Made by a program: the position numbers and the translations under genes. The notes under the pieces were generated by a model. That model was not told where the DNA came from and ran no database searches. It saw only the letters and a list, made by a program, of their open reading frames with translations. This document shows positions 1-38,971 of a stretch of 38,971 bases of DNA, one piece after another (position 1 is the stretch's first letter; every line of letters begins with the position of its first letter). Source of the DNA: Paracoccaceae bacterium. Lineage in GTDB: Bacteria; Pseudomonadota; Alphaproteobacteria; Rhodobacterales; Rhodobacteraceae. The stretch lies in assembly GCA_020629115.1 (NCBI GenBank), contig JAHDDY010000007.1, positions 9,064 to 48,034 on the forward strand, in the 5' to 3' direction.

Positions 1-948
1 ATACCGGCGCATCTGGCCTACTGGGCCGCCTTCGTCGGCGTGTGCGGCCACGCGTCGTCCGAGTTCTTCGCCGTCCTGTCGGGCGTGGCGGGGCCGGAGG
101 CGTCGGTCTGGCGCTACGTCATCGGGGCGGCGGGGCTGGTGGTCTGGGCGTTGCTGACCCCCGGGGCGCGCGACCTGACGGCCCCGCTGCGCGATGCGCC
201 GGTGCGGTTCGTGCTGCTCTCGCTCATGGGGGTGACGGGGGCGTATCTCGCCTTCCACTGGTCGCTCGATTTCGCCTCCGTGGTGCAGGTCGCGACCCTG
301 GTCACGACCATCCCTATCTTCGTGGGCCTGAGCAACTACGCCATCAACGGCGTCCCGCTCTCGGGCGTGAAGGTCGCGACCGGCATCCTGGCGACGCTGG
401 GGGTCTTCGTGCTGCTGACGGACGGGTATCTCGTCGATCTGGCGGGGGAGGGCGGGCGCTCGCTCTTCGGCGTCTTCCTCGCCCTCGTCTGCGCGGCGCT
501 GGCGGCGGTATACTCGGTGCTGGTCAAGCCCTTCATCGCCGCGCACGGCGCGCTGACGGTCACCACGTCGTCGCTCGTCATCGGCGCGGCGGGGCTGTGG
601 GTGACGGTGGGCCTCGGCTGGGGCGTCTGGGTGAACCCCGCGACCCTGTTCGACCGGCCCGCGGGCGAGGCCGGCTCGCTGCTGACGCTGGGACTGTGGA
701 ACACGACCGTCACGCAGGTCCTGTGGATCGGGGGGCTGGCGGCGGCGGCGGACATCACCCGCGCGTCCTACCTGTTCTTCCTGAAGCCCGTCATCGCGGC
801 GGGGCTGGCCCTGGCGATCCTGTCGCAGCCGATCACGGGGCTTCAGATGCTCGCCATCGCGCTCGTGCTGGGCTGCGTGGCGATCGAGATGGCCTGGCCG
901 CGCCTGTCCCCCGCCCGGGGCGAAGCGGCGAAGGGAGAGGCACGATGA
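1..948 (+). CDS. DMT-superfamily (EamA-type) transporter, 5' end outside the window
   Basis: The frame is open from base 1, so the true start lies upstream and the visible 315 codons lack the N-terminus. The protein is almost entirely hydrophobic, with about nine or ten membrane segments. It shows the two-fold EamA pattern: an arginine-containing segment near the start (SVWRYVIG), a mid-protein helix pair, and a second half ending in the segment SYLFFLKPVIAAGLALAI, followed by a short basic tail. The family exports metabolites or drugs at the inner membrane; the substrate cannot be deduced. The stop codon overlaps the next gene in an ATGA arrangement, so the two are probably cotranslated. Family assignment is fairly sure; specific function is unknown. 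Confidence 0.8.
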   Translation: MPAHLAYWAAFVGVCGHASSEFFAVLSGVAGPEASVWRYVIGAAGLVVWALLTPGARDLTAPLRDAPVRFVLLSLMGVTGAYLAFHWSLDFASVVQVATLVTTIPIFVGLSNYAINGVPLSGVKVATGILATLGVFVLLTDGYLVDLAGEGGRSLFGVFLALVCAALAAVYSVLVKPFIAAHGALTVTTSSLVIGAAGLWVTVGLGWGVWVNPATLFDRPAGEAGSLLTLGLWNTTVTQVLWIGGLAAAADITRASYLFFLKPVIAAGLALAILSQPITGLQMLAIALVLGCVAIEMAWPRLSPARGEAAKGEAR

Positions 949-1946
949 GCGCACCGCGCGTTTTCAAGGTCGGGGACCCGGCGCTGACGAAGGCCCCTGC
1001 GCCGACGGCGATCGAGGAGGACCCGACCCTGCCGCCGGAGGAGGCGTTCGCCACGCCGCCGCCCCGCTTCTCCGCCTTCCGCGCGCTGGTCTGGTCGGCG
1101 CTGCTGGGGCTGATCGTCCTGTCGCTGTCGGCGGCGGCGTGGGAGCTGTTCACGTCCATGGCCGCGCGCAACGTCTGGCTGGGGCGGCTGGTGCTCGCGC
1201 TGCTGGCCATCGTGGTGGCTGGGCTGATGCTCTTCGTCTTTCGGGAGCTGGCCGCCGTGTCGCGCATCGAGACGGTGGACGATATCCGCCGCCGGGCGCG
1301 CGACGCCTGGGAGGCGGACGACCGCTGGATCGCGGAGCAGGTGCGGGGCGAGCTGGACGGTCTCTACCGCCGCCGCGAGGATGTGGACCGTGCGCGCGAG
1401 GCCATCGCGATGCGCAGGGACGACGCTCCCGACGCCGCCACGCTGCTGACGCTGGTGGAGACCGAGACGATGCGCCCGCTCGACGCAAGGGCGGCCGATT
1501 CGGTGCGGCGCGCGGCGCAGCGGGTGGCGGCGGCGACCGCGCTGCTGCCCTCGGGCGTGCTCGACGCGGTGGCGGTCCTGTATCTCAACGTGCGCATGGT
1601 GCGCGAGGTGGCGGTGGTCTACGGCGGGCGGGCCGGGTGGCTCGGCTCGTGGCGGCTGCTGCGGCAGGTGATCGTGCATCTGGCGGCGACCGGGATGATC
1701 GCGCTGGGCGACGATTTCTTCAGCGCCATCCTCGGCGGCGGGGCGCTGGCCAAGCTGTCGCGCCGGGCGGGCGAAGGGGCCATCAACGGCGCGCTCACCG
1801 CCCGGATCGGCATCGCGGCGATGGAGGTCTGCCGCCCGCTGCCCTTCCGCGCGCTACCCAAGCCCAGCCTGCGCAGCGTCGCCGCCAGCGCCCTGACGCG
1901 CTTCCGCGAGGGGGCGAAGGGCTATAGTGAAACGCGATCAGGTTGA
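945..1946 (+). CDS. UPF0283 (YcjF-like) inner-membrane protein, TIGR01620/DUF697 type
   Basis: This 333-residue protein starts at an ATG overlapping the upstream stop (ATGA), with GGGAGAGG just before it. It has a proline-rich cytoplasmic N-terminus (about 1-50), two membrane helices (about 52-75 and 82-105), a charged helical middle (DDIRRRARDAWEADDRWIAE), and a C-terminal region with the pattern LPSGVLDAVAVLYLN typical of UPF0283/YcjF proteins. The molecular role is unknown; relatives are often next to the GTPase-like ycjX gene, which may lie upstream of the window. The last codons (SETRSG and stop) are contributed by the palindromic repeat at 1922-2017, so the natural C-terminus has been rewritten by that element. 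Confidence 0.85.
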   Translation: MSAPRVFKVGDPALTKAPAPTAIEEDPTLPPEEAFATPPPRFSAFRALVWSALLGLIVLSLSAAAWELFTSMAARNVWLGRLVLALLAIVVAGLMLFVFRELAAVSRIETVDDIRRRARDAWEADDRWIAEQVRGELDGLYRRREDVDRAREAIAMRRDDAPDAATLLTLVETETMRPLDARAADSVRRAAQRVAAATALLPSGVLDAVAVLYLNVRMVREVAVVYGGRAGWLGSWRLLRQVIVHLAATGMIALGDDFFSAILGGGALAKLSRRAGEGAINGALTARIGIAAMEVCRPLPFRALPKPSLRSVAASALTRFREGAKGYSETRSG

Positions 1947-2017
1947 GCCACAGAGCGTCAGGAAATGCGCACGTCTTGGCGCAATTCCTGACCCGACTTG
2001 ATCGCGTTTCACTCTAG
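1922..2017. repeat. Long intergenic palindrome between convergent genes
   Basis: The outer arms AGTGAAACGCGATCA (1926-1940) and TGATCGCGTTTCACT (1999-2013) pair perfectly over 15 bp, and extend to 1922 and 2017 with one mismatch. A second stem nests inside: GTCAGGAAATGCG (1957-1969) with CGCAATTCCTGAC (1980-1992), one mismatch. The element spans the stop of the UPF0283 gene (plus strand) and abuts the TAG of the PEP-CTERM gene (minus strand, 2014-2016). It could act as a bidirectional terminator, but it has no U-tract and its size and nesting look more like a dispersed palindromic repeat. Confidence 0.8.
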
Positions 2018-2667
2018 CGCGCCCGTCGCCAGCCGAACAGGCCGGCCAGCGCGACGAGCGCGAGGGGCAGGGGTTCGGGCACGCCGCCCGTGCGGGTCAG
2101 GCTGACGGTGTCGATCAGGCCGCCGAGGGTGTTCTCGATCCCCTCGGCCCGGAAGGAGAGCCGCCGGGTCGAGCCGTCCTCCGCCACGAACAGCGGCACC
2201 GAATGCTCGATCCAGCCATTCGCGCCGACGCCGTTCGCCGTGTCCACCAGATCGGAGAACAGCGTGCTGCCCGCGTCGAAATAGACGCCGATGGTGTTGT
2301 CGTTCGCCCGGTTCGTGCGCGCCTGATAGGCGTAGGTGAGCAGGTATTCGCCCGCGTCGAGGTTCGTCAGCGTCCGCGTCATGGCCGAATTGGATTGCCC
2401 CCTGGGGCCGATGCCGCCGTTGCGGTGGTCGCTGTCCAGCTCGATGAACTGGTTGCCGGAATGGGCGGTGGTCACGCCGCCGGAGGTCTGGATCTCGATG
2501 CCGTTGCCCTGGGTGGCCCGCCACGCGCCGTTCGAGATCTGGTTGTAGACCTGCCACGGGCGCGTGTTCACCGTGCTCTCGAAATCGTCGGCGAAGATGG
2601 TCCCGGCATGTCCCTGGGCGGTGGTGCACAGGGACAGAAGGGCGGCGAGGGCTAGGGGATGACGCAT
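2014..2667 (-). CDS. PEP-CTERM sorting-domain surface protein
   Basis: This 217-residue protein has a cleavable signal peptide (about residues 1-21, cleavage after AQGHA). Its beta-rich body reads like a carbohydrate-binding or jelly-roll domain (FADDFEST, HSGNQFIELDS, DTVSLTRTGG). The C-terminal sorting tail starts at residue 196 with VPEP, followed by a hydrophobic helix and a basic RRAR end. The PEP-CTERM tripartite tail is known to be recognised by exosortase (EpsH/XrtA) for export to the surface or extracellular matrix; no exosortase gene is in this window. GGAGG lies six bases before the ATG, which supports this start. A small hairpin sits just upstream. The ligand is unknown. Confidence 0.85.
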   Translation of the reverse strand: MRHPLALAALLSLCTTAQGHAGTIFADDFESTVNTRPWQVYNQISNGAWRATQGNGIEIQTSGGVTTAHSGNQFIELDSDHRNGGIGPRGQSNSAMTRTLTNLDAGEYLLTYAYQARTNRANDNTIGVYFDAGSTLFSDLVDTANGVGANGWIEHSVPLFVAEDGSTRRLSFRAEGIENTLGGLIDTVSLTRTGGVPEPLPLALVALAGLFGWRRAR

Positions 2668-2678
2668 CGGAACCTCCG

Positions 2679-2698
2679 GGAGAGTACGCTCTCCTTTT
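2679..2698. other. Short hairpin with U-tract upstream of the PEP-CTERM gene
   Basis: GGAGAG (2679-2684) and CTCTCC (2689-2694) flank a TACG tetraloop and are followed by TTTT on the plus strand. In the plus direction it resembles a weak intrinsic terminator. In the minus direction it sits in the leader of the PEP-CTERM gene, immediately before its GGAGG ribosome-binding site. Its role is uncertain. Confidence 0.35.
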
Positions 2699-2731
2699 AC
2701 CCCGATGCCCTCACTACGGGTTTAACGCCAA

Positions 2732-5700
2732 CTACAGTCCCGGCGGTCGGCGCAGGTCGAGGGTGAGGGGGAAGGCCGGGTGCGGGCGTTCGGCAGACGG
2801 CTCGTAGCGTCCCGGCGTGTGCCCGTGGTGCTGGAACCGGGCGAGGCGGCGCGATTCCGCCTCGTTGCCGTTGACCGGAAAGGTCTCGTGGCTCAGCCCG
2901 CCCGGATGGGCGACGTGGTAGACGCAGCCGCCCAGCGCCTTGCCCGTCCAGGTGTCGTATATGTCGAAGGTCAGCGGCGCGTCCACCGGCAGGACGGGGT
3001 GCAGCGAGAGGGGCGGCTTCCACGCCTTGTAGCGCACGCCCGCCACCGCCTCGCCGTTCGTGCCCGTCGGCTGCATCGGCACCGGGCGACCGTTGCACGT
3101 CACCGCATAGCGCGCGGGGTCGGCGGCCTTGAGCGTTACCTGCACCCGCTCGGCGCTGCTGTCGGTATAGCGCACCGTGCCGCCGATGGCCCCGGTCTCG
3201 CCCAGCACGTGCCACGGCTCCAGCGCCTGGCGCACCTCCAGCGTCATGCCCTCGTAGGTCACCTCGCCGCAGAACGGGAAGCGGAACTCGGCCTGCGCCT
3301 CGTACCATTCGGGGCGCATGTCGAACCCGTGCGCCTTTAGGTCGCCCAGCACGTCGAGGAAATCGGCCCAGACGTAATGCGGCAGCATGAAGCGGTCGTT
3401 CAGCGCCGTGCCCCAGCGGGTGAACGTCCCCTCGATCGGGTCGTCCCACAGCCGGGCGACGATGGCCCGGATCAGAAGCTGCTGCGCGAGGCTCATACGC
3501 GGGTCGGGCGGCATCTCGAAGCCGCGGAACTCTACGAGGCCGAGGCGTCCGGTGGGGCCGTCCGGCGAGTAGAGCTTGTCGATGCAGATCTCCGCGCGGT
3601 GGGTGTTGCCGGTCACGTCGATCAGCAGGTTGCGGAACAGGCGATCCACCAGCCACGGCTCAGGCGCGTCCCCCTCGCCCGGCAGCGGCACCTGCGCCAT
3701 GGCGATCTCCAGCTCGTAGAGCGCGTCCATGCGCCCCTCGTCGATGCGTGGGGCCTGGCTGGTCGGGCCGATGAACAGGCCGGAGAACAGGTAGGACAGC
3801 GACGGATGCCTCTGCCAGTACAGCACGAGGCTGGCCAGCAGGTCGGGGCGGCGCAGGAACGGGCTGTCGAGCGGGGTCGCCCCGCCCACGACGACGTGGT
3901 TGCCGCCCCCCGTGCCCGTATGCCGCCCGTCAACCATGAACTTGTCGGCCCCGAGCCGGCATTGCCGGGCATCCTCGTAGACGCCCTCCGTGATGGCGAC
4001 GCACTCGTCCCAGGTGGCGGCGGGGTGGATGTTCACCTCCAGCACGCCGGGGTCGGGGGCCACGCGGATGACGTTGACGCGCGCATCGTGCGGCGGAGCG
4101 TAGCCCTCGATATGGATCGGCAGGCCCACCTCGGCGGCGGCCTCCTCGGCGGCGGCGATCAGGTCGAGATAGTCCTCGAATTCCTCGACCGGGGGCATGA
4201 AGACGCACAGCCGCCCGTCGCGCGGCTCGACCGACAGGGCCGTGCGGACCTCGCCGCCCACCTCGCCGACGGATTGCTCCACCCGCTCCTGCACCGGGCC
4301 GCCGGGGGTAAAGGACGCGCGGGCCTGCTCGCGGTCTGCGCGCCTGGCCTCTGCGGTCGGCCTGTCCGCGGCATCCATGCGGCGGCGTTCGTAGTCCGGC
4401 AGGTCGCCGCGCGGCACGGTAGGGTCGCCCGTGTAGACGTGTGGATATTGGGTCGGGGGGACATGCGGCAGCGAGCCGAGGGGCAGGCGGTAGCCGACCG
4501 GGCTGTCCCCCGGCACGAGGTAAATGTGACCGCGCCGCGCGGTCCAGCGCTCCGACCGCCACGACCGTCCCGTCGCCTTCGACTGCCATGCCTGCACCGG
4601 CAGGATGTAGCCCGACGGCTGCGTCAGGCCGCGCGCGAACACCTTCGCGATGCGCGTGCGCTCCTCCGGGTCGTCCAGCTTGGAATTCTCGGGCGTCACG
4701 TTCTCGGGCAGGTTGCCCTCCTTGATGACCCACTCTGCGGGGTCCTCGTAGGCGGGCTGCACCATTTCGGACGCGATGCCCAGGTTGCGCGCCATGGCCG
4801 ATAGCAGCGCCTCGGCATCCTCCTTCTTCGCGCCCGTCTCGGCATCCTCGGGCGCGACAAGCTCCCCGTCGCGCCAGATCGGCTTGCCGTCCTTGCGCCA
4901 GTAGAGCGAGAGGGTCCAGCGAGGCAGGGTCTCGCCGGGATACCACTTGCCCTGCCCGTAATGCAGGAAGCCCCCCGGGGCGAAGCGCTCGCGCAGGCGG
5001 CGGATGAGCGTATCGGCCAGCGCGCGCTTGGCCGGGCCGACCGCGCCGGAATTCCACTCGTCGCTCTCGAAATCGTCGATGGAGACGAAGGTCGGCTCGC
5101 CGCCCATGGTCAGGCGCACGTCGCCCGCCTCAAGCGCGGCGTCCACCTTGTGCCCCAGCGCATCGAGCGCCTGCCACGATTCCTCGGAGAACGGCTTCGT
5201 GATGCGCGGATGTTCGGCCACGCGGGTCACGCTCATGTCGAAATTGAAATCGACCTCGGCATAGCTCGCCACCCCGGCGATGGGCGCGGCATTGGCGTAA
5301 TGCGGCGTTGCGGCGAGCGGGATGTGGCTCTCCCCCGCCAGCAGGCCGGACGTGGAATCGAGGCCGACCCAGCCCGCGCCGGGCAGGTACACTTCCGTCC
5401 AGGCGTGCAGATCGGTAAAGTCCACCTCCGTCCCCGACGGCCCGTCCAGCGCCTTCAGGTCCGGCTTGAGCTGGATCAGGTAGCCCGACACGAACCGCGC
5501 CGCGAAGCCCAGATGCCGCAGCGCGTTGATGAGCAGCCACGCCGAATCCCGGCAGGATGCCGTCCCCCGCTCCAGCGTCTCCTCCGGCGTCTGGACGCCC
5601 GCCTCCATGCGGATGACGTAGCCGGTCTCGTCCGCGACCTTGCGATTGAGCATGACGAGGAAGTCGATGGTCTGCATCGGCTCGCGCGGCACCCTGGCGA

Positions 5701-6091
5701 GAAAGGCGGCGAGGCGCGGGCCGGGCGGTTCGGCGTGGCGGTAGACGGCCAGGTCGTCCAGAATCGCGTCGGGGTAGGCGAACGGCCATTCCTTCGCGTC
5801 GTCCTCGATGAAGAAGTCGAAGGGGTTGTAGACGGACATGTCGGCCGTCAGGTCCACCTCGACCCTGAACTCGCGCACCGGCTCCGGAAAGACGACCCGG
5901 GCGAGCCAGTTGCCGTAGATGTCCTGCTGGTGGTTGATGAAATGCGGCTCCGGCCCGACGCGAAGCGAATGCGAGACGACCCGGGTCCGCGAATGGGCCG
6001 CCGGGCGCAGGCGGATGACCTGCGGCCCCAGCGTCACGGGCCGGTCGTAGCGGTAATGGGTCAGGTGATGGATGCTCGCTTGAATGGCCAT
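2732..6091 (-). CDS. Large transglutaminase-like / DUF2126 protein
   Basis: This 1119-residue protein starts with a bacterial transglutaminase N-terminal beta domain (about 1-100, beginning [17 protein letters not shown]). A papain-like transglutaminase core follows, with the full catalytic triad: Cys180 (TASCRDSAW), His229 ([11 protein letters not shown]) and Asp245 (GLDSTSGL). From about residue 310 to the end it is DUF2126, with MGGEPTFVS near the start and the glycine-rich [12 protein letters not shown] further on. The length fits the known fused family. Relatives often neighbour alpha-E and circularly permuted ATP-grasp genes and are suspected of peptide modification or ligation; those partners are absent here. 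No signal peptide is seen, so the protein is probably cytoplasmic. Domain calls are firm; the substrate is unknown. Confidence 0.9.
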
Positions 6092-6334
6092 GCCGGTCCG
6101 ATCCTGGCTGCGTGAAAATCCTGTATGCGGTGCAACATAGCCCGCCGGCCGTGTCGGCGTAAGGGGGTCGCGCGATGTATTCGTCGATCGGGCCTCGCGG
6201 CGGGCTGGGTTGCGGTGTTAACTCAAGGTGCTGAAAATGCTGGTTAATATGGGAGAATTAACCACGACCGTGAAGGCATCTTTTATCATTCGAGGGCTTT
6301 TTTAGGTCCTCCAATCGACTTCCTGCCCCCGGTG
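6092..6334. promoter_or_regulatory. AT-rich intergenic region with a TGGTTAAT dyad
   Basis: The stretch between the DUF2126 gene and the small gene at 6335 is markedly richer in AT than its surroundings. It contains a perfect dyad, TGGTTAAT (6241-6248) and ATTAACCA (6257-6264), with an 8-base spacer. A possible promoter lies just before it: TTGCGG (6210-6215), 17 bases, GAAAAT (6233-6238). The dyad would then sit at the transcription start like an operator. The half-sites contain TTAA but are 10 bases apart, so this is not a canonical CtrA box (TTAA-N7-TTAA). Promoter activity is inferred only. Confidence 0.4.
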
Positions 6335-6655
6335 ATGACCATGACCCGACACGACGCCCCGATCCTGATGCCGCTGACCGACATGATGGAGGAGATCGCC
6401 CTTTCAAGCGCCGCCCTGCGCGAGCGCAGCATCGCCCTGCGGGAGATGAGCCGCGCGAGCCGGGAGCGGACGAAGAGGCATACGGACTGGCTCCGCCAGG
6501 CGCGGGCGCTGTCGGGGCGGCCGGTCGACCGCGCCGAGATCATGCAGATACTCGTGCATCGGCTCGCACCGTTCGATCCGGAGGGCGAGGAAGGAAGCGC
6601 CGTCGATCAGCCGCCGCCCCGCCGCCCCGCCCGCTCGACGCTCAGCGGATCGTAG
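6335..6655 (+). CDS. Small helical hypothetical protein
   Basis: This 106-residue protein is not recognised. Codon third positions are strongly GC-biased, as in the neighbouring real genes, which argues that it is coding. The first 60 residues look like a continuous amphipathic helix rich in Glu, Arg and Ala (EEIALSSAALRERSIALREM) and could form a coiled coil; the C-terminal 25 residues are proline- and arginine-rich. There is no signal peptide or membrane segment. The start is uncertain: GTG 6332, ATG 6335 and ATG 6341 are all possible and none has a good ribosome-binding site. Its 3' end overlaps the 3' end of the paaY gene by 49 bases on the opposite strand. Confidence 0.55.
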   Translation: MTMTRHDAPILMPLTDMMEEIALSSAALRERSIALREMSRASRERTKRHTDWLRQARALSGRPVDRAEIMQILVHRLAPFDPEGEEGSAVDQPPPRRPARSTLSGS

Positions 6656-7227
6656 GCGGGCGCGGTCGCGCGCCGGCGGTCCGGCTCCTCCTCCGCGAGC
6701 GGCTCGGCCCGGCGCAGCTTCTCCGGCGCGAGCCGGGCAAGGGACTGGTAGACGCCGGTCCCGCGCCGCTTCCAGTCGATCTCCTCCTCGCTCAGCGCAC
6801 GCAGCACCCGGGCGGGGGAACCGGCGATCATCTGCCCCGGCTCGAACGCCGCGCCCGCCTTGACGAAGGCCAGCGCCCCGACGATGCAGTCGCGCCCCAC
6901 GACCGCGCCGTCCATCACCACCGCGTTCATGCCCACCAGCGCATTCTCGCCGATATGGCAGCCGTGCAGCACCGCGCCATGGCCGATATGGCTGTCCGGT
7001 TCGAGGGTGACGTCCCTGTCCGGAAAGCTGTGGACGACGCAGGTCTCCTGCACGTTCGAGCCGCGCCCGATGCGGATGCGCCCGAAATCGCCCCGCAGCA
7101 CCGCGCCCGGGCCGACATAGCAATTCGCCCCGATCGCCACGTCCCCGATCACCACCGCCGCATCGTGGACGTAGGCCGACGGGTCGATCACCGGGACGAT
7201 GTCGTCATAGGCGTAGATCTGGGGCAT
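6607..7227 (-). CDS. paaY: PaaY-type gamma-carbonic-anhydrase-fold thioesterase
   Basis: This 206-residue protein is built from left-handed beta-helix hexapeptide repeats (about 15-140). It has the three metal-binding histidines of the gamma-carbonic anhydrase fold: His66 (CVVHSF), His83 and His88 (HIGHGAVLHG). The tail EEEIDWKRRGTGVYQ followed by RRAEPL matches PaaY rather than generic YrdA-like proteins. PaaY is known as a thioesterase that hydrolyses dead-end CoA esters of the phenylacetate pathway, which fits the paa operon starting 0.9 kb away. The last 20 or so residues are a low-complexity Arg/Gly tail overlapping the small gene on the other strand. GGAGCGG precedes the ATG. Confidence 0.88.
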   Translation of the reverse strand: MPQIYAYDDIVPVIDPSAYVHDAAVVIGDVAIGANCYVGPGAVLRGDFGRIRIGRGSNVQETCVVHSFPDRDVTLEPDSHIGHGAVLHGCHIGENALVGMNAVVMDGAVVGRDCIVGALAFVKAGAAFEPGQMIAGSPARVLRALSEEEIDWKRRGTGVYQSLARLAPEKLRRAEPLAEEEPDRRRATAPAYDPLSVERAGRRGGG

Positions 7228-7387
7228 GGCGCACCGCTCCGGCTGTTCCCGACGGGCGGAAGGGTAGGGGAGGCGGCGGCGGATTGACAGGGGGCGAACG
7301 TGGTTAGCACTTCGAAAAGGCTTGATCCGCTACCGTGTCGCTACACCATGTATCCACCGCGACGATCGTTCAGGAAAGGGGGCCATC

Positions 7388-7957
7388 ATGCTCATATCGA
7401 CACTTCTCGCAACACCGCGCCGCGCGGGCATTCTCGCTCTGCTGGCGGCGGGCGGCATCGGCTGGACGGGGGTCGCCTCCGCGCAATCCGTTCCCACCTT
7501 CGGCACCGTGACGCCCGCCCCGGTCATCAACTACGAGCGCGCGCCCGGCACCAACTCGCTCGCCGGCAACGACGCCCTGACCACGGTGCGCAACGTCGAT
7601 CGGACGGCGGCGGGGCTGTCGAACATCCGGCCCTATTGCGGCGAGGGTTTCACCGTCTCGCCCGCCGGCACGACCTGCGTGCCCGATGTCGCCGTGGTCG
7701 AGCCGGCCCCGGTGGTCCAGACCTACGTTCCCCCGCCGCAGCCCGTCGTGGTCCAGGCTCCGCCCCCGCCTCCCCCGCCGCCGGTCGCGCCCATCGCCGC
7801 CGCGCCGCCGGTCGTCGCGCCGGTGCCCATCGCGGCGGCGGGCCTGAGCAACACCGCTCTCGTCGCCGGCGGGGTCGGCGTTCTGGCGCTGGCCGGCATC
7901 GTGGCGCTGATCGCATCCGACAGCGATGACAGTTCGAGCACGACGACGACGCAGTAG
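7388..7957 (+). CDS. Secreted or membrane-anchored proline-rich protein
   Basis: This 189-residue protein is of unknown function. The ATG at 7388 is preferred over the upstream in-frame start at 7322 because GGAAAGGGGG precedes it and it begins a good signal peptide (about 1-36, ending VASAQS). The mature part has a short globular section with two cysteines (RPYCGEGFTVSPAGTTC), then a proline/valine-rich stretch with a run of eight prolines, then one membrane helix (about 152-178, ALVAGGVGVLALAGIVALIA). It ends in a polar tail of Asp, Ser and Thr. A TTGACA at 7284-7289 could be a -35 element, but no convincing -10 follows. It sits between paaY and the paa operon without an evident link to them. 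Confidence 0.75.
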   Translation: MLISTLLATPRRAGILALLAAGGIGWTGVASAQSVPTFGTVTPAPVINYERAPGTNSLAGNDALTTVRNVDRTAAGLSNIRPYCGEGFTVSPAGTTCVPDVAVVEPAPVVQTYVPPPQPVVVQAPPPPPPPPVAPIAAAPPVVAPVPIAAAGLSNTALVAGGVGVLALAGIVALIASDSDDSSSTTTTQ

Positions 7958-7974
7958 GGCTTCCGCTCCGCGAC

Positions 7975-8015
7975 ATGTTACAGGTCGAGGGTTCACGCCT
8001 TCCGGTCTGTAACAT
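7975..8015. promoter_or_regulatory. Inverted repeat upstream of the paa operon, candidate operator
   Basis: ATGTTACAG (7975-7983) and CTGTAACAT (8007-8015) form perfect 9-bp arms. Their starts are 32 bases apart, about three helical turns, so two dimer half-sites would face the same side of the DNA. The repeat lies just upstream of the putative -35 at 8021. No paa regulator gene (PaaX, PaaR) is in the window, so the binding protein is unknown. Confidence 0.5.
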
Positions 8016-8020
8016 TCTTC

Positions 8021-8049
8021 TTGTCGGTCCCGGGCGGACGGCCTATCTT
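8021..8049 (+). promoter_or_regulatory. Putative sigma-70-type promoter of the paa operon
   Basis: TTGTCG (8021-8026) and TATCTT (8044-8049) are separated by exactly 17 bases, about 40 bases before the paaJ start. Each hexamer matches the consensus at four positions. The position between the inverted repeat and the first gene makes it plausible; it has not been tested. Confidence 0.4.
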
Positions 8050-8089
8050 CCGTGCAGCGCGTCGGTCACGCGCCTGCGGGAGGGATGCC

Positions 8090-9292
8090 TTGGACGCTTT
8101 CATCTGCGATGCGGTGCGCACGCCCATCGGGCGCTACGGCGGGATGCTGTCCTCCGTGCGGGCGGACGACCTGGCCGCGCACCCCATCCGGGCGCTGACG
8201 GCGCGCAATCCCGGCGTCGCCTGGGGCGATATCGACGACGTGATCCTCGGCTGCGCGAACCAGGCGGGCGAGGATAACCGCAACGTGGCGCGCATGGCCG
8301 CGCTGCTCGCCGGATTGCCGGTCGCCGCACCGGGCATCACCCTCAACCGTCTCTGCGCCTCCGGCATGGATGCCGTGGGCATGGCCGCGCGGGGTATCCG
8401 CGCGGGCGACCTCGATCTCGTCGTCGCGGGCGGCGTCGAGAGCATGAGCCGCGCGCCCTTCGTGATGCCGAAGGCCGAGACGGCCTTCTCCCGCCGGGCC
8501 GAAATGTACGACACGACCATCGGCTGGCGCTTCGTCAACCCGGCGATGGAGGCGGCGTACGGCACCCATTCCATGCCCGAGACGGCGGACGAGGTGGCCG
8601 CCGAATACGCTATCTCCCGCGCGGATCAGGACGCCTTCGCCCTGCGCTCGCAGGCGCGGTGGCAGGCGGCGCAGGAGGCGGGCGTCTTCGCGGACGAGAT
8701 CGCGCCCGTCGCCGTTCCCCGCCGCAAGGGCGAGCCGGTCGTCGTGGATCGCGACGAGCATCCGCGCCCCGACGTGACGGCGGAGAAGATGGCCGCGCTG
8801 CGCGGCGTGAACGGTCCCGGCCTGACCGTGACGGCGGGCAATGCCTCGGGCGTCAACGACGGCGCGGCGGCGCTGCTGCTGGCCAGCGGGGCGGCGGCGG
8901 ATGCGAATGGGCTGGCGCCGATGGCCCGGGTGGTCGGCATGGCCTCCGCCGGGGTGGAACCGCGCGTGATGGGCATCGGTCCCGTGCCGGCTGTGCGCAA
9001 GGTGCTGGCGCGGGCGGGCCTGTCGCTCGCCGACATGGACGTGATCGAGCTGAACGAGGCGTTCGCCGCGCAGGCCCTCGCCACCCTGCGCGAACTCGGC
9101 CTGCCGGACGATGCACCGCACGTGAACCCCAACGGCGGGGCCATCGCGCTGGGGCATCCCCTGGGCATGTCCGGCGCGCGGCTGGTGTTGACGGCGGCGC
9201 ATGAACTGAAACGACGCGGCGCGCGTTACGCCCTGTGCACCATGTGCGTGGGCGTGGGGCAGGGCACGGCGATGATACTGGAAAGGGTGTAG
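8090..9292 (+). CDS. paaJ: 3-oxoadipyl-CoA/3-oxo-5,6-dehydrosuberyl-CoA thiolase
   Basis: The first gene of the paa operon encodes a 400-residue thiolase, the standard family length. The start is TTG at 8090: GGGAGGG lies five bases upstream, and the protein then begins [18 protein letters not shown], exactly as PcaF/PaaJ enzymes do; upstream ATG codons would add a non-homologous leader. The catalytic residues are present: nucleophile Cys89 (RLCASGMD), His356 (GHPLG) and Cys386 (CVGVGQG). The enzyme releases acetyl-CoA and succinyl-CoA in the last steps of phenylacetate breakdown. PcaF of the protocatechuate route is nearly identical in sequence; the location four bases before paaA favours PaaJ. 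Confidence 0.85.
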
Positions 9293-9296
9293 GGCG

Positions 9297-10274
9297 ATGT
9301 ACGCACAGATGATCAGATCCGAGGCGACGCAGGACGATCCCGAGCGCCTTGCCGCCTTCCAGGCCCGCATCGACGCGGGCGAGAAGATCGAGCCGAAGGA
9401 ATGGATGCCCGAGGGGTATCGCAAGACCCTCATCCGCCAGATCGGCCAGCACGCCCATTCCGAGATCGTCGGCCAGTTGCCCGAGGGCAACTGGATCACC
9501 CGCGCGCCCACGCTGGAGCGCAAGGCCATCCTGCTGGCCAAGGTGCAGGACGAGGCGGGTCACGGCCTCTATCTCTACTGCGCCGCCGAGACGCTGGGCG
9601 TCAGCCGGGACGAGCTGTTCGAGATGCTGAACAGCGGCAAGATGAAGTATTCGTCCATCTTCAACTATCCGACGCTGACTTGGGCCGACATGGGCGCGGT
9701 GGGCTGGCTGGTGGACGGTGCGGCGATCATGAACCAGGTGCCGCTGCAACGCACCTCCTACGGTCCCTACGCCCGCGCGATGGTCCGCATCTGCAAGGAG
9801 GAGAGCTTTCACCAGCGGCAGGGCTTCGACATCATGATGAAGATGGCGAACGGCACCCCAGCGCAGAAGCGCATGGCGCAGGATGCCTTGGACCGCTTCT
9901 GGTACCCCTCGCTGATGATGTTCGGCCCCTCCGACAAGGACAGCGTGCATTCCGCACAGTCGATGGCGTGGAAGATCAAGATGAACACCAACGACGAACT
10001 GCGCCAGAAATTCGTCGACCAGACCGTGCCGCAGGCCGAATATCTCGGCCTGACGGTGCCCGACGACACGCTGGCGTGGAACGCGGAGAAGGGTGGCTAC
10101 GACTTCGCGCAGCCGGACTGGGACGAGTTCTACGACGTCCTGAAGGGCAACGGCCCGTGCAACGCCGACCGGCTGGAGGCCCGCCGCACCGCCTGGGACG
10201 AGGGCGCCTGGGTGCGCGAGGGGATGCTCGCCCATGCCGAGAAGAAGCGCGCAGCGCGGATGGCGGCGGAGTGA
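9297..10274 (+). CDS. paaA: 1,2-phenylacetyl-CoA epoxidase, catalytic subunit A
   Basis: PaaA is the diiron oxygenase subunit of the soluble multicomponent epoxidase that converts phenylacetyl-CoA to its ring-1,2-epoxide. The 325-residue protein has the family signature [15 protein letters not shown] (Glu56) and the ferritin-like ligand motifs DEAGH (Glu86, His89) and EESFH (Glu169, His172). The stretch [15 protein letters not shown] is also nearly invariant in PaaA. It starts four bases after the paaJ stop and its TGA is overlapped by the GTG of paaB. The sequence is complete and appears functional. Confidence 0.97.
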
Positions 10275-10615
10275 GTTCCCCCGCGCCCGGTCCCTATGCC
10301 AAGACCGCCGCCCCCGAGGGCGACGCGCCGAAGCGCGCCGAATGGCCCCTGTGGGAGATCTTCATCCGCGGTCAGCACGGCCTGTCGCACCGCCACGTCG
10401 GCAGCCTGCACGCGCCCGATGCGGAGAAGGCGATCCTGAACGCGCGGGACGTCTATACCCGCCGCAACGAGGGGGTGTCGATCTGGGTGGTGGAGAGCGC
10501 GGCCATCGCCGCGTCCTCGCCGGACGAGAAAGGCCCGCTCTACGAACCGGCCAACGACAAGGTGTACCGCCACCCGACTTTCTTCGACATTCCCGACGAC
10601 GTGGGGGCGATGTGA
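10271..10615 (+). CDS. paaB: 1,2-phenylacetyl-CoA epoxidase, subunit B
   Basis: This small subunit is required for assembly and activity of the PaaABCE complex. The core (from about residue 24) contains [42 protein letters not shown] and [13 protein letters not shown], all diagnostic of PaaB. I chose the GTG at 10271, which overlaps the paaA stop as GTGA and gives 114 residues; this adds about 20 N-terminal residues compared with the 95-residue E. coli protein, so a later start cannot be excluded. The stop overlaps the paaC GTG start in the same way, a sign of tight translational coupling. Confidence 0.95.
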
Positions 10616-11406
10616 GCGGATCGGCCCCGGTCGACGGCGCGGTGGGACCGGAGGGCGATACGCGCTTCGAATACCTCCTGCGCCTCGGCGACAACGCGCT
10701 GGTACTGGGCCATCGCCTGTCCGAATGGTGCGGGCGGGGGCCGGTGCTGGAGGAGGATATCGCGCTCGCGAACACCGCGCTCGATCTCATTGGCGGGGCG
10801 CAGATGTGGCTGGGCTATGCGGCGGAGGTGGAGGGGAGCGGGCGCAGCGCCGACGATCTGGCTTTCCTGCGCGACGTGTGGGATTTCCGCAACCTTCTGC
10901 TGGTCGAGCGCCCGAACGGGGATTTCGGGCATACCATGATGCGGCAGTTCCTGTTCGACGCCTTCCACGTCCCCCTGCTCGGCGCGCTGTCCGGTTCCGC
11001 CGACCCGCGCATCGCCGAGATCGCGGAGAAGGCGTCGAAGGAGGCGCGCTATCACCTCGAACGCTCGGCCGAGACCGTCGTTGCGCTGGGCGACGGGACG
11101 GAGGAGAGCCACGCCCGGATGCAGGCCGCGCTCGACGCGCTGTGGCCCTATGCGGGCGAGATGCTGCGCGCCGATGCGGTGGACGAGGCGATCGCGGCGG
11201 CGGGCCTCGGCGCCGACCCCGCCACCCTCGCCCCCGGCTGGGAGCGGACGGTGCGGGCGACGCTGGACGAGGCGACGCTGGCCGTGCCCGAAGGCGATTT
11301 CGCGCATACGGGCGGCAAGTCCGGCGCGAGGCACAGCGAGCATCTGGGACCGATGCTGGCGCAGATGCAATGGTTGCAGCGGGCGTATCCGGGGGCGTCG
11401 TGGTGA
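10612..11406 (+). CDS. paaC: 1,2-phenylacetyl-CoA epoxidase, structural subunit C
   Basis: This 264-residue ferritin-like protein is the non-catalytic partner of PaaA. Typical features are RLGDNALVLGHRLSEWCG, EEDIALANTALDLIG, LLVERPNGDFGHTMMRQF and KEARYHLERSAETVV; the C-terminus ends with HLGPMLAQMQWLQRAYPG, as usual for PaaC. It starts at a GTG overlapping the paaB stop (GTGA). It is followed by a 118-base gap that holds a palindromic repeat before paaD. Confidence 0.95.
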   Translation: MSGSAPVDGAVGPEGDTRFEYLLRLGDNALVLGHRLSEWCGRGPVLEEDIALANTALDLIGGAQMWLGYAAEVEGSGRSADDLAFLRDVWDFRNLLLVERPNGDFGHTMMRQFLFDAFHVPLLGALSGSADPRIAEIAEKASKEARYHLERSAETVVALGDGTEESHARMQAALDALWPYAGEMLRADAVDEAIAAAGLGADPATLAPGWERTVRATLDEATLAVPEGDFAHTGGKSGARHSEHLGPMLAQMQWLQRAYPGASW

Positions 11407-11416
11407 TATCGAGGTT

Positions 11417-11501
11417 GTCATTGCCCGGCTCGACCGGGCAATCCAGGGGGGCAATACCGTTGTCGGTTGCCCTGGATCACCCGGTCAAGCCGGGTGATGA
11501 C
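11417..11501. repeat. Inverted pair of 29-nt hairpin units inside the paa operon
   Basis: Unit 1 (11417-11445) is GTC, stem ATTGCCCGG, loop CTCGA, the complementary stem, CCA. Unit 2 (11473-11501) is the same pattern in reverse orientation: TGG, stem ATCACCCGG, loop TCAAG, complementary stem, GAC. The two units can also pair with each other outside the stems (ATCCAGGG 11441-11448 with CCCTGGAT 11470-11477). Related pairs occur at 20579-20650 and 22871-22962. The element fills nearly the whole paaC-paaD gap and may affect transcript stability or termination there. Confidence 0.85.
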
Positions 11502-11524
11502 CGCGGTCTCGTTGCGGCAGCGCC

Positions 11525-11986
11525 ATGACCCGCCCCTCGACCGATACAGTCTGGGAATGGCTCGACGCCGTGCCCGACCCGGAGATACCCGTCATCTCCG
11601 TGGTCGATCTCGGCATCGTGCGGGGCGTCGCATGGCGGGGCGAGACGCTGGAGGTGGCGGTCACGCCGACCTATTCGGGCTGTCCCGCGACCTCCGTCAT
11701 CGCGCTCGACATCGAGACGGCCCTGCGCGACCGGGGCATCGCGGACGTCGCCGTCACGCGCCAGCTCTCGCCCGCCTGGACGACCGACTGGCTGTCCGAG
11801 AAGGGCCGCGCGAAGCTGGAGGACTACGGCATCGCCCCGCCGCGCCCCGCCGGGGGGCCGGAACGGTGCCCCCTGTGCCACGGCGTCGACCTGCACCGGA
11901 TCAGCCGGTTCGGTTCGACGCCCTGCAAGGCGCAATGGCGCTGCGCCGACTGCCTCGAACCGTTCGACTACTTCAAGTGCCTGTAG
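11525..11986 (+). CDS. paaD: PaaD, MIP18-family iron-sulfur assembly factor for the epoxidase
   Basis: This 153-residue protein has an N-terminal DUF59/MIP18 domain (about 5-105) with DPEIPVISVVDLGI and the reactive-cysteine motif SGCPA (Cys53). A C-terminal zinc-ribbon-like part follows with Cys115/Cys118 (CPLC), Cys134, Cys140/Cys143 (CADC) and a terminal FKCL. PaaD is thought to help mature the metal or iron-sulfur centres of the PaaABCE system. Its ribosome-binding site is poor, and the region before it is occupied by the palindromic repeat. Relative PaaD expression may therefore differ from that of paaABC; this is an inference. Confidence 0.95.
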   Translation: MTRPSTDTVWEWLDAVPDPEIPVISVVDLGIVRGVAWRGETLEVAVTPTYSGCPATSVIALDIETALRDRGIADVAVTRQLSPAWTTDWLSEKGRAKLEDYGIAPPRPAGGPERCPLCHGVDLHRISRFGSTPCKAQWRCADCLEPFDYFKCL

Positions 11987-12002
11987 CAGAGAGGATATTC
12001 CG

Positions 12003-12359
12003 ATGAGCGATCACACCGCCTCCCCCCGCGCCGTCGTCGACGCCTACGTCACCGGCACGCGCACTCGCGACATCGCGCTTCTGAAAACGATCTTCCATGG
12101 CGACGCGGTGATGACCGGCTGGCTCGGCCCGGACCTGCTGGTCGGCGGGCCGGAGCCGTTCTACGGCGCGCTGGAGGCCAACGAGGTCGGGCCGGACTAT
12201 ACCGCCGAGGTGTTCGCGGTCGAGGAGGACGGCTCCATCGCCACCGCCGAACTGCGGGAGACGAACCTCCTCGGCCTCGCTTTCGTGAACCATTTCCAGC
12301 TCGTCAGGCTGGGCGACGGGACCTGGCGCATCGCGGCCAAGCTCTTTCGCCACGCCTGA
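12003..12359 (+). CDS. NTF2/SnoaL-like small protein within the paa operon
   Basis: The 118-residue sequence looks like an NTF2-fold protein of the putative lumazine-binding/SnoaL group: an initial helix (RAVVDAYVTG), the motif TIFHGDAVMTG, FYGALEAN, and a beta-rich end reading NHFQLVRLGDGTWRIAAKLF. Members of this family bind small ligands or act as hydrolases/isomerases, but no clear catalytic set can be assigned here. GAGAGGA precedes the ATG. It lies 16 bases after paaD and 9 before paaE, so it is almost certainly cotranscribed with the epoxidase genes. It is not a canonical paa gene. Confidence 0.75.
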   Translation: MSDHTASPRAVVDAYVTGTRTRDIALLKTIFHGDAVMTGWLGPDLLVGGPEPFYGALEANEVGPDYTAEVFAVEEDGSIATAELRETNLLGLAFVNHFQLVRLGDGTWRIAAKLFRHA

Positions 12360-12368
12360 GCCGCGCCG

Positions 12369-13436
12369 ATGGTCCGCTTCCATCCCCTGACCGTAACCGA
12401 CGTGCGCAGGACGATCCGCGACGCGGTGATCGTGACCCTGCGCCCGCGCGACGAGGACGCCGCCGCGTTCGACTTCACGCAAGGCCAGTACCTCACCTTC
12501 CGCCGCGACTTCGACGGCGAGGAACTGCGCCGGTCCTACTCCATCTGCGCGGGGCTGGACGACGGCGCCCTGCGGGTGGGGATCAAGAAGGTCGCGGGCG
12601 GGGCGTTCTCGACCTGGGCCAACGAGGGCCTGCGCCCGGGCGACGTGCTGGAGGCGATGCCGCCCATGGGCCGCTTCCACGCGCCGCTCGATGCGGATGC
12701 GGCGCGCCATTACCTGATGTTCGCGGGCGGGTCCGGGATCACGCCGGTCCTGTCGATCCTGCGCACCGTGCTGGCGCGCGAGCCGCATTGCCGGGTCACG
12801 CTGGTCTACGCCAACCGCGCGGTGAACACGATCATGTTCCGCGAGGAGCTGGAGGATCTCAAGAACGCGCATATGGGCCGCGTCACGGTGGTCCATGTGC
12901 TGGAGACCGACGCGCAGGAGATCGAGCTGTTCACGGGCCGGGTGGACGCGGAGAAATGCGCGCGCCTCTTCGCGGGGTGGATCGACGTAGCCTCGGTCGA
13001 CCTGGCCTTCATCTGCGGGCCGGAGCCGATGATGCTCGCCATCGCGGGGGCGCTGCGGGAGCACGGCCTGCCCGAGGACCGCATCCTCTACGAACTGTTC
13101 GCCAGCGGCCAGCCGGGCCGTGCCAGGCGCAGGGCCGTCGCCGGGGCGGAGACGGGCGGGGCGACGGAGGCGCGGGTCACGCTCGACGGCGCGACGCGCA
13201 GCTTCCGCATGGACCGCGAGACGAGCGTGCTCGACGCCGCGCTGGAGAACGCGCTGGAGGCCCCCTACGCCTGCAAGGCCGGCGTCTGCTCCACCTGCCG
13301 CGCCCGGGTGGTCGAGGGCGAGGTGGAGATGCGCGCCAATCACGCGCTGGAGGACTACGAGGTCGCCCGCGGCTACGTCCTGACCTGCCAGAGCTATCCG
13401 GTCGGCGAGCGGGTGGTGGTGGATTACGACGGGTAG
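12369..13436 (+). CDS. paaE: 1,2-phenylacetyl-CoA epoxidase reductase subunit E
   Basis: PaaE transfers electrons from NAD(P)H through FAD and a 2Fe-2S centre to the PaaA diiron site. The 355-residue protein shows the order expected: a ferredoxin-reductase FAD domain with RRSYSIC (about residue 54-60), a nucleotide-binding domain with FAGGSGITPVLSIL and ICGPEPMM, and a C-terminal plant-type ferredoxin with Cys302, Cys307, Cys310 and Cys340 (CX4CX2CX29C). It closes the paa operon; the next gene converges from the other strand 36 bases away, and no obvious intrinsic terminator is seen in that gap. Confidence 0.96.
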   Translation: MVRFHPLTVTDVRRTIRDAVIVTLRPRDEDAAAFDFTQGQYLTFRRDFDGEELRRSYSICAGLDDGALRVGIKKVAGGAFSTWANEGLRPGDVLEAMPPMGRFHAPLDADAARHYLMFAGGSGITPVLSILRTVLAREPHCRVTLVYANRAVNTIMFREELEDLKNAHMGRVTVVHVLETDAQEIELFTGRVDAEKCARLFAGWIDVASVDLAFICGPEPMMLAIAGALREHGLPEDRILYELFASGQPGRARRRAVAGAETGGATEARVTLDGATRSFRMDRETSVLDAALENALEAPYACKAGVCSTCRARVVEGEVEMRANHALEDYEVARGYVLTCQSYPVGERVVVDYDG

Positions 13437-13472
13437 GGTGGATGGTTGCGAAGGAAGCTCCGGGGGCGAAGG

Positions 13473-14264
13473 CTACTCCGCCGCCACCATGAAGCTGATC
13501 CCCCGGTCGTGGCAATGGGCGGTCGTCAGGACGCCGCTGCGATAGGCGCCCGTGTCGACGCCGAGGCGGCGGGGGCCGAAATCGGGGGTGTCGGTGGCGA
13601 AGTGGCCGTGGACGACGAAGCCGCCCTCCCAGCCGCCGCGCTTGCGAAAGCCCGGCTTGCCGTGGACGAGGGCCTGCGCGGGCTGGTCCCCGGGGGGCAG
13701 GTCCGGGTCGATGCCCGCATGCGAGAAGAAGTAGGGCCAGGCGTCGTGATGCGTCACCAGCGCCTCGCGCAGGAAGCGCCGATGCGCCGGTCCCATCGCC
13801 TCGGCCAGCGCCGCCGACAGCGCGGCACGCCCTTCCGCCGTATCGTCGTAGTCGTGCGGGTCGATGCCGTAGGATTCCACCGTCGTGTCCCCGCCGAAGT
13901 CGAGCCAGCGGGTCGGCACCTCGGGCCGGTCGAGGAAGCGCACGGCGAAGGCCTCGTGATTCCCGCGCAGGAAGACCGTCTCGACCCCCAGCCGCGCGGG
14001 GGCCTCCATCAGCAGGTCGAGCGTCTCGCGCGCGTCCGGGCCGCGGTCGATATGGTCCCCGAGGAAGACGACCGCCGCATCCGACAGCCCCTTGCGGGCG
14101 ATGCGCGCCTCGATCTGCGCGAGCGTCCTGTCGAGCAGGCCGGCCATGCCGTGCACGTCGCCCACGGCGAAGACGGGGCGCGGGGCGCGGGGGGGCGGGG
14201 CGTCGGCGGGGTCCGGGCCGGTGCGCCGGGCACCGGACAGCAGGCGCGAGAGCATGCCGCTCAT
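13473..14264 (-). CDS. PPP-family metallophosphatase (ApaH / serine-threonine phosphatase type)
   Basis: This 263-residue enzyme has the calcineurin-like core: GDVHG (Asp36, His38), GDHIDRG (Asp70, Asp73) and GNHE (Asn102, His103), with later histidines in SHAGID and VHGHFATD. This is the bacterial PPP set, shared by diadenosine tetraphosphatases and protein phosphatases; the substrate cannot be chosen from the sequence. The first 30 residues are proline-rich and poorly conserved. The ATG at 14264 overlaps the stop of the Nudix gene (ATGA), so the two are cotranslated. Both handle nucleotides or phosphoproteins, but a functional link is only suggested. Confidence 0.88.
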   Translation of the reverse strand: MSGMLSRLLSGARRTGPDPADAPPPRAPRPVFAVGDVHGMAGLLDRTLAQIEARIARKGLSDAAVVFLGDHIDRGPDARETLDLLMEAPARLGVETVFLRGNHEAFAVRFLDRPEVPTRWLDFGGDTTVESYGIDPHDYDDTAEGRAALSAALAEAMGPAHRRFLREALVTHHDAWPYFFSHAGIDPDLPPGDQPAQALVHGKPGFRKRGGWEGGFVVHGHFATDTPDFGPRRLGVDTGAYRSGVLTTAHCHDRGISFMVAAE

Positions 14265-14872
14265 CCGACCTGCCGCATGTCGCCCCCCTCGGCGGACCAC
14301 AGCCGGGCGGCCAGGTTGCGCAGCATCCCCGCCGTCGCGCCCCAGATGCGGTAGCGCCCGTGGACCATCTGGTAGAAATGCCGCCGCCGTCCCTCGTGCA
14401 CCTTCTCGATGCGCTCGTGGTTGGCCGGGTCCATCAGGAAGTCGAGCGGCACCTCGAACACCTCCGCCACCTCGCCCTCGCTTGGCACGGGCACGAACCG
14501 CGGATCGACCGTGCCGACGAAGGGGGTGACGACGAAGCCGGTGCTGGTGTCGTAGGGGTCGAGCGTGCCGAGGATGTCGACCCGGTCGGCGGCCAGCCCG
14601 ATCTCCTCCTCCGCCTCGCGCAGGGCGGCGGCGAGGGGGGAGGGGTCGGTCGGGTCGATCTTGCCGCCCGGAAAGGCGATCTGCCCCGCATGCACCTTTA
14701 GCTGGGCCGAGCGCACCGTCAGCGTGACGTGCAGCCCGCCCTCGCGCCGCACCAGCGGGCACAGCACCGCCGCCCGCCGCCGGGGCCGCGCGCTCCGCGC
14801 GGGGGGCAGGGCGTCGTCGCGGTCGCGGTCGACGGGCTGGAGCGCCCGGAAGATGTCGGCTTCGGAGATCAT
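14261..14872 (-). CDS. NudL-type Nudix CoA pyrophosphatase
   Basis: This 203-residue Nudix hydrolase carries the CoA-pyrophosphatase signature before and in the Nudix box: LTVRSAQLKVHAGQIAFPGG (about 51-70), then REAEEEIGL (85-93). Proteins with this signature cleave CoA and acyl-CoA to phosphopantetheine and 3',5'-ADP. The gene lies 21 bases after the DUF1285 gene, an arrangement I recall as common in alphaproteobacteria, and overlaps the phosphatase gene by four bases. Catalytic glutamates are intact. Confidence 0.9.
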   Translation of the reverse strand: MISEADIFRALQPVDRDRDDALPPARSARPRRRAAVLCPLVRREGGLHVTLTVRSAQLKVHAGQIAFPGGKIDPTDPSPLAAALREAEEEIGLAADRVDILGTLDPYDTSTGFVVTPFVGTVDPRFVPVPSEGEVAEVFEVPLDFLMDPANHERIEKVHEGRRRHFYQMVHGRYRIWGATAGMLRNLAARLWSAEGGDMRQVG

Positions 14873-14893
14873 GTATCCTCGGGCTATGGGCGA

Positions 14894-15493
14894 TCAGTCG
14901 GCCGGGCCGATGGCGAATGCCGTGCCGGCGGAACGGACGAGCATGCGCGGCCCGTCCCCAGTCTCGCCCGGTTCGGCTCGCTCAGCAAGACGATAGAAAG
15001 ATTTACGATCTATCAACGCGTGCAGGTCGCGGCGCACGTGAAGGTAGGGCGACGGCTCGCCGGTCGCCGGGTCGGTCTCCACGCGGATCGCGTTCTCCGG
15101 CCCCGCCCGCACGGTATCGCCCACGTTGGTCTCGAAGACGAGGACCGCGTCCGCGCCGCTCCCCTCCACCTCGAAGTCGATGGCGACGAAGGGCGCGTCC
15201 TCGACGACGATGCCGACCTTCTCGACGGGCGTGACGAGGAAGTAGGCGTCCCCCTCGCGCTTGAGGATCGAGGCGAAGAGCCGCACGAGGGCGGGGCGGT
15301 TGATGGGCGCGCCCTCGTGGAACCACCGCCCGTCGCGGGCGATGCGCATGTCCATGTCGCCGGAGAAGGGCGGGTTCCACAGGTGGACGGGGGGCGGCCC
15401 CTTGCGCACCATCTCCTTCGCGCTGGCGAGGAGGGAGGCGGTCGAGGGCGCGTGCCCGCCGTTCGTCGCGTCTTGTTGATCGTCCGTTGACAT
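14894..15493 (-). CDS. DUF1285 family protein
   Basis: This 199-residue soluble protein matches the DUF1285 family: PPPVHLWNPPFSGDMDMRIA, DGRWFHEGAPINRPALVRLF, ASILKREGDAYFLVTPVEK and a central DAPFVAIDFEVEG. The function of the family is not established. It is the first gene of a minus-strand operon with the CoA pyrophosphatase and the phosphatase. It is divergent from the MoxR gene across a 222-base region (15494-15715) that should hold both promoters; I could not identify convincing hexamers there. Confidence 0.88.
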   Translation of the reverse strand: MSTDDQQDATNGGHAPSTASLLASAKEMVRKGPPPVHLWNPPFSGDMDMRIARDGRWFHEGAPINRPALVRLFASILKREGDAYFLVTPVEKVGIVVEDAPFVAIDFEVEGSGADAVLVFETNVGDTVRAGPENAIRVETDPATGEPSPYLHVRRDLHALIDRKSFYRLAERAEPGETGDGPRMLVRSAGTAFAIGPAD

Positions 15494-15715
15494 TATCTGG
15501 CCTCAATTATGCGGCGCGTTGGGCGCATTGCGATGCACACGGTCGATCGCGCGCGGCGGGAGCGAAATCTGGACAGGCGACGGCGGCGCATCATCTTGAC
15601 GCAGGAAAAACCGCGCCCCGCCCGCTCGCCTTCTGACATGGTGTCCGGGACGGGATACAGCAACCCGCAGCCCGCGCGGCGGATCGCACGAACGAACGAG
15701 AACGGAGCCACTCCC

Positions 15716-16738
15716 TTGGAAAGCATCACCGCCGACGCCGCCCCCGCCGCAGAGCATGCCGATCCCGTGGCCGAGGCCGAAGGGGCCGCCGAGACCCTCT
15801 CCGCCGTCCGCCGGGAGATCGCCAAGCGCATCGTGGGGCAGGACGCCGTGGTCGAGCTGACCCTCGCGGCAATCCTGTCGGGCGGGCACGGGCTGCTCGT
15901 CGGGGTGCCGGGGCTGGCGAAGACGCTGCTGGTGGACACGCTCGGCACGGTGCTGGGCCTCGACAACAAGCGCGTGCAGTTCACGCCCGACCTGATGCCC
16001 GCCGACATTCTCGGCTCCGAGGTGCTGGAGACCGGGTCGGACGGGTCGCGCGCGTTCAAGTTCATCCAGGGGCCGGTCTTCTGCCAGCTCCTGATGGCCG
16101 ACGAGATCAACCGCGCCAGCCCGCGCACGCAATCCGCGCTGCTCCAGGCGATGCAGGAGAAGCAGGTGACCGTGGCCGGCGAGATGCGCGACCTGCCCGC
16201 GCCCTTCCACGTGCTGGCGACCCAGAACCCCATCGAGCAGGAGGGCGCGTATCCGCTGCCCGAGGCGCAGCTCGACCGCTTCCTGCTGGAGATCGTCGTG
16301 GACTATCCGACGCTGGAGGAGGAGCGGCAGATCCTGCTCGCCACCACCGGCACGGCGCAGGAGGAGGCCAGGGCGGTGCTCGACGCGGAGGGGCTGATGC
16401 GGCTGCAGGGGTTCATCCGCCGCGCGCCGGTGGGCGACAAGGTGACCGAGGCCATCCTGTCCCTCGTGCGCTCCTGCCGCCCCGAGGACGCGAGCGCGTC
16501 GCGGCAGGTGGCCGATTCGGTCGCCTGGGGGCCGGGGCCGCGCGCGGCGCAGGCGCTGATGCTCTCGACCCGGGCGCGCGCGCTGCTGAACGGCCGGCTC
16601 GCGCCGTCGCTGGAGGATGTGGCGGCGCTGGCCCGGCCCGCCCTGCGCCACCGCATGGCGCTCGGCTTCGCCGCCAAGGCCGAGGGCGTGACGCTCGAAG
16701 GCGTGATCGACGAGGCGGTGACGAGGGCCGTCGGGTGA
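15716..16738 (+). CDS. MoxR-family AAA+ ATPase
   Basis: A start at TTG 15716 gives 340 residues, the usual MoxR length, and ACGGAG lies nine bases upstream; an in-frame ATG at 15509 would add 69 Arg-rich residues not typical of the family. Walker A is GVPGLAKT (63-70), Walker B LLMADE (125-130), and the sensor region reads LATQNPIEQEGAYPLPEAQLDRFL, diagnostic of MoxR. MoxR ATPases act as chaperones that activate VWA-domain or metal-containing proteins. The following three genes encode the typical partners. The stop overlaps the GTG start of the DUF58 gene. Confidence 0.93.
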   Translation: MESITADAAPAAEHADPVAEAEGAAETLSAVRREIAKRIVGQDAVVELTLAAILSGGHGLLVGVPGLAKTLLVDTLGTVLGLDNKRVQFTPDLMPADILGSEVLETGSDGSRAFKFIQGPVFCQLLMADEINRASPRTQSALLQAMQEKQVTVAGEMRDLPAPFHVLATQNPIEQEGAYPLPEAQLDRFLLEIVVDYPTLEEERQILLATTGTAQEEARAVLDAEGLMRLQGFIRRAPVGDKVTEAILSLVRSCRPEDASASRQVADSVAWGPGPRAAQALMLSTRARALLNGRLAPSLEDVAALARPALRHRMALGFAAKAEGVTLEGVIDEAVTRAVG

Positions 16739-17625
16739 GCGCAGCCACCCGCCTCGACGCCGATTCCCGCGCGGCCACCGCCGCCCTGCCACCCCTGCTG
16801 GCCGAGGCCGAGCGGGCGGCGGCGTCGATCTGGGGCGTGCACGGCCGCCGCGCGGCGGGGGCGGGGGAGACCTTCTGGCAATACCGCCACGCCCAGCCGG
16901 GCGACGCGCTGGGCAGCATCGACTGGCGGCGCTCCGGCATGTCGGACGACCTGTTCGTCCGGGAGACGGAGTGGGAGACGGCGCAGAGCGTGTTCATGTG
17001 GCCCGACGACGCGGCCTCCATGGCCTTCGCCTCGAAGGGGGTCGCGACGACCAAGGCCCGCCGCGCCGCGCTGCTGGCGCTGGCGACGGCCATCCTGCTC
17101 GAACGCGGCGACGAGCGGTTCGCCCTGATGCGCCCCGGTGCCCCGCCCCGGCCCATGCAGGGGCGCACGGGCGTCGCTAGGCTGGCCGATCACCTGTCGC
17201 TGACCTCCGGGACCGGGGCCGAGACCGGCACGCCGCCGGAGGTGTCCTACACCATGGGCGGGCGGGCGCTGTTCCTATCCGATTTCTTCGGCGATCTCGA
17301 CGCGCTGTCCGATGCCCTGTCGGCGGCGGTGGCGCGGCGGGTGCGGGGGATGCTGGTGCAGATCGTCGATCCGGTGGAGGAGGCGTTCCCCTATTCGGGT
17401 CGCGTGTTGTTCGAGAGCGTCGGTGGCGCGATGCGCTACGATGCCGACCGGGCCGAATCCCTGCGCGACGCCTATCGCGACCGCCTCGCCGCCCGCCGGG
17501 ATCGCCTGCGCGCCATCGCGCGGCAGGCGGGCTGGTCCTTCGCCATCCACCGCACCGACACGCCCCCCACCCCGGCCCTGATGATGATCCACCAGACCCT
17601 GCAGGCGACGCGGGGGGCGGGATGA
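16735..17625 (+). CDS. DUF58 domain protein of the MoxR operon
   Basis: This 296-residue protein starts at a GTG overlapping the MoxR stop. It contains the DUF58 core GETFWQYRHAQPGDALGSIDWRRSG (around 42-66) followed by the conserved LFVRETEWE. The rest has a VWA-like fold pattern (RALFLSDFFGDLD, GMLVQIVDP). There are no membrane helices, as in other stand-alone DUF58 proteins. It is a presumed MoxR client or adaptor; the biochemical activity is not known. It is followed by a 112-base gap containing a palindromic repeat. Confidence 0.92.
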   Translation: MSAATRLDADSRAATAALPPLLAEAERAAASIWGVHGRRAAGAGETFWQYRHAQPGDALGSIDWRRSGMSDDLFVRETEWETAQSVFMWPDDAASMAFASKGVATTKARRAALLALATAILLERGDERFALMRPGAPPRPMQGRTGVARLADHLSLTSGTGAETGTPPEVSYTMGGRALFLSDFFGDLDALSDALSAAVARRVRGMLVQIVDPVEEAFPYSGRVLFESVGGAMRYDADRAESLRDAYRDRLAARRDRLRAIARQAGWSFAIHRTDTPPTPALMMIHQTLQATRGAG

Positions 17626-17635
17626 CCGTATTTCC

Positions 17636-17715
17636 CTCTGCCCCGCACCCGATGCGGGGCCTTTGCGAGCGAGGCGCATCGGTGCGACAGGCCCCGCATC
17701 GCGTGCGGGGCAGAG
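17636..17715. repeat. Intergenic palindrome in the MoxR operon (CCCCGCA family)
   Basis: The outer arms CTCTGCCCCGCAC (17636-17648) and GTGCGGGGCAGAG (17703-17715) pair perfectly over 13 bp. Each arm is also part of its own hairpin: CCCCGCA, 5-base loop, TGCGGGG at 17641-17659 and again at 17692-17710. It shares the two-hairpin architecture of the 29-nt units elsewhere in the window but lacks their GTC/CCA flanks, so it looks like a second repeat family. Confidence 0.75.
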
Positions 17716-17737
17716 CGCCGGTTTCGCGAGGCCGCCC

Positions 17738-20548
17738 ATGATCCAGATCGGTGCCCTCGGTTTCGCCTCGCCCCTCCTGCTGCTCGCCCTGCTGTCGCTG
17801 CCCGTCCTCTACTGGCTGCTGCGAGCGACCCCGCCCGCGCCGGTGCGGGAGCGGTTTCCCGGCATCGTCGTCCTTCTGGGCTTGGAGCCGCCCGAACGGA
17901 CGCCGCAGCATACGCCGTGGTGGCTGCTGCTGCTGCGCCTGCTCATCGCGGCGCTGGCCATCCTCGCCTTCGCGCAGCCGCTGCTGAACCCGCGCGAGAA
18001 CCTCGCCGGGGATGCGCCGCTGCACCTGATCGTCGATGGCGGCTGGGCGAGCGCGCCGGACTGGGACGACCGCATGGCCACCGCCGCCGACTTGCTGGAC
18101 CGGGCCGACCGCGCCGACGTGCCCGTGCGCCTCGACGTGCTGGCCCGGCCCGTGCCGGAGGGGCGCGAGGCCGAGGTGATGACCGCATCGGAGGCCCGCG
18201 CCCGGCTCGACGCGCTGGAGCCGGCCCCCTGGCCGCCCCTGCGCGCGGATCTGCTGGACCGGATCGAGCCGGGGACGCAGGCGGTCTGGATCCATGACGG
18301 CCTCGACCATGGCGGCACGTTCGACGCCCTCGCCACCGCCCTTGCCGGGGCGGGCAGCCTGCGCCTGATCGCGCCGGAGCGCACGGCCCGCGCCGTCCTG
18401 CCCGGTTCGCCCGATGGCGAGGGACAGGTGCAGGGCGCGCTGGTCGCCGACGTGCTGCGCGCGGATGCGGGCGGCACGGCAGGGGCGCAAGTGGTCGGCT
18501 TCTCGGCGGAGGATGCGGGCACGCGCCGGGCGCTCGCCGTCGCGCAGGCGGCCTTCGAGGACGGCGAGACCCGGGCCTCGGCCCCCTTCGACGCGCCGCT
18601 GGAGCTGCGCAACCGCATCGCCGTCCTCGGCATCGAGGGCGCGGCCCATGCGGGGGCGACGGCCCTGATCGACGACCGCTGGCGGCGCAAGAAGGTCGGC
18701 CTCGTCTCCGGCGAGCGCGGCGACGGGGGGCAGCGGCTCCTTTCGGGCGCGCATTACGTCCGCAAGGCCCTCGAAGGGCGCACCGAACTGCGCGAGGGCG
18801 GGGTGCTGCGCCTGATCGAGGAGGAGGTCGACACGCTCGTCCTCGTGGATGTGGGCGTCTTTCCGGAGCAGGAAGCCGCCGCGCTGCTGGACTGGGTCGA
18901 GGCGGGGGGCGTGCTCGTGCGCTTCGCCGGGCCGACCCTGGCCGCCACCGTCGAGGAGCAGCGCGCGGGCTTCGGGCGCATGGACGACCCGCTGCTGCCC
19001 GTGCGCATCCGCCCCGGCGGGCGCGACCTGGGCGGCGCGATGAGCTGGGGCGAGCCGCAGAGGATCGCCTCCTGGGGCGAGGGAAGCCCCTTCGCGGGCC
19101 TGCGCTCGCCCGACGACGCGCGCGTGACGCGGCAGGTGCTGGCCGAGCCGGATATCGACCTGCCGACGCGGACCTGGGCGTCGCTGACGGACGGCGCGCC
19201 GCTCGTGACCTCGGATACGCGCGGCGACGGGCGGATCGTCCTGTTCCACACCAGCGCCGACCCGCGCTGGTCCACCATCCCGCTTTCGGGCCTGTTCGTG
19301 GAGATGCTCGACCGGATCGTGCGGTTCGGCGTGGGCGGCGGGGCGCGGGCGACCGCCGCCGCGACCGGCTTCTGGTCCCCCGTCTCGCTGATCGGCGCGG
19401 ATGGCGCGCTGCGCGAGGCCCCGGACGACGCGCGCACCGTGGCGGGCGAGCTGATCGGCGGGGGCGCGAGCGTCGATGCGCCGCCGGGCCTCTACCGCGC
19501 CGTGGGGGGCGGCGAGGCCGGGGCCGTCCGCGCGCACAACCTTCTTCCCCCCGATGCCGCGCTGACCGCCGCGCCCCCGCCCCCCGCCGGGGCCGTGGTC
19601 GAGAGCCTCGGCGCGCGCAAGGAGACCGACTTGAAGCCCTGGTTCCTCGCCGCCGCCCTCGCACTCCTGATGCTCGACGCCCTCGCGGCGCTCTTCCTCG
19701 CCGGAAAGCTGCGCGGGCGCGTGGTGGCGACCGCCGCTGCGACGATCCTGGCGCTCGGCCTCCTCGCCCCCGGGACCGCCCTGGCCGACGACGCGGAGGA
19801 GCAGGCCCTGCGCGCGGCCCTCGACGGGGCGCTCGGCTACGTCGTCACGGGCGACCCGCGCGCCGACGAGATCGCGGCGGCCGGTCTCTACGGCCTGACC
19901 CGCGTGCTGATCGAGCGCACCTCGGTCGAGCCGGCGGAACCCGAGGGCGTGAACATCGAGACGGACGAGCTGGCCGTCTACCCGCTCCTCTACTGGGCCG
20001 TGAGCGAGAGCCAGCCCATCCCGTCGGATATCGCCATCGCCAAGCTCAACGACTACATGCGCCGGGGCGGGATGCTGCTGATCGACACGCGCGACCGCAA
20101 CCTCGCGCTCGGCAGCGGCGAGACGCCGGGCACCCGCGCGCTGCGCCGTCTGACCGCGGGTCTCGACCTGCCGCCCCTCTCGCCCGTGCCTGAGGGCCAC
20201 GTCCTGCATCGCAGCTTCTTCCTGCTCGACGACTTTCCGGGGCGCTGGCAGGGCGGCAAGGTCTGGGTCGAGGCGGCCCCGCCCGAGGACATGGAGGAGG
20301 TCGCGCGCGAGGGCGGCTTCAAGAACGACGGCGTGTCGCCCATCGTGGTCGGCGGCCATGACTGGGCCGGCGCCTGGGCCATGACCGACACGGGCCGCCC
20401 GATGCTGCCCATGTCGGGCCGGGGCGGCGAGCGCCAGCGGGAGATGGCCTACCGCTTCGGCATCAACCTCGTGATGTACGCCTATACCGGCTCCTACAAG
20501 TCCGATCAGGTGCATATCCCGGCGCTGTTGCAGAGGCTGGGGCAGTGA
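17738..20548 (+). CDS. BatA-type membrane protein with C-terminal DUF4159
   Basis: This 936-residue protein begins with the BatA N-terminal double-membrane region (TIGR02226 type): LGFASPLLLLALLSLPVLYW in helix 1 and a second helix around 60-82. A long periplasm-facing region follows with weak VWA/amidotransferase-like character (DTLVLVDVGVFPEQE). Then comes a membrane helix near 630-655 and a signal-peptide-like segment ending APGTALADD near 680-690. The C-terminal DUF4159 domain contains RRGGMLLIDTRD and FRFGIN-like MAYRFGINLVMYAYTGSYKSDQVHIP. The layout suggests an ancient fusion of a BatA-like protein and a secreted DUF4159 protein. It is a likely MoxR client in the inner membrane. Confidence 0.9.
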   Translation: MIQIGALGFASPLLLLALLSLPVLYWLLRATPPAPVRERFPGIVVLLGLEPPERTPQHTPWWLLLLRLLIAALAILAFAQPLLNPRENLAGDAPLHLIVDGGWASAPDWDDRMATAADLLDRADRADVPVRLDVLARPVPEGREAEVMTASEARARLDALEPAPWPPLRADLLDRIEPGTQAVWIHDGLDHGGTFDALATALAGAGSLRLIAPERTARAVLPGSPDGEGQVQGALVADVLRADAGGTAGAQVVGFSAEDAGTRRALAVAQAAFEDGETRASAPFDAPLELRNRIAVLGIEGAAHAGATALIDDRWRRKKVGLVSGERGDGGQRLLSGAHYVRKALEGRTELREGGVLRLIEEEVDTLVLVDVGVFPEQEAAALLDWVEAGGVLVRFAGPTLAATVEEQRAGFGRMDDPLLPVRIRPGGRDLGGAMSWGEPQRIASWGEGSPFAGLRSPDDARVTRQVLAEPDIDLPTRTWASLTDGAPLVTSDTRGDGRIVLFHTSADPRWSTIPLSGLFVEMLDRIVRFGVGGGARATAAATGFWSPVSLIGADGALREAPDDARTVAGELIGGGASVDAPPGLYRAVGGGEAGAVRAHNLLPPDAALTAAPPPPAGAVVESLGARKETDLKPWFLAAALALLMLDALAALFLAGKLRGRVVATAAATILALGLLAPGTALADDAEEQALRAALDGALGYVVTGDPRADEIAAAGLYGLTRVLIERTSVEPAEPEGVNIETDELAVYPLLYWAVSESQPIPSDIAIAKLNDYMRRGGMLLIDTRDRNLALGSGETPGTRALRRLTAGLDLPPLSPVPEGHVLHRSFFLLDDFPGRWQGGKVWVEAAPPEDMEEVAREGGFKNDGVSPIVVGGHDWAGAWAMTDTGRPMLPMSGRGGERQREMAYRFGINLVMYAYTGSYKSDQVHIPALLQRLGQ

Positions 20549-20578
20549 TCGGGCAACGCGTCGACATGACGCGAAGCT

Positions 20579-20650
20579 GTCATGCCCGGACTTGATCCGG
20601 GCATCCAGGGGAGCGGAGAGATGGACCCCCGGGTCGAGCCCGGGGGTGAC
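20579..20650. repeat. Inverted pair of 29-nt hairpin units in the MoxR operon
   Basis: Unit 1 (20579-20607) is GTC, stem ATGCCCGGA, loop CTTGA, complementary stem, CCA. Unit 2 (20622-20650) is inverted: TGG, stem ACCCCCGGG, loop TCGAG, complementary stem, GAC. Both stems are perfect 9-bp pairs. The pair sits between the DUF4159 gene and the next gene. Two more small hairpins follow, GTTCTTCG/CGAAGAAC (20671-20689) and GCTTT/AAAGC (20690-20704), so the 191-base gap is almost entirely foldable. Confidence 0.85.
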
Positions 20651-20739
20651 GAACTCGTTTCGATGTCGGGGTTCTTCGACCCGAAGAACGCTTTTCTAGA
20701 AAGCATAGGCCCGAGGCCGGGGCAGCGGAGAATGAATAC

Positions 20740-22842
20740 ATGAACAGCGCCACCGGCATCGTCTTCGCCCCCGTGGTCCCGCTCTGGGCCATCGCGGCGT
20801 TCGCCCTGCTCATCGCGGCCATCTTCGTCTTCGGGCTGGTGCGCGGGGCGCGGGGGGCGTGGCTGCGGCTGCTGGCCGGGCTGGCGCTGCTGGCCGGGCT
20901 GGCCGATCCCAAGCTGACCCAGGAGGATCGCGAGCCGCTGACGGACGTGGCGCTGCTGCTGGTGGACGAGAGCGCGAGCCAGACCATCGACGGGCGGGCC
21001 GAGCTGACCGCCCGGGCGGCGGAGGCGATTCGGAGCGCCGCCGAAAGCCTCGACCGCCGTGCGCCGCTGGAGCTGCGCACCGTCACCGTCGATTCGCGCG
21101 CCGCCAGCGCGACGGACGATGCGGGCACGCGCCTGTTTGACGCGATGGAGACCGCGCTGGCCGATGTGGGGCAGGACCGCATCGCCGGGGCCGTGCTGGT
21201 CACCGACGGCCGCGCCCACGATGCGCCGGATTTCTCGGCCATGGACGAGGATGCCGTCGCCGAGCGTTTCCCCGGCCCCGTCCACGTCCTCTCCACGGGC
21301 CGCGAGGGGGCCTACGACCGCCGCCTGATCCTGGAGAGCGCGCCGAGCTTCGGCATCGTGGGCGAGGAGGTGCAGATCCGTCTTCAGGTCGCGGATCGCG
21401 GCCCCGCGCCCGCCCGCCCGGCGCGCATCACGCTCAGCATCGACGGCCGCCCCGTGCGCCGCGATACCGTCACCCTCGACACCCCCACCACCATCGCCGC
21501 CCCCCTCGACAAGGGCGGGGCGAACGTGTTCGAGTTGGAGGTGGAGGAGCTGGCGGGCGAGATCACGACCCGCAACAACCGCGCGCTCTTCACCGTGCAG
21601 GGCGCGCGCGACCGCCTGCGCGTGCTGCTGGTCTCGGGCCAGCCCCATGCCGGGGAACGGGCGTGGCGCAACCTGCTGAAGGCCGACCCGTCGGTCGACC
21701 TGGTGCATTTCACCATCCTGCGTCCGCCGACCAAGATGAGCGGGACGCCGATTCGCGAACTCTCGCTGATCCCCTTCCCGACGCGCGAACTGTTCATGCA
21801 GAAGATCGACGATTTCGATCTGGTCATCTTCGACAAGTACGTCCGGCGCGGGGTGCTCGCGCCCGCCTATCTCGCCAACGTCGCGCAGTACGTGCGCCGG
21901 GGCGGGGCCGTCCTCGTGGCGGCGGGGCCGGATTTCGGCGGGCCGAGCAGCCTCTACCGCTCGCCGCTGGCCGAGATCATGCCCGCGACGCCCACGGGCG
22001 GCTCGCTCAACGCGCTCTACACGCCGCTCCTGACCGAGACGGGCGAGAAGCATCCCGTGACCGCGACCCTGCCGCAGGCGGATGCGGCGAACCCGACCTG
22101 GGGCCGCTGGATGCGCACCATCGAGATCGCGCCGCGTTCGGGCGATATCCTGATGTCGGACGAGGCCGGGCAGCCGCTGCTGGTGCTCGACCGGGTGGGC
22201 GAGGGGCGGGTGGCGATGCTGGCGACCGATACGGCGTGGCTCTGGTCGCGCGGCTACGAGGGCGGCGGGCCGCTGGCCGAGATGCTGCGCCGGGTCGCGC
22301 ATTGGCTGATGAAGGAGCCGCAGCTTGAGGAGGACGCGCTGACCGCCTCGGCCACCGGCGCGACCGTGACCGTCGTGCGCCGTTCGCTCGGCGAGGCCCC
22401 GACCGTCGCCGATATCGTCGCCCCCTCCGGCACGCGTTTCACCGCGCCCTTCGTGGCCAGCGGGCCGGGGCGCTGGCGGGCGGAATTCGAGGCCGAGGAG
22501 CAGGGGCTGTACTCGATCACGGACGGCATCCTGGAGACCCCGGCGGCGGTCGGCCCGGCCTCGCCGAAGGAGTTCGAGAACCCGCTCGCCACCTTCGACC
22601 TGCTGGCCCCGGTGGCCCAGGCGACGGGCGGGGCGATGCTGATGCTGCGCGAGGCGGGCATCCCGGCGCTGCGCCGGGTCAGCGGGTCGCGCCGGGCCTA
22701 CGGCACCGACTGGATCGGCCTGCGCGAGCGCGGGGCCTACGTCGTGCGCGACAGCCGCCTGACGCCGCTGGCACCGGGCTGGCTCGCCCTGCTGATCGCG
22801 GGGGCGTTGCTGATCGGGGCTTGGCGGATGGAGGGGCGCTGA
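20740..22842 (+). CDS. Membrane protein with degenerate VWA and amidotransferase-like domains
   Basis: This 700-residue protein has two N-terminal membrane helices (about 12-33 and 40-55) and one at the C-terminus (about 676-694), leaving a large domain outside the membrane. Residues 68-175 form a VWA-like domain with the MIDAS-type DESAS (Asp76, Ser78, Ser80) and VLVTDGRAHD. Residues 285-400 resemble a class-I amidotransferase-like fold (RVLLVSGQPHAGERAW, DLVIFDKYVRRG, RRGGAVLVAAGPDF) without a visible catalytic cysteine, so enzymatic activity is unlikely. It is the last gene of the MoxR operon and probably works with the BatA/DUF4159 protein. The exact start is taken at ATG 20740. Confidence 0.85.
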   Translation: MNSATGIVFAPVVPLWAIAAFALLIAAIFVFGLVRGARGAWLRLLAGLALLAGLADPKLTQEDREPLTDVALLLVDESASQTIDGRAELTARAAEAIRSAAESLDRRAPLELRTVTVDSRAASATDDAGTRLFDAMETALADVGQDRIAGAVLVTDGRAHDAPDFSAMDEDAVAERFPGPVHVLSTGREGAYDRRLILESAPSFGIVGEEVQIRLQVADRGPAPARPARITLSIDGRPVRRDTVTLDTPTTIAAPLDKGGANVFELEVEELAGEITTRNNRALFTVQGARDRLRVLLVSGQPHAGERAWRNLLKADPSVDLVHFTILRPPTKMSGTPIRELSLIPFPTRELFMQKIDDFDLVIFDKYVRRGVLAPAYLANVAQYVRRGGAVLVAAGPDFGGPSSLYRSPLAEIMPATPTGGSLNALYTPLLTETGEKHPVTATLPQADAANPTWGRWMRTIEIAPRSGDILMSDEAGQPLLVLDRVGEGRVAMLATDTAWLWSRGYEGGGPLAEMLRRVAHWLMKEPQLEEDALTASATGATVTVVRRSLGEAPTVADIVAPSGTRFTAPFVASGPGRWRAEFEAEEQGLYSITDGILETPAAVGPASPKEFENPLATFDLLAPVAQATGGAMLMLREAGIPALRRVSGSRRAYGTDWIGLRERGAYVVRDSRLTPLAPGWLALLIAGALLIGAWRMEGR

Positions 22843-22870
22843 GGGTCAGAATCGGAGGGCGCAACACTCC

Positions 22871-22962
22871 GTCATCGTCGGACCCGTTCCGACGATCCAT
22901 GCCTCACCCCCGACGATCGCTCGGGTCGGGAGGTGGACCTTCGGGACGAGCCAGAGGGTGAC
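22871..22962. repeat. Inverted pair of 29-nt hairpin units between convergent operons
   Basis: Unit 1 (22871-22899) is GTC, stem ATCGTCGGA, loop CCCGT, perfect complementary stem, CCA. Unit 2 (22934-22962) is inverted, TGG to GAC, with stem ACCTTCGGG and loop ACGAG; it has one mismatch and one G-T pair, so it is partly decayed. A further imperfect hairpin (22906-22934) lies between them. The element fills the 171-base gap between the ends of the MoxR operon (plus) and tad operon (minus) and may separate the two transcripts. Confidence 0.8.
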
Positions 22963-23013
22963 GGGCCCGCTCACCGATCGCGATGCCTGGGGTAGCTCCC
23001 CCATGGCGACGTA

Positions 23014-23985
23014 TCACCCCGCCATCACCTGGATCGCCGCCGGGCCGATGATGACCACGAACAGGACCGGCAGGAAGAACACGATCATCGGCACCGTCAG
23101 CTTGGCCGGCAGCGAGGCGGCCTTGCGCTCGGCGATGGACATGCGCTCGCCCCGGCTCTCCTCCGACAGGACGCGCAGCGCCGAGGCGATGGGCGTGCCG
23201 TAGCGCTCGGCCTGCACCATCGCGCCGGTCAGGGCCTTGATCGCCGGCAGGCCCGTGCGCCGCGCGAAGTTCTCGTAGGCCAGCGAGCGGTCGCCGAGAT
23301 AGGCCAGCTCGGCATTGGTCAGCGCGATCTCCGATGCCAGTTCCGGTCCCTGGAGGGCGATCTCCTCAGAGACCTTGTGGAACGACTTCTCGATCGACAT
23401 CCCCGCCTCCACGCAGATCACCGTCAGGTCCAGCGCGTCCGGGAAGGCCCGTTGCAGGCTGACCTGCCGCTTCTGCGTCTTGTTCTTCAGCAGGACGTTG
23501 GGCAGGGCGTAGCCGACGAGGATCACGACGATCGAGATGATCGAGTGGCGCATCGGCTCGAACGGCGCGGCGTAGATCGCCGCGAAGTAGAACATCGCGA
23601 AGCCGCCCATCAGGAAGGGCGCGACGAGGCGGAAGAACAGGAAGACGATCGGTGCCTTGGTCCCGCGAAAGCCCGCCTGGGCCAGCTTCATGCGCAACTC
23701 GGTATTGTCGAGCATCTCCTGCATGCGGAACCGTTCGATGGTCCGGCGCATGACGCGGATGGTGCTGTCGTCCAGATCGCCCTTCTTCTTCTTTTTCGCA
23801 TCGACACGCATCTTCTCCTTCATCGCGTCGCGCTTCTGGACGACGCCCGCGACCCGCGAGCGCGCCATCCGGCCCGCCCCCACCCTAGGCAGGAAGGCGA
23901 CGACGAGGAGGAAGACGGCAAGGCCGGCGAAGACCTGGGCGAGGAGGCCCTGGTCGAGGCCGAGAGACTGCAGAAGAGACATCAT
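23014..23985 (-). CDS. tadC: TadC, inner-membrane platform protein of the Tad system
   Basis: This 323-residue GspF-family (T2SSF) protein has a membrane helix near the N-terminus (about 16-33), a basic cytoplasmic segment with a run of five lysines (KKKKK, about 63-67), two central helices (about 112-160), the F-domain with FPDALDLTVICVEAGMSIEKSF and EIALTNAELAYLGDRSLAYENFARR, and a C-terminal helix pair. It forms the inner-membrane platform with TadB. It lies 13 bases after tadB and is the last gene of the operon; tadD, which often follows, is absent, and the operon ends at a palindromic repeat. Confidence 0.94.
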   Translation of the reverse strand: MMSLLQSLGLDQGLLAQVFAGLAVFLLVVAFLPRVGAGRMARSRVAGVVQKRDAMKEKMRVDAKKKKKGDLDDSTIRVMRRTIERFRMQEMLDNTELRMKLAQAGFRGTKAPIVFLFFRLVAPFLMGGFAMFYFAAIYAAPFEPMRHSIISIVVILVGYALPNVLLKNKTQKRQVSLQRAFPDALDLTVICVEAGMSIEKSFHKVSEEIALQGPELASEIALTNAELAYLGDRSLAYENFARRTGLPAIKALTGAMVQAERYGTPIASALRVLSEESRGERMSIAERKAASLPAKLTVPMIVFFLPVLFVVIIGPAAIQVMAG

Positions 23986-23998
23986 GGCGCGGGTTCCC

Positions 23999-24988
23999 TC
24001 AGATCTCGACGTCGATCATCGAGTACATGGCGAAGATGCCGATCGACATCCAGAAGCCGCCCCCCGCCAGAAGCATGTTGCCCATGTCCGTCGTGAAGAG
24101 GAGGCCGAGATAGTCGGGGGCGACGAGGTAGAGCAGGACCGCCAGCACGAAGGGCAGCGAGCCGATGATCATGGCCGAGGCCTTCGCCTCGGACGACAGC
24201 GCCTTGATCTTGAGCTTGAGCTTCTTGCGGTCGCGCAGGGTGGTCGAGAGGTTGCCCAGCGCCTCGGACAGGTTGCCGCCCGTCTGCTTCTGGATCGTCA
24301 GCACGATGTTGAAGAAGTTGACCTCCGGAAGCGGGATGCGGGTGAACATGCGCTGGAGCGCGTCCTCCAGCGTCACCCCGACCGCCGTGGCATCGGTCAG
24401 GAGCTTGAACTCCGTCGCCACCGGCTCGGGGATCTCGCGCGCGACCAGGCGCATCCCCTCGTTCACGGGCAGGCCGGTACGCACCCCGCGCACGAGGATG
24501 TCGATGGCGTCCGGGAACAGGGCGATGAACTTCTTCTGGAGCCGCTTCATGCGGAACTTCGCGATCCTGCCCGGCAGCAGGAAGACGATGACGGGCAGGA
24601 TGGCGGCCGCGAAGAGGGTCGGCACGCCCTGGACCGTGAGCAGCGCGACGAGGCCGACGCCGATCGCCGCGCAGACGAGGCGCAGCTTGAGCGCCGAGAT
24701 ATCCATGCGCGCGCGCACCAGCATGATGTCCAGCGAGGCCTTGTTGCCCCGGCGGGTCGCCTCCTCCTGCTTGCGCAGCTGTTCCTGGATGTCCTTGCGC
24801 TTGTCGGCGATGGTACCGCGCGTCTTCGCGTCCTTGGATGTAGCGAGGCCGAGGCGGGATACGCCGCCCACGGCGGTGCGCATCCCCAGAAGGGCGTACA
24901 TGAACCCGTAGACGGAGGCGAAGGCGAGCGCGCCCGTCAGCCATCGAAGGCCGGTCGGGCCGAGGGCGACGTGCAGGGCCTCGAACAT
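23999..24988 (-). CDS. tadB: TadB, inner-membrane platform protein of the Tad system
   Basis: I place the start at ATG 24988 (MFEALHVALG), which has GAGGAG nine bases upstream, rather than the in-frame start at 25036; this gives 329 residues. The protein has an N-terminal helix, a basic helical stretch, two central membrane helices (about 122-155), and the T2SSF domain with FPDAIDILVRGVRTGLPVNEGM and TGGNLSEALGNLSTTLRDR, as in TadB. It pairs with TadC and the CpaF ATPase to drive pilus assembly. A 108-base gap containing a hairpin separates it from cpaF. Confidence 0.94.
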   Translation of the reverse strand: MFEALHVALGPTGLRWLTGALAFASVYGFMYALLGMRTAVGGVSRLGLATSKDAKTRGTIADKRKDIQEQLRKQEEATRRGNKASLDIMLVRARMDISALKLRLVCAAIGVGLVALLTVQGVPTLFAAAILPVIVFLLPGRIAKFRMKRLQKKFIALFPDAIDILVRGVRTGLPVNEGMRLVAREIPEPVATEFKLLTDATAVGVTLEDALQRMFTRIPLPEVNFFNIVLTIQKQTGGNLSEALGNLSTTLRDRKKLKLKIKALSSEAKASAMIIGSLPFVLAVLLYLVAPDYLGLLFTTDMGNMLLAGGGFWMSIGIFAMYSMIDVEI

Positions 24989-25054
24989 GATGGGGGTCTC
25001 CTCATCGGGGTATGCGGGGGCCAGGGTAGCGGCCACTGCCTGATATTCCGTATA

Positions 25055-25072
25055 GACGGATCGCCATCCGTC
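25055..25072. other. Hairpin in the cpaF-tadB gap
   Basis: GACGGAT (25055-25061) and ATCCGTC (25066-25072) form a perfect 7-bp stem with a 4-base loop, in the longest gap of the tad operon. There is no U-tract on the minus strand, so it is more likely an RNA-processing or stability element than a terminator. Confidence 0.4.
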
Positions 25073-25096
25073 GAGCGTGGATCGCCCGGCATCGAC

Positions 25097-26866
25097 CTAT
25101 CCGGTCGTATCCTCTTCCATCGAAGCGAGCGCATCCTGCAGCTCGACGTCCATGTTGTACCCGCGGGCGCGTTCCCAGAAGGCGGGCTGGCCGATGCCGG
25201 TCGAGACGTGCTTGCCGATCAGCTTGCCGTCCTTGTCCTCGCCGGTGATCTTGTAGAGCACGAGATCCTGCGTCACGAGGGTATCGCCCTCCATGCCCAG
25301 CACCTCCGAGATATGCGTGATGCGGCGGGAGCCGTCGCGCAGGCGCTGGGCCTGCACCACGACGTTGATCGCCGAGCACATCATCTCGCGGATGGTCTTG
25401 GACGGCAGGGCGAAGCCGCCCATCGTGATCATGGATTCCACGCGGCTCAGCCCCTCGCGCGGGGAGTTGGCGTGGAGCGTGCCCATCGAGCCGTCATGGC
25501 CCGTGTTCATCGCCTGCAGCAGGTCGAAGGCTTCCGGCCCGCGCACCTCCCCGACGATGATCCGTTCGGGGCGCATCCTGAGACAGTTCTTCACCAGGTC
25601 GCGCATCGTGACCTCGCCGCCGCCCTCCAGCTTGGGCGGACGTGTCTCCAGCCTGACCACGTGCGGCTGCTGAAGCTGCAGTTCCGCCGAGTCCTCGCAG
25701 GTGATGATGCGCTCGTCGTCGCCGGCAAAGCCCGAGAGACAGTTGAGCAGGGTCGTCTTGCCCGAGCCGGTACCGCCCGAGATGAGGATGTTGCAGCGGC
25801 AGGCGGCGGCGATCTGGATGACCTTGGCCGCCTCCGGCGTGAGCGCCCCGAACTTGATCAGGTCGCTCATCTTGAGCTTGTCCTTCTTGAACTTTCGAAT
25901 CGTCAGCGTCGCGCCGTCGATCGAGAGCGGCGGGGCGATGACGTTGACGCGCGAGCCGTCGAGCAGGCGGGCGTCGCAGATGGGCGAGGATTCGTCGACC
26001 CGGCGGCCGACCTTCTGCACCATGCGCTGACAGATTTCGAGGAGCTGGCCGTTGTCGCGGAAGCGGATGTTGGTCAGCTCGATCTTGCCCTCGGTCTCGA
26101 TGTAGACCTGTTCGGCCCCGTTCACCATGATGTCGGCGATGTCGTCCCGCGCCAGAAGCGGCTCCAGCGGGCCGTAGCCCAGCACGTCGTCGCAGATGTC
26201 GTCCACGAGCCGCTTCTGCTCGGTGATCGACATGATGTGGCCCTTGACCGCGATGATCTCGTTGACGATCTGGCTGATCTCGCCCTCGGCGTCGGTCCGG
26301 GCCAGGGCCACGATGCGGCTCATGTCCATCGCGTCGATCAGGGAGGCGAAGATCTCGGCCTTGAGGTCGTAATAGGCCTGGTTGTGGGTGAAGTTGCGTT
26401 CGCCGTCTGCCCGGGCCGCGACGGGCCTTTCCGCTTCGATCTTCTTGACCTTGGTGCGCTTGCGGCTTGCTCCGAAGCCGCTCTCGCGCTCGCGCATGTC
26501 CTCGATGCCGTGGATCACGTCCGCCTCGTCGGAATCGCGGGCGCGGAGCGGGCGGTCGATATCGGCGGGCAGCATGTGGTCGGACGGTTCAAGCGGGGCC
26601 GCGCGCTCGCGTTCTTCCGGTCCGGTACCCTCTACCGGCCTGCGGGCCGGGGCCTGGGGGCGGGGCGGGGCCTTGGAACGCGACAGGTCCGCATTGAGCG
26701 CGTCCATCGGCCTCGGCTTCACGTTCGGAGCCGGGCGTGACCCCGCGGCTGCACCGGGGCGCGGCGGGGGCGGGGGCGGTCCCTTGCGTGCACCGGGCAC
26801 GCGGGGCCGGCTGCCCGGCTCCGCGCCGTCCTGGGAATCGGTATCGTTCGTGCGTTTGCTGAACAT
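25097..26866 (-). CDS. cpaF: CpaF/TadA secretion ATPase
   Basis: This hexameric ATPase powers Tad pilus assembly at the cytoplasmic face. Key motifs are [18 protein letters not shown] (about 221-238), DIMVNG, Walker A GGTGSGKT (364-371), the Asp box around [12 protein letters not shown], the Walker B region RIIVGEVRG (435-443) and the His box GTLHANS (462-468). All catalytic features are intact. At 589 residues it is longer than many CpaF proteins because of an N-terminal region of about 155 residues that is rich in Pro, Arg and charged residues and has no recognisable domain. Confidence 0.96.
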
Positions 26867-26928
26867 GAAGGGTCTTCCGCCGTGAACTGCTGCTCATGCG
26901 CCTGCGCGCGGGGTGGGAGGAGGGACGG

Positions 26929-28254
26929 TCAGGGGGCCTTTCCCCGTTCGGCGGGCGCCTTGGCCATCTTCTTCTTCAGGCGTTCGAGGAAGCCGTTGAG
27001 ATCGAACCCCTTGAGCGCCATGCCGGCCTTGCCACGCCCGGACTTCTTGAGTGCCGTCCGGCTGGCCGCGACCGTCTCGCCGAGCTGCGCGATCAGGGCG
27101 GCGGCCTCGTGCTTGGGATTGACCTCCTCGACCATCTGCCCGTTGTTCATCGCCTCGCCGAACAGGGCCGGGTCGTGGGGGATGATCAGGTCGATCTTGC
27201 GCCCGATGATCTCGGTCACGTCGCTGGCGGCGATCTCGGGCCGCTTCGGGATGCCGACCTGATTGAGCACGACGCGGGGCGGGTCGTCGTTGGGCCGGCG
27301 CGCGGCCAGCAGGTCGTGGAACGCCTTGAGGTTGCGCAGGCTGGCCAGCTCGGGCGTGGCGACGAGGACGATCTCGTCCATCTGCATCACCGCGCGCTGG
27401 ACCCAAGGCGCCCAGCTGTGCGGGATGTCGAACACGGCGTAGTCGGTCGAGGCGCGGATGGTCTGGATGGTGTCGATGACGGTGTTCTCGTCGAACTCGC
27501 TCTCCACCTCCAGCGAGGAGGGGGCGGCGAGGATCGAGAGGTAGTCGTCGTGCTCGATCAGCAGCCGCTGGAGCTTCACGTCGTCCAGCTCCTCCGCCCC
27601 GGTAAGGGCGTCGAGCACGGTGCGGGTGGGGTCGCGGTTGAAGTCGAGGCTCGCGGTGCCGAACTGGATGTCCAGATCGACCAGCATCACGTCCTTCTTC
27701 TCGGTCTGCGCGATCTTCCAGGCCGCATTGTGGGCGAGGGTCGAGGCCCCCGCGCCGCCCTTCACGCCGACGAAGCCGATGGTGCGGGCCATCGGCGCGA
27801 GGCCCGGCTCGGCGAAGACGGTGGCGATGGCCTCGATGATCTGGATCGGCGAGGCGGGGGAGACGATGTACTCGTCCACCCCCTGCCGCTTCAGTTCGCG
27901 GTAGAGCATCACGTCGTTGGACGGGCCGCAGACGATGACCTTGGTGTCGGGGTCGCAGACGTTGGCCAGTCCCTCCAGCTCGTCGAAGACTTCGAGACCC
28001 GTCAGGTCGGTCTCGACCAGCAGGAGGTGCGGCGTGGCCGCCTCGTCGTAGGTCTCGATGGCGCGCTTGATGCCGCCCATCGCCACGGCGATGGAGGTGC
28101 GGGCCATGCGCCGGTCGTAGGCCGATTCCTGGATGGCGGTGGCCATGGGGCCGGTGGTGCAGAAGGATTCGATGTCGATCCGCGGGATGAGCGTCTCGAT
28201 CGGGCCGGAAAGCCCCTGATCTTCGTAGGCTGTGGATTGCGCCGCAGAGGGCAT
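26929..28254 (-). CDS. cpaE: CpaE/TadZ, receiver-ParA-like localisation ATPase
   Basis: The start is set at ATG 28254 (MPSAAQSTAY) with AGGAGA seven bases upstream, giving 441 residues. An atypical receiver-like domain (about 53-150) is followed by a MinD/ParA-type ATPase with the deviant Walker A GVKGGAGAST (163-172) and LVDLDIQFG. TadZ/CpaE proteins position the Tad machine at a cell pole. The C-terminus is basic (RLKKKMAKAPAERGK). It lies 28 bases after the cpaD-like gene and 62 before cpaF. Confidence 0.93.
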   Translation of the reverse strand: MPSAAQSTAYEDQGLSGPIETLIPRIDIESFCTTGPMATAIQESAYDRRMARTSIAVAMGGIKRAIETYDEAATPHLLLVETDLTGLEVFDELEGLANVCDPDTKVIVCGPSNDVMLYRELKRQGVDEYIVSPASPIQIIEAIATVFAEPGLAPMARTIGFVGVKGGAGASTLAHNAAWKIAQTEKKDVMLVDLDIQFGTASLDFNRDPTRTVLDALTGAEELDDVKLQRLLIEHDDYLSILAAPSSLEVESEFDENTVIDTIQTIRASTDYAVFDIPHSWAPWVQRAVMQMDEIVLVATPELASLRNLKAFHDLLAARRPNDDPPRVVLNQVGIPKRPEIAASDVTEIIGRKIDLIIPHDPALFGEAMNNGQMVEEVNPKHEAAALIAQLGETVAASRTALKKSGRGKAGMALKGFDLNGFLERLKKKMAKAPAERGKAP

Positions 28255-28282
28255 GGCCGGTCTCCTGTCTTGGCGGCGTGCT

Positions 28283-28654
28283 CTATTGGATGAGGTCGGT
28301 CGTGCCCCGGGCATCGGGTGCGGTCGCGGTCGAATCACCCGTCCGGTAGGCTTCCAGCACGCGCTGGCGCGCCTGCGGGTCGGAGGGTGTCATGGCGCGG
28401 GGGCGGACCAGATCGCTCGGATCGGCGATCATCACCGCCATGTTGCTCTGGTGCGAGCACCCGAAGCCCGGCGTCGCGGCGTTCTGGGTGTTGTGGCGCA
28501 TGTCCGGCTGCTGGATGTCGCCGCAGTCGTAGACCTTGCCCAGCTCGTATTCCTGCCAGGGGTCGTAGAACGCGTCCTTCTGTTCCCGGGCGCAGCCCTG
28601 CGCGAGGGCGAGGACCGCGAGAAGGGCGGAGAGGCGGATGGGTGTCTGTGTCAT
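28283..28654 (-). CDS. cpaD: Short CpaD-like pilus biogenesis lipoprotein
   Basis: Starting at ATG 28654 the product is 123 residues with a lipoprotein signal peptide (LALAQGCA, lipid-modified Cys at about residue 21). The body contains GFGCSHQSNMAVMIADPSDLVRPRAMTPSD, which matches the C-terminal signature of CpaD (GC...NLAAMVADPRDL). Usual CpaD proteins are about 200 residues or more, so the N-terminal half is missing or very divergent. Its location between the secretin and CpaE genes supports the assignment. CpaD is an outer-membrane lipoprotein of the Tad secretin complex. Confidence 0.82.
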   Translation of the reverse strand: MTQTPIRLSALLAVLALAQGCAREQKDAFYDPWQEYELGKVYDCGDIQQPDMRHNTQNAATPGFGCSHQSNMAVMIADPSDLVRPRAMTPSDPQARQRVLEAYRTGDSTATAPDARGTTDLIQ

Positions 28655-28676
28655 CGTGTCCGTGCCTTCTTGCGGA

Positions 28677-30908
28677 TTATTCGAGGATGAAGCCGAAGGG
28701 CGCTTCGAGCGCGTCCTTGGCCCCGGCCTGGTGCGTGTGGTCCGTCGCCACGCCGTCTTCGCCGCCATAGACCTTGTGCAGGCGGCCGAGGACGAAGAGG
28801 TCGAAGTCGCTGGCGGGGGCGAAGCCGTCGGTGGGCAGGCGGAAATCCTTTTCCTGGCCGGGCTTGACGATGTACGGCGTCACGAGGATCACCAGCTCGG
28901 TCTCCTGCTTCTGGTAGTCGGTCGAGGAGAAGAGCTGGCCGAGGATGGGCAGGTTCTTCAGACCCGGCAGGCCGGTATGGGCGTTCGCGTCGCGCTGCAG
29001 CAGCATCCCGGCGATGGACATCGTGCCCCCCGAGGGCAGCTCGACGGTGGTGTTCGCCTTGCGGATCGAGATGCCGGGAATGGTCAGGTCGCCCGTCGAG
29101 AGCGAGCCTTCGGTGGTCAGCTCGCTGATCTCGGTGGCGACGGTGAGGCTGATTCGCCCGTCCCCGACGACGACCGGCGTGAATTCCAGCGCCACGCCGA
29201 AATCGCGGAAGGTGAAGCCGATGTTGCCGTCGTCGACGGAGGTGGGGTAGGGGAACTGCCCGCCCGCGAGGAAGCTGGCCGTCTCGCCCGAGACGGCGGT
29301 CAGCGTCGGCTCGGCCAGGACGCGCATGACGTTGTGCCGCTCGAAGGCGCGGACGAGCGCGCCGAAGTTGGTGCTTTCGAAAGAGCCGGCGATATTGGCG
29401 GCGATGCCGCCCAGGGCGGTGCCGTTGACGCCGAAGGCGTTCGAGATCGAGCCGAAGTCGGTCAGGTTGCTGGCGATGCCGCCCGTGGCCGCCGAGAGGG
29501 CCGCGTCGGAGGCGAGGTTGAAGTCGACGCCGAACTGTTTCACCACCGACCGGCGCATCTCCGCGATGCGCACCTTTACGAGAATCTGGTCTTCGGCGGT
29601 GGAGTTGATGCGGTCGACGAAGCTCACGTCGTCGAGGCTCGCGTCGACGCCCGCGCTGGTCATGGCCGAGTAGAGATAGCGCCGCACGAGGTTGCGCACC
29701 GCGTCGGCCTCGGCCGCGCCGTCGACCGCGCCGGAGACGATCACGTCGTCGAGCACGGACTTGACCTCGATGACGAGGCCGGGAAACGATTCGGCGAGTG
29801 CCCGGCGCAGGGGGCGCAGGTCGAAGCGCACGTTCGCGTCGAGGCTGAGGATCTGCTTGCCGTCCTCGTCGAAGGCGGTGACGCTGGTCGGACCGGGCTG
29901 CAGACCGATGAGCACCATCTGCCGGGCGGTGCGCAGGACGGCGCGGACCCGGGTGGGGTCGGCGACGAGGATCTCGTGCGCCTCGGTGGGCAGCTCGACG
30001 ATGGTGGACTTGGCGACGAACAGCGCGGCATCGCGTCCGGCGGGGCCGTCACCGGCGCGCTTGAGGACCGACGGCCCGTAGGCGCCGTCCCCGTCCATGG
30101 CGAAATCGCTGCCGGAGCGCAGCAGGGGCGTGGGTTCGAGGCTGGCGTAATGATCGACGACCGGGGCCGGCTCGAAGGGGAGCGGCTCGGCGTACAGGGG
30201 TGCCGCGACGGGCGGCAGGGTCTCCATCACGTAGGGTTCGGGGGCGATGGAATGCGTCTCCACGACATGCTGCACGATCGGTGCCAGAGGCGGCGCGGCG
30301 TACAGGGGTGCCGCGTGCATAGGCTCCGACTGCATAGGTGCCGCGTACATGGGTGGGGCCTGCATGGGTGCGGCCTGCATAGGCGCGGGTTCGGCGTAGG
30401 TGGGCGCGGGGCGCGGCATGGGCGCGTAGAGCGGGGCGGTGTGCGGCGTCGGGGCCGCGTCCTGGCGGACGATGGTGCCGTTCTCGACGGTGTAGCCGAA
30501 ATCCCCGGACCCCGAGATGGTGCCGCCCGTCATCCCCGCCGAGGCGTCGATGCTGCCGCCGCCCTCGTCGAAGACGCCCTGCAGGCTCTGCAGCGTCACC
30601 GTGTCGAGCGGGGCGGGGGCGGCGTCGAAGATGTCGGGTGCCATGGGCGTCGTGACCATCCGGTCGGCCATCGCGGAGCCGGTGCTCCCAAGGGGCGCGG
30701 CGGTGACGGGACCGGACGGTCCGTCGGTCTCGTCGCGGTACTGGATCGAGCCGTCGGGCGCGACGAAGTAGCCTGCCTGGGACGAGGCCCCCGGCGTGGT
30801 GAGCGAGACGCCCGCGCCGCTCTGGGCGACGGTATCGGGCGGCGCGGCGAGGACGAGCGCCGTGGCGGTCAGGGCGACGGCGGTGGCGGTCATGGCCGAA
30901 GGGCGCAT
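28677..30908 (-). CDS. cpaC: CpaC/RcpA outer-membrane secretin with a long N-terminal extension
   Basis: The conserved CpaC part begins near residue 296: the N-terminal pilus domain (STIVELPTEAHEILVADPTR), a BON-like segment (SVLDDVIVSGAVDG), then the secretin core with VRIAEMRR, VLAEPTLTAVSGETASFLAGG and EFTPVVVGDGRISL. It ends near LVILVTPYIVKP plus 40 residues. Residues 1-295 are an added region with a signal peptide (cleavage near TVAQS) and a Pro/Met/Ala-rich repeat. I chose ATG 30908 (GGAGAG upstream); ATG 30953 overlaps the cpaB stop and has GGAGG, but the codons between them lack the usual GC bias. With a normal secretin of about 450-500 residues, 743 is unusual. Confidence 0.92.
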   Translation of the reverse strand: MRPSAMTATAVALTATALVLAAPPDTVAQSGAGVSLTTPGASSQAGYFVAPDGSIQYRDETDGPSGPVTAAPLGSTGSAMADRMVTTPMAPDIFDAAPAPLDTVTLQSLQGVFDEGGGSIDASAGMTGGTISGSGDFGYTVENGTIVRQDAAPTPHTAPLYAPMPRPAPTYAEPAPMQAAPMQAPPMYAAPMQSEPMHAAPLYAAPPLAPIVQHVVETHSIAPEPYVMETLPPVAAPLYAEPLPFEPAPVVDHYASLEPTPLLRSGSDFAMDGDGAYGPSVLKRAGDGPAGRDAALFVAKSTIVELPTEAHEILVADPTRVRAVLRTARQMVLIGLQPGPTSVTAFDEDGKQILSLDANVRFDLRPLRRALAESFPGLVIEVKSVLDDVIVSGAVDGAAEADAVRNLVRRYLYSAMTSAGVDASLDDVSFVDRINSTAEDQILVKVRIAEMRRSVVKQFGVDFNLASDAALSAATGGIASNLTDFGSISNAFGVNGTALGGIAANIAGSFESTNFGALVRAFERHNVMRVLAEPTLTAVSGETASFLAGGQFPYPTSVDDGNIGFTFRDFGVALEFTPVVVGDGRISLTVATEISELTTEGSLSTGDLTIPGISIRKANTTVELPSGGTMSIAGMLLQRDANAHTGLPGLKNLPILGQLFSSTDYQKQETELVILVTPYIVKPGQEKDFRLPTDGFAPASDFDLFVLGRLHKVYGGEDGVATDHTHQAGAKDALEAPFGFILE
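30291..30380. repeat. 15-bp tandem repeat inside cpaC
   Basis: Six imperfect 15-base units (plus-strand type GGTGCCGCGTGCATA) follow each other in register. They encode a pentapeptide-like repeat, A-P-M-x-A, in residues about 177-206 of CpaC. An extra copy of part of the unit (around 30190-30207) encodes another Leu-Tyr-Ala stretch. Being in-frame, copy-number change would lengthen or shorten the secretin extension without frameshift. Confidence 0.75.
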
Positions 30909-30949
30909 TCTGTTCTCTCCGGTTGCGGAAGGGCCGGGGCGGGATCGGC

Positions 30950-32056
30950 TCATCGGTTCGCCTCCGTCGCGGGGGTGGACGTGGTGCGCACCTTGATCGC
31001 CGCGCCGTTGCGGACGAGGACGACCCCGTCGTCTTCCGGCGCGGGTGCGGGCGCCCCGTTCGCGGGCGCGGTTCCGTTCTGCGCGGCGCGCAGGCGCTGG
31101 GTCTGGGCGCGCGCCTCCTCGTCCCGGCGGCGCTTCAGGGCGTGCTGCTCGGCCTGGAACTGCTCAGCCAGTTCGCGCATCTCGTTCGCGCGCTCGATCT
31201 TGGACCGCGCGAGGGCCTGGAGGTCGAGAATCGTCTCGGGCATGATCTTGTCGATGTCCTCGCCGTATTCCTCGACCAGCTCCGAGAAGCTGCGCAGCGA
31301 GAGGGTGAGAAAGCCGCGCTCCTGCTTGGCGATCTGCCGCGTCAGGGAGATCAGCTCGACCTGATCGGGCGTCAGTTCGATGGTCGCGGTGTTGCCGATA
31401 GCGCTGGCATTGCCGTTATCGGTCGTCTCGGCGAGGCGCTGGTCGATGGCCAGCACGCGGACGGTGGCCATGACCGTGTCGGTCTGGTTATGCGTCACCG
31501 TGCGGTCGATGAGGCCGGTGGAGGGGTTGAACTCCTCGACGTTGATCTGCCGGGTCAGCAGCAGGTCGACGAAGTCGCCCGGCAGGATGAAGCCGCCCGC
31601 GCCGGTGATGTCGGAGATGGGCACGGCCACGGCGCGCATGCCCTTGCGCAGCAGCGAGGCCATGACGCCCGCGCCCTGGAGATTGACGATCTTCTCGGTC
31701 GAGAGCGGCTCGCCAGCGCGGATCAGGGTGCGCGCGGCGGTGCCGGTCACGGTCTGGACCGCGTTCTCGTCGTCCTGCCGGGCGTAGAAGTAGGGCGAGA
31801 CGATCTCGGCGGGGAAGGCCTGCCACTTCACGTCGTTCCCCTCCAGTGTGCGCCCGATGGGAATGTCGCGCGCGGCGACGAGGACGTCGATCGTCTTCGG
31901 GGCCTGGACGGCGGGCTTGGCCGGCTCTCGCGCGGCGACCGAGACGGCCGGCGCGGAAACGGTGGCGCGGCTCTCGATGGCCCCGCGCATCAGCCACATC
32001 GCCGCCATCGCCGCGACGGAGGCACAGGCCAGGATAAGAACTCTCACGCCACGCAT
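30950..32056 (-). CDS. cpaB: CpaB/RcpC periplasmic Tad assembly protein
   Basis: This 368-residue protein has one N-terminal membrane anchor (about 5-23), a SAF domain (about 55-120: IDVLVAARDIPIGRTLEGND, LIRAGEPLS) and an RcpC/CpaB domain (MRAVAVPISDITGAGGFILPGDFVDLLLT). The last 100 residues form a charged helical region (RSKIERANEMRELAEQFQAE) and a short tail. CpaB sits in the periplasm with the CpaC secretin. AAGGAGAG precedes the ATG. It is the first tad gene in this window; a pilin or prepilin-peptidase gene, usually upstream, is not found in the adjacent 390 bases. Confidence 0.94.
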   Translation of the reverse strand: MRGVRVLILACASVAAMAAMWLMRGAIESRATVSAPAVSVAAREPAKPAVQAPKTIDVLVAARDIPIGRTLEGNDVKWQAFPAEIVSPYFYARQDDENAVQTVTGTAARTLIRAGEPLSTEKIVNLQGAGVMASLLRKGMRAVAVPISDITGAGGFILPGDFVDLLLTRQINVEEFNPSTGLIDRTVTHNQTDTVMATVRVLAIDQRLAETTDNGNASAIGNTATIELTPDQVELISLTRQIAKQERGFLTLSLRSFSELVEEYGEDIDKIMPETILDLQALARSKIERANEMRELAEQFQAEQHALKRRRDEEARAQTQRLRAAQNGTAPANGAPAPAPEDDGVVLVRNGAAIKVRTTSTPATEANR

Positions 32057-32447
32057 CGCGACTCTCCTTCGTTGGACATGCGACTCGACCGTAGGGCCGC
32101 GATGGTTAGAAAAGTGAGAACACCGGCATCCTTCGATCCGCCGCGGTCATGTCCGACCCCGTGTCTTCGGCCTTTCCGGTCGGCGGTCGCGCATCGTGCC
32201 GGTTCCCCTGTTTCCGGCGGACGCTAACCCTTCCGGTTTAACAAACTGCCAAGGAAGAACCTGTCGGGCGAACCCCGCTGACGCGTGCGACAAGTTTCGC
32301 GCGCAAGGGATTGATCGTGCGGTGTATGTTGCAATTGAGTGATTGGATAACTTCTGTTAACCAAACACTTGATAAGCAGACGGCTGTGGAACGGGTATCG
32401 CAGCATTCGATTCCGACGCGATTCGACAGTGGCAGGAGACACATCAC
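32057..32447. promoter_or_regulatory. Divergent promoter region between cpaB and the IalB-like gene
   Basis: This 391-base stretch has no gene that I can support. Its right half (about 32227-32400) is distinctly AT-rich, with GTTTAACAAAC and CTGTTAACCAAAC, and is the place to expect promoters for the tad operon (minus) and for the IalB-like gene (plus). TTAACC-type half-sites resemble CtrA half-boxes, but no TTAA-N7-TTAA pair is present. A short dyad AACC/GGTT lies at about 32226-32238. Confidence 0.45.
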
Positions 32448-32966
32448 ATGAACCGCATGACGCTTGGCGCCGCAGGTCTGGCGCTCGCCGGAGCGATCGG
32501 CGCGCCGGAGCTGGCGACCGCGCAGGATCAGGAGCGCATCGGAGCGTTCCGCTACTGGAGCGCCTTCACCTCCAACGGTCCGCAGGGAAAGATCTGCTGG
32601 GCCGCGACCAAGCCCTCGGACAAGGACTTCACCGGCAGCAACCGGGGCGACGTCTTCCTGATGATCTCCGTCTATCCCGATACGGGGGTCGATACGGAGG
32701 TAAGCATTCTCTCGGGCTATCCCTACGACGAATCGCGCACCGTGCAGGCCAAGATCGGCTCGCAGAACTTCTCCTTCTTCGCCGTGAAGGACGGGGCGTG
32801 GCTGGAGACGCGCAACGAGGAGCGCCAGATCGTCACCGCCATGCGCCGGGGCGCGAAGGCGACCGTGACGGGCTATGCCGAAGGGGGCGGGCGCTCGACC
32901 GACACCTTCTCGCTCCTGGGCTTCACGAAGGCCTACGAGGCGGCCAAGAAAGCCTGCGGCGTCTGA
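32448..32966 (+). CDS. Invasion-associated locus B (IalB)-family exported protein
   Basis: This 172-residue protein has a signal peptide (about 1-26, cleavage after ELATAQ) and a mature domain with the IalB-like pattern: GAFRYWSAFTSNGPQGKICWAA, FLMISVYPDT, VSILSGYPYDE, FSFFAVKDGAWLE, MRRGAKATVTGYAEGGGRSTDTFSLLGF. Two cysteines (in KICWA and near the end in KKACGV) could form a disulfide. Family members are periplasmic or outer-membrane associated; despite the name, they are common in free-living alphaproteobacteria and their role is not established. A GC hairpin (32967-32983) directly follows the stop, without a U-tract. Confidence 0.85.
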   Translation: MNRMTLGAAGLALAGAIGAPELATAQDQERIGAFRYWSAFTSNGPQGKICWAATKPSDKDFTGSNRGDVFLMISVYPDTGVDTEVSILSGYPYDESRTVQAKIGSQNFSFFAVKDGAWLETRNEERQIVTAMRRGAKATVTGYAEGGGRSTDTFSLLGFTKAYEAAKKACGV

Positions 32967-33035
32967 CGCCCGGGCCGCGGGCGGACGATTCGGGAAGGAA
33001 GCTCGGAGGCGCATGGCCCGGTTGCATTGCGCGAC

Positions 33036-33060
33036 CGGGAGCGCTACCAAAATGCTCCCG
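33036..33060. other. Hairpin in the leader of the DUF4177 gene
   Basis: CGGGAGC (33036-33042) and GCTCCCG (33054-33060) form a perfect 7-bp stem with an 11-base loop. The hairpin lies 27 bases before the ATG at 33088. It may be a leader structure or the tail of the preceding transcript. Confidence 0.35.
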
Positions 33061-33087
33061 ACGATCCTTGCGCAAGGGGCCTGGGCC

Positions 33088-33708
33088 ATGTCCGCATCCA
33101 TCTACGAGTACAAGACCGTCGCTCTGCCGCAGGTAGTGCAGGCGAAGCGCCGGCGCGGCGTCAGCGAAGCCGATTTCGTCGCCGAGACGATGGGCGAGCT
33201 GATCCATCTGGAGGCGGTCGACGGGTGGGAATACCTGCGCGCCGACACGCTCGCGGCCGGATCGCGGGGCGGCATGTTCTCGCGGGAACCGAAGATCACC
33301 TATTACAGCGTGCTCGTCTTCCGCCGGATGCAGGAGAACGTCTGGCCGATGGAGGATGTCTCTCCCGTCCGGGCGCCGATTCCCGCCCCCGCCGCACCGC
33401 CCCCGCCGCCCGACGCCGAGGCGGTTCCGGTGCCGCCCCGTCCGCCCGTGCGAACCGCGCGCGCGCCGACGGCCTCGGCTCCACCGCCGCCCTCGCCGGA
33501 GCCGGAACCGGCCCCCGCGCCGACGCCGCGCCCCGAACCCGTCCCCAAGCCCGAACCGGCCCCCCCGCGTCCGGTGGTGAACGATCCGACATCGCCGCTC
33601 GCGCAGGGGTTGATCCTGACCACCGGGGGACAGTTCCGAACCGGCGAGCCGGAGCCGTCCGCCCCGCGCCCCGCGCCCCGGCCTCCCCTCGGTTCGGCAC
33701 GCGACTGA
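33088..33708 (+). CDS. DUF4177 domain protein with a proline-rich tail
   Basis: The ATG at 33088 follows AAGGGG and begins MSASIYEYKTVALPQVVQ; longer in-frame starts upstream have no homology-like features. Residues 1-90 form a DUF4177-like domain (YEYKTV ... LEAVDGWEYLRADTL ... YYSVLVFRRM). Residues 95-206 are a disordered tail dominated by Pro, Ala, Glu and Arg (repeated PEP and PAP), with a short hydrophobic patch (SPLAQGLILTTGG) near the end. No signal peptide is seen. The function is unknown. Confidence 0.8.
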   Translation: MSASIYEYKTVALPQVVQAKRRRGVSEADFVAETMGELIHLEAVDGWEYLRADTLAAGSRGGMFSREPKITYYSVLVFRRMQENVWPMEDVSPVRAPIPAPAAPPPPPDAEAVPVPPRPPVRTARAPTASAPPPPSPEPEPAPAPTPRPEPVPKPEPAPPRPVVNDPTSPLAQGLILTTGGQFRTGEPEPSAPRPAPRPPLGSARD

Positions 33709-33729
33709 CGCCGCGCGGGCGGCGGGGCT

Positions 33730-34203
33730 TCAGGGCCGGCGGCCCGATGCGGAGGTCGGGCGCAGGGACGGAAGCGACGCGATGCACGCGGGCCGGCGGC
33801 CGGTCGCAATACGGGACTCGTTCCACGACTCCTTTTCGTCGCGGCAGGGCGCGGTCCGGTCGAGCGTCCGCTCGACGAGCGACAGGAGCGCCTCTTCGTC
33901 GAAGGGTTTTCGCAGGCAGGCGACGGCCTTCTCCAGCCGGCGGTCCGCGTCGTCGCTCTCCCCCGTCATGACGATGACCGGCAGGGCCGGGTCGAGATGG
34001 CGGGCGTTCTCCAGGACGGTCCAGCCATCCGCACCGGGCATCGACAGGTCGGTGATGAGGAGATTCGCCCCCGACAGCGCCGTCCCGTCCCGCGACGGCA
34101 TCCCCTCCCCGTAGGCCGCGACCGTATGTCCCGCATCGCGCAGATGACGCGACAGGAGCCGGCGCAGGGGGGGAGAATCCTCCATCAGGATGATGTGTGC
34201 CAT
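33730..34203 (-). CDS. Single-domain CheY-like response regulator
   Basis: This 157-residue protein starts at ATG 34203 with a purine-rich GGAAGGAC upstream. It has the receiver acid pocket (Glu8, Asp9 in LMEDS), phospho-acceptor Asp52 (LLITDLSMPG), the conserved Thr in VIVMTGESDD and Lys in LRKPFDEE. There is no output domain; the last 35 residues are a basic, low-complexity tail. It probably acts by protein-protein contact in a phosphorelay; no histidine kinase is nearby. Confidence 0.9.
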   Translation of the reverse strand: MAHIILMEDSPPLRRLLSRHLRDAGHTVAAYGEGMPSRDGTALSGANLLITDLSMPGADGWTVLENARHLDPALPVIVMTGESDDADRRLEKAVACLRKPFDEEALLSLVERTLDRTAPCRDEKESWNESRIATGRRPACIASLPSLRPTSASGRRP

Positions 34204-34251
34204 GCCGCCCGTCCTTCCGCGCAATCGCCGGTTCCGCCGCCGATCGCGGAG

Positions 34252-34275
34252 CCTGACGTCAGGTCGTTTTATTAT
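34252..34275. promoter_or_regulatory. 12-bp palindrome next to an AT-rich -10-like element
   Basis: CCTGACGTCAGG (34252-34263) is a perfect palindrome in the 155-base divergent region between the response regulator and the FAS1 lipoprotein gene. TATTAT (34270-34275), one base from the -10 consensus, follows, so a bound protein would cover the -35 area of a plus-strand promoter. No good -35 is visible. Palindromes of this length arise by chance several times in a window of this size, so confidence rests on its location. Confidence 0.4.
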
Positions 34276-34358
34276 GCAACGTCCATGCCACGACCGCGCG
34301 CTTGCCCCGCCGTCCGCGTCCTGCGACAAGGGGGCAAAGGGACGAAGGAGGCGGTTCG

Positions 34359-34961
34359 ATGGCTGATGCGGGAACGACGACGCGGCGCGGGATGCTGCTG
34401 CTGGCCGGCGGGGCGCTGCTGCACGGCTGCACGCGCGATCGGTTCCGGGTCGAGCCGGTCGTCGTCGGCGGCGTTCCGGTCACCCCGTCGATGACGATCA
34501 TGGAGGCCATCGAGGCCTCGGCCGACCATCGCCGCCTGGCCGAGACCCTGCGCGAGACCCGCCTCGACGTGCCGCTCTCCGGCCCCGGCCCGTTCACCCT
34601 GCTCGCCCCCACCGACGCCGCCTTCGCGAAGATTCGGCCCAAGACCGATGCGGGCCGGCTGGGCGCGGAACGCTCCCTCCTGCGTCGGACCCTGCGCACC
34701 CATATCCTGCCGGCGAAGGTGAGCCTCGCCGATATCGAGGCGGGGATCGTCGAGAATGGCGGGGAGACGAAGGCACTGGGTCTGAACGGGGTCGCCGTGG
34801 CCTTCGACGAGGATGACGGCCGCATCCGGGTCTACGACACCCGCCGCCGCCGCGCCTTCCTCGGCCCCGGCGATGCCGTCGCGTCCAACGGCCTGATCCA
34901 CGTGCTCGACGAGGTGCTGCTCCTGCCCGAGGAGAAGCCGAAGGAAGCGCCCTCGCCGTAG
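34359..34961 (+). CDS. Fasciclin (FAS1) domain lipoprotein
   Basis: AGGAGG lies eight bases before the ATG. The 200-residue product has a lipoprotein signal peptide with lipobox LLHGC (Cys24); the preceding TTRRGMLLL also resembles a twin-arginine signal. One FAS1 domain (about 43-190) follows: TIMEAIEASADHRRLAETL, GPFTLLAPTDAAFAKI (the H1/FAS1 motif), LRTHILPAKVSLADI and ASNGLIHVLDEVLLLP. FAS1 domains mediate adhesion at the cell surface or in the periplasm. The ligand is unknown. Confidence 0.9.
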   Translation: MADAGTTTRRGMLLLAGGALLHGCTRDRFRVEPVVVGGVPVTPSMTIMEAIEASADHRRLAETLRETRLDVPLSGPGPFTLLAPTDAAFAKIRPKTDAGRLGAERSLLRRTLRTHILPAKVSLADIEAGIVENGGETKALGLNGVAVAFDEDDGRIRVYDTRRRRAFLGPGDAVASNGLIHVLDEVLLLPEEKPKEAPSP

Positions 34962-34972
34962 GGGGCGTCCCC

Positions 34973-35965
34973 CTACAGCCCCCGCGCCCGGGGACGATAG
35001 CCCGGCACCCGCGCGGCGCGCTCGGCGAGGCTAGCATGGGCGGCCTGCCCGTCCTGTCCCGGCGTCGCCTCGCGCGGGCGGCGCAGCAGGAACAGGCGGT
35101 TGATGCCGCGACGCGACCCGACCATCGGCGCGCTTGGGTCCGGGTGCAGGCGCGCGCGCCATCCTTCCGGCAGCAGGAGGCCCCGCCCGGCGGCCCGTTC
35201 CAGCATCCAGACGAGGCTGAGCAGCGTGAGCGGGATCGGCGGGACGAGGCAGCCGCGCTCGCCGCCCACGTCGCCATGCGCCCCCGGAAACCATACCTGC
35301 CGCATCTCCCCTTCCCACGTACCCCGGCTCCACAGGACCGGCGTGAAGCTGGTCCGGTCCTCGTCGGCGGCGAGCGCCTGGAAGGCCGCGCGGACGGAGG
35401 GACCGAGCGCGGTGTCGTGGAAGCCAGCCGCCACCGGAAAGAAGCGAGAGACGAGCGGGTAGGGCAGGCCGAGCGCCTTGACCGTATCCCAGACGCCTAC
35501 CGTGGCGATCTCGACCCGGTCGTGGCAATGCGCCCGGCGGAAGGCCCGCGCCGCATGGCCCGATTCGGCGCGTTCGTAGATGCGGAAGGCGCGCGTCACC
35601 CGGCGCTGGGTCGCCGCATCGCGCCGCAGCAGGCCCACCCGGTCGATCATCCCCGCGATGCAGCGCACGGCATAGGCCCCTCGGCTGAAGCCGAACAGGT
35701 AGATCCGGTCGCCGGGGCGGTAGCGGCTGGCTAGGGTCGCATAGCCGTCCATCACGCTGCGGTTGAACCCGCGGCCGATGGCCGCATCGACCCACTTGGA
35801 CGCCCCCGACCCCTGCACGCCCGGATGGTAGCCCAGCGTCTGCCGCGCGCCGCCGTCGGCCTCGGACAGCAGGCGGTGCAGCCGGCCGGCATGGGTCAGG
35901 CAGTCGTCGTCCAAGCGGCTGAGCGTGCCGTCGACGATGAAGACGTGGTTGCGCGGCTCAGGCAT
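34973..35965 (-). CDS. DUF2235 alpha/beta hydrolase (Tle1-like)
   Basis: This 330-residue protein starts at ATG 35965, overlapping the end of the prephenate dehydratase gene by eight bases. It has the DUF2235 motifs: HVFIVDGTLSRL at the N-terminus, the nucleophile elbow GFSRGAY (Ser94), GVWDTVKALG (Asp160) and FPGAHGDVGGE (His230), a plausible Ser-Asp-His triad. DUF2235 includes type VI secretion phospholipase effectors, but no T6SS genes or immunity gene are next to it and there is no signal peptide. A housekeeping esterase role is equally possible. It has no clear relation to pheA beyond co-transcription. Confidence 0.87.
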   Translation of the reverse strand: MPEPRNHVFIVDGTLSRLDDDCLTHAGRLHRLLSEADGGARQTLGYHPGVQGSGASKWVDAAIGRGFNRSVMDGYATLASRYRPGDRIYLFGFSRGAYAVRCIAGMIDRVGLLRRDAATQRRVTRAFRIYERAESGHAARAFRRAHCHDRVEIATVGVWDTVKALGLPYPLVSRFFPVAAGFHDTALGPSVRAAFQALAADEDRTSFTPVLWSRGTWEGEMRQVWFPGAHGDVGGERGCLVPPIPLTLLSLVWMLERAAGRGLLLPEGWRARLHPDPSAPMVGSRRGINRLFLLRRPREATPGQDGQAAHASLAERAARVPGYRPRARGL

Positions 35966-36836
35966 CGCCCCGGAAGGGATGACGCGGGTAGACGCCGAGG
36001 ATGCGGATGTAGCTGGTGAAATGGTCCAGCTCCGCCATGGCGGCGGCCACATGCGGTTCCTCGGGGTGGCCCTCGATATCGGCGATGAACTGCGTCGCGG
36101 TGAACGACCCGTCGAGCATGTAGCTCTCCAGCCGGACCATGTTCACCCCGTTCGTGGCGAAGCCGCCCAGCGCCTTGTAGAGCGCCGCCGACAGGTTCCT
36201 GACCCGGAAGACGAAGCTGGTGATGGACGGCGCGCCCGGCGCGGGGGCCAGGGCGCGGGGGCTGGCGACCATGAAGCGGGTCGTGTTGTGCTCGGCATCC
36301 TCGATGTCGCGGGCGAGCAGGTCCAGCCCGTAGATCTCCCCCGCCAGCTCCGAGGCGACGGCGGCGGCGCTCGCGTCCCCCCACTCGCTCACCAGCCGCG
36401 CCGAACCGGCCGTGTCCGGCCCCGCCACGGGCAGGATGGCGCGCGCGTTGAGAAAGCGGCGCACCTGACCCAGCGCCACGTTGAGGCTGTGCGCCGTACG
36501 GATGCCGTCAAGGGACGCGCCGGGCAGGCCCAGAAGCTGCATCCGGATGGGCAGGAAGTGCTCGGCGACGATATGCAGCCCCGAGTCGGGCAGCAGGTGG
36601 TGGATGTCCGCCACCCGCCCGTAGAGCGAGTTCTCGACCGGCAGCATGGCCAGCGCCGCCTTGCCGTCGCGCACCGCCGCGATGGCCTCCTCGAAGGTTG
36701 GGCAGGGCAGGGTCTCGCGGTCCGGGAAGACCTGATTGCAGGCCTGGTGCGAGAACGCCCCCGGCTCGCCCTGGAACGAGATCGCGTCCCCGTCCTTGAG
36801 GAGCGTGTCGAGGTTCGCCGCGATTTCTTGACGCAT
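35958..36836 (-). CDS. pheA: Prephenate dehydratase (monofunctional, with ACT domain)
   Basis: The enzyme converts prephenate to phenylpyruvate in phenylalanine synthesis. ATG 36836 (GAAGGG upstream) gives 292 residues, right for the monofunctional form. The catalytic domain (about 17-195) has ISFQGEPGAFSHQA, PVENSLYGRVADIHHLLP and the active-site motif NTTRFMV. The ACT domain (about 205-285) has FRVRNLSAALYKALGGFATNGVNMVRLES, the phenylalanine-binding regulatory region, and ends near ILGVYPRHP. It is divergent from the cytochrome gene over 133 bases and overlaps the DUF2235 gene at its 3' end. Confidence 0.95.
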   Translation of the reverse strand: MRQEIAANLDTLLKDGDAISFQGEPGAFSHQACNQVFPDRETLPCPTFEEAIAAVRDGKAALAMLPVENSLYGRVADIHHLLPDSGLHIVAEHFLPIRMQLLGLPGASLDGIRTAHSLNVALGQVRRFLNARAILPVAGPDTAGSARLVSEWGDASAAAVASELAGEIYGLDLLARDIEDAEHNTTRFMVASPRALAPAPGAPSITSFVFRVRNLSAALYKALGGFATNGVNMVRLESYMLDGSFTATQFIADIEGHPEEPHVAAAMAELDHFTSYIRILGVYPRHPFRGDA

Positions 36837-36969
36837 TTTTGGACCCTTCGATGGTGCGACCCCATATATGCTTGCGAGCAAGAATGCGAAACCGCTAAAA
36901 GCGGCGGAGACCCGGACCGGCCCGTTCGCGCGCCCTTTCCGGCACGAGCGAGATAAGGAAAGCCCTGAC

Positions 36970-38517
36970 ATGGCGATGGACGAACTTGAGATCAGTAAGA
37001 TTGTCGGAGCGGGGTGCGCGGCGCTCCTGGCCTTCGTCGGTTTCGGACAACTCGGGTCCGCCCTCGTCGGCGTCGATCAGCTCGACGAGCCGGCCTACCG
37101 GATCGAGCTGCCCGAAGCCGAGGACATGGCCGCCGTCGCCGAGGACGAGGGACCGATGCCCGTCGGCCAGCTCATGGCCATGGCCGTCATGGACGAGGGG
37201 CCGAAGGTCTTCCGCAAGTGTTCCGCCTGCCACAAGATGGACGACGGGGCCAACGGCGTCGGCCCCCATCTCTACGGCGTGGTCGGACGCGATATCGGGA
37301 GCGTGGACGGCTACGCCTATTCCGATACGCTGATGTCGAAGGAGGGTCCGTGGGACTTCGCCGCGCTCGACGGCTTCCTGGAGGACCCCAAGGGCTGGGC
37401 GCCGGGCACGAAGATGGGCTTTGCCGGCCTGTCAAAGCCTGAGGACCGCGCCTCCGTCATCGCGTGGATGAACGAGCAGAGCGCGAATCCCCTGCCGCTG
37501 CCCCCCGTCGAGGCCGCCGAAGTCGAGGAGGTCGAGGTCGCGTCGGTCGAGCGGGAGGAGGCCGCGCAGGTCGAGGCCGCCATCGACGCGGATGCCCAGG
37601 AAAGCCAGACCGTCGAAAGCGCCTCCGAGGAGGTCATGGAGGGGCGCGAGGCCCCCGCCCCGGCCATCGAGATGACGAACGAGGCGGCGGGCGACGTGAA
37701 ATCCGCCGATAGCGAGCGCCTCGACAACGAGCCGCGGCCCGGCGAGGTCGATCCTGCCGTGACCGCCGTCGAGCAGGAGGTCGTGACCGACGGGGATCGC
37801 GGCGACGACGGCTCCGACGTGACCAGCGGCGAGGACAGCCGCGTCGTCGGCACCGAGGCCGTGGTCGAGGAGCCGGGCGAGGAAGTCCGTATCGAACCCG
37901 AGACCGATTCGCAGCCGATGGCCGTCGAGGAACCTGACCGTGCCGTCGTGCCGGCGGATGACGAGATCGTCGTCGCCGAGGCCGACACGGATGCCGCGGT
38001 CGTCGAGGACGAAACTCTCGCCGAGGTCGTCGACGAGGCCGCGACGGACGAGACGGTCGTCGTCGACGCGACGCCCCCCGCCGAGGAAGAGCAGCAGGTC
38101 GCCGTCCTGGAGACCGACGAGCCTGCCGCTGAGGAAGAGGCCGTCGTCGCCGTGGCGTCCGCCGCCGCCGTGCCCGCCTGGCTCGTCGGGGCCGATGCGG
38201 ACAAGGGCGCGCGTGTCTTCCGCCGCTGCCAGGCCTGCCACAAGGTCGATCCCGCCGCGGGCAACGCCGTCGGGCCGAACCTCTACGACGTCGTCGGCCG
38301 CGATATCGGCTCCGTCGATTACGCCTATTCGGATGCACTGGCGGGCAAGGGCGGCGTGTGGGACTTCGAGGCCCTCAATGGCTTCCTGCTCAAGCCCCGC
38401 GACTGGGCACCCGGCACGAAGATGGCCTTCCCCGGTCTGCGCAAGGAGCAGGACCGCGCCGACGTCATCGCCTATCTGAACGCGAACGGCGAGAACCCCG
38501 TCGATCTTTCCGAGTGA
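36970..38517 (+). CDS. Membrane-anchored protein with two cytochrome c domains and an acidic linker
   Basis: This 515-residue protein starts at ATG 36970 (AAGGAA upstream) with an uncleaved-type N-terminal helix (about 8-35, ISKIVGAGCAALLAFVGFGQ), as in CycM/cytochrome c552. Domain 1 has the haem site CSACH (Cys84, Cys87, His88) and axial Met149 (GTKMGF). Domain 2 repeats this with CQACH (Cys420, Cys423, His424) and Met485 (GTKMAF). Both contain VVGRDIGSVD and a PGTKM region, so they arose by duplication. The roughly 225-residue linker is unusually acidic: about 70 of residues 181-390 are Asp or Glu and about 9 are Lys or Arg. It probably shuttles electrons between bc1 complex and an oxidase in the periplasm. 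Confidence 0.9.
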   Translation: MAMDELEISKIVGAGCAALLAFVGFGQLGSALVGVDQLDEPAYRIELPEAEDMAAVAEDEGPMPVGQLMAMAVMDEGPKVFRKCSACHKMDDGANGVGPHLYGVVGRDIGSVDGYAYSDTLMSKEGPWDFAALDGFLEDPKGWAPGTKMGFAGLSKPEDRASVIAWMNEQSANPLPLPPVEAAEVEEVEVASVEREEAAQVEAAIDADAQESQTVESASEEVMEGREAPAPAIEMTNEAAGDVKSADSERLDNEPRPGEVDPAVTAVEQEVVTDGDRGDDGSDVTSGEDSRVVGTEAVVEEPGEEVRIEPETDSQPMAVEEPDRAVVPADDEIVVAEADTDAAVVEDETLAEVVDEAATDETVVVDATPPAEEEQQVAVLETDEPAAEEEAVVAVASAAAVPAWLVGADADKGARVFRRCQACHKVDPAAGNAVGPNLYDVVGRDIGSVDYAYSDALAGKGGVWDFEALNGFLLKPRDWAPGTKMAFPGLRKEQDRADVIAYLNANGENPVDLSE

Positions 38518-38539
38518 TCGCGACCGACCGGCCCGCGCG

Positions 38540-38560
38540 TTAATCGCCGCTTAAGGTTAA
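38540..38560. promoter_or_regulatory. CtrA-box-like motif
   Basis: TTAA (38540-38543), seven bases, TTAA (38551-38554), then another TTAA at 38557-38560. On the minus strand the sequence reads TTAA-N7-TTAAC, the published CtrA consensus. It lies between the cytochrome stop and its terminator, so any effect on a downstream promoter is doubtful and a chance match is possible. Confidence 0.3.
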
Positions 38561-38576
38561 TGCCCCACCACTCGAA

Positions 38577-38606
38577 GCCGCACCCTCCCGGGGGTGCGGC
38601 TTTTTT
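38577..38606 (+). terminator. Rho-independent terminator of the cytochrome gene
   Basis: GCCGCACCC (38577-38585) and GGGTGCGGC (38592-38600) form a perfect 9-bp GC-rich stem with a 6-base loop, followed by six T residues (38601-38606). It is the clearest intrinsic terminator in the window. Confidence 0.92.
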
Positions 38607-38758
38607 GTTCGGATCGTCGCGCCGTCGCCCCCCTTTCGTCCGCATCCCGCCGCGCTAGTATCCCAATCGAGAGGGACCACCTCAGTCTCCCCCGGCCTTC
38701 GAGCGTTGGCACGGGGCGCGGGGCGGGCTATGGAAAGAAAACCTTGGAGGTACGGCGT

Positions 38759-38971
38759 ATGATCATCACTCGACGGCGGACAACGCAGATGCTGCTCGGC
38801 CTTGCCGGGGGCGCCGCGCTCCACCCCGCGCTCGTGCCGGGCCGCGCCCGGGCGGCCGACGGCATGACCCGCGCCTTCGGATCGTCGCTCGTGGGCGCGC
38901 CGAAATACGGTCCCGACATGGCCCATTTCGACTACGTCAACCCCGACGCCCCCAAGGGCGGCCGCGCCCGC
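38759..38971 (+). CDS. Family-5 (YejA-like) ABC transporter peptide-binding protein, 3' truncated by the window
   Basis: TTGGAGG lies eight bases before the ATG. The 71 visible codons encode a signal peptide with twin-arginine character (TRRRTTQMLLGLAGGAALH, cleavage near RARAA) and the start of the mature protein: AFGSSLVGAPKYGPDMAHFD, then YVNPDAPKGG. This pattern (GxPKYxxDFxHFxYVNPxAPKGG) is the hallmark of YejA-type oligopeptide or microcin C-type binding proteins. Permease genes would be expected beyond the window. TAGTAT (38656-38661) could be its -10. Confidence 0.88.
   Translation, partial: MIITRRRTTQMLLGLAGGAALHPALVPGRARAADGMTRAFGSSLVGAPKYGPDMAHFDYVNPDAPKGGRAR

What the first reader, a model, noticed from the sequence alone, without database searches (positions are those of the whole stretch)
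36970..38517. Tandem cytochrome c with a 225-residue acidic linker
The sequence shows two near-identical class-I cytochrome c domains in one membrane-anchored polypeptide. They are joined by a linker in which a third of the residues are Asp or Glu, giving a net charge near -60. CycM and cytochrome c-y proteins are known with one haem domain and a shorter flexible linker. The arrangement suggests a tethered two-haem electron wire, the outer haem reaching far from the membrane while the acidic linker gives an extended, mutually repelling chain. It could link bc1, an oxidase and a distant or extracellular acceptor.
Basis: partly seen in the sequence, partly recalled or inferred. Interest (0 to 1): 0.6.

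Follow-up and report, generated by a model that had tools for sequence, protein, structure and literature searches.

The report
Two-headed membrane-tethered cytochrome c (CycM)
A common bacterial respiratory electron carrier that normally has one haem on a membrane tether has, here and repeatedly elsewhere in alphaproteobacteria, been duplicated into two (occasionally three) haem beads strung on a long, strongly negative flexible chain, which would give one anchor several electron-carrying heads.

Summary
Window 36970-38517 (+) encodes a 515-residue protein: one N-terminal membrane helix, haem domain D1, a ~230-residue acidic linker (70 Asp/Glu, 9 Lys/Arg, net -61) and haem domain D2. Both domains keep CXXCH and the axial Met. 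They are 64% identical, not near-identical. It is the CycM (cytochrome c552/cy) orthologue: best structural match is P. denitrificans c552, and divergent pheA sits beside it in 78 of 80 named loci. CycM occurs in 345 of 348 family genomes, nearly always with one haem. I found 33 tandem proteins, two with three haem domains (one is Rubrimonas cliftonensis). The window linker is the longest and most negative of 35. D2 copies do not form one clade (AU p = 2e-6, tandem domains only), so the doubling probably arose several times; within the window's genus it arose once and was lost once. The host has bc1, one aa3 oxidase, no cbb3, a soluble c2-like protein and SoxXA. Best reading: a two-headed tethered carrier on the bc1-to-aa3 route, with the acidic linker as a disordered spacer. 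Nothing supports an extracellular wire. No description was found in nine searches of open papers. New variant of a known kind.

The parts
36970..38517 (+). tandem CycM gene, 515 aa, stop included
   Evidence: open frame and translation; same gene in four congeners
36982..37065 (+). N-terminal membrane anchor helix, residues 5-32
   Evidence: hydrophobic sequence; AlphaFold helix 5-32; conserved in single- and two-domain CycM
37066..37170 (+). short acidic anchor-to-D1 spacer, residues 33-67
   Evidence: residues 1-70 hold 13 D/E and 2 K/R; pLDDT < 50 for 32-59
37171..37479 (+). haem domain D1, residues 68-170; CXXCH codons 37219-37233, axial Met149 codon 37414-37416
   Evidence: profile match 159 bits; Pfam PF00034 twice in the protein; ligands invariant
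37480..38181 (+). acidic disordered linker, residues 171-404 (234 aa, 70 D/E, 9 K/R, net -61)
   Evidence: AlphaFold low confidence from about 210 to 395
38182..38484 (+). haem domain D2, residues 405-505; CXXCH codons 38227-38241, axial Met485 codon 38422-38424
   Evidence: profile match 151 bits; best Pfam stretch 410-504; structure matches
35958..36836 (-). divergent pheA-like gene (prephenate dehydratase), the conserved CycM neighbour; context, not part of the protein
   Evidence: translation (name from sequence knowledge); tblastn finds it in 171 loci, 78 of 80 named ones

Best explanation
This is the CycM (cytochrome c552/cy) orthologue turned into a two-headed electron carrier by an in-gene duplication of the haem domain, with D2 held on a long disordered polyanionic spacer. 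Shown: architecture, orthology, intact haem ligands in both domains, purifying selection on D2, recurrence, and bc1 and aa3 as the host's chain. Inferred: both domains bind haem and are reduced by cytochrome c1 (and other periplasmic donors). Each then diffuses on its tether to the CuA site of aa3. One anchor thus holds two carriers near the complexes, and D2 sweeps a larger radius (about 14-22 nm by simple chain scaling). The linker acts by composition, not sequence: it stays extended, soluble and off the anionic membrane, and it does not bury the haem edges.
For: CycM orthology: closest solved relatives are P. denitrificans c552 and R. capsulatus cy, and pheA lies beside it in 78/80 named loci. 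All 33 D1 and 35 D2/D3 domains keep CXXCH and axial Met. dN is well below dS for D2. 34 of 35 linkers are negative (median net charge per residue -0.25) although their sequences do not align. The host has a single haem-copper oxidase of CtaD (aa3) type and bc1, no ccoN, and no second CycM. In R. capsulatus, tethered cy carries electrons from bc1 to the oxidase with a 69-residue linker, and about 45 residues suffice for respiration (PMC7876108).
Against: No experiment. Haem attachment, redox potentials and partners of D2 are inferred. The host also has a soluble c2-like protein, so a second head is not obviously needed. D1 is more acidic than single-domain CycM (mean -4.1 versus +0.2) and than D2 (24 pairs versus 4), which hints at different roles rather than two equal heads. 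One close congener, G003, has lost D2, so D2 is dispensable there.
Confidence: 0.55

Rival explanations
1. Division of labour: D1 does the classic bc1-to-oxidase job near the membrane, while D2 on its long tether collects electrons from (or delivers them to) periplasmic enzymes such as SoxXA or peroxidases, replacing or helping soluble c2.
For: D2 is less acidic than D1 in 24 pairs against 4; the host encodes SoxX and SoxA; a c552 of this kind is the native acceptor of a periplasmic arsenite oxidase (PDB 8ed4); the long linker gives reach.
Against: The charge comparison is not corrected for shared ancestry; a soluble c2-like protein is present anyway; no link between the tandem form and a particular partner was tested except cbb3, which shows none (Fisher p = 0.78).
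Confidence: 0.2
2. Near-neutral expansion: repetitive acidic tails and repeated haem domains come and go by slippage and recombination, and D2 adds little.
For: Gains are repeated and at least one loss occurred (G003); some linkers are short tandem repeats (G017, G053, G009); acidic tails without D2 exist, 182 aa in G309.
Against: Haem ligands kept in 35 of 35 D2/D3 domains; dN below dS for D2; D2 retained across five species of the genus.
Confidence: 0.15
3. One reading: D2 carries electrons far from the membrane to an outer-membrane or extracellular acceptor.
For: Reach of 14-22 nm by chain scaling (contour 84 nm) is of the order of the periplasm; a paralogue in G016 fuses an anchored cytochrome c to an MtrC/MtrF-like multihaem part.
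Against: No MtrB/PioB match in the host (silent control, so weak); two haems on a disordered chain are too far apart for direct hopping; ordinary respiratory partners are present.
Confidence: 0.06
4. The acidic linker is mainly a proton or cation buffer at the membrane surface, as proposed for the acidic, Asn-rich segment of cytochrome c in alkaliphilic Bacillaceae.
For: Very high acidic content; the H+-capacitor proposal exists for membrane cytochromes c (PMC12457358).
Against: That segment lies between anchor and haem, whereas this linker lies beyond D1; it does not explain a second haem domain; no sign that the hosts are alkaliphiles was sought.
Confidence: 0.04

Closest known systems
CycM / cytochrome c552 of Paracoccus denitrificans
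   Same: Anchor, class I domain, best structural match (3m97, 9fks)
   Different: P. denitrificans protein is 176 aa with one haem domain; this has a second haem domain and a ~230-aa acidic linker
Cytochrome cy (CycY) of Rhodobacter capsulatus
   Same: Uncleaved anchor, flexible linker, class I haem domain, bc1-to-oxidase carrier (PMC7876108)
   Different: One haem; its 69-aa linker lies between anchor and haem, not between haem domains
Dihaem cytochromes c made of two class I domains (c4, actinobacterial QcrC, Thermus c550)
   Same: Two class I-like haem domains in one chain
   Different: From general knowledge these have short or packed inter-domain contacts, and QcrC is a bc1 subunit; here the domains are far apart on a disordered linker and arose from CycM
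Multi-domain 'beads' cytochromes of Geobacter (GSU1996 type, from memory)
   Same: Repeated haem modules in a string
   Different: Those modules are trihaem c7 domains with short connections; unrelated fold and no membrane anchor of this kind

Membership tests
CycM / cytochrome c552 / cytochrome cy (membrane-anchored class I cytochrome c) | N-terminal uncleaved membrane anchor | tested here: met
   Hydrophobic segment, predicted helix 5-32, aligned with single-domain CycM; non-cleavage itself not testable
CycM / cytochrome c552 / cytochrome cy (membrane-anchored class I cytochrome c) | Class I cytochrome c domain with CXXCH and axial Met | tested here: met
   Both domains
CycM / cytochrome c552 / cytochrome cy (membrane-anchored class I cytochrome c) | Orthologous place in the genome (divergent pheA) | tested here: met
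   pheA neighbour in 171 loci, 78 of 80 named; no second CycM in the host
CycM / cytochrome c552 / cytochrome cy (membrane-anchored class I cytochrome c) | Single haem domain (usual architecture; descriptive rather than defining) | tested here: not met
   Two domains; hence 'variant'
CycM / cytochrome c552 / cytochrome cy (membrane-anchored class I cytochrome c) | Carries electrons from bc1 to an oxidase | not testable with these tools
   bc1 and one aa3 oxidase are present; transfer itself needs experiment
Dihaem cytochrome c4 | Two class I domains packed together through a short linker | tested here: not met
   Linker 234 aa, predicted disordered; pTM 0.34
Porin-cytochrome extracellular electron conduit (MtrAB/PioAB) | Outer-membrane MtrB/PioB porin in the genome | tested here: inconclusive
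   No TIGR03509 match in the host, but the control genomes were silent too

The most novel reading that the evidence does not exclude
Alphaproteobacteria have repeatedly evolved polyvalent CycM carriers, two or three haem beads on polyanionic disordered spacers. Their outer heads reach well beyond the bc1-oxidase neighbourhood and hand electrons across much of the periplasm, to other complexes or outer-membrane partners, as a flexible 'tethered relay'.
Probability: 0.12. Interest if true: 0.8.

Novelty: new variant of a known kind. Interest (0 to 1): 0.5.

Why it matters
How membrane-tethered cytochromes c find their partners, and why some bacteria tether the carrier while others and mitochondria use a soluble one, is an open question in supercomplex work (discussed in PMC8361435). 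A natural series with one, two and three heads, linkers of 44 to 234 residues, repeated gains and a loss within one genus gives ready-made variants for testing tether length, charge and valency.

Tried and rejected
Assembly artefact: rejected, as the same architecture occurs in several congeners and in isolates. A single ancient duplication: rejected on tandem domains alone (AU p = 2.3e-6), but only marginal when 70 single-domain rows are added (p = 0.056); a further subset (p = 5e-8) was chosen after seeing a tree, so I give it no weight. Gene conversion between D1 and D2 could mimic independent duplications and is not excluded. Link with cbb3 oxidase: none (27 of 33 tandem versus 37 of 47 single genomes have ccoN). 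MtrB/PioB: no hit, silent control. Plasmid copies: only partial, lower matches. Nine paper searches, one of them on the genus rather than the protein, found no account of tandem CycM; the library lacks most subscription journals.

Full report
What is there. Window 36970-38517 (+) is an intact frame of 515 codons. Residues 5-32 form a hydrophobic helix, followed by a short acidic spacer, haem domain D1 (68-170), an acidic linker (171-404) and haem domain D2 (405-505). Pfam PF00034 matches twice. CXXCH starts at residues 84 and 420; the axial methionines are 149 and 485 in the alignment of ten relatives. The linker has 70 acidic and 9 basic residues, net -61. D1 and D2 share 64% identity over 102 residues, so they are clear duplicates but not near-identical. 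AlphaFold, run on an alignment of ten tandem proteins, gives two confident domains and a linker mostly below pLDDT 50, with pTM 0.34, meaning no fixed arrangement of the domains.

What it is. Sequence and fold searches put both domains with class I cytochromes c, and anchor plus D1 with cytochrome c552 (CycM) of Paracoccus denitrificans and cytochrome cy of Rhodobacter capsulatus. The divergent neighbour encodes a pheA-like protein (named from sequence knowledge). tblastn with it finds it beside CycM in 171 loci, 78 of the 80 named ones, so the tandem gene is the CycM orthologue and not an extra copy. The host has no second CycM. The closest named record is an uncultured Neomegalonema (L140), of the Rhodobacterales.

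How widespread. CycM is found in 345 of 348 genomes sampled across the window's family, about one per genus. Most are about 175-200 residues with one haem. Tandem forms number at least 16 of those 348 (a 17th, G140, runs off its contig) and at least 13 of about 380 genomes across the class. With four congeners this makes 33 complete tandem proteins. These are lower bounds because match lists were cut. Two proteins have three haem domains: G114, and G136, which is Rubrimonas cliftonensis. Named hosts of two-domain forms include Rubricella aquisinus, Limibaculum sediminis, three Roseovarius species and a Geminicoccaceae MAG. Linkers run from 44 to 234 residues (median 107), 34 of 35 are net negative with median -0.25 charges per residue, and the window's is the longest and most negative. 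Some single-domain CycM proteins carry acidic tails and no second domain, up to 182 residues in G309.

History. In the domain trees, D1 and D2 of the window's genus group together with good support. Forcing all D2/D3 domains into one clade is rejected on the tandem domains (p = 2.3e-6), but only marginal with single-domain rows added (p = 0.056); domains are short and many forks are open. Several independent duplications are the simplest reading, with gene conversion as an untested alternative. A tree of the neighbouring PheA, independent of the cytochrome, puts single-domain G003 inside the tandem clade of the genus (100/100) and single-domain G005, G001, G011, G012 and G004 outside it: one gain inside the genus and a later loss in G003. 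Both domains evolve under purifying selection (for G008/G009, dN/dS about 0.12 for D1 and 0.08 for D2; dS is near saturation in other pairs).

How it likely works. The host has bc1 with an ordinary cytochrome c1, exactly one haem-copper oxidase, of CtaD/aa3 type, no ccoN, a soluble c2-like cytochrome and SoxX and SoxA. In R. capsulatus, tethered cy moves electrons from bc1 to the oxidase; its anchor-to-haem linker is 69 residues and about 45 suffice for respiration (PMC7876108). By simple chain scaling a 234-residue linker spans about 14-22 nm and keeps D2 at roughly 0.2 mM around D1 (inference). So I read the protein as a two-headed tethered carrier: D1 close to the membrane, D2 sweeping a wider area, both able to visit c1 and CuA. 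The linker's job is set by composition: disordered, soluble, extended. D1 tends to be more acidic than D2 (24 pairs to 4, sign test p = 2e-4, not corrected for ancestry), which leaves room for a division of labour with periplasmic donors such as Sox.

What it is not shown to be. Nothing supports an extracellular wire. Two haems held many nm apart on a disordered chain cannot hop directly; they must diffuse into contact. The MtrB/PioB search was negative but its control was silent. The tandem form shows no link with cbb3 oxidase.

Verdict. The architecture is a recurrent variant of CycM, with a natural one-, two- and three-head series, which I could not find described in the open literature available here. 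Interest is moderate: the parts are familiar, but the repeated evolution and extreme linker make carrier tethering and valency directly testable.

Noticed in passing
L053:2184-3767 (genome G016): An anchored cytochrome c domain is fused through an acidic linker to a multihaem part matching MtrC/MtrF domains and cytochrome c7; G016 also has a separate single-domain CycM-like hit. A possible inner-membrane to outer-membrane electron link.
   Followed up: partly
L147:3907-5734 and L068 (Rubrimonas cliftonensis, G136); L078 (G114): Three-haem tandem CycM proteins with two acidic linkers each.
   Followed up: partly
L071 (genome G309): Single-domain CycM with a 182-residue repetitive acidic tail (ATDAASDAAD units) and no second haem domain.
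   Followed up: no
L057:474-1481 (genome G013): YceI-like domain joined to a class I cytochrome c domain by an acidic stretch.
   Followed up: no
L001, L003, L008 (host contig C228): The window's host carries SoxX and SoxA cytochromes, so it may oxidise reduced sulfur and feed electrons to cytochromes c.
   Followed up: partly
window 23014-32056 (-): A run of genes that read like a Tad/Flp pilus cluster (CpaB, secretin, CpaE, CpaF, TadB, TadC), judged from sequence only.
   Followed up: no
window 9297-13436 (+): Genes that read like the phenylacetyl-CoA epoxidase set (paaA-E), judged from sequence only.
   Followed up: no
window 34973-36052 (-): A DUF2235-like hydrolase frame overlaps the end of pheA; a likely start near 35962 would couple the two genes.
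   Followed up: no
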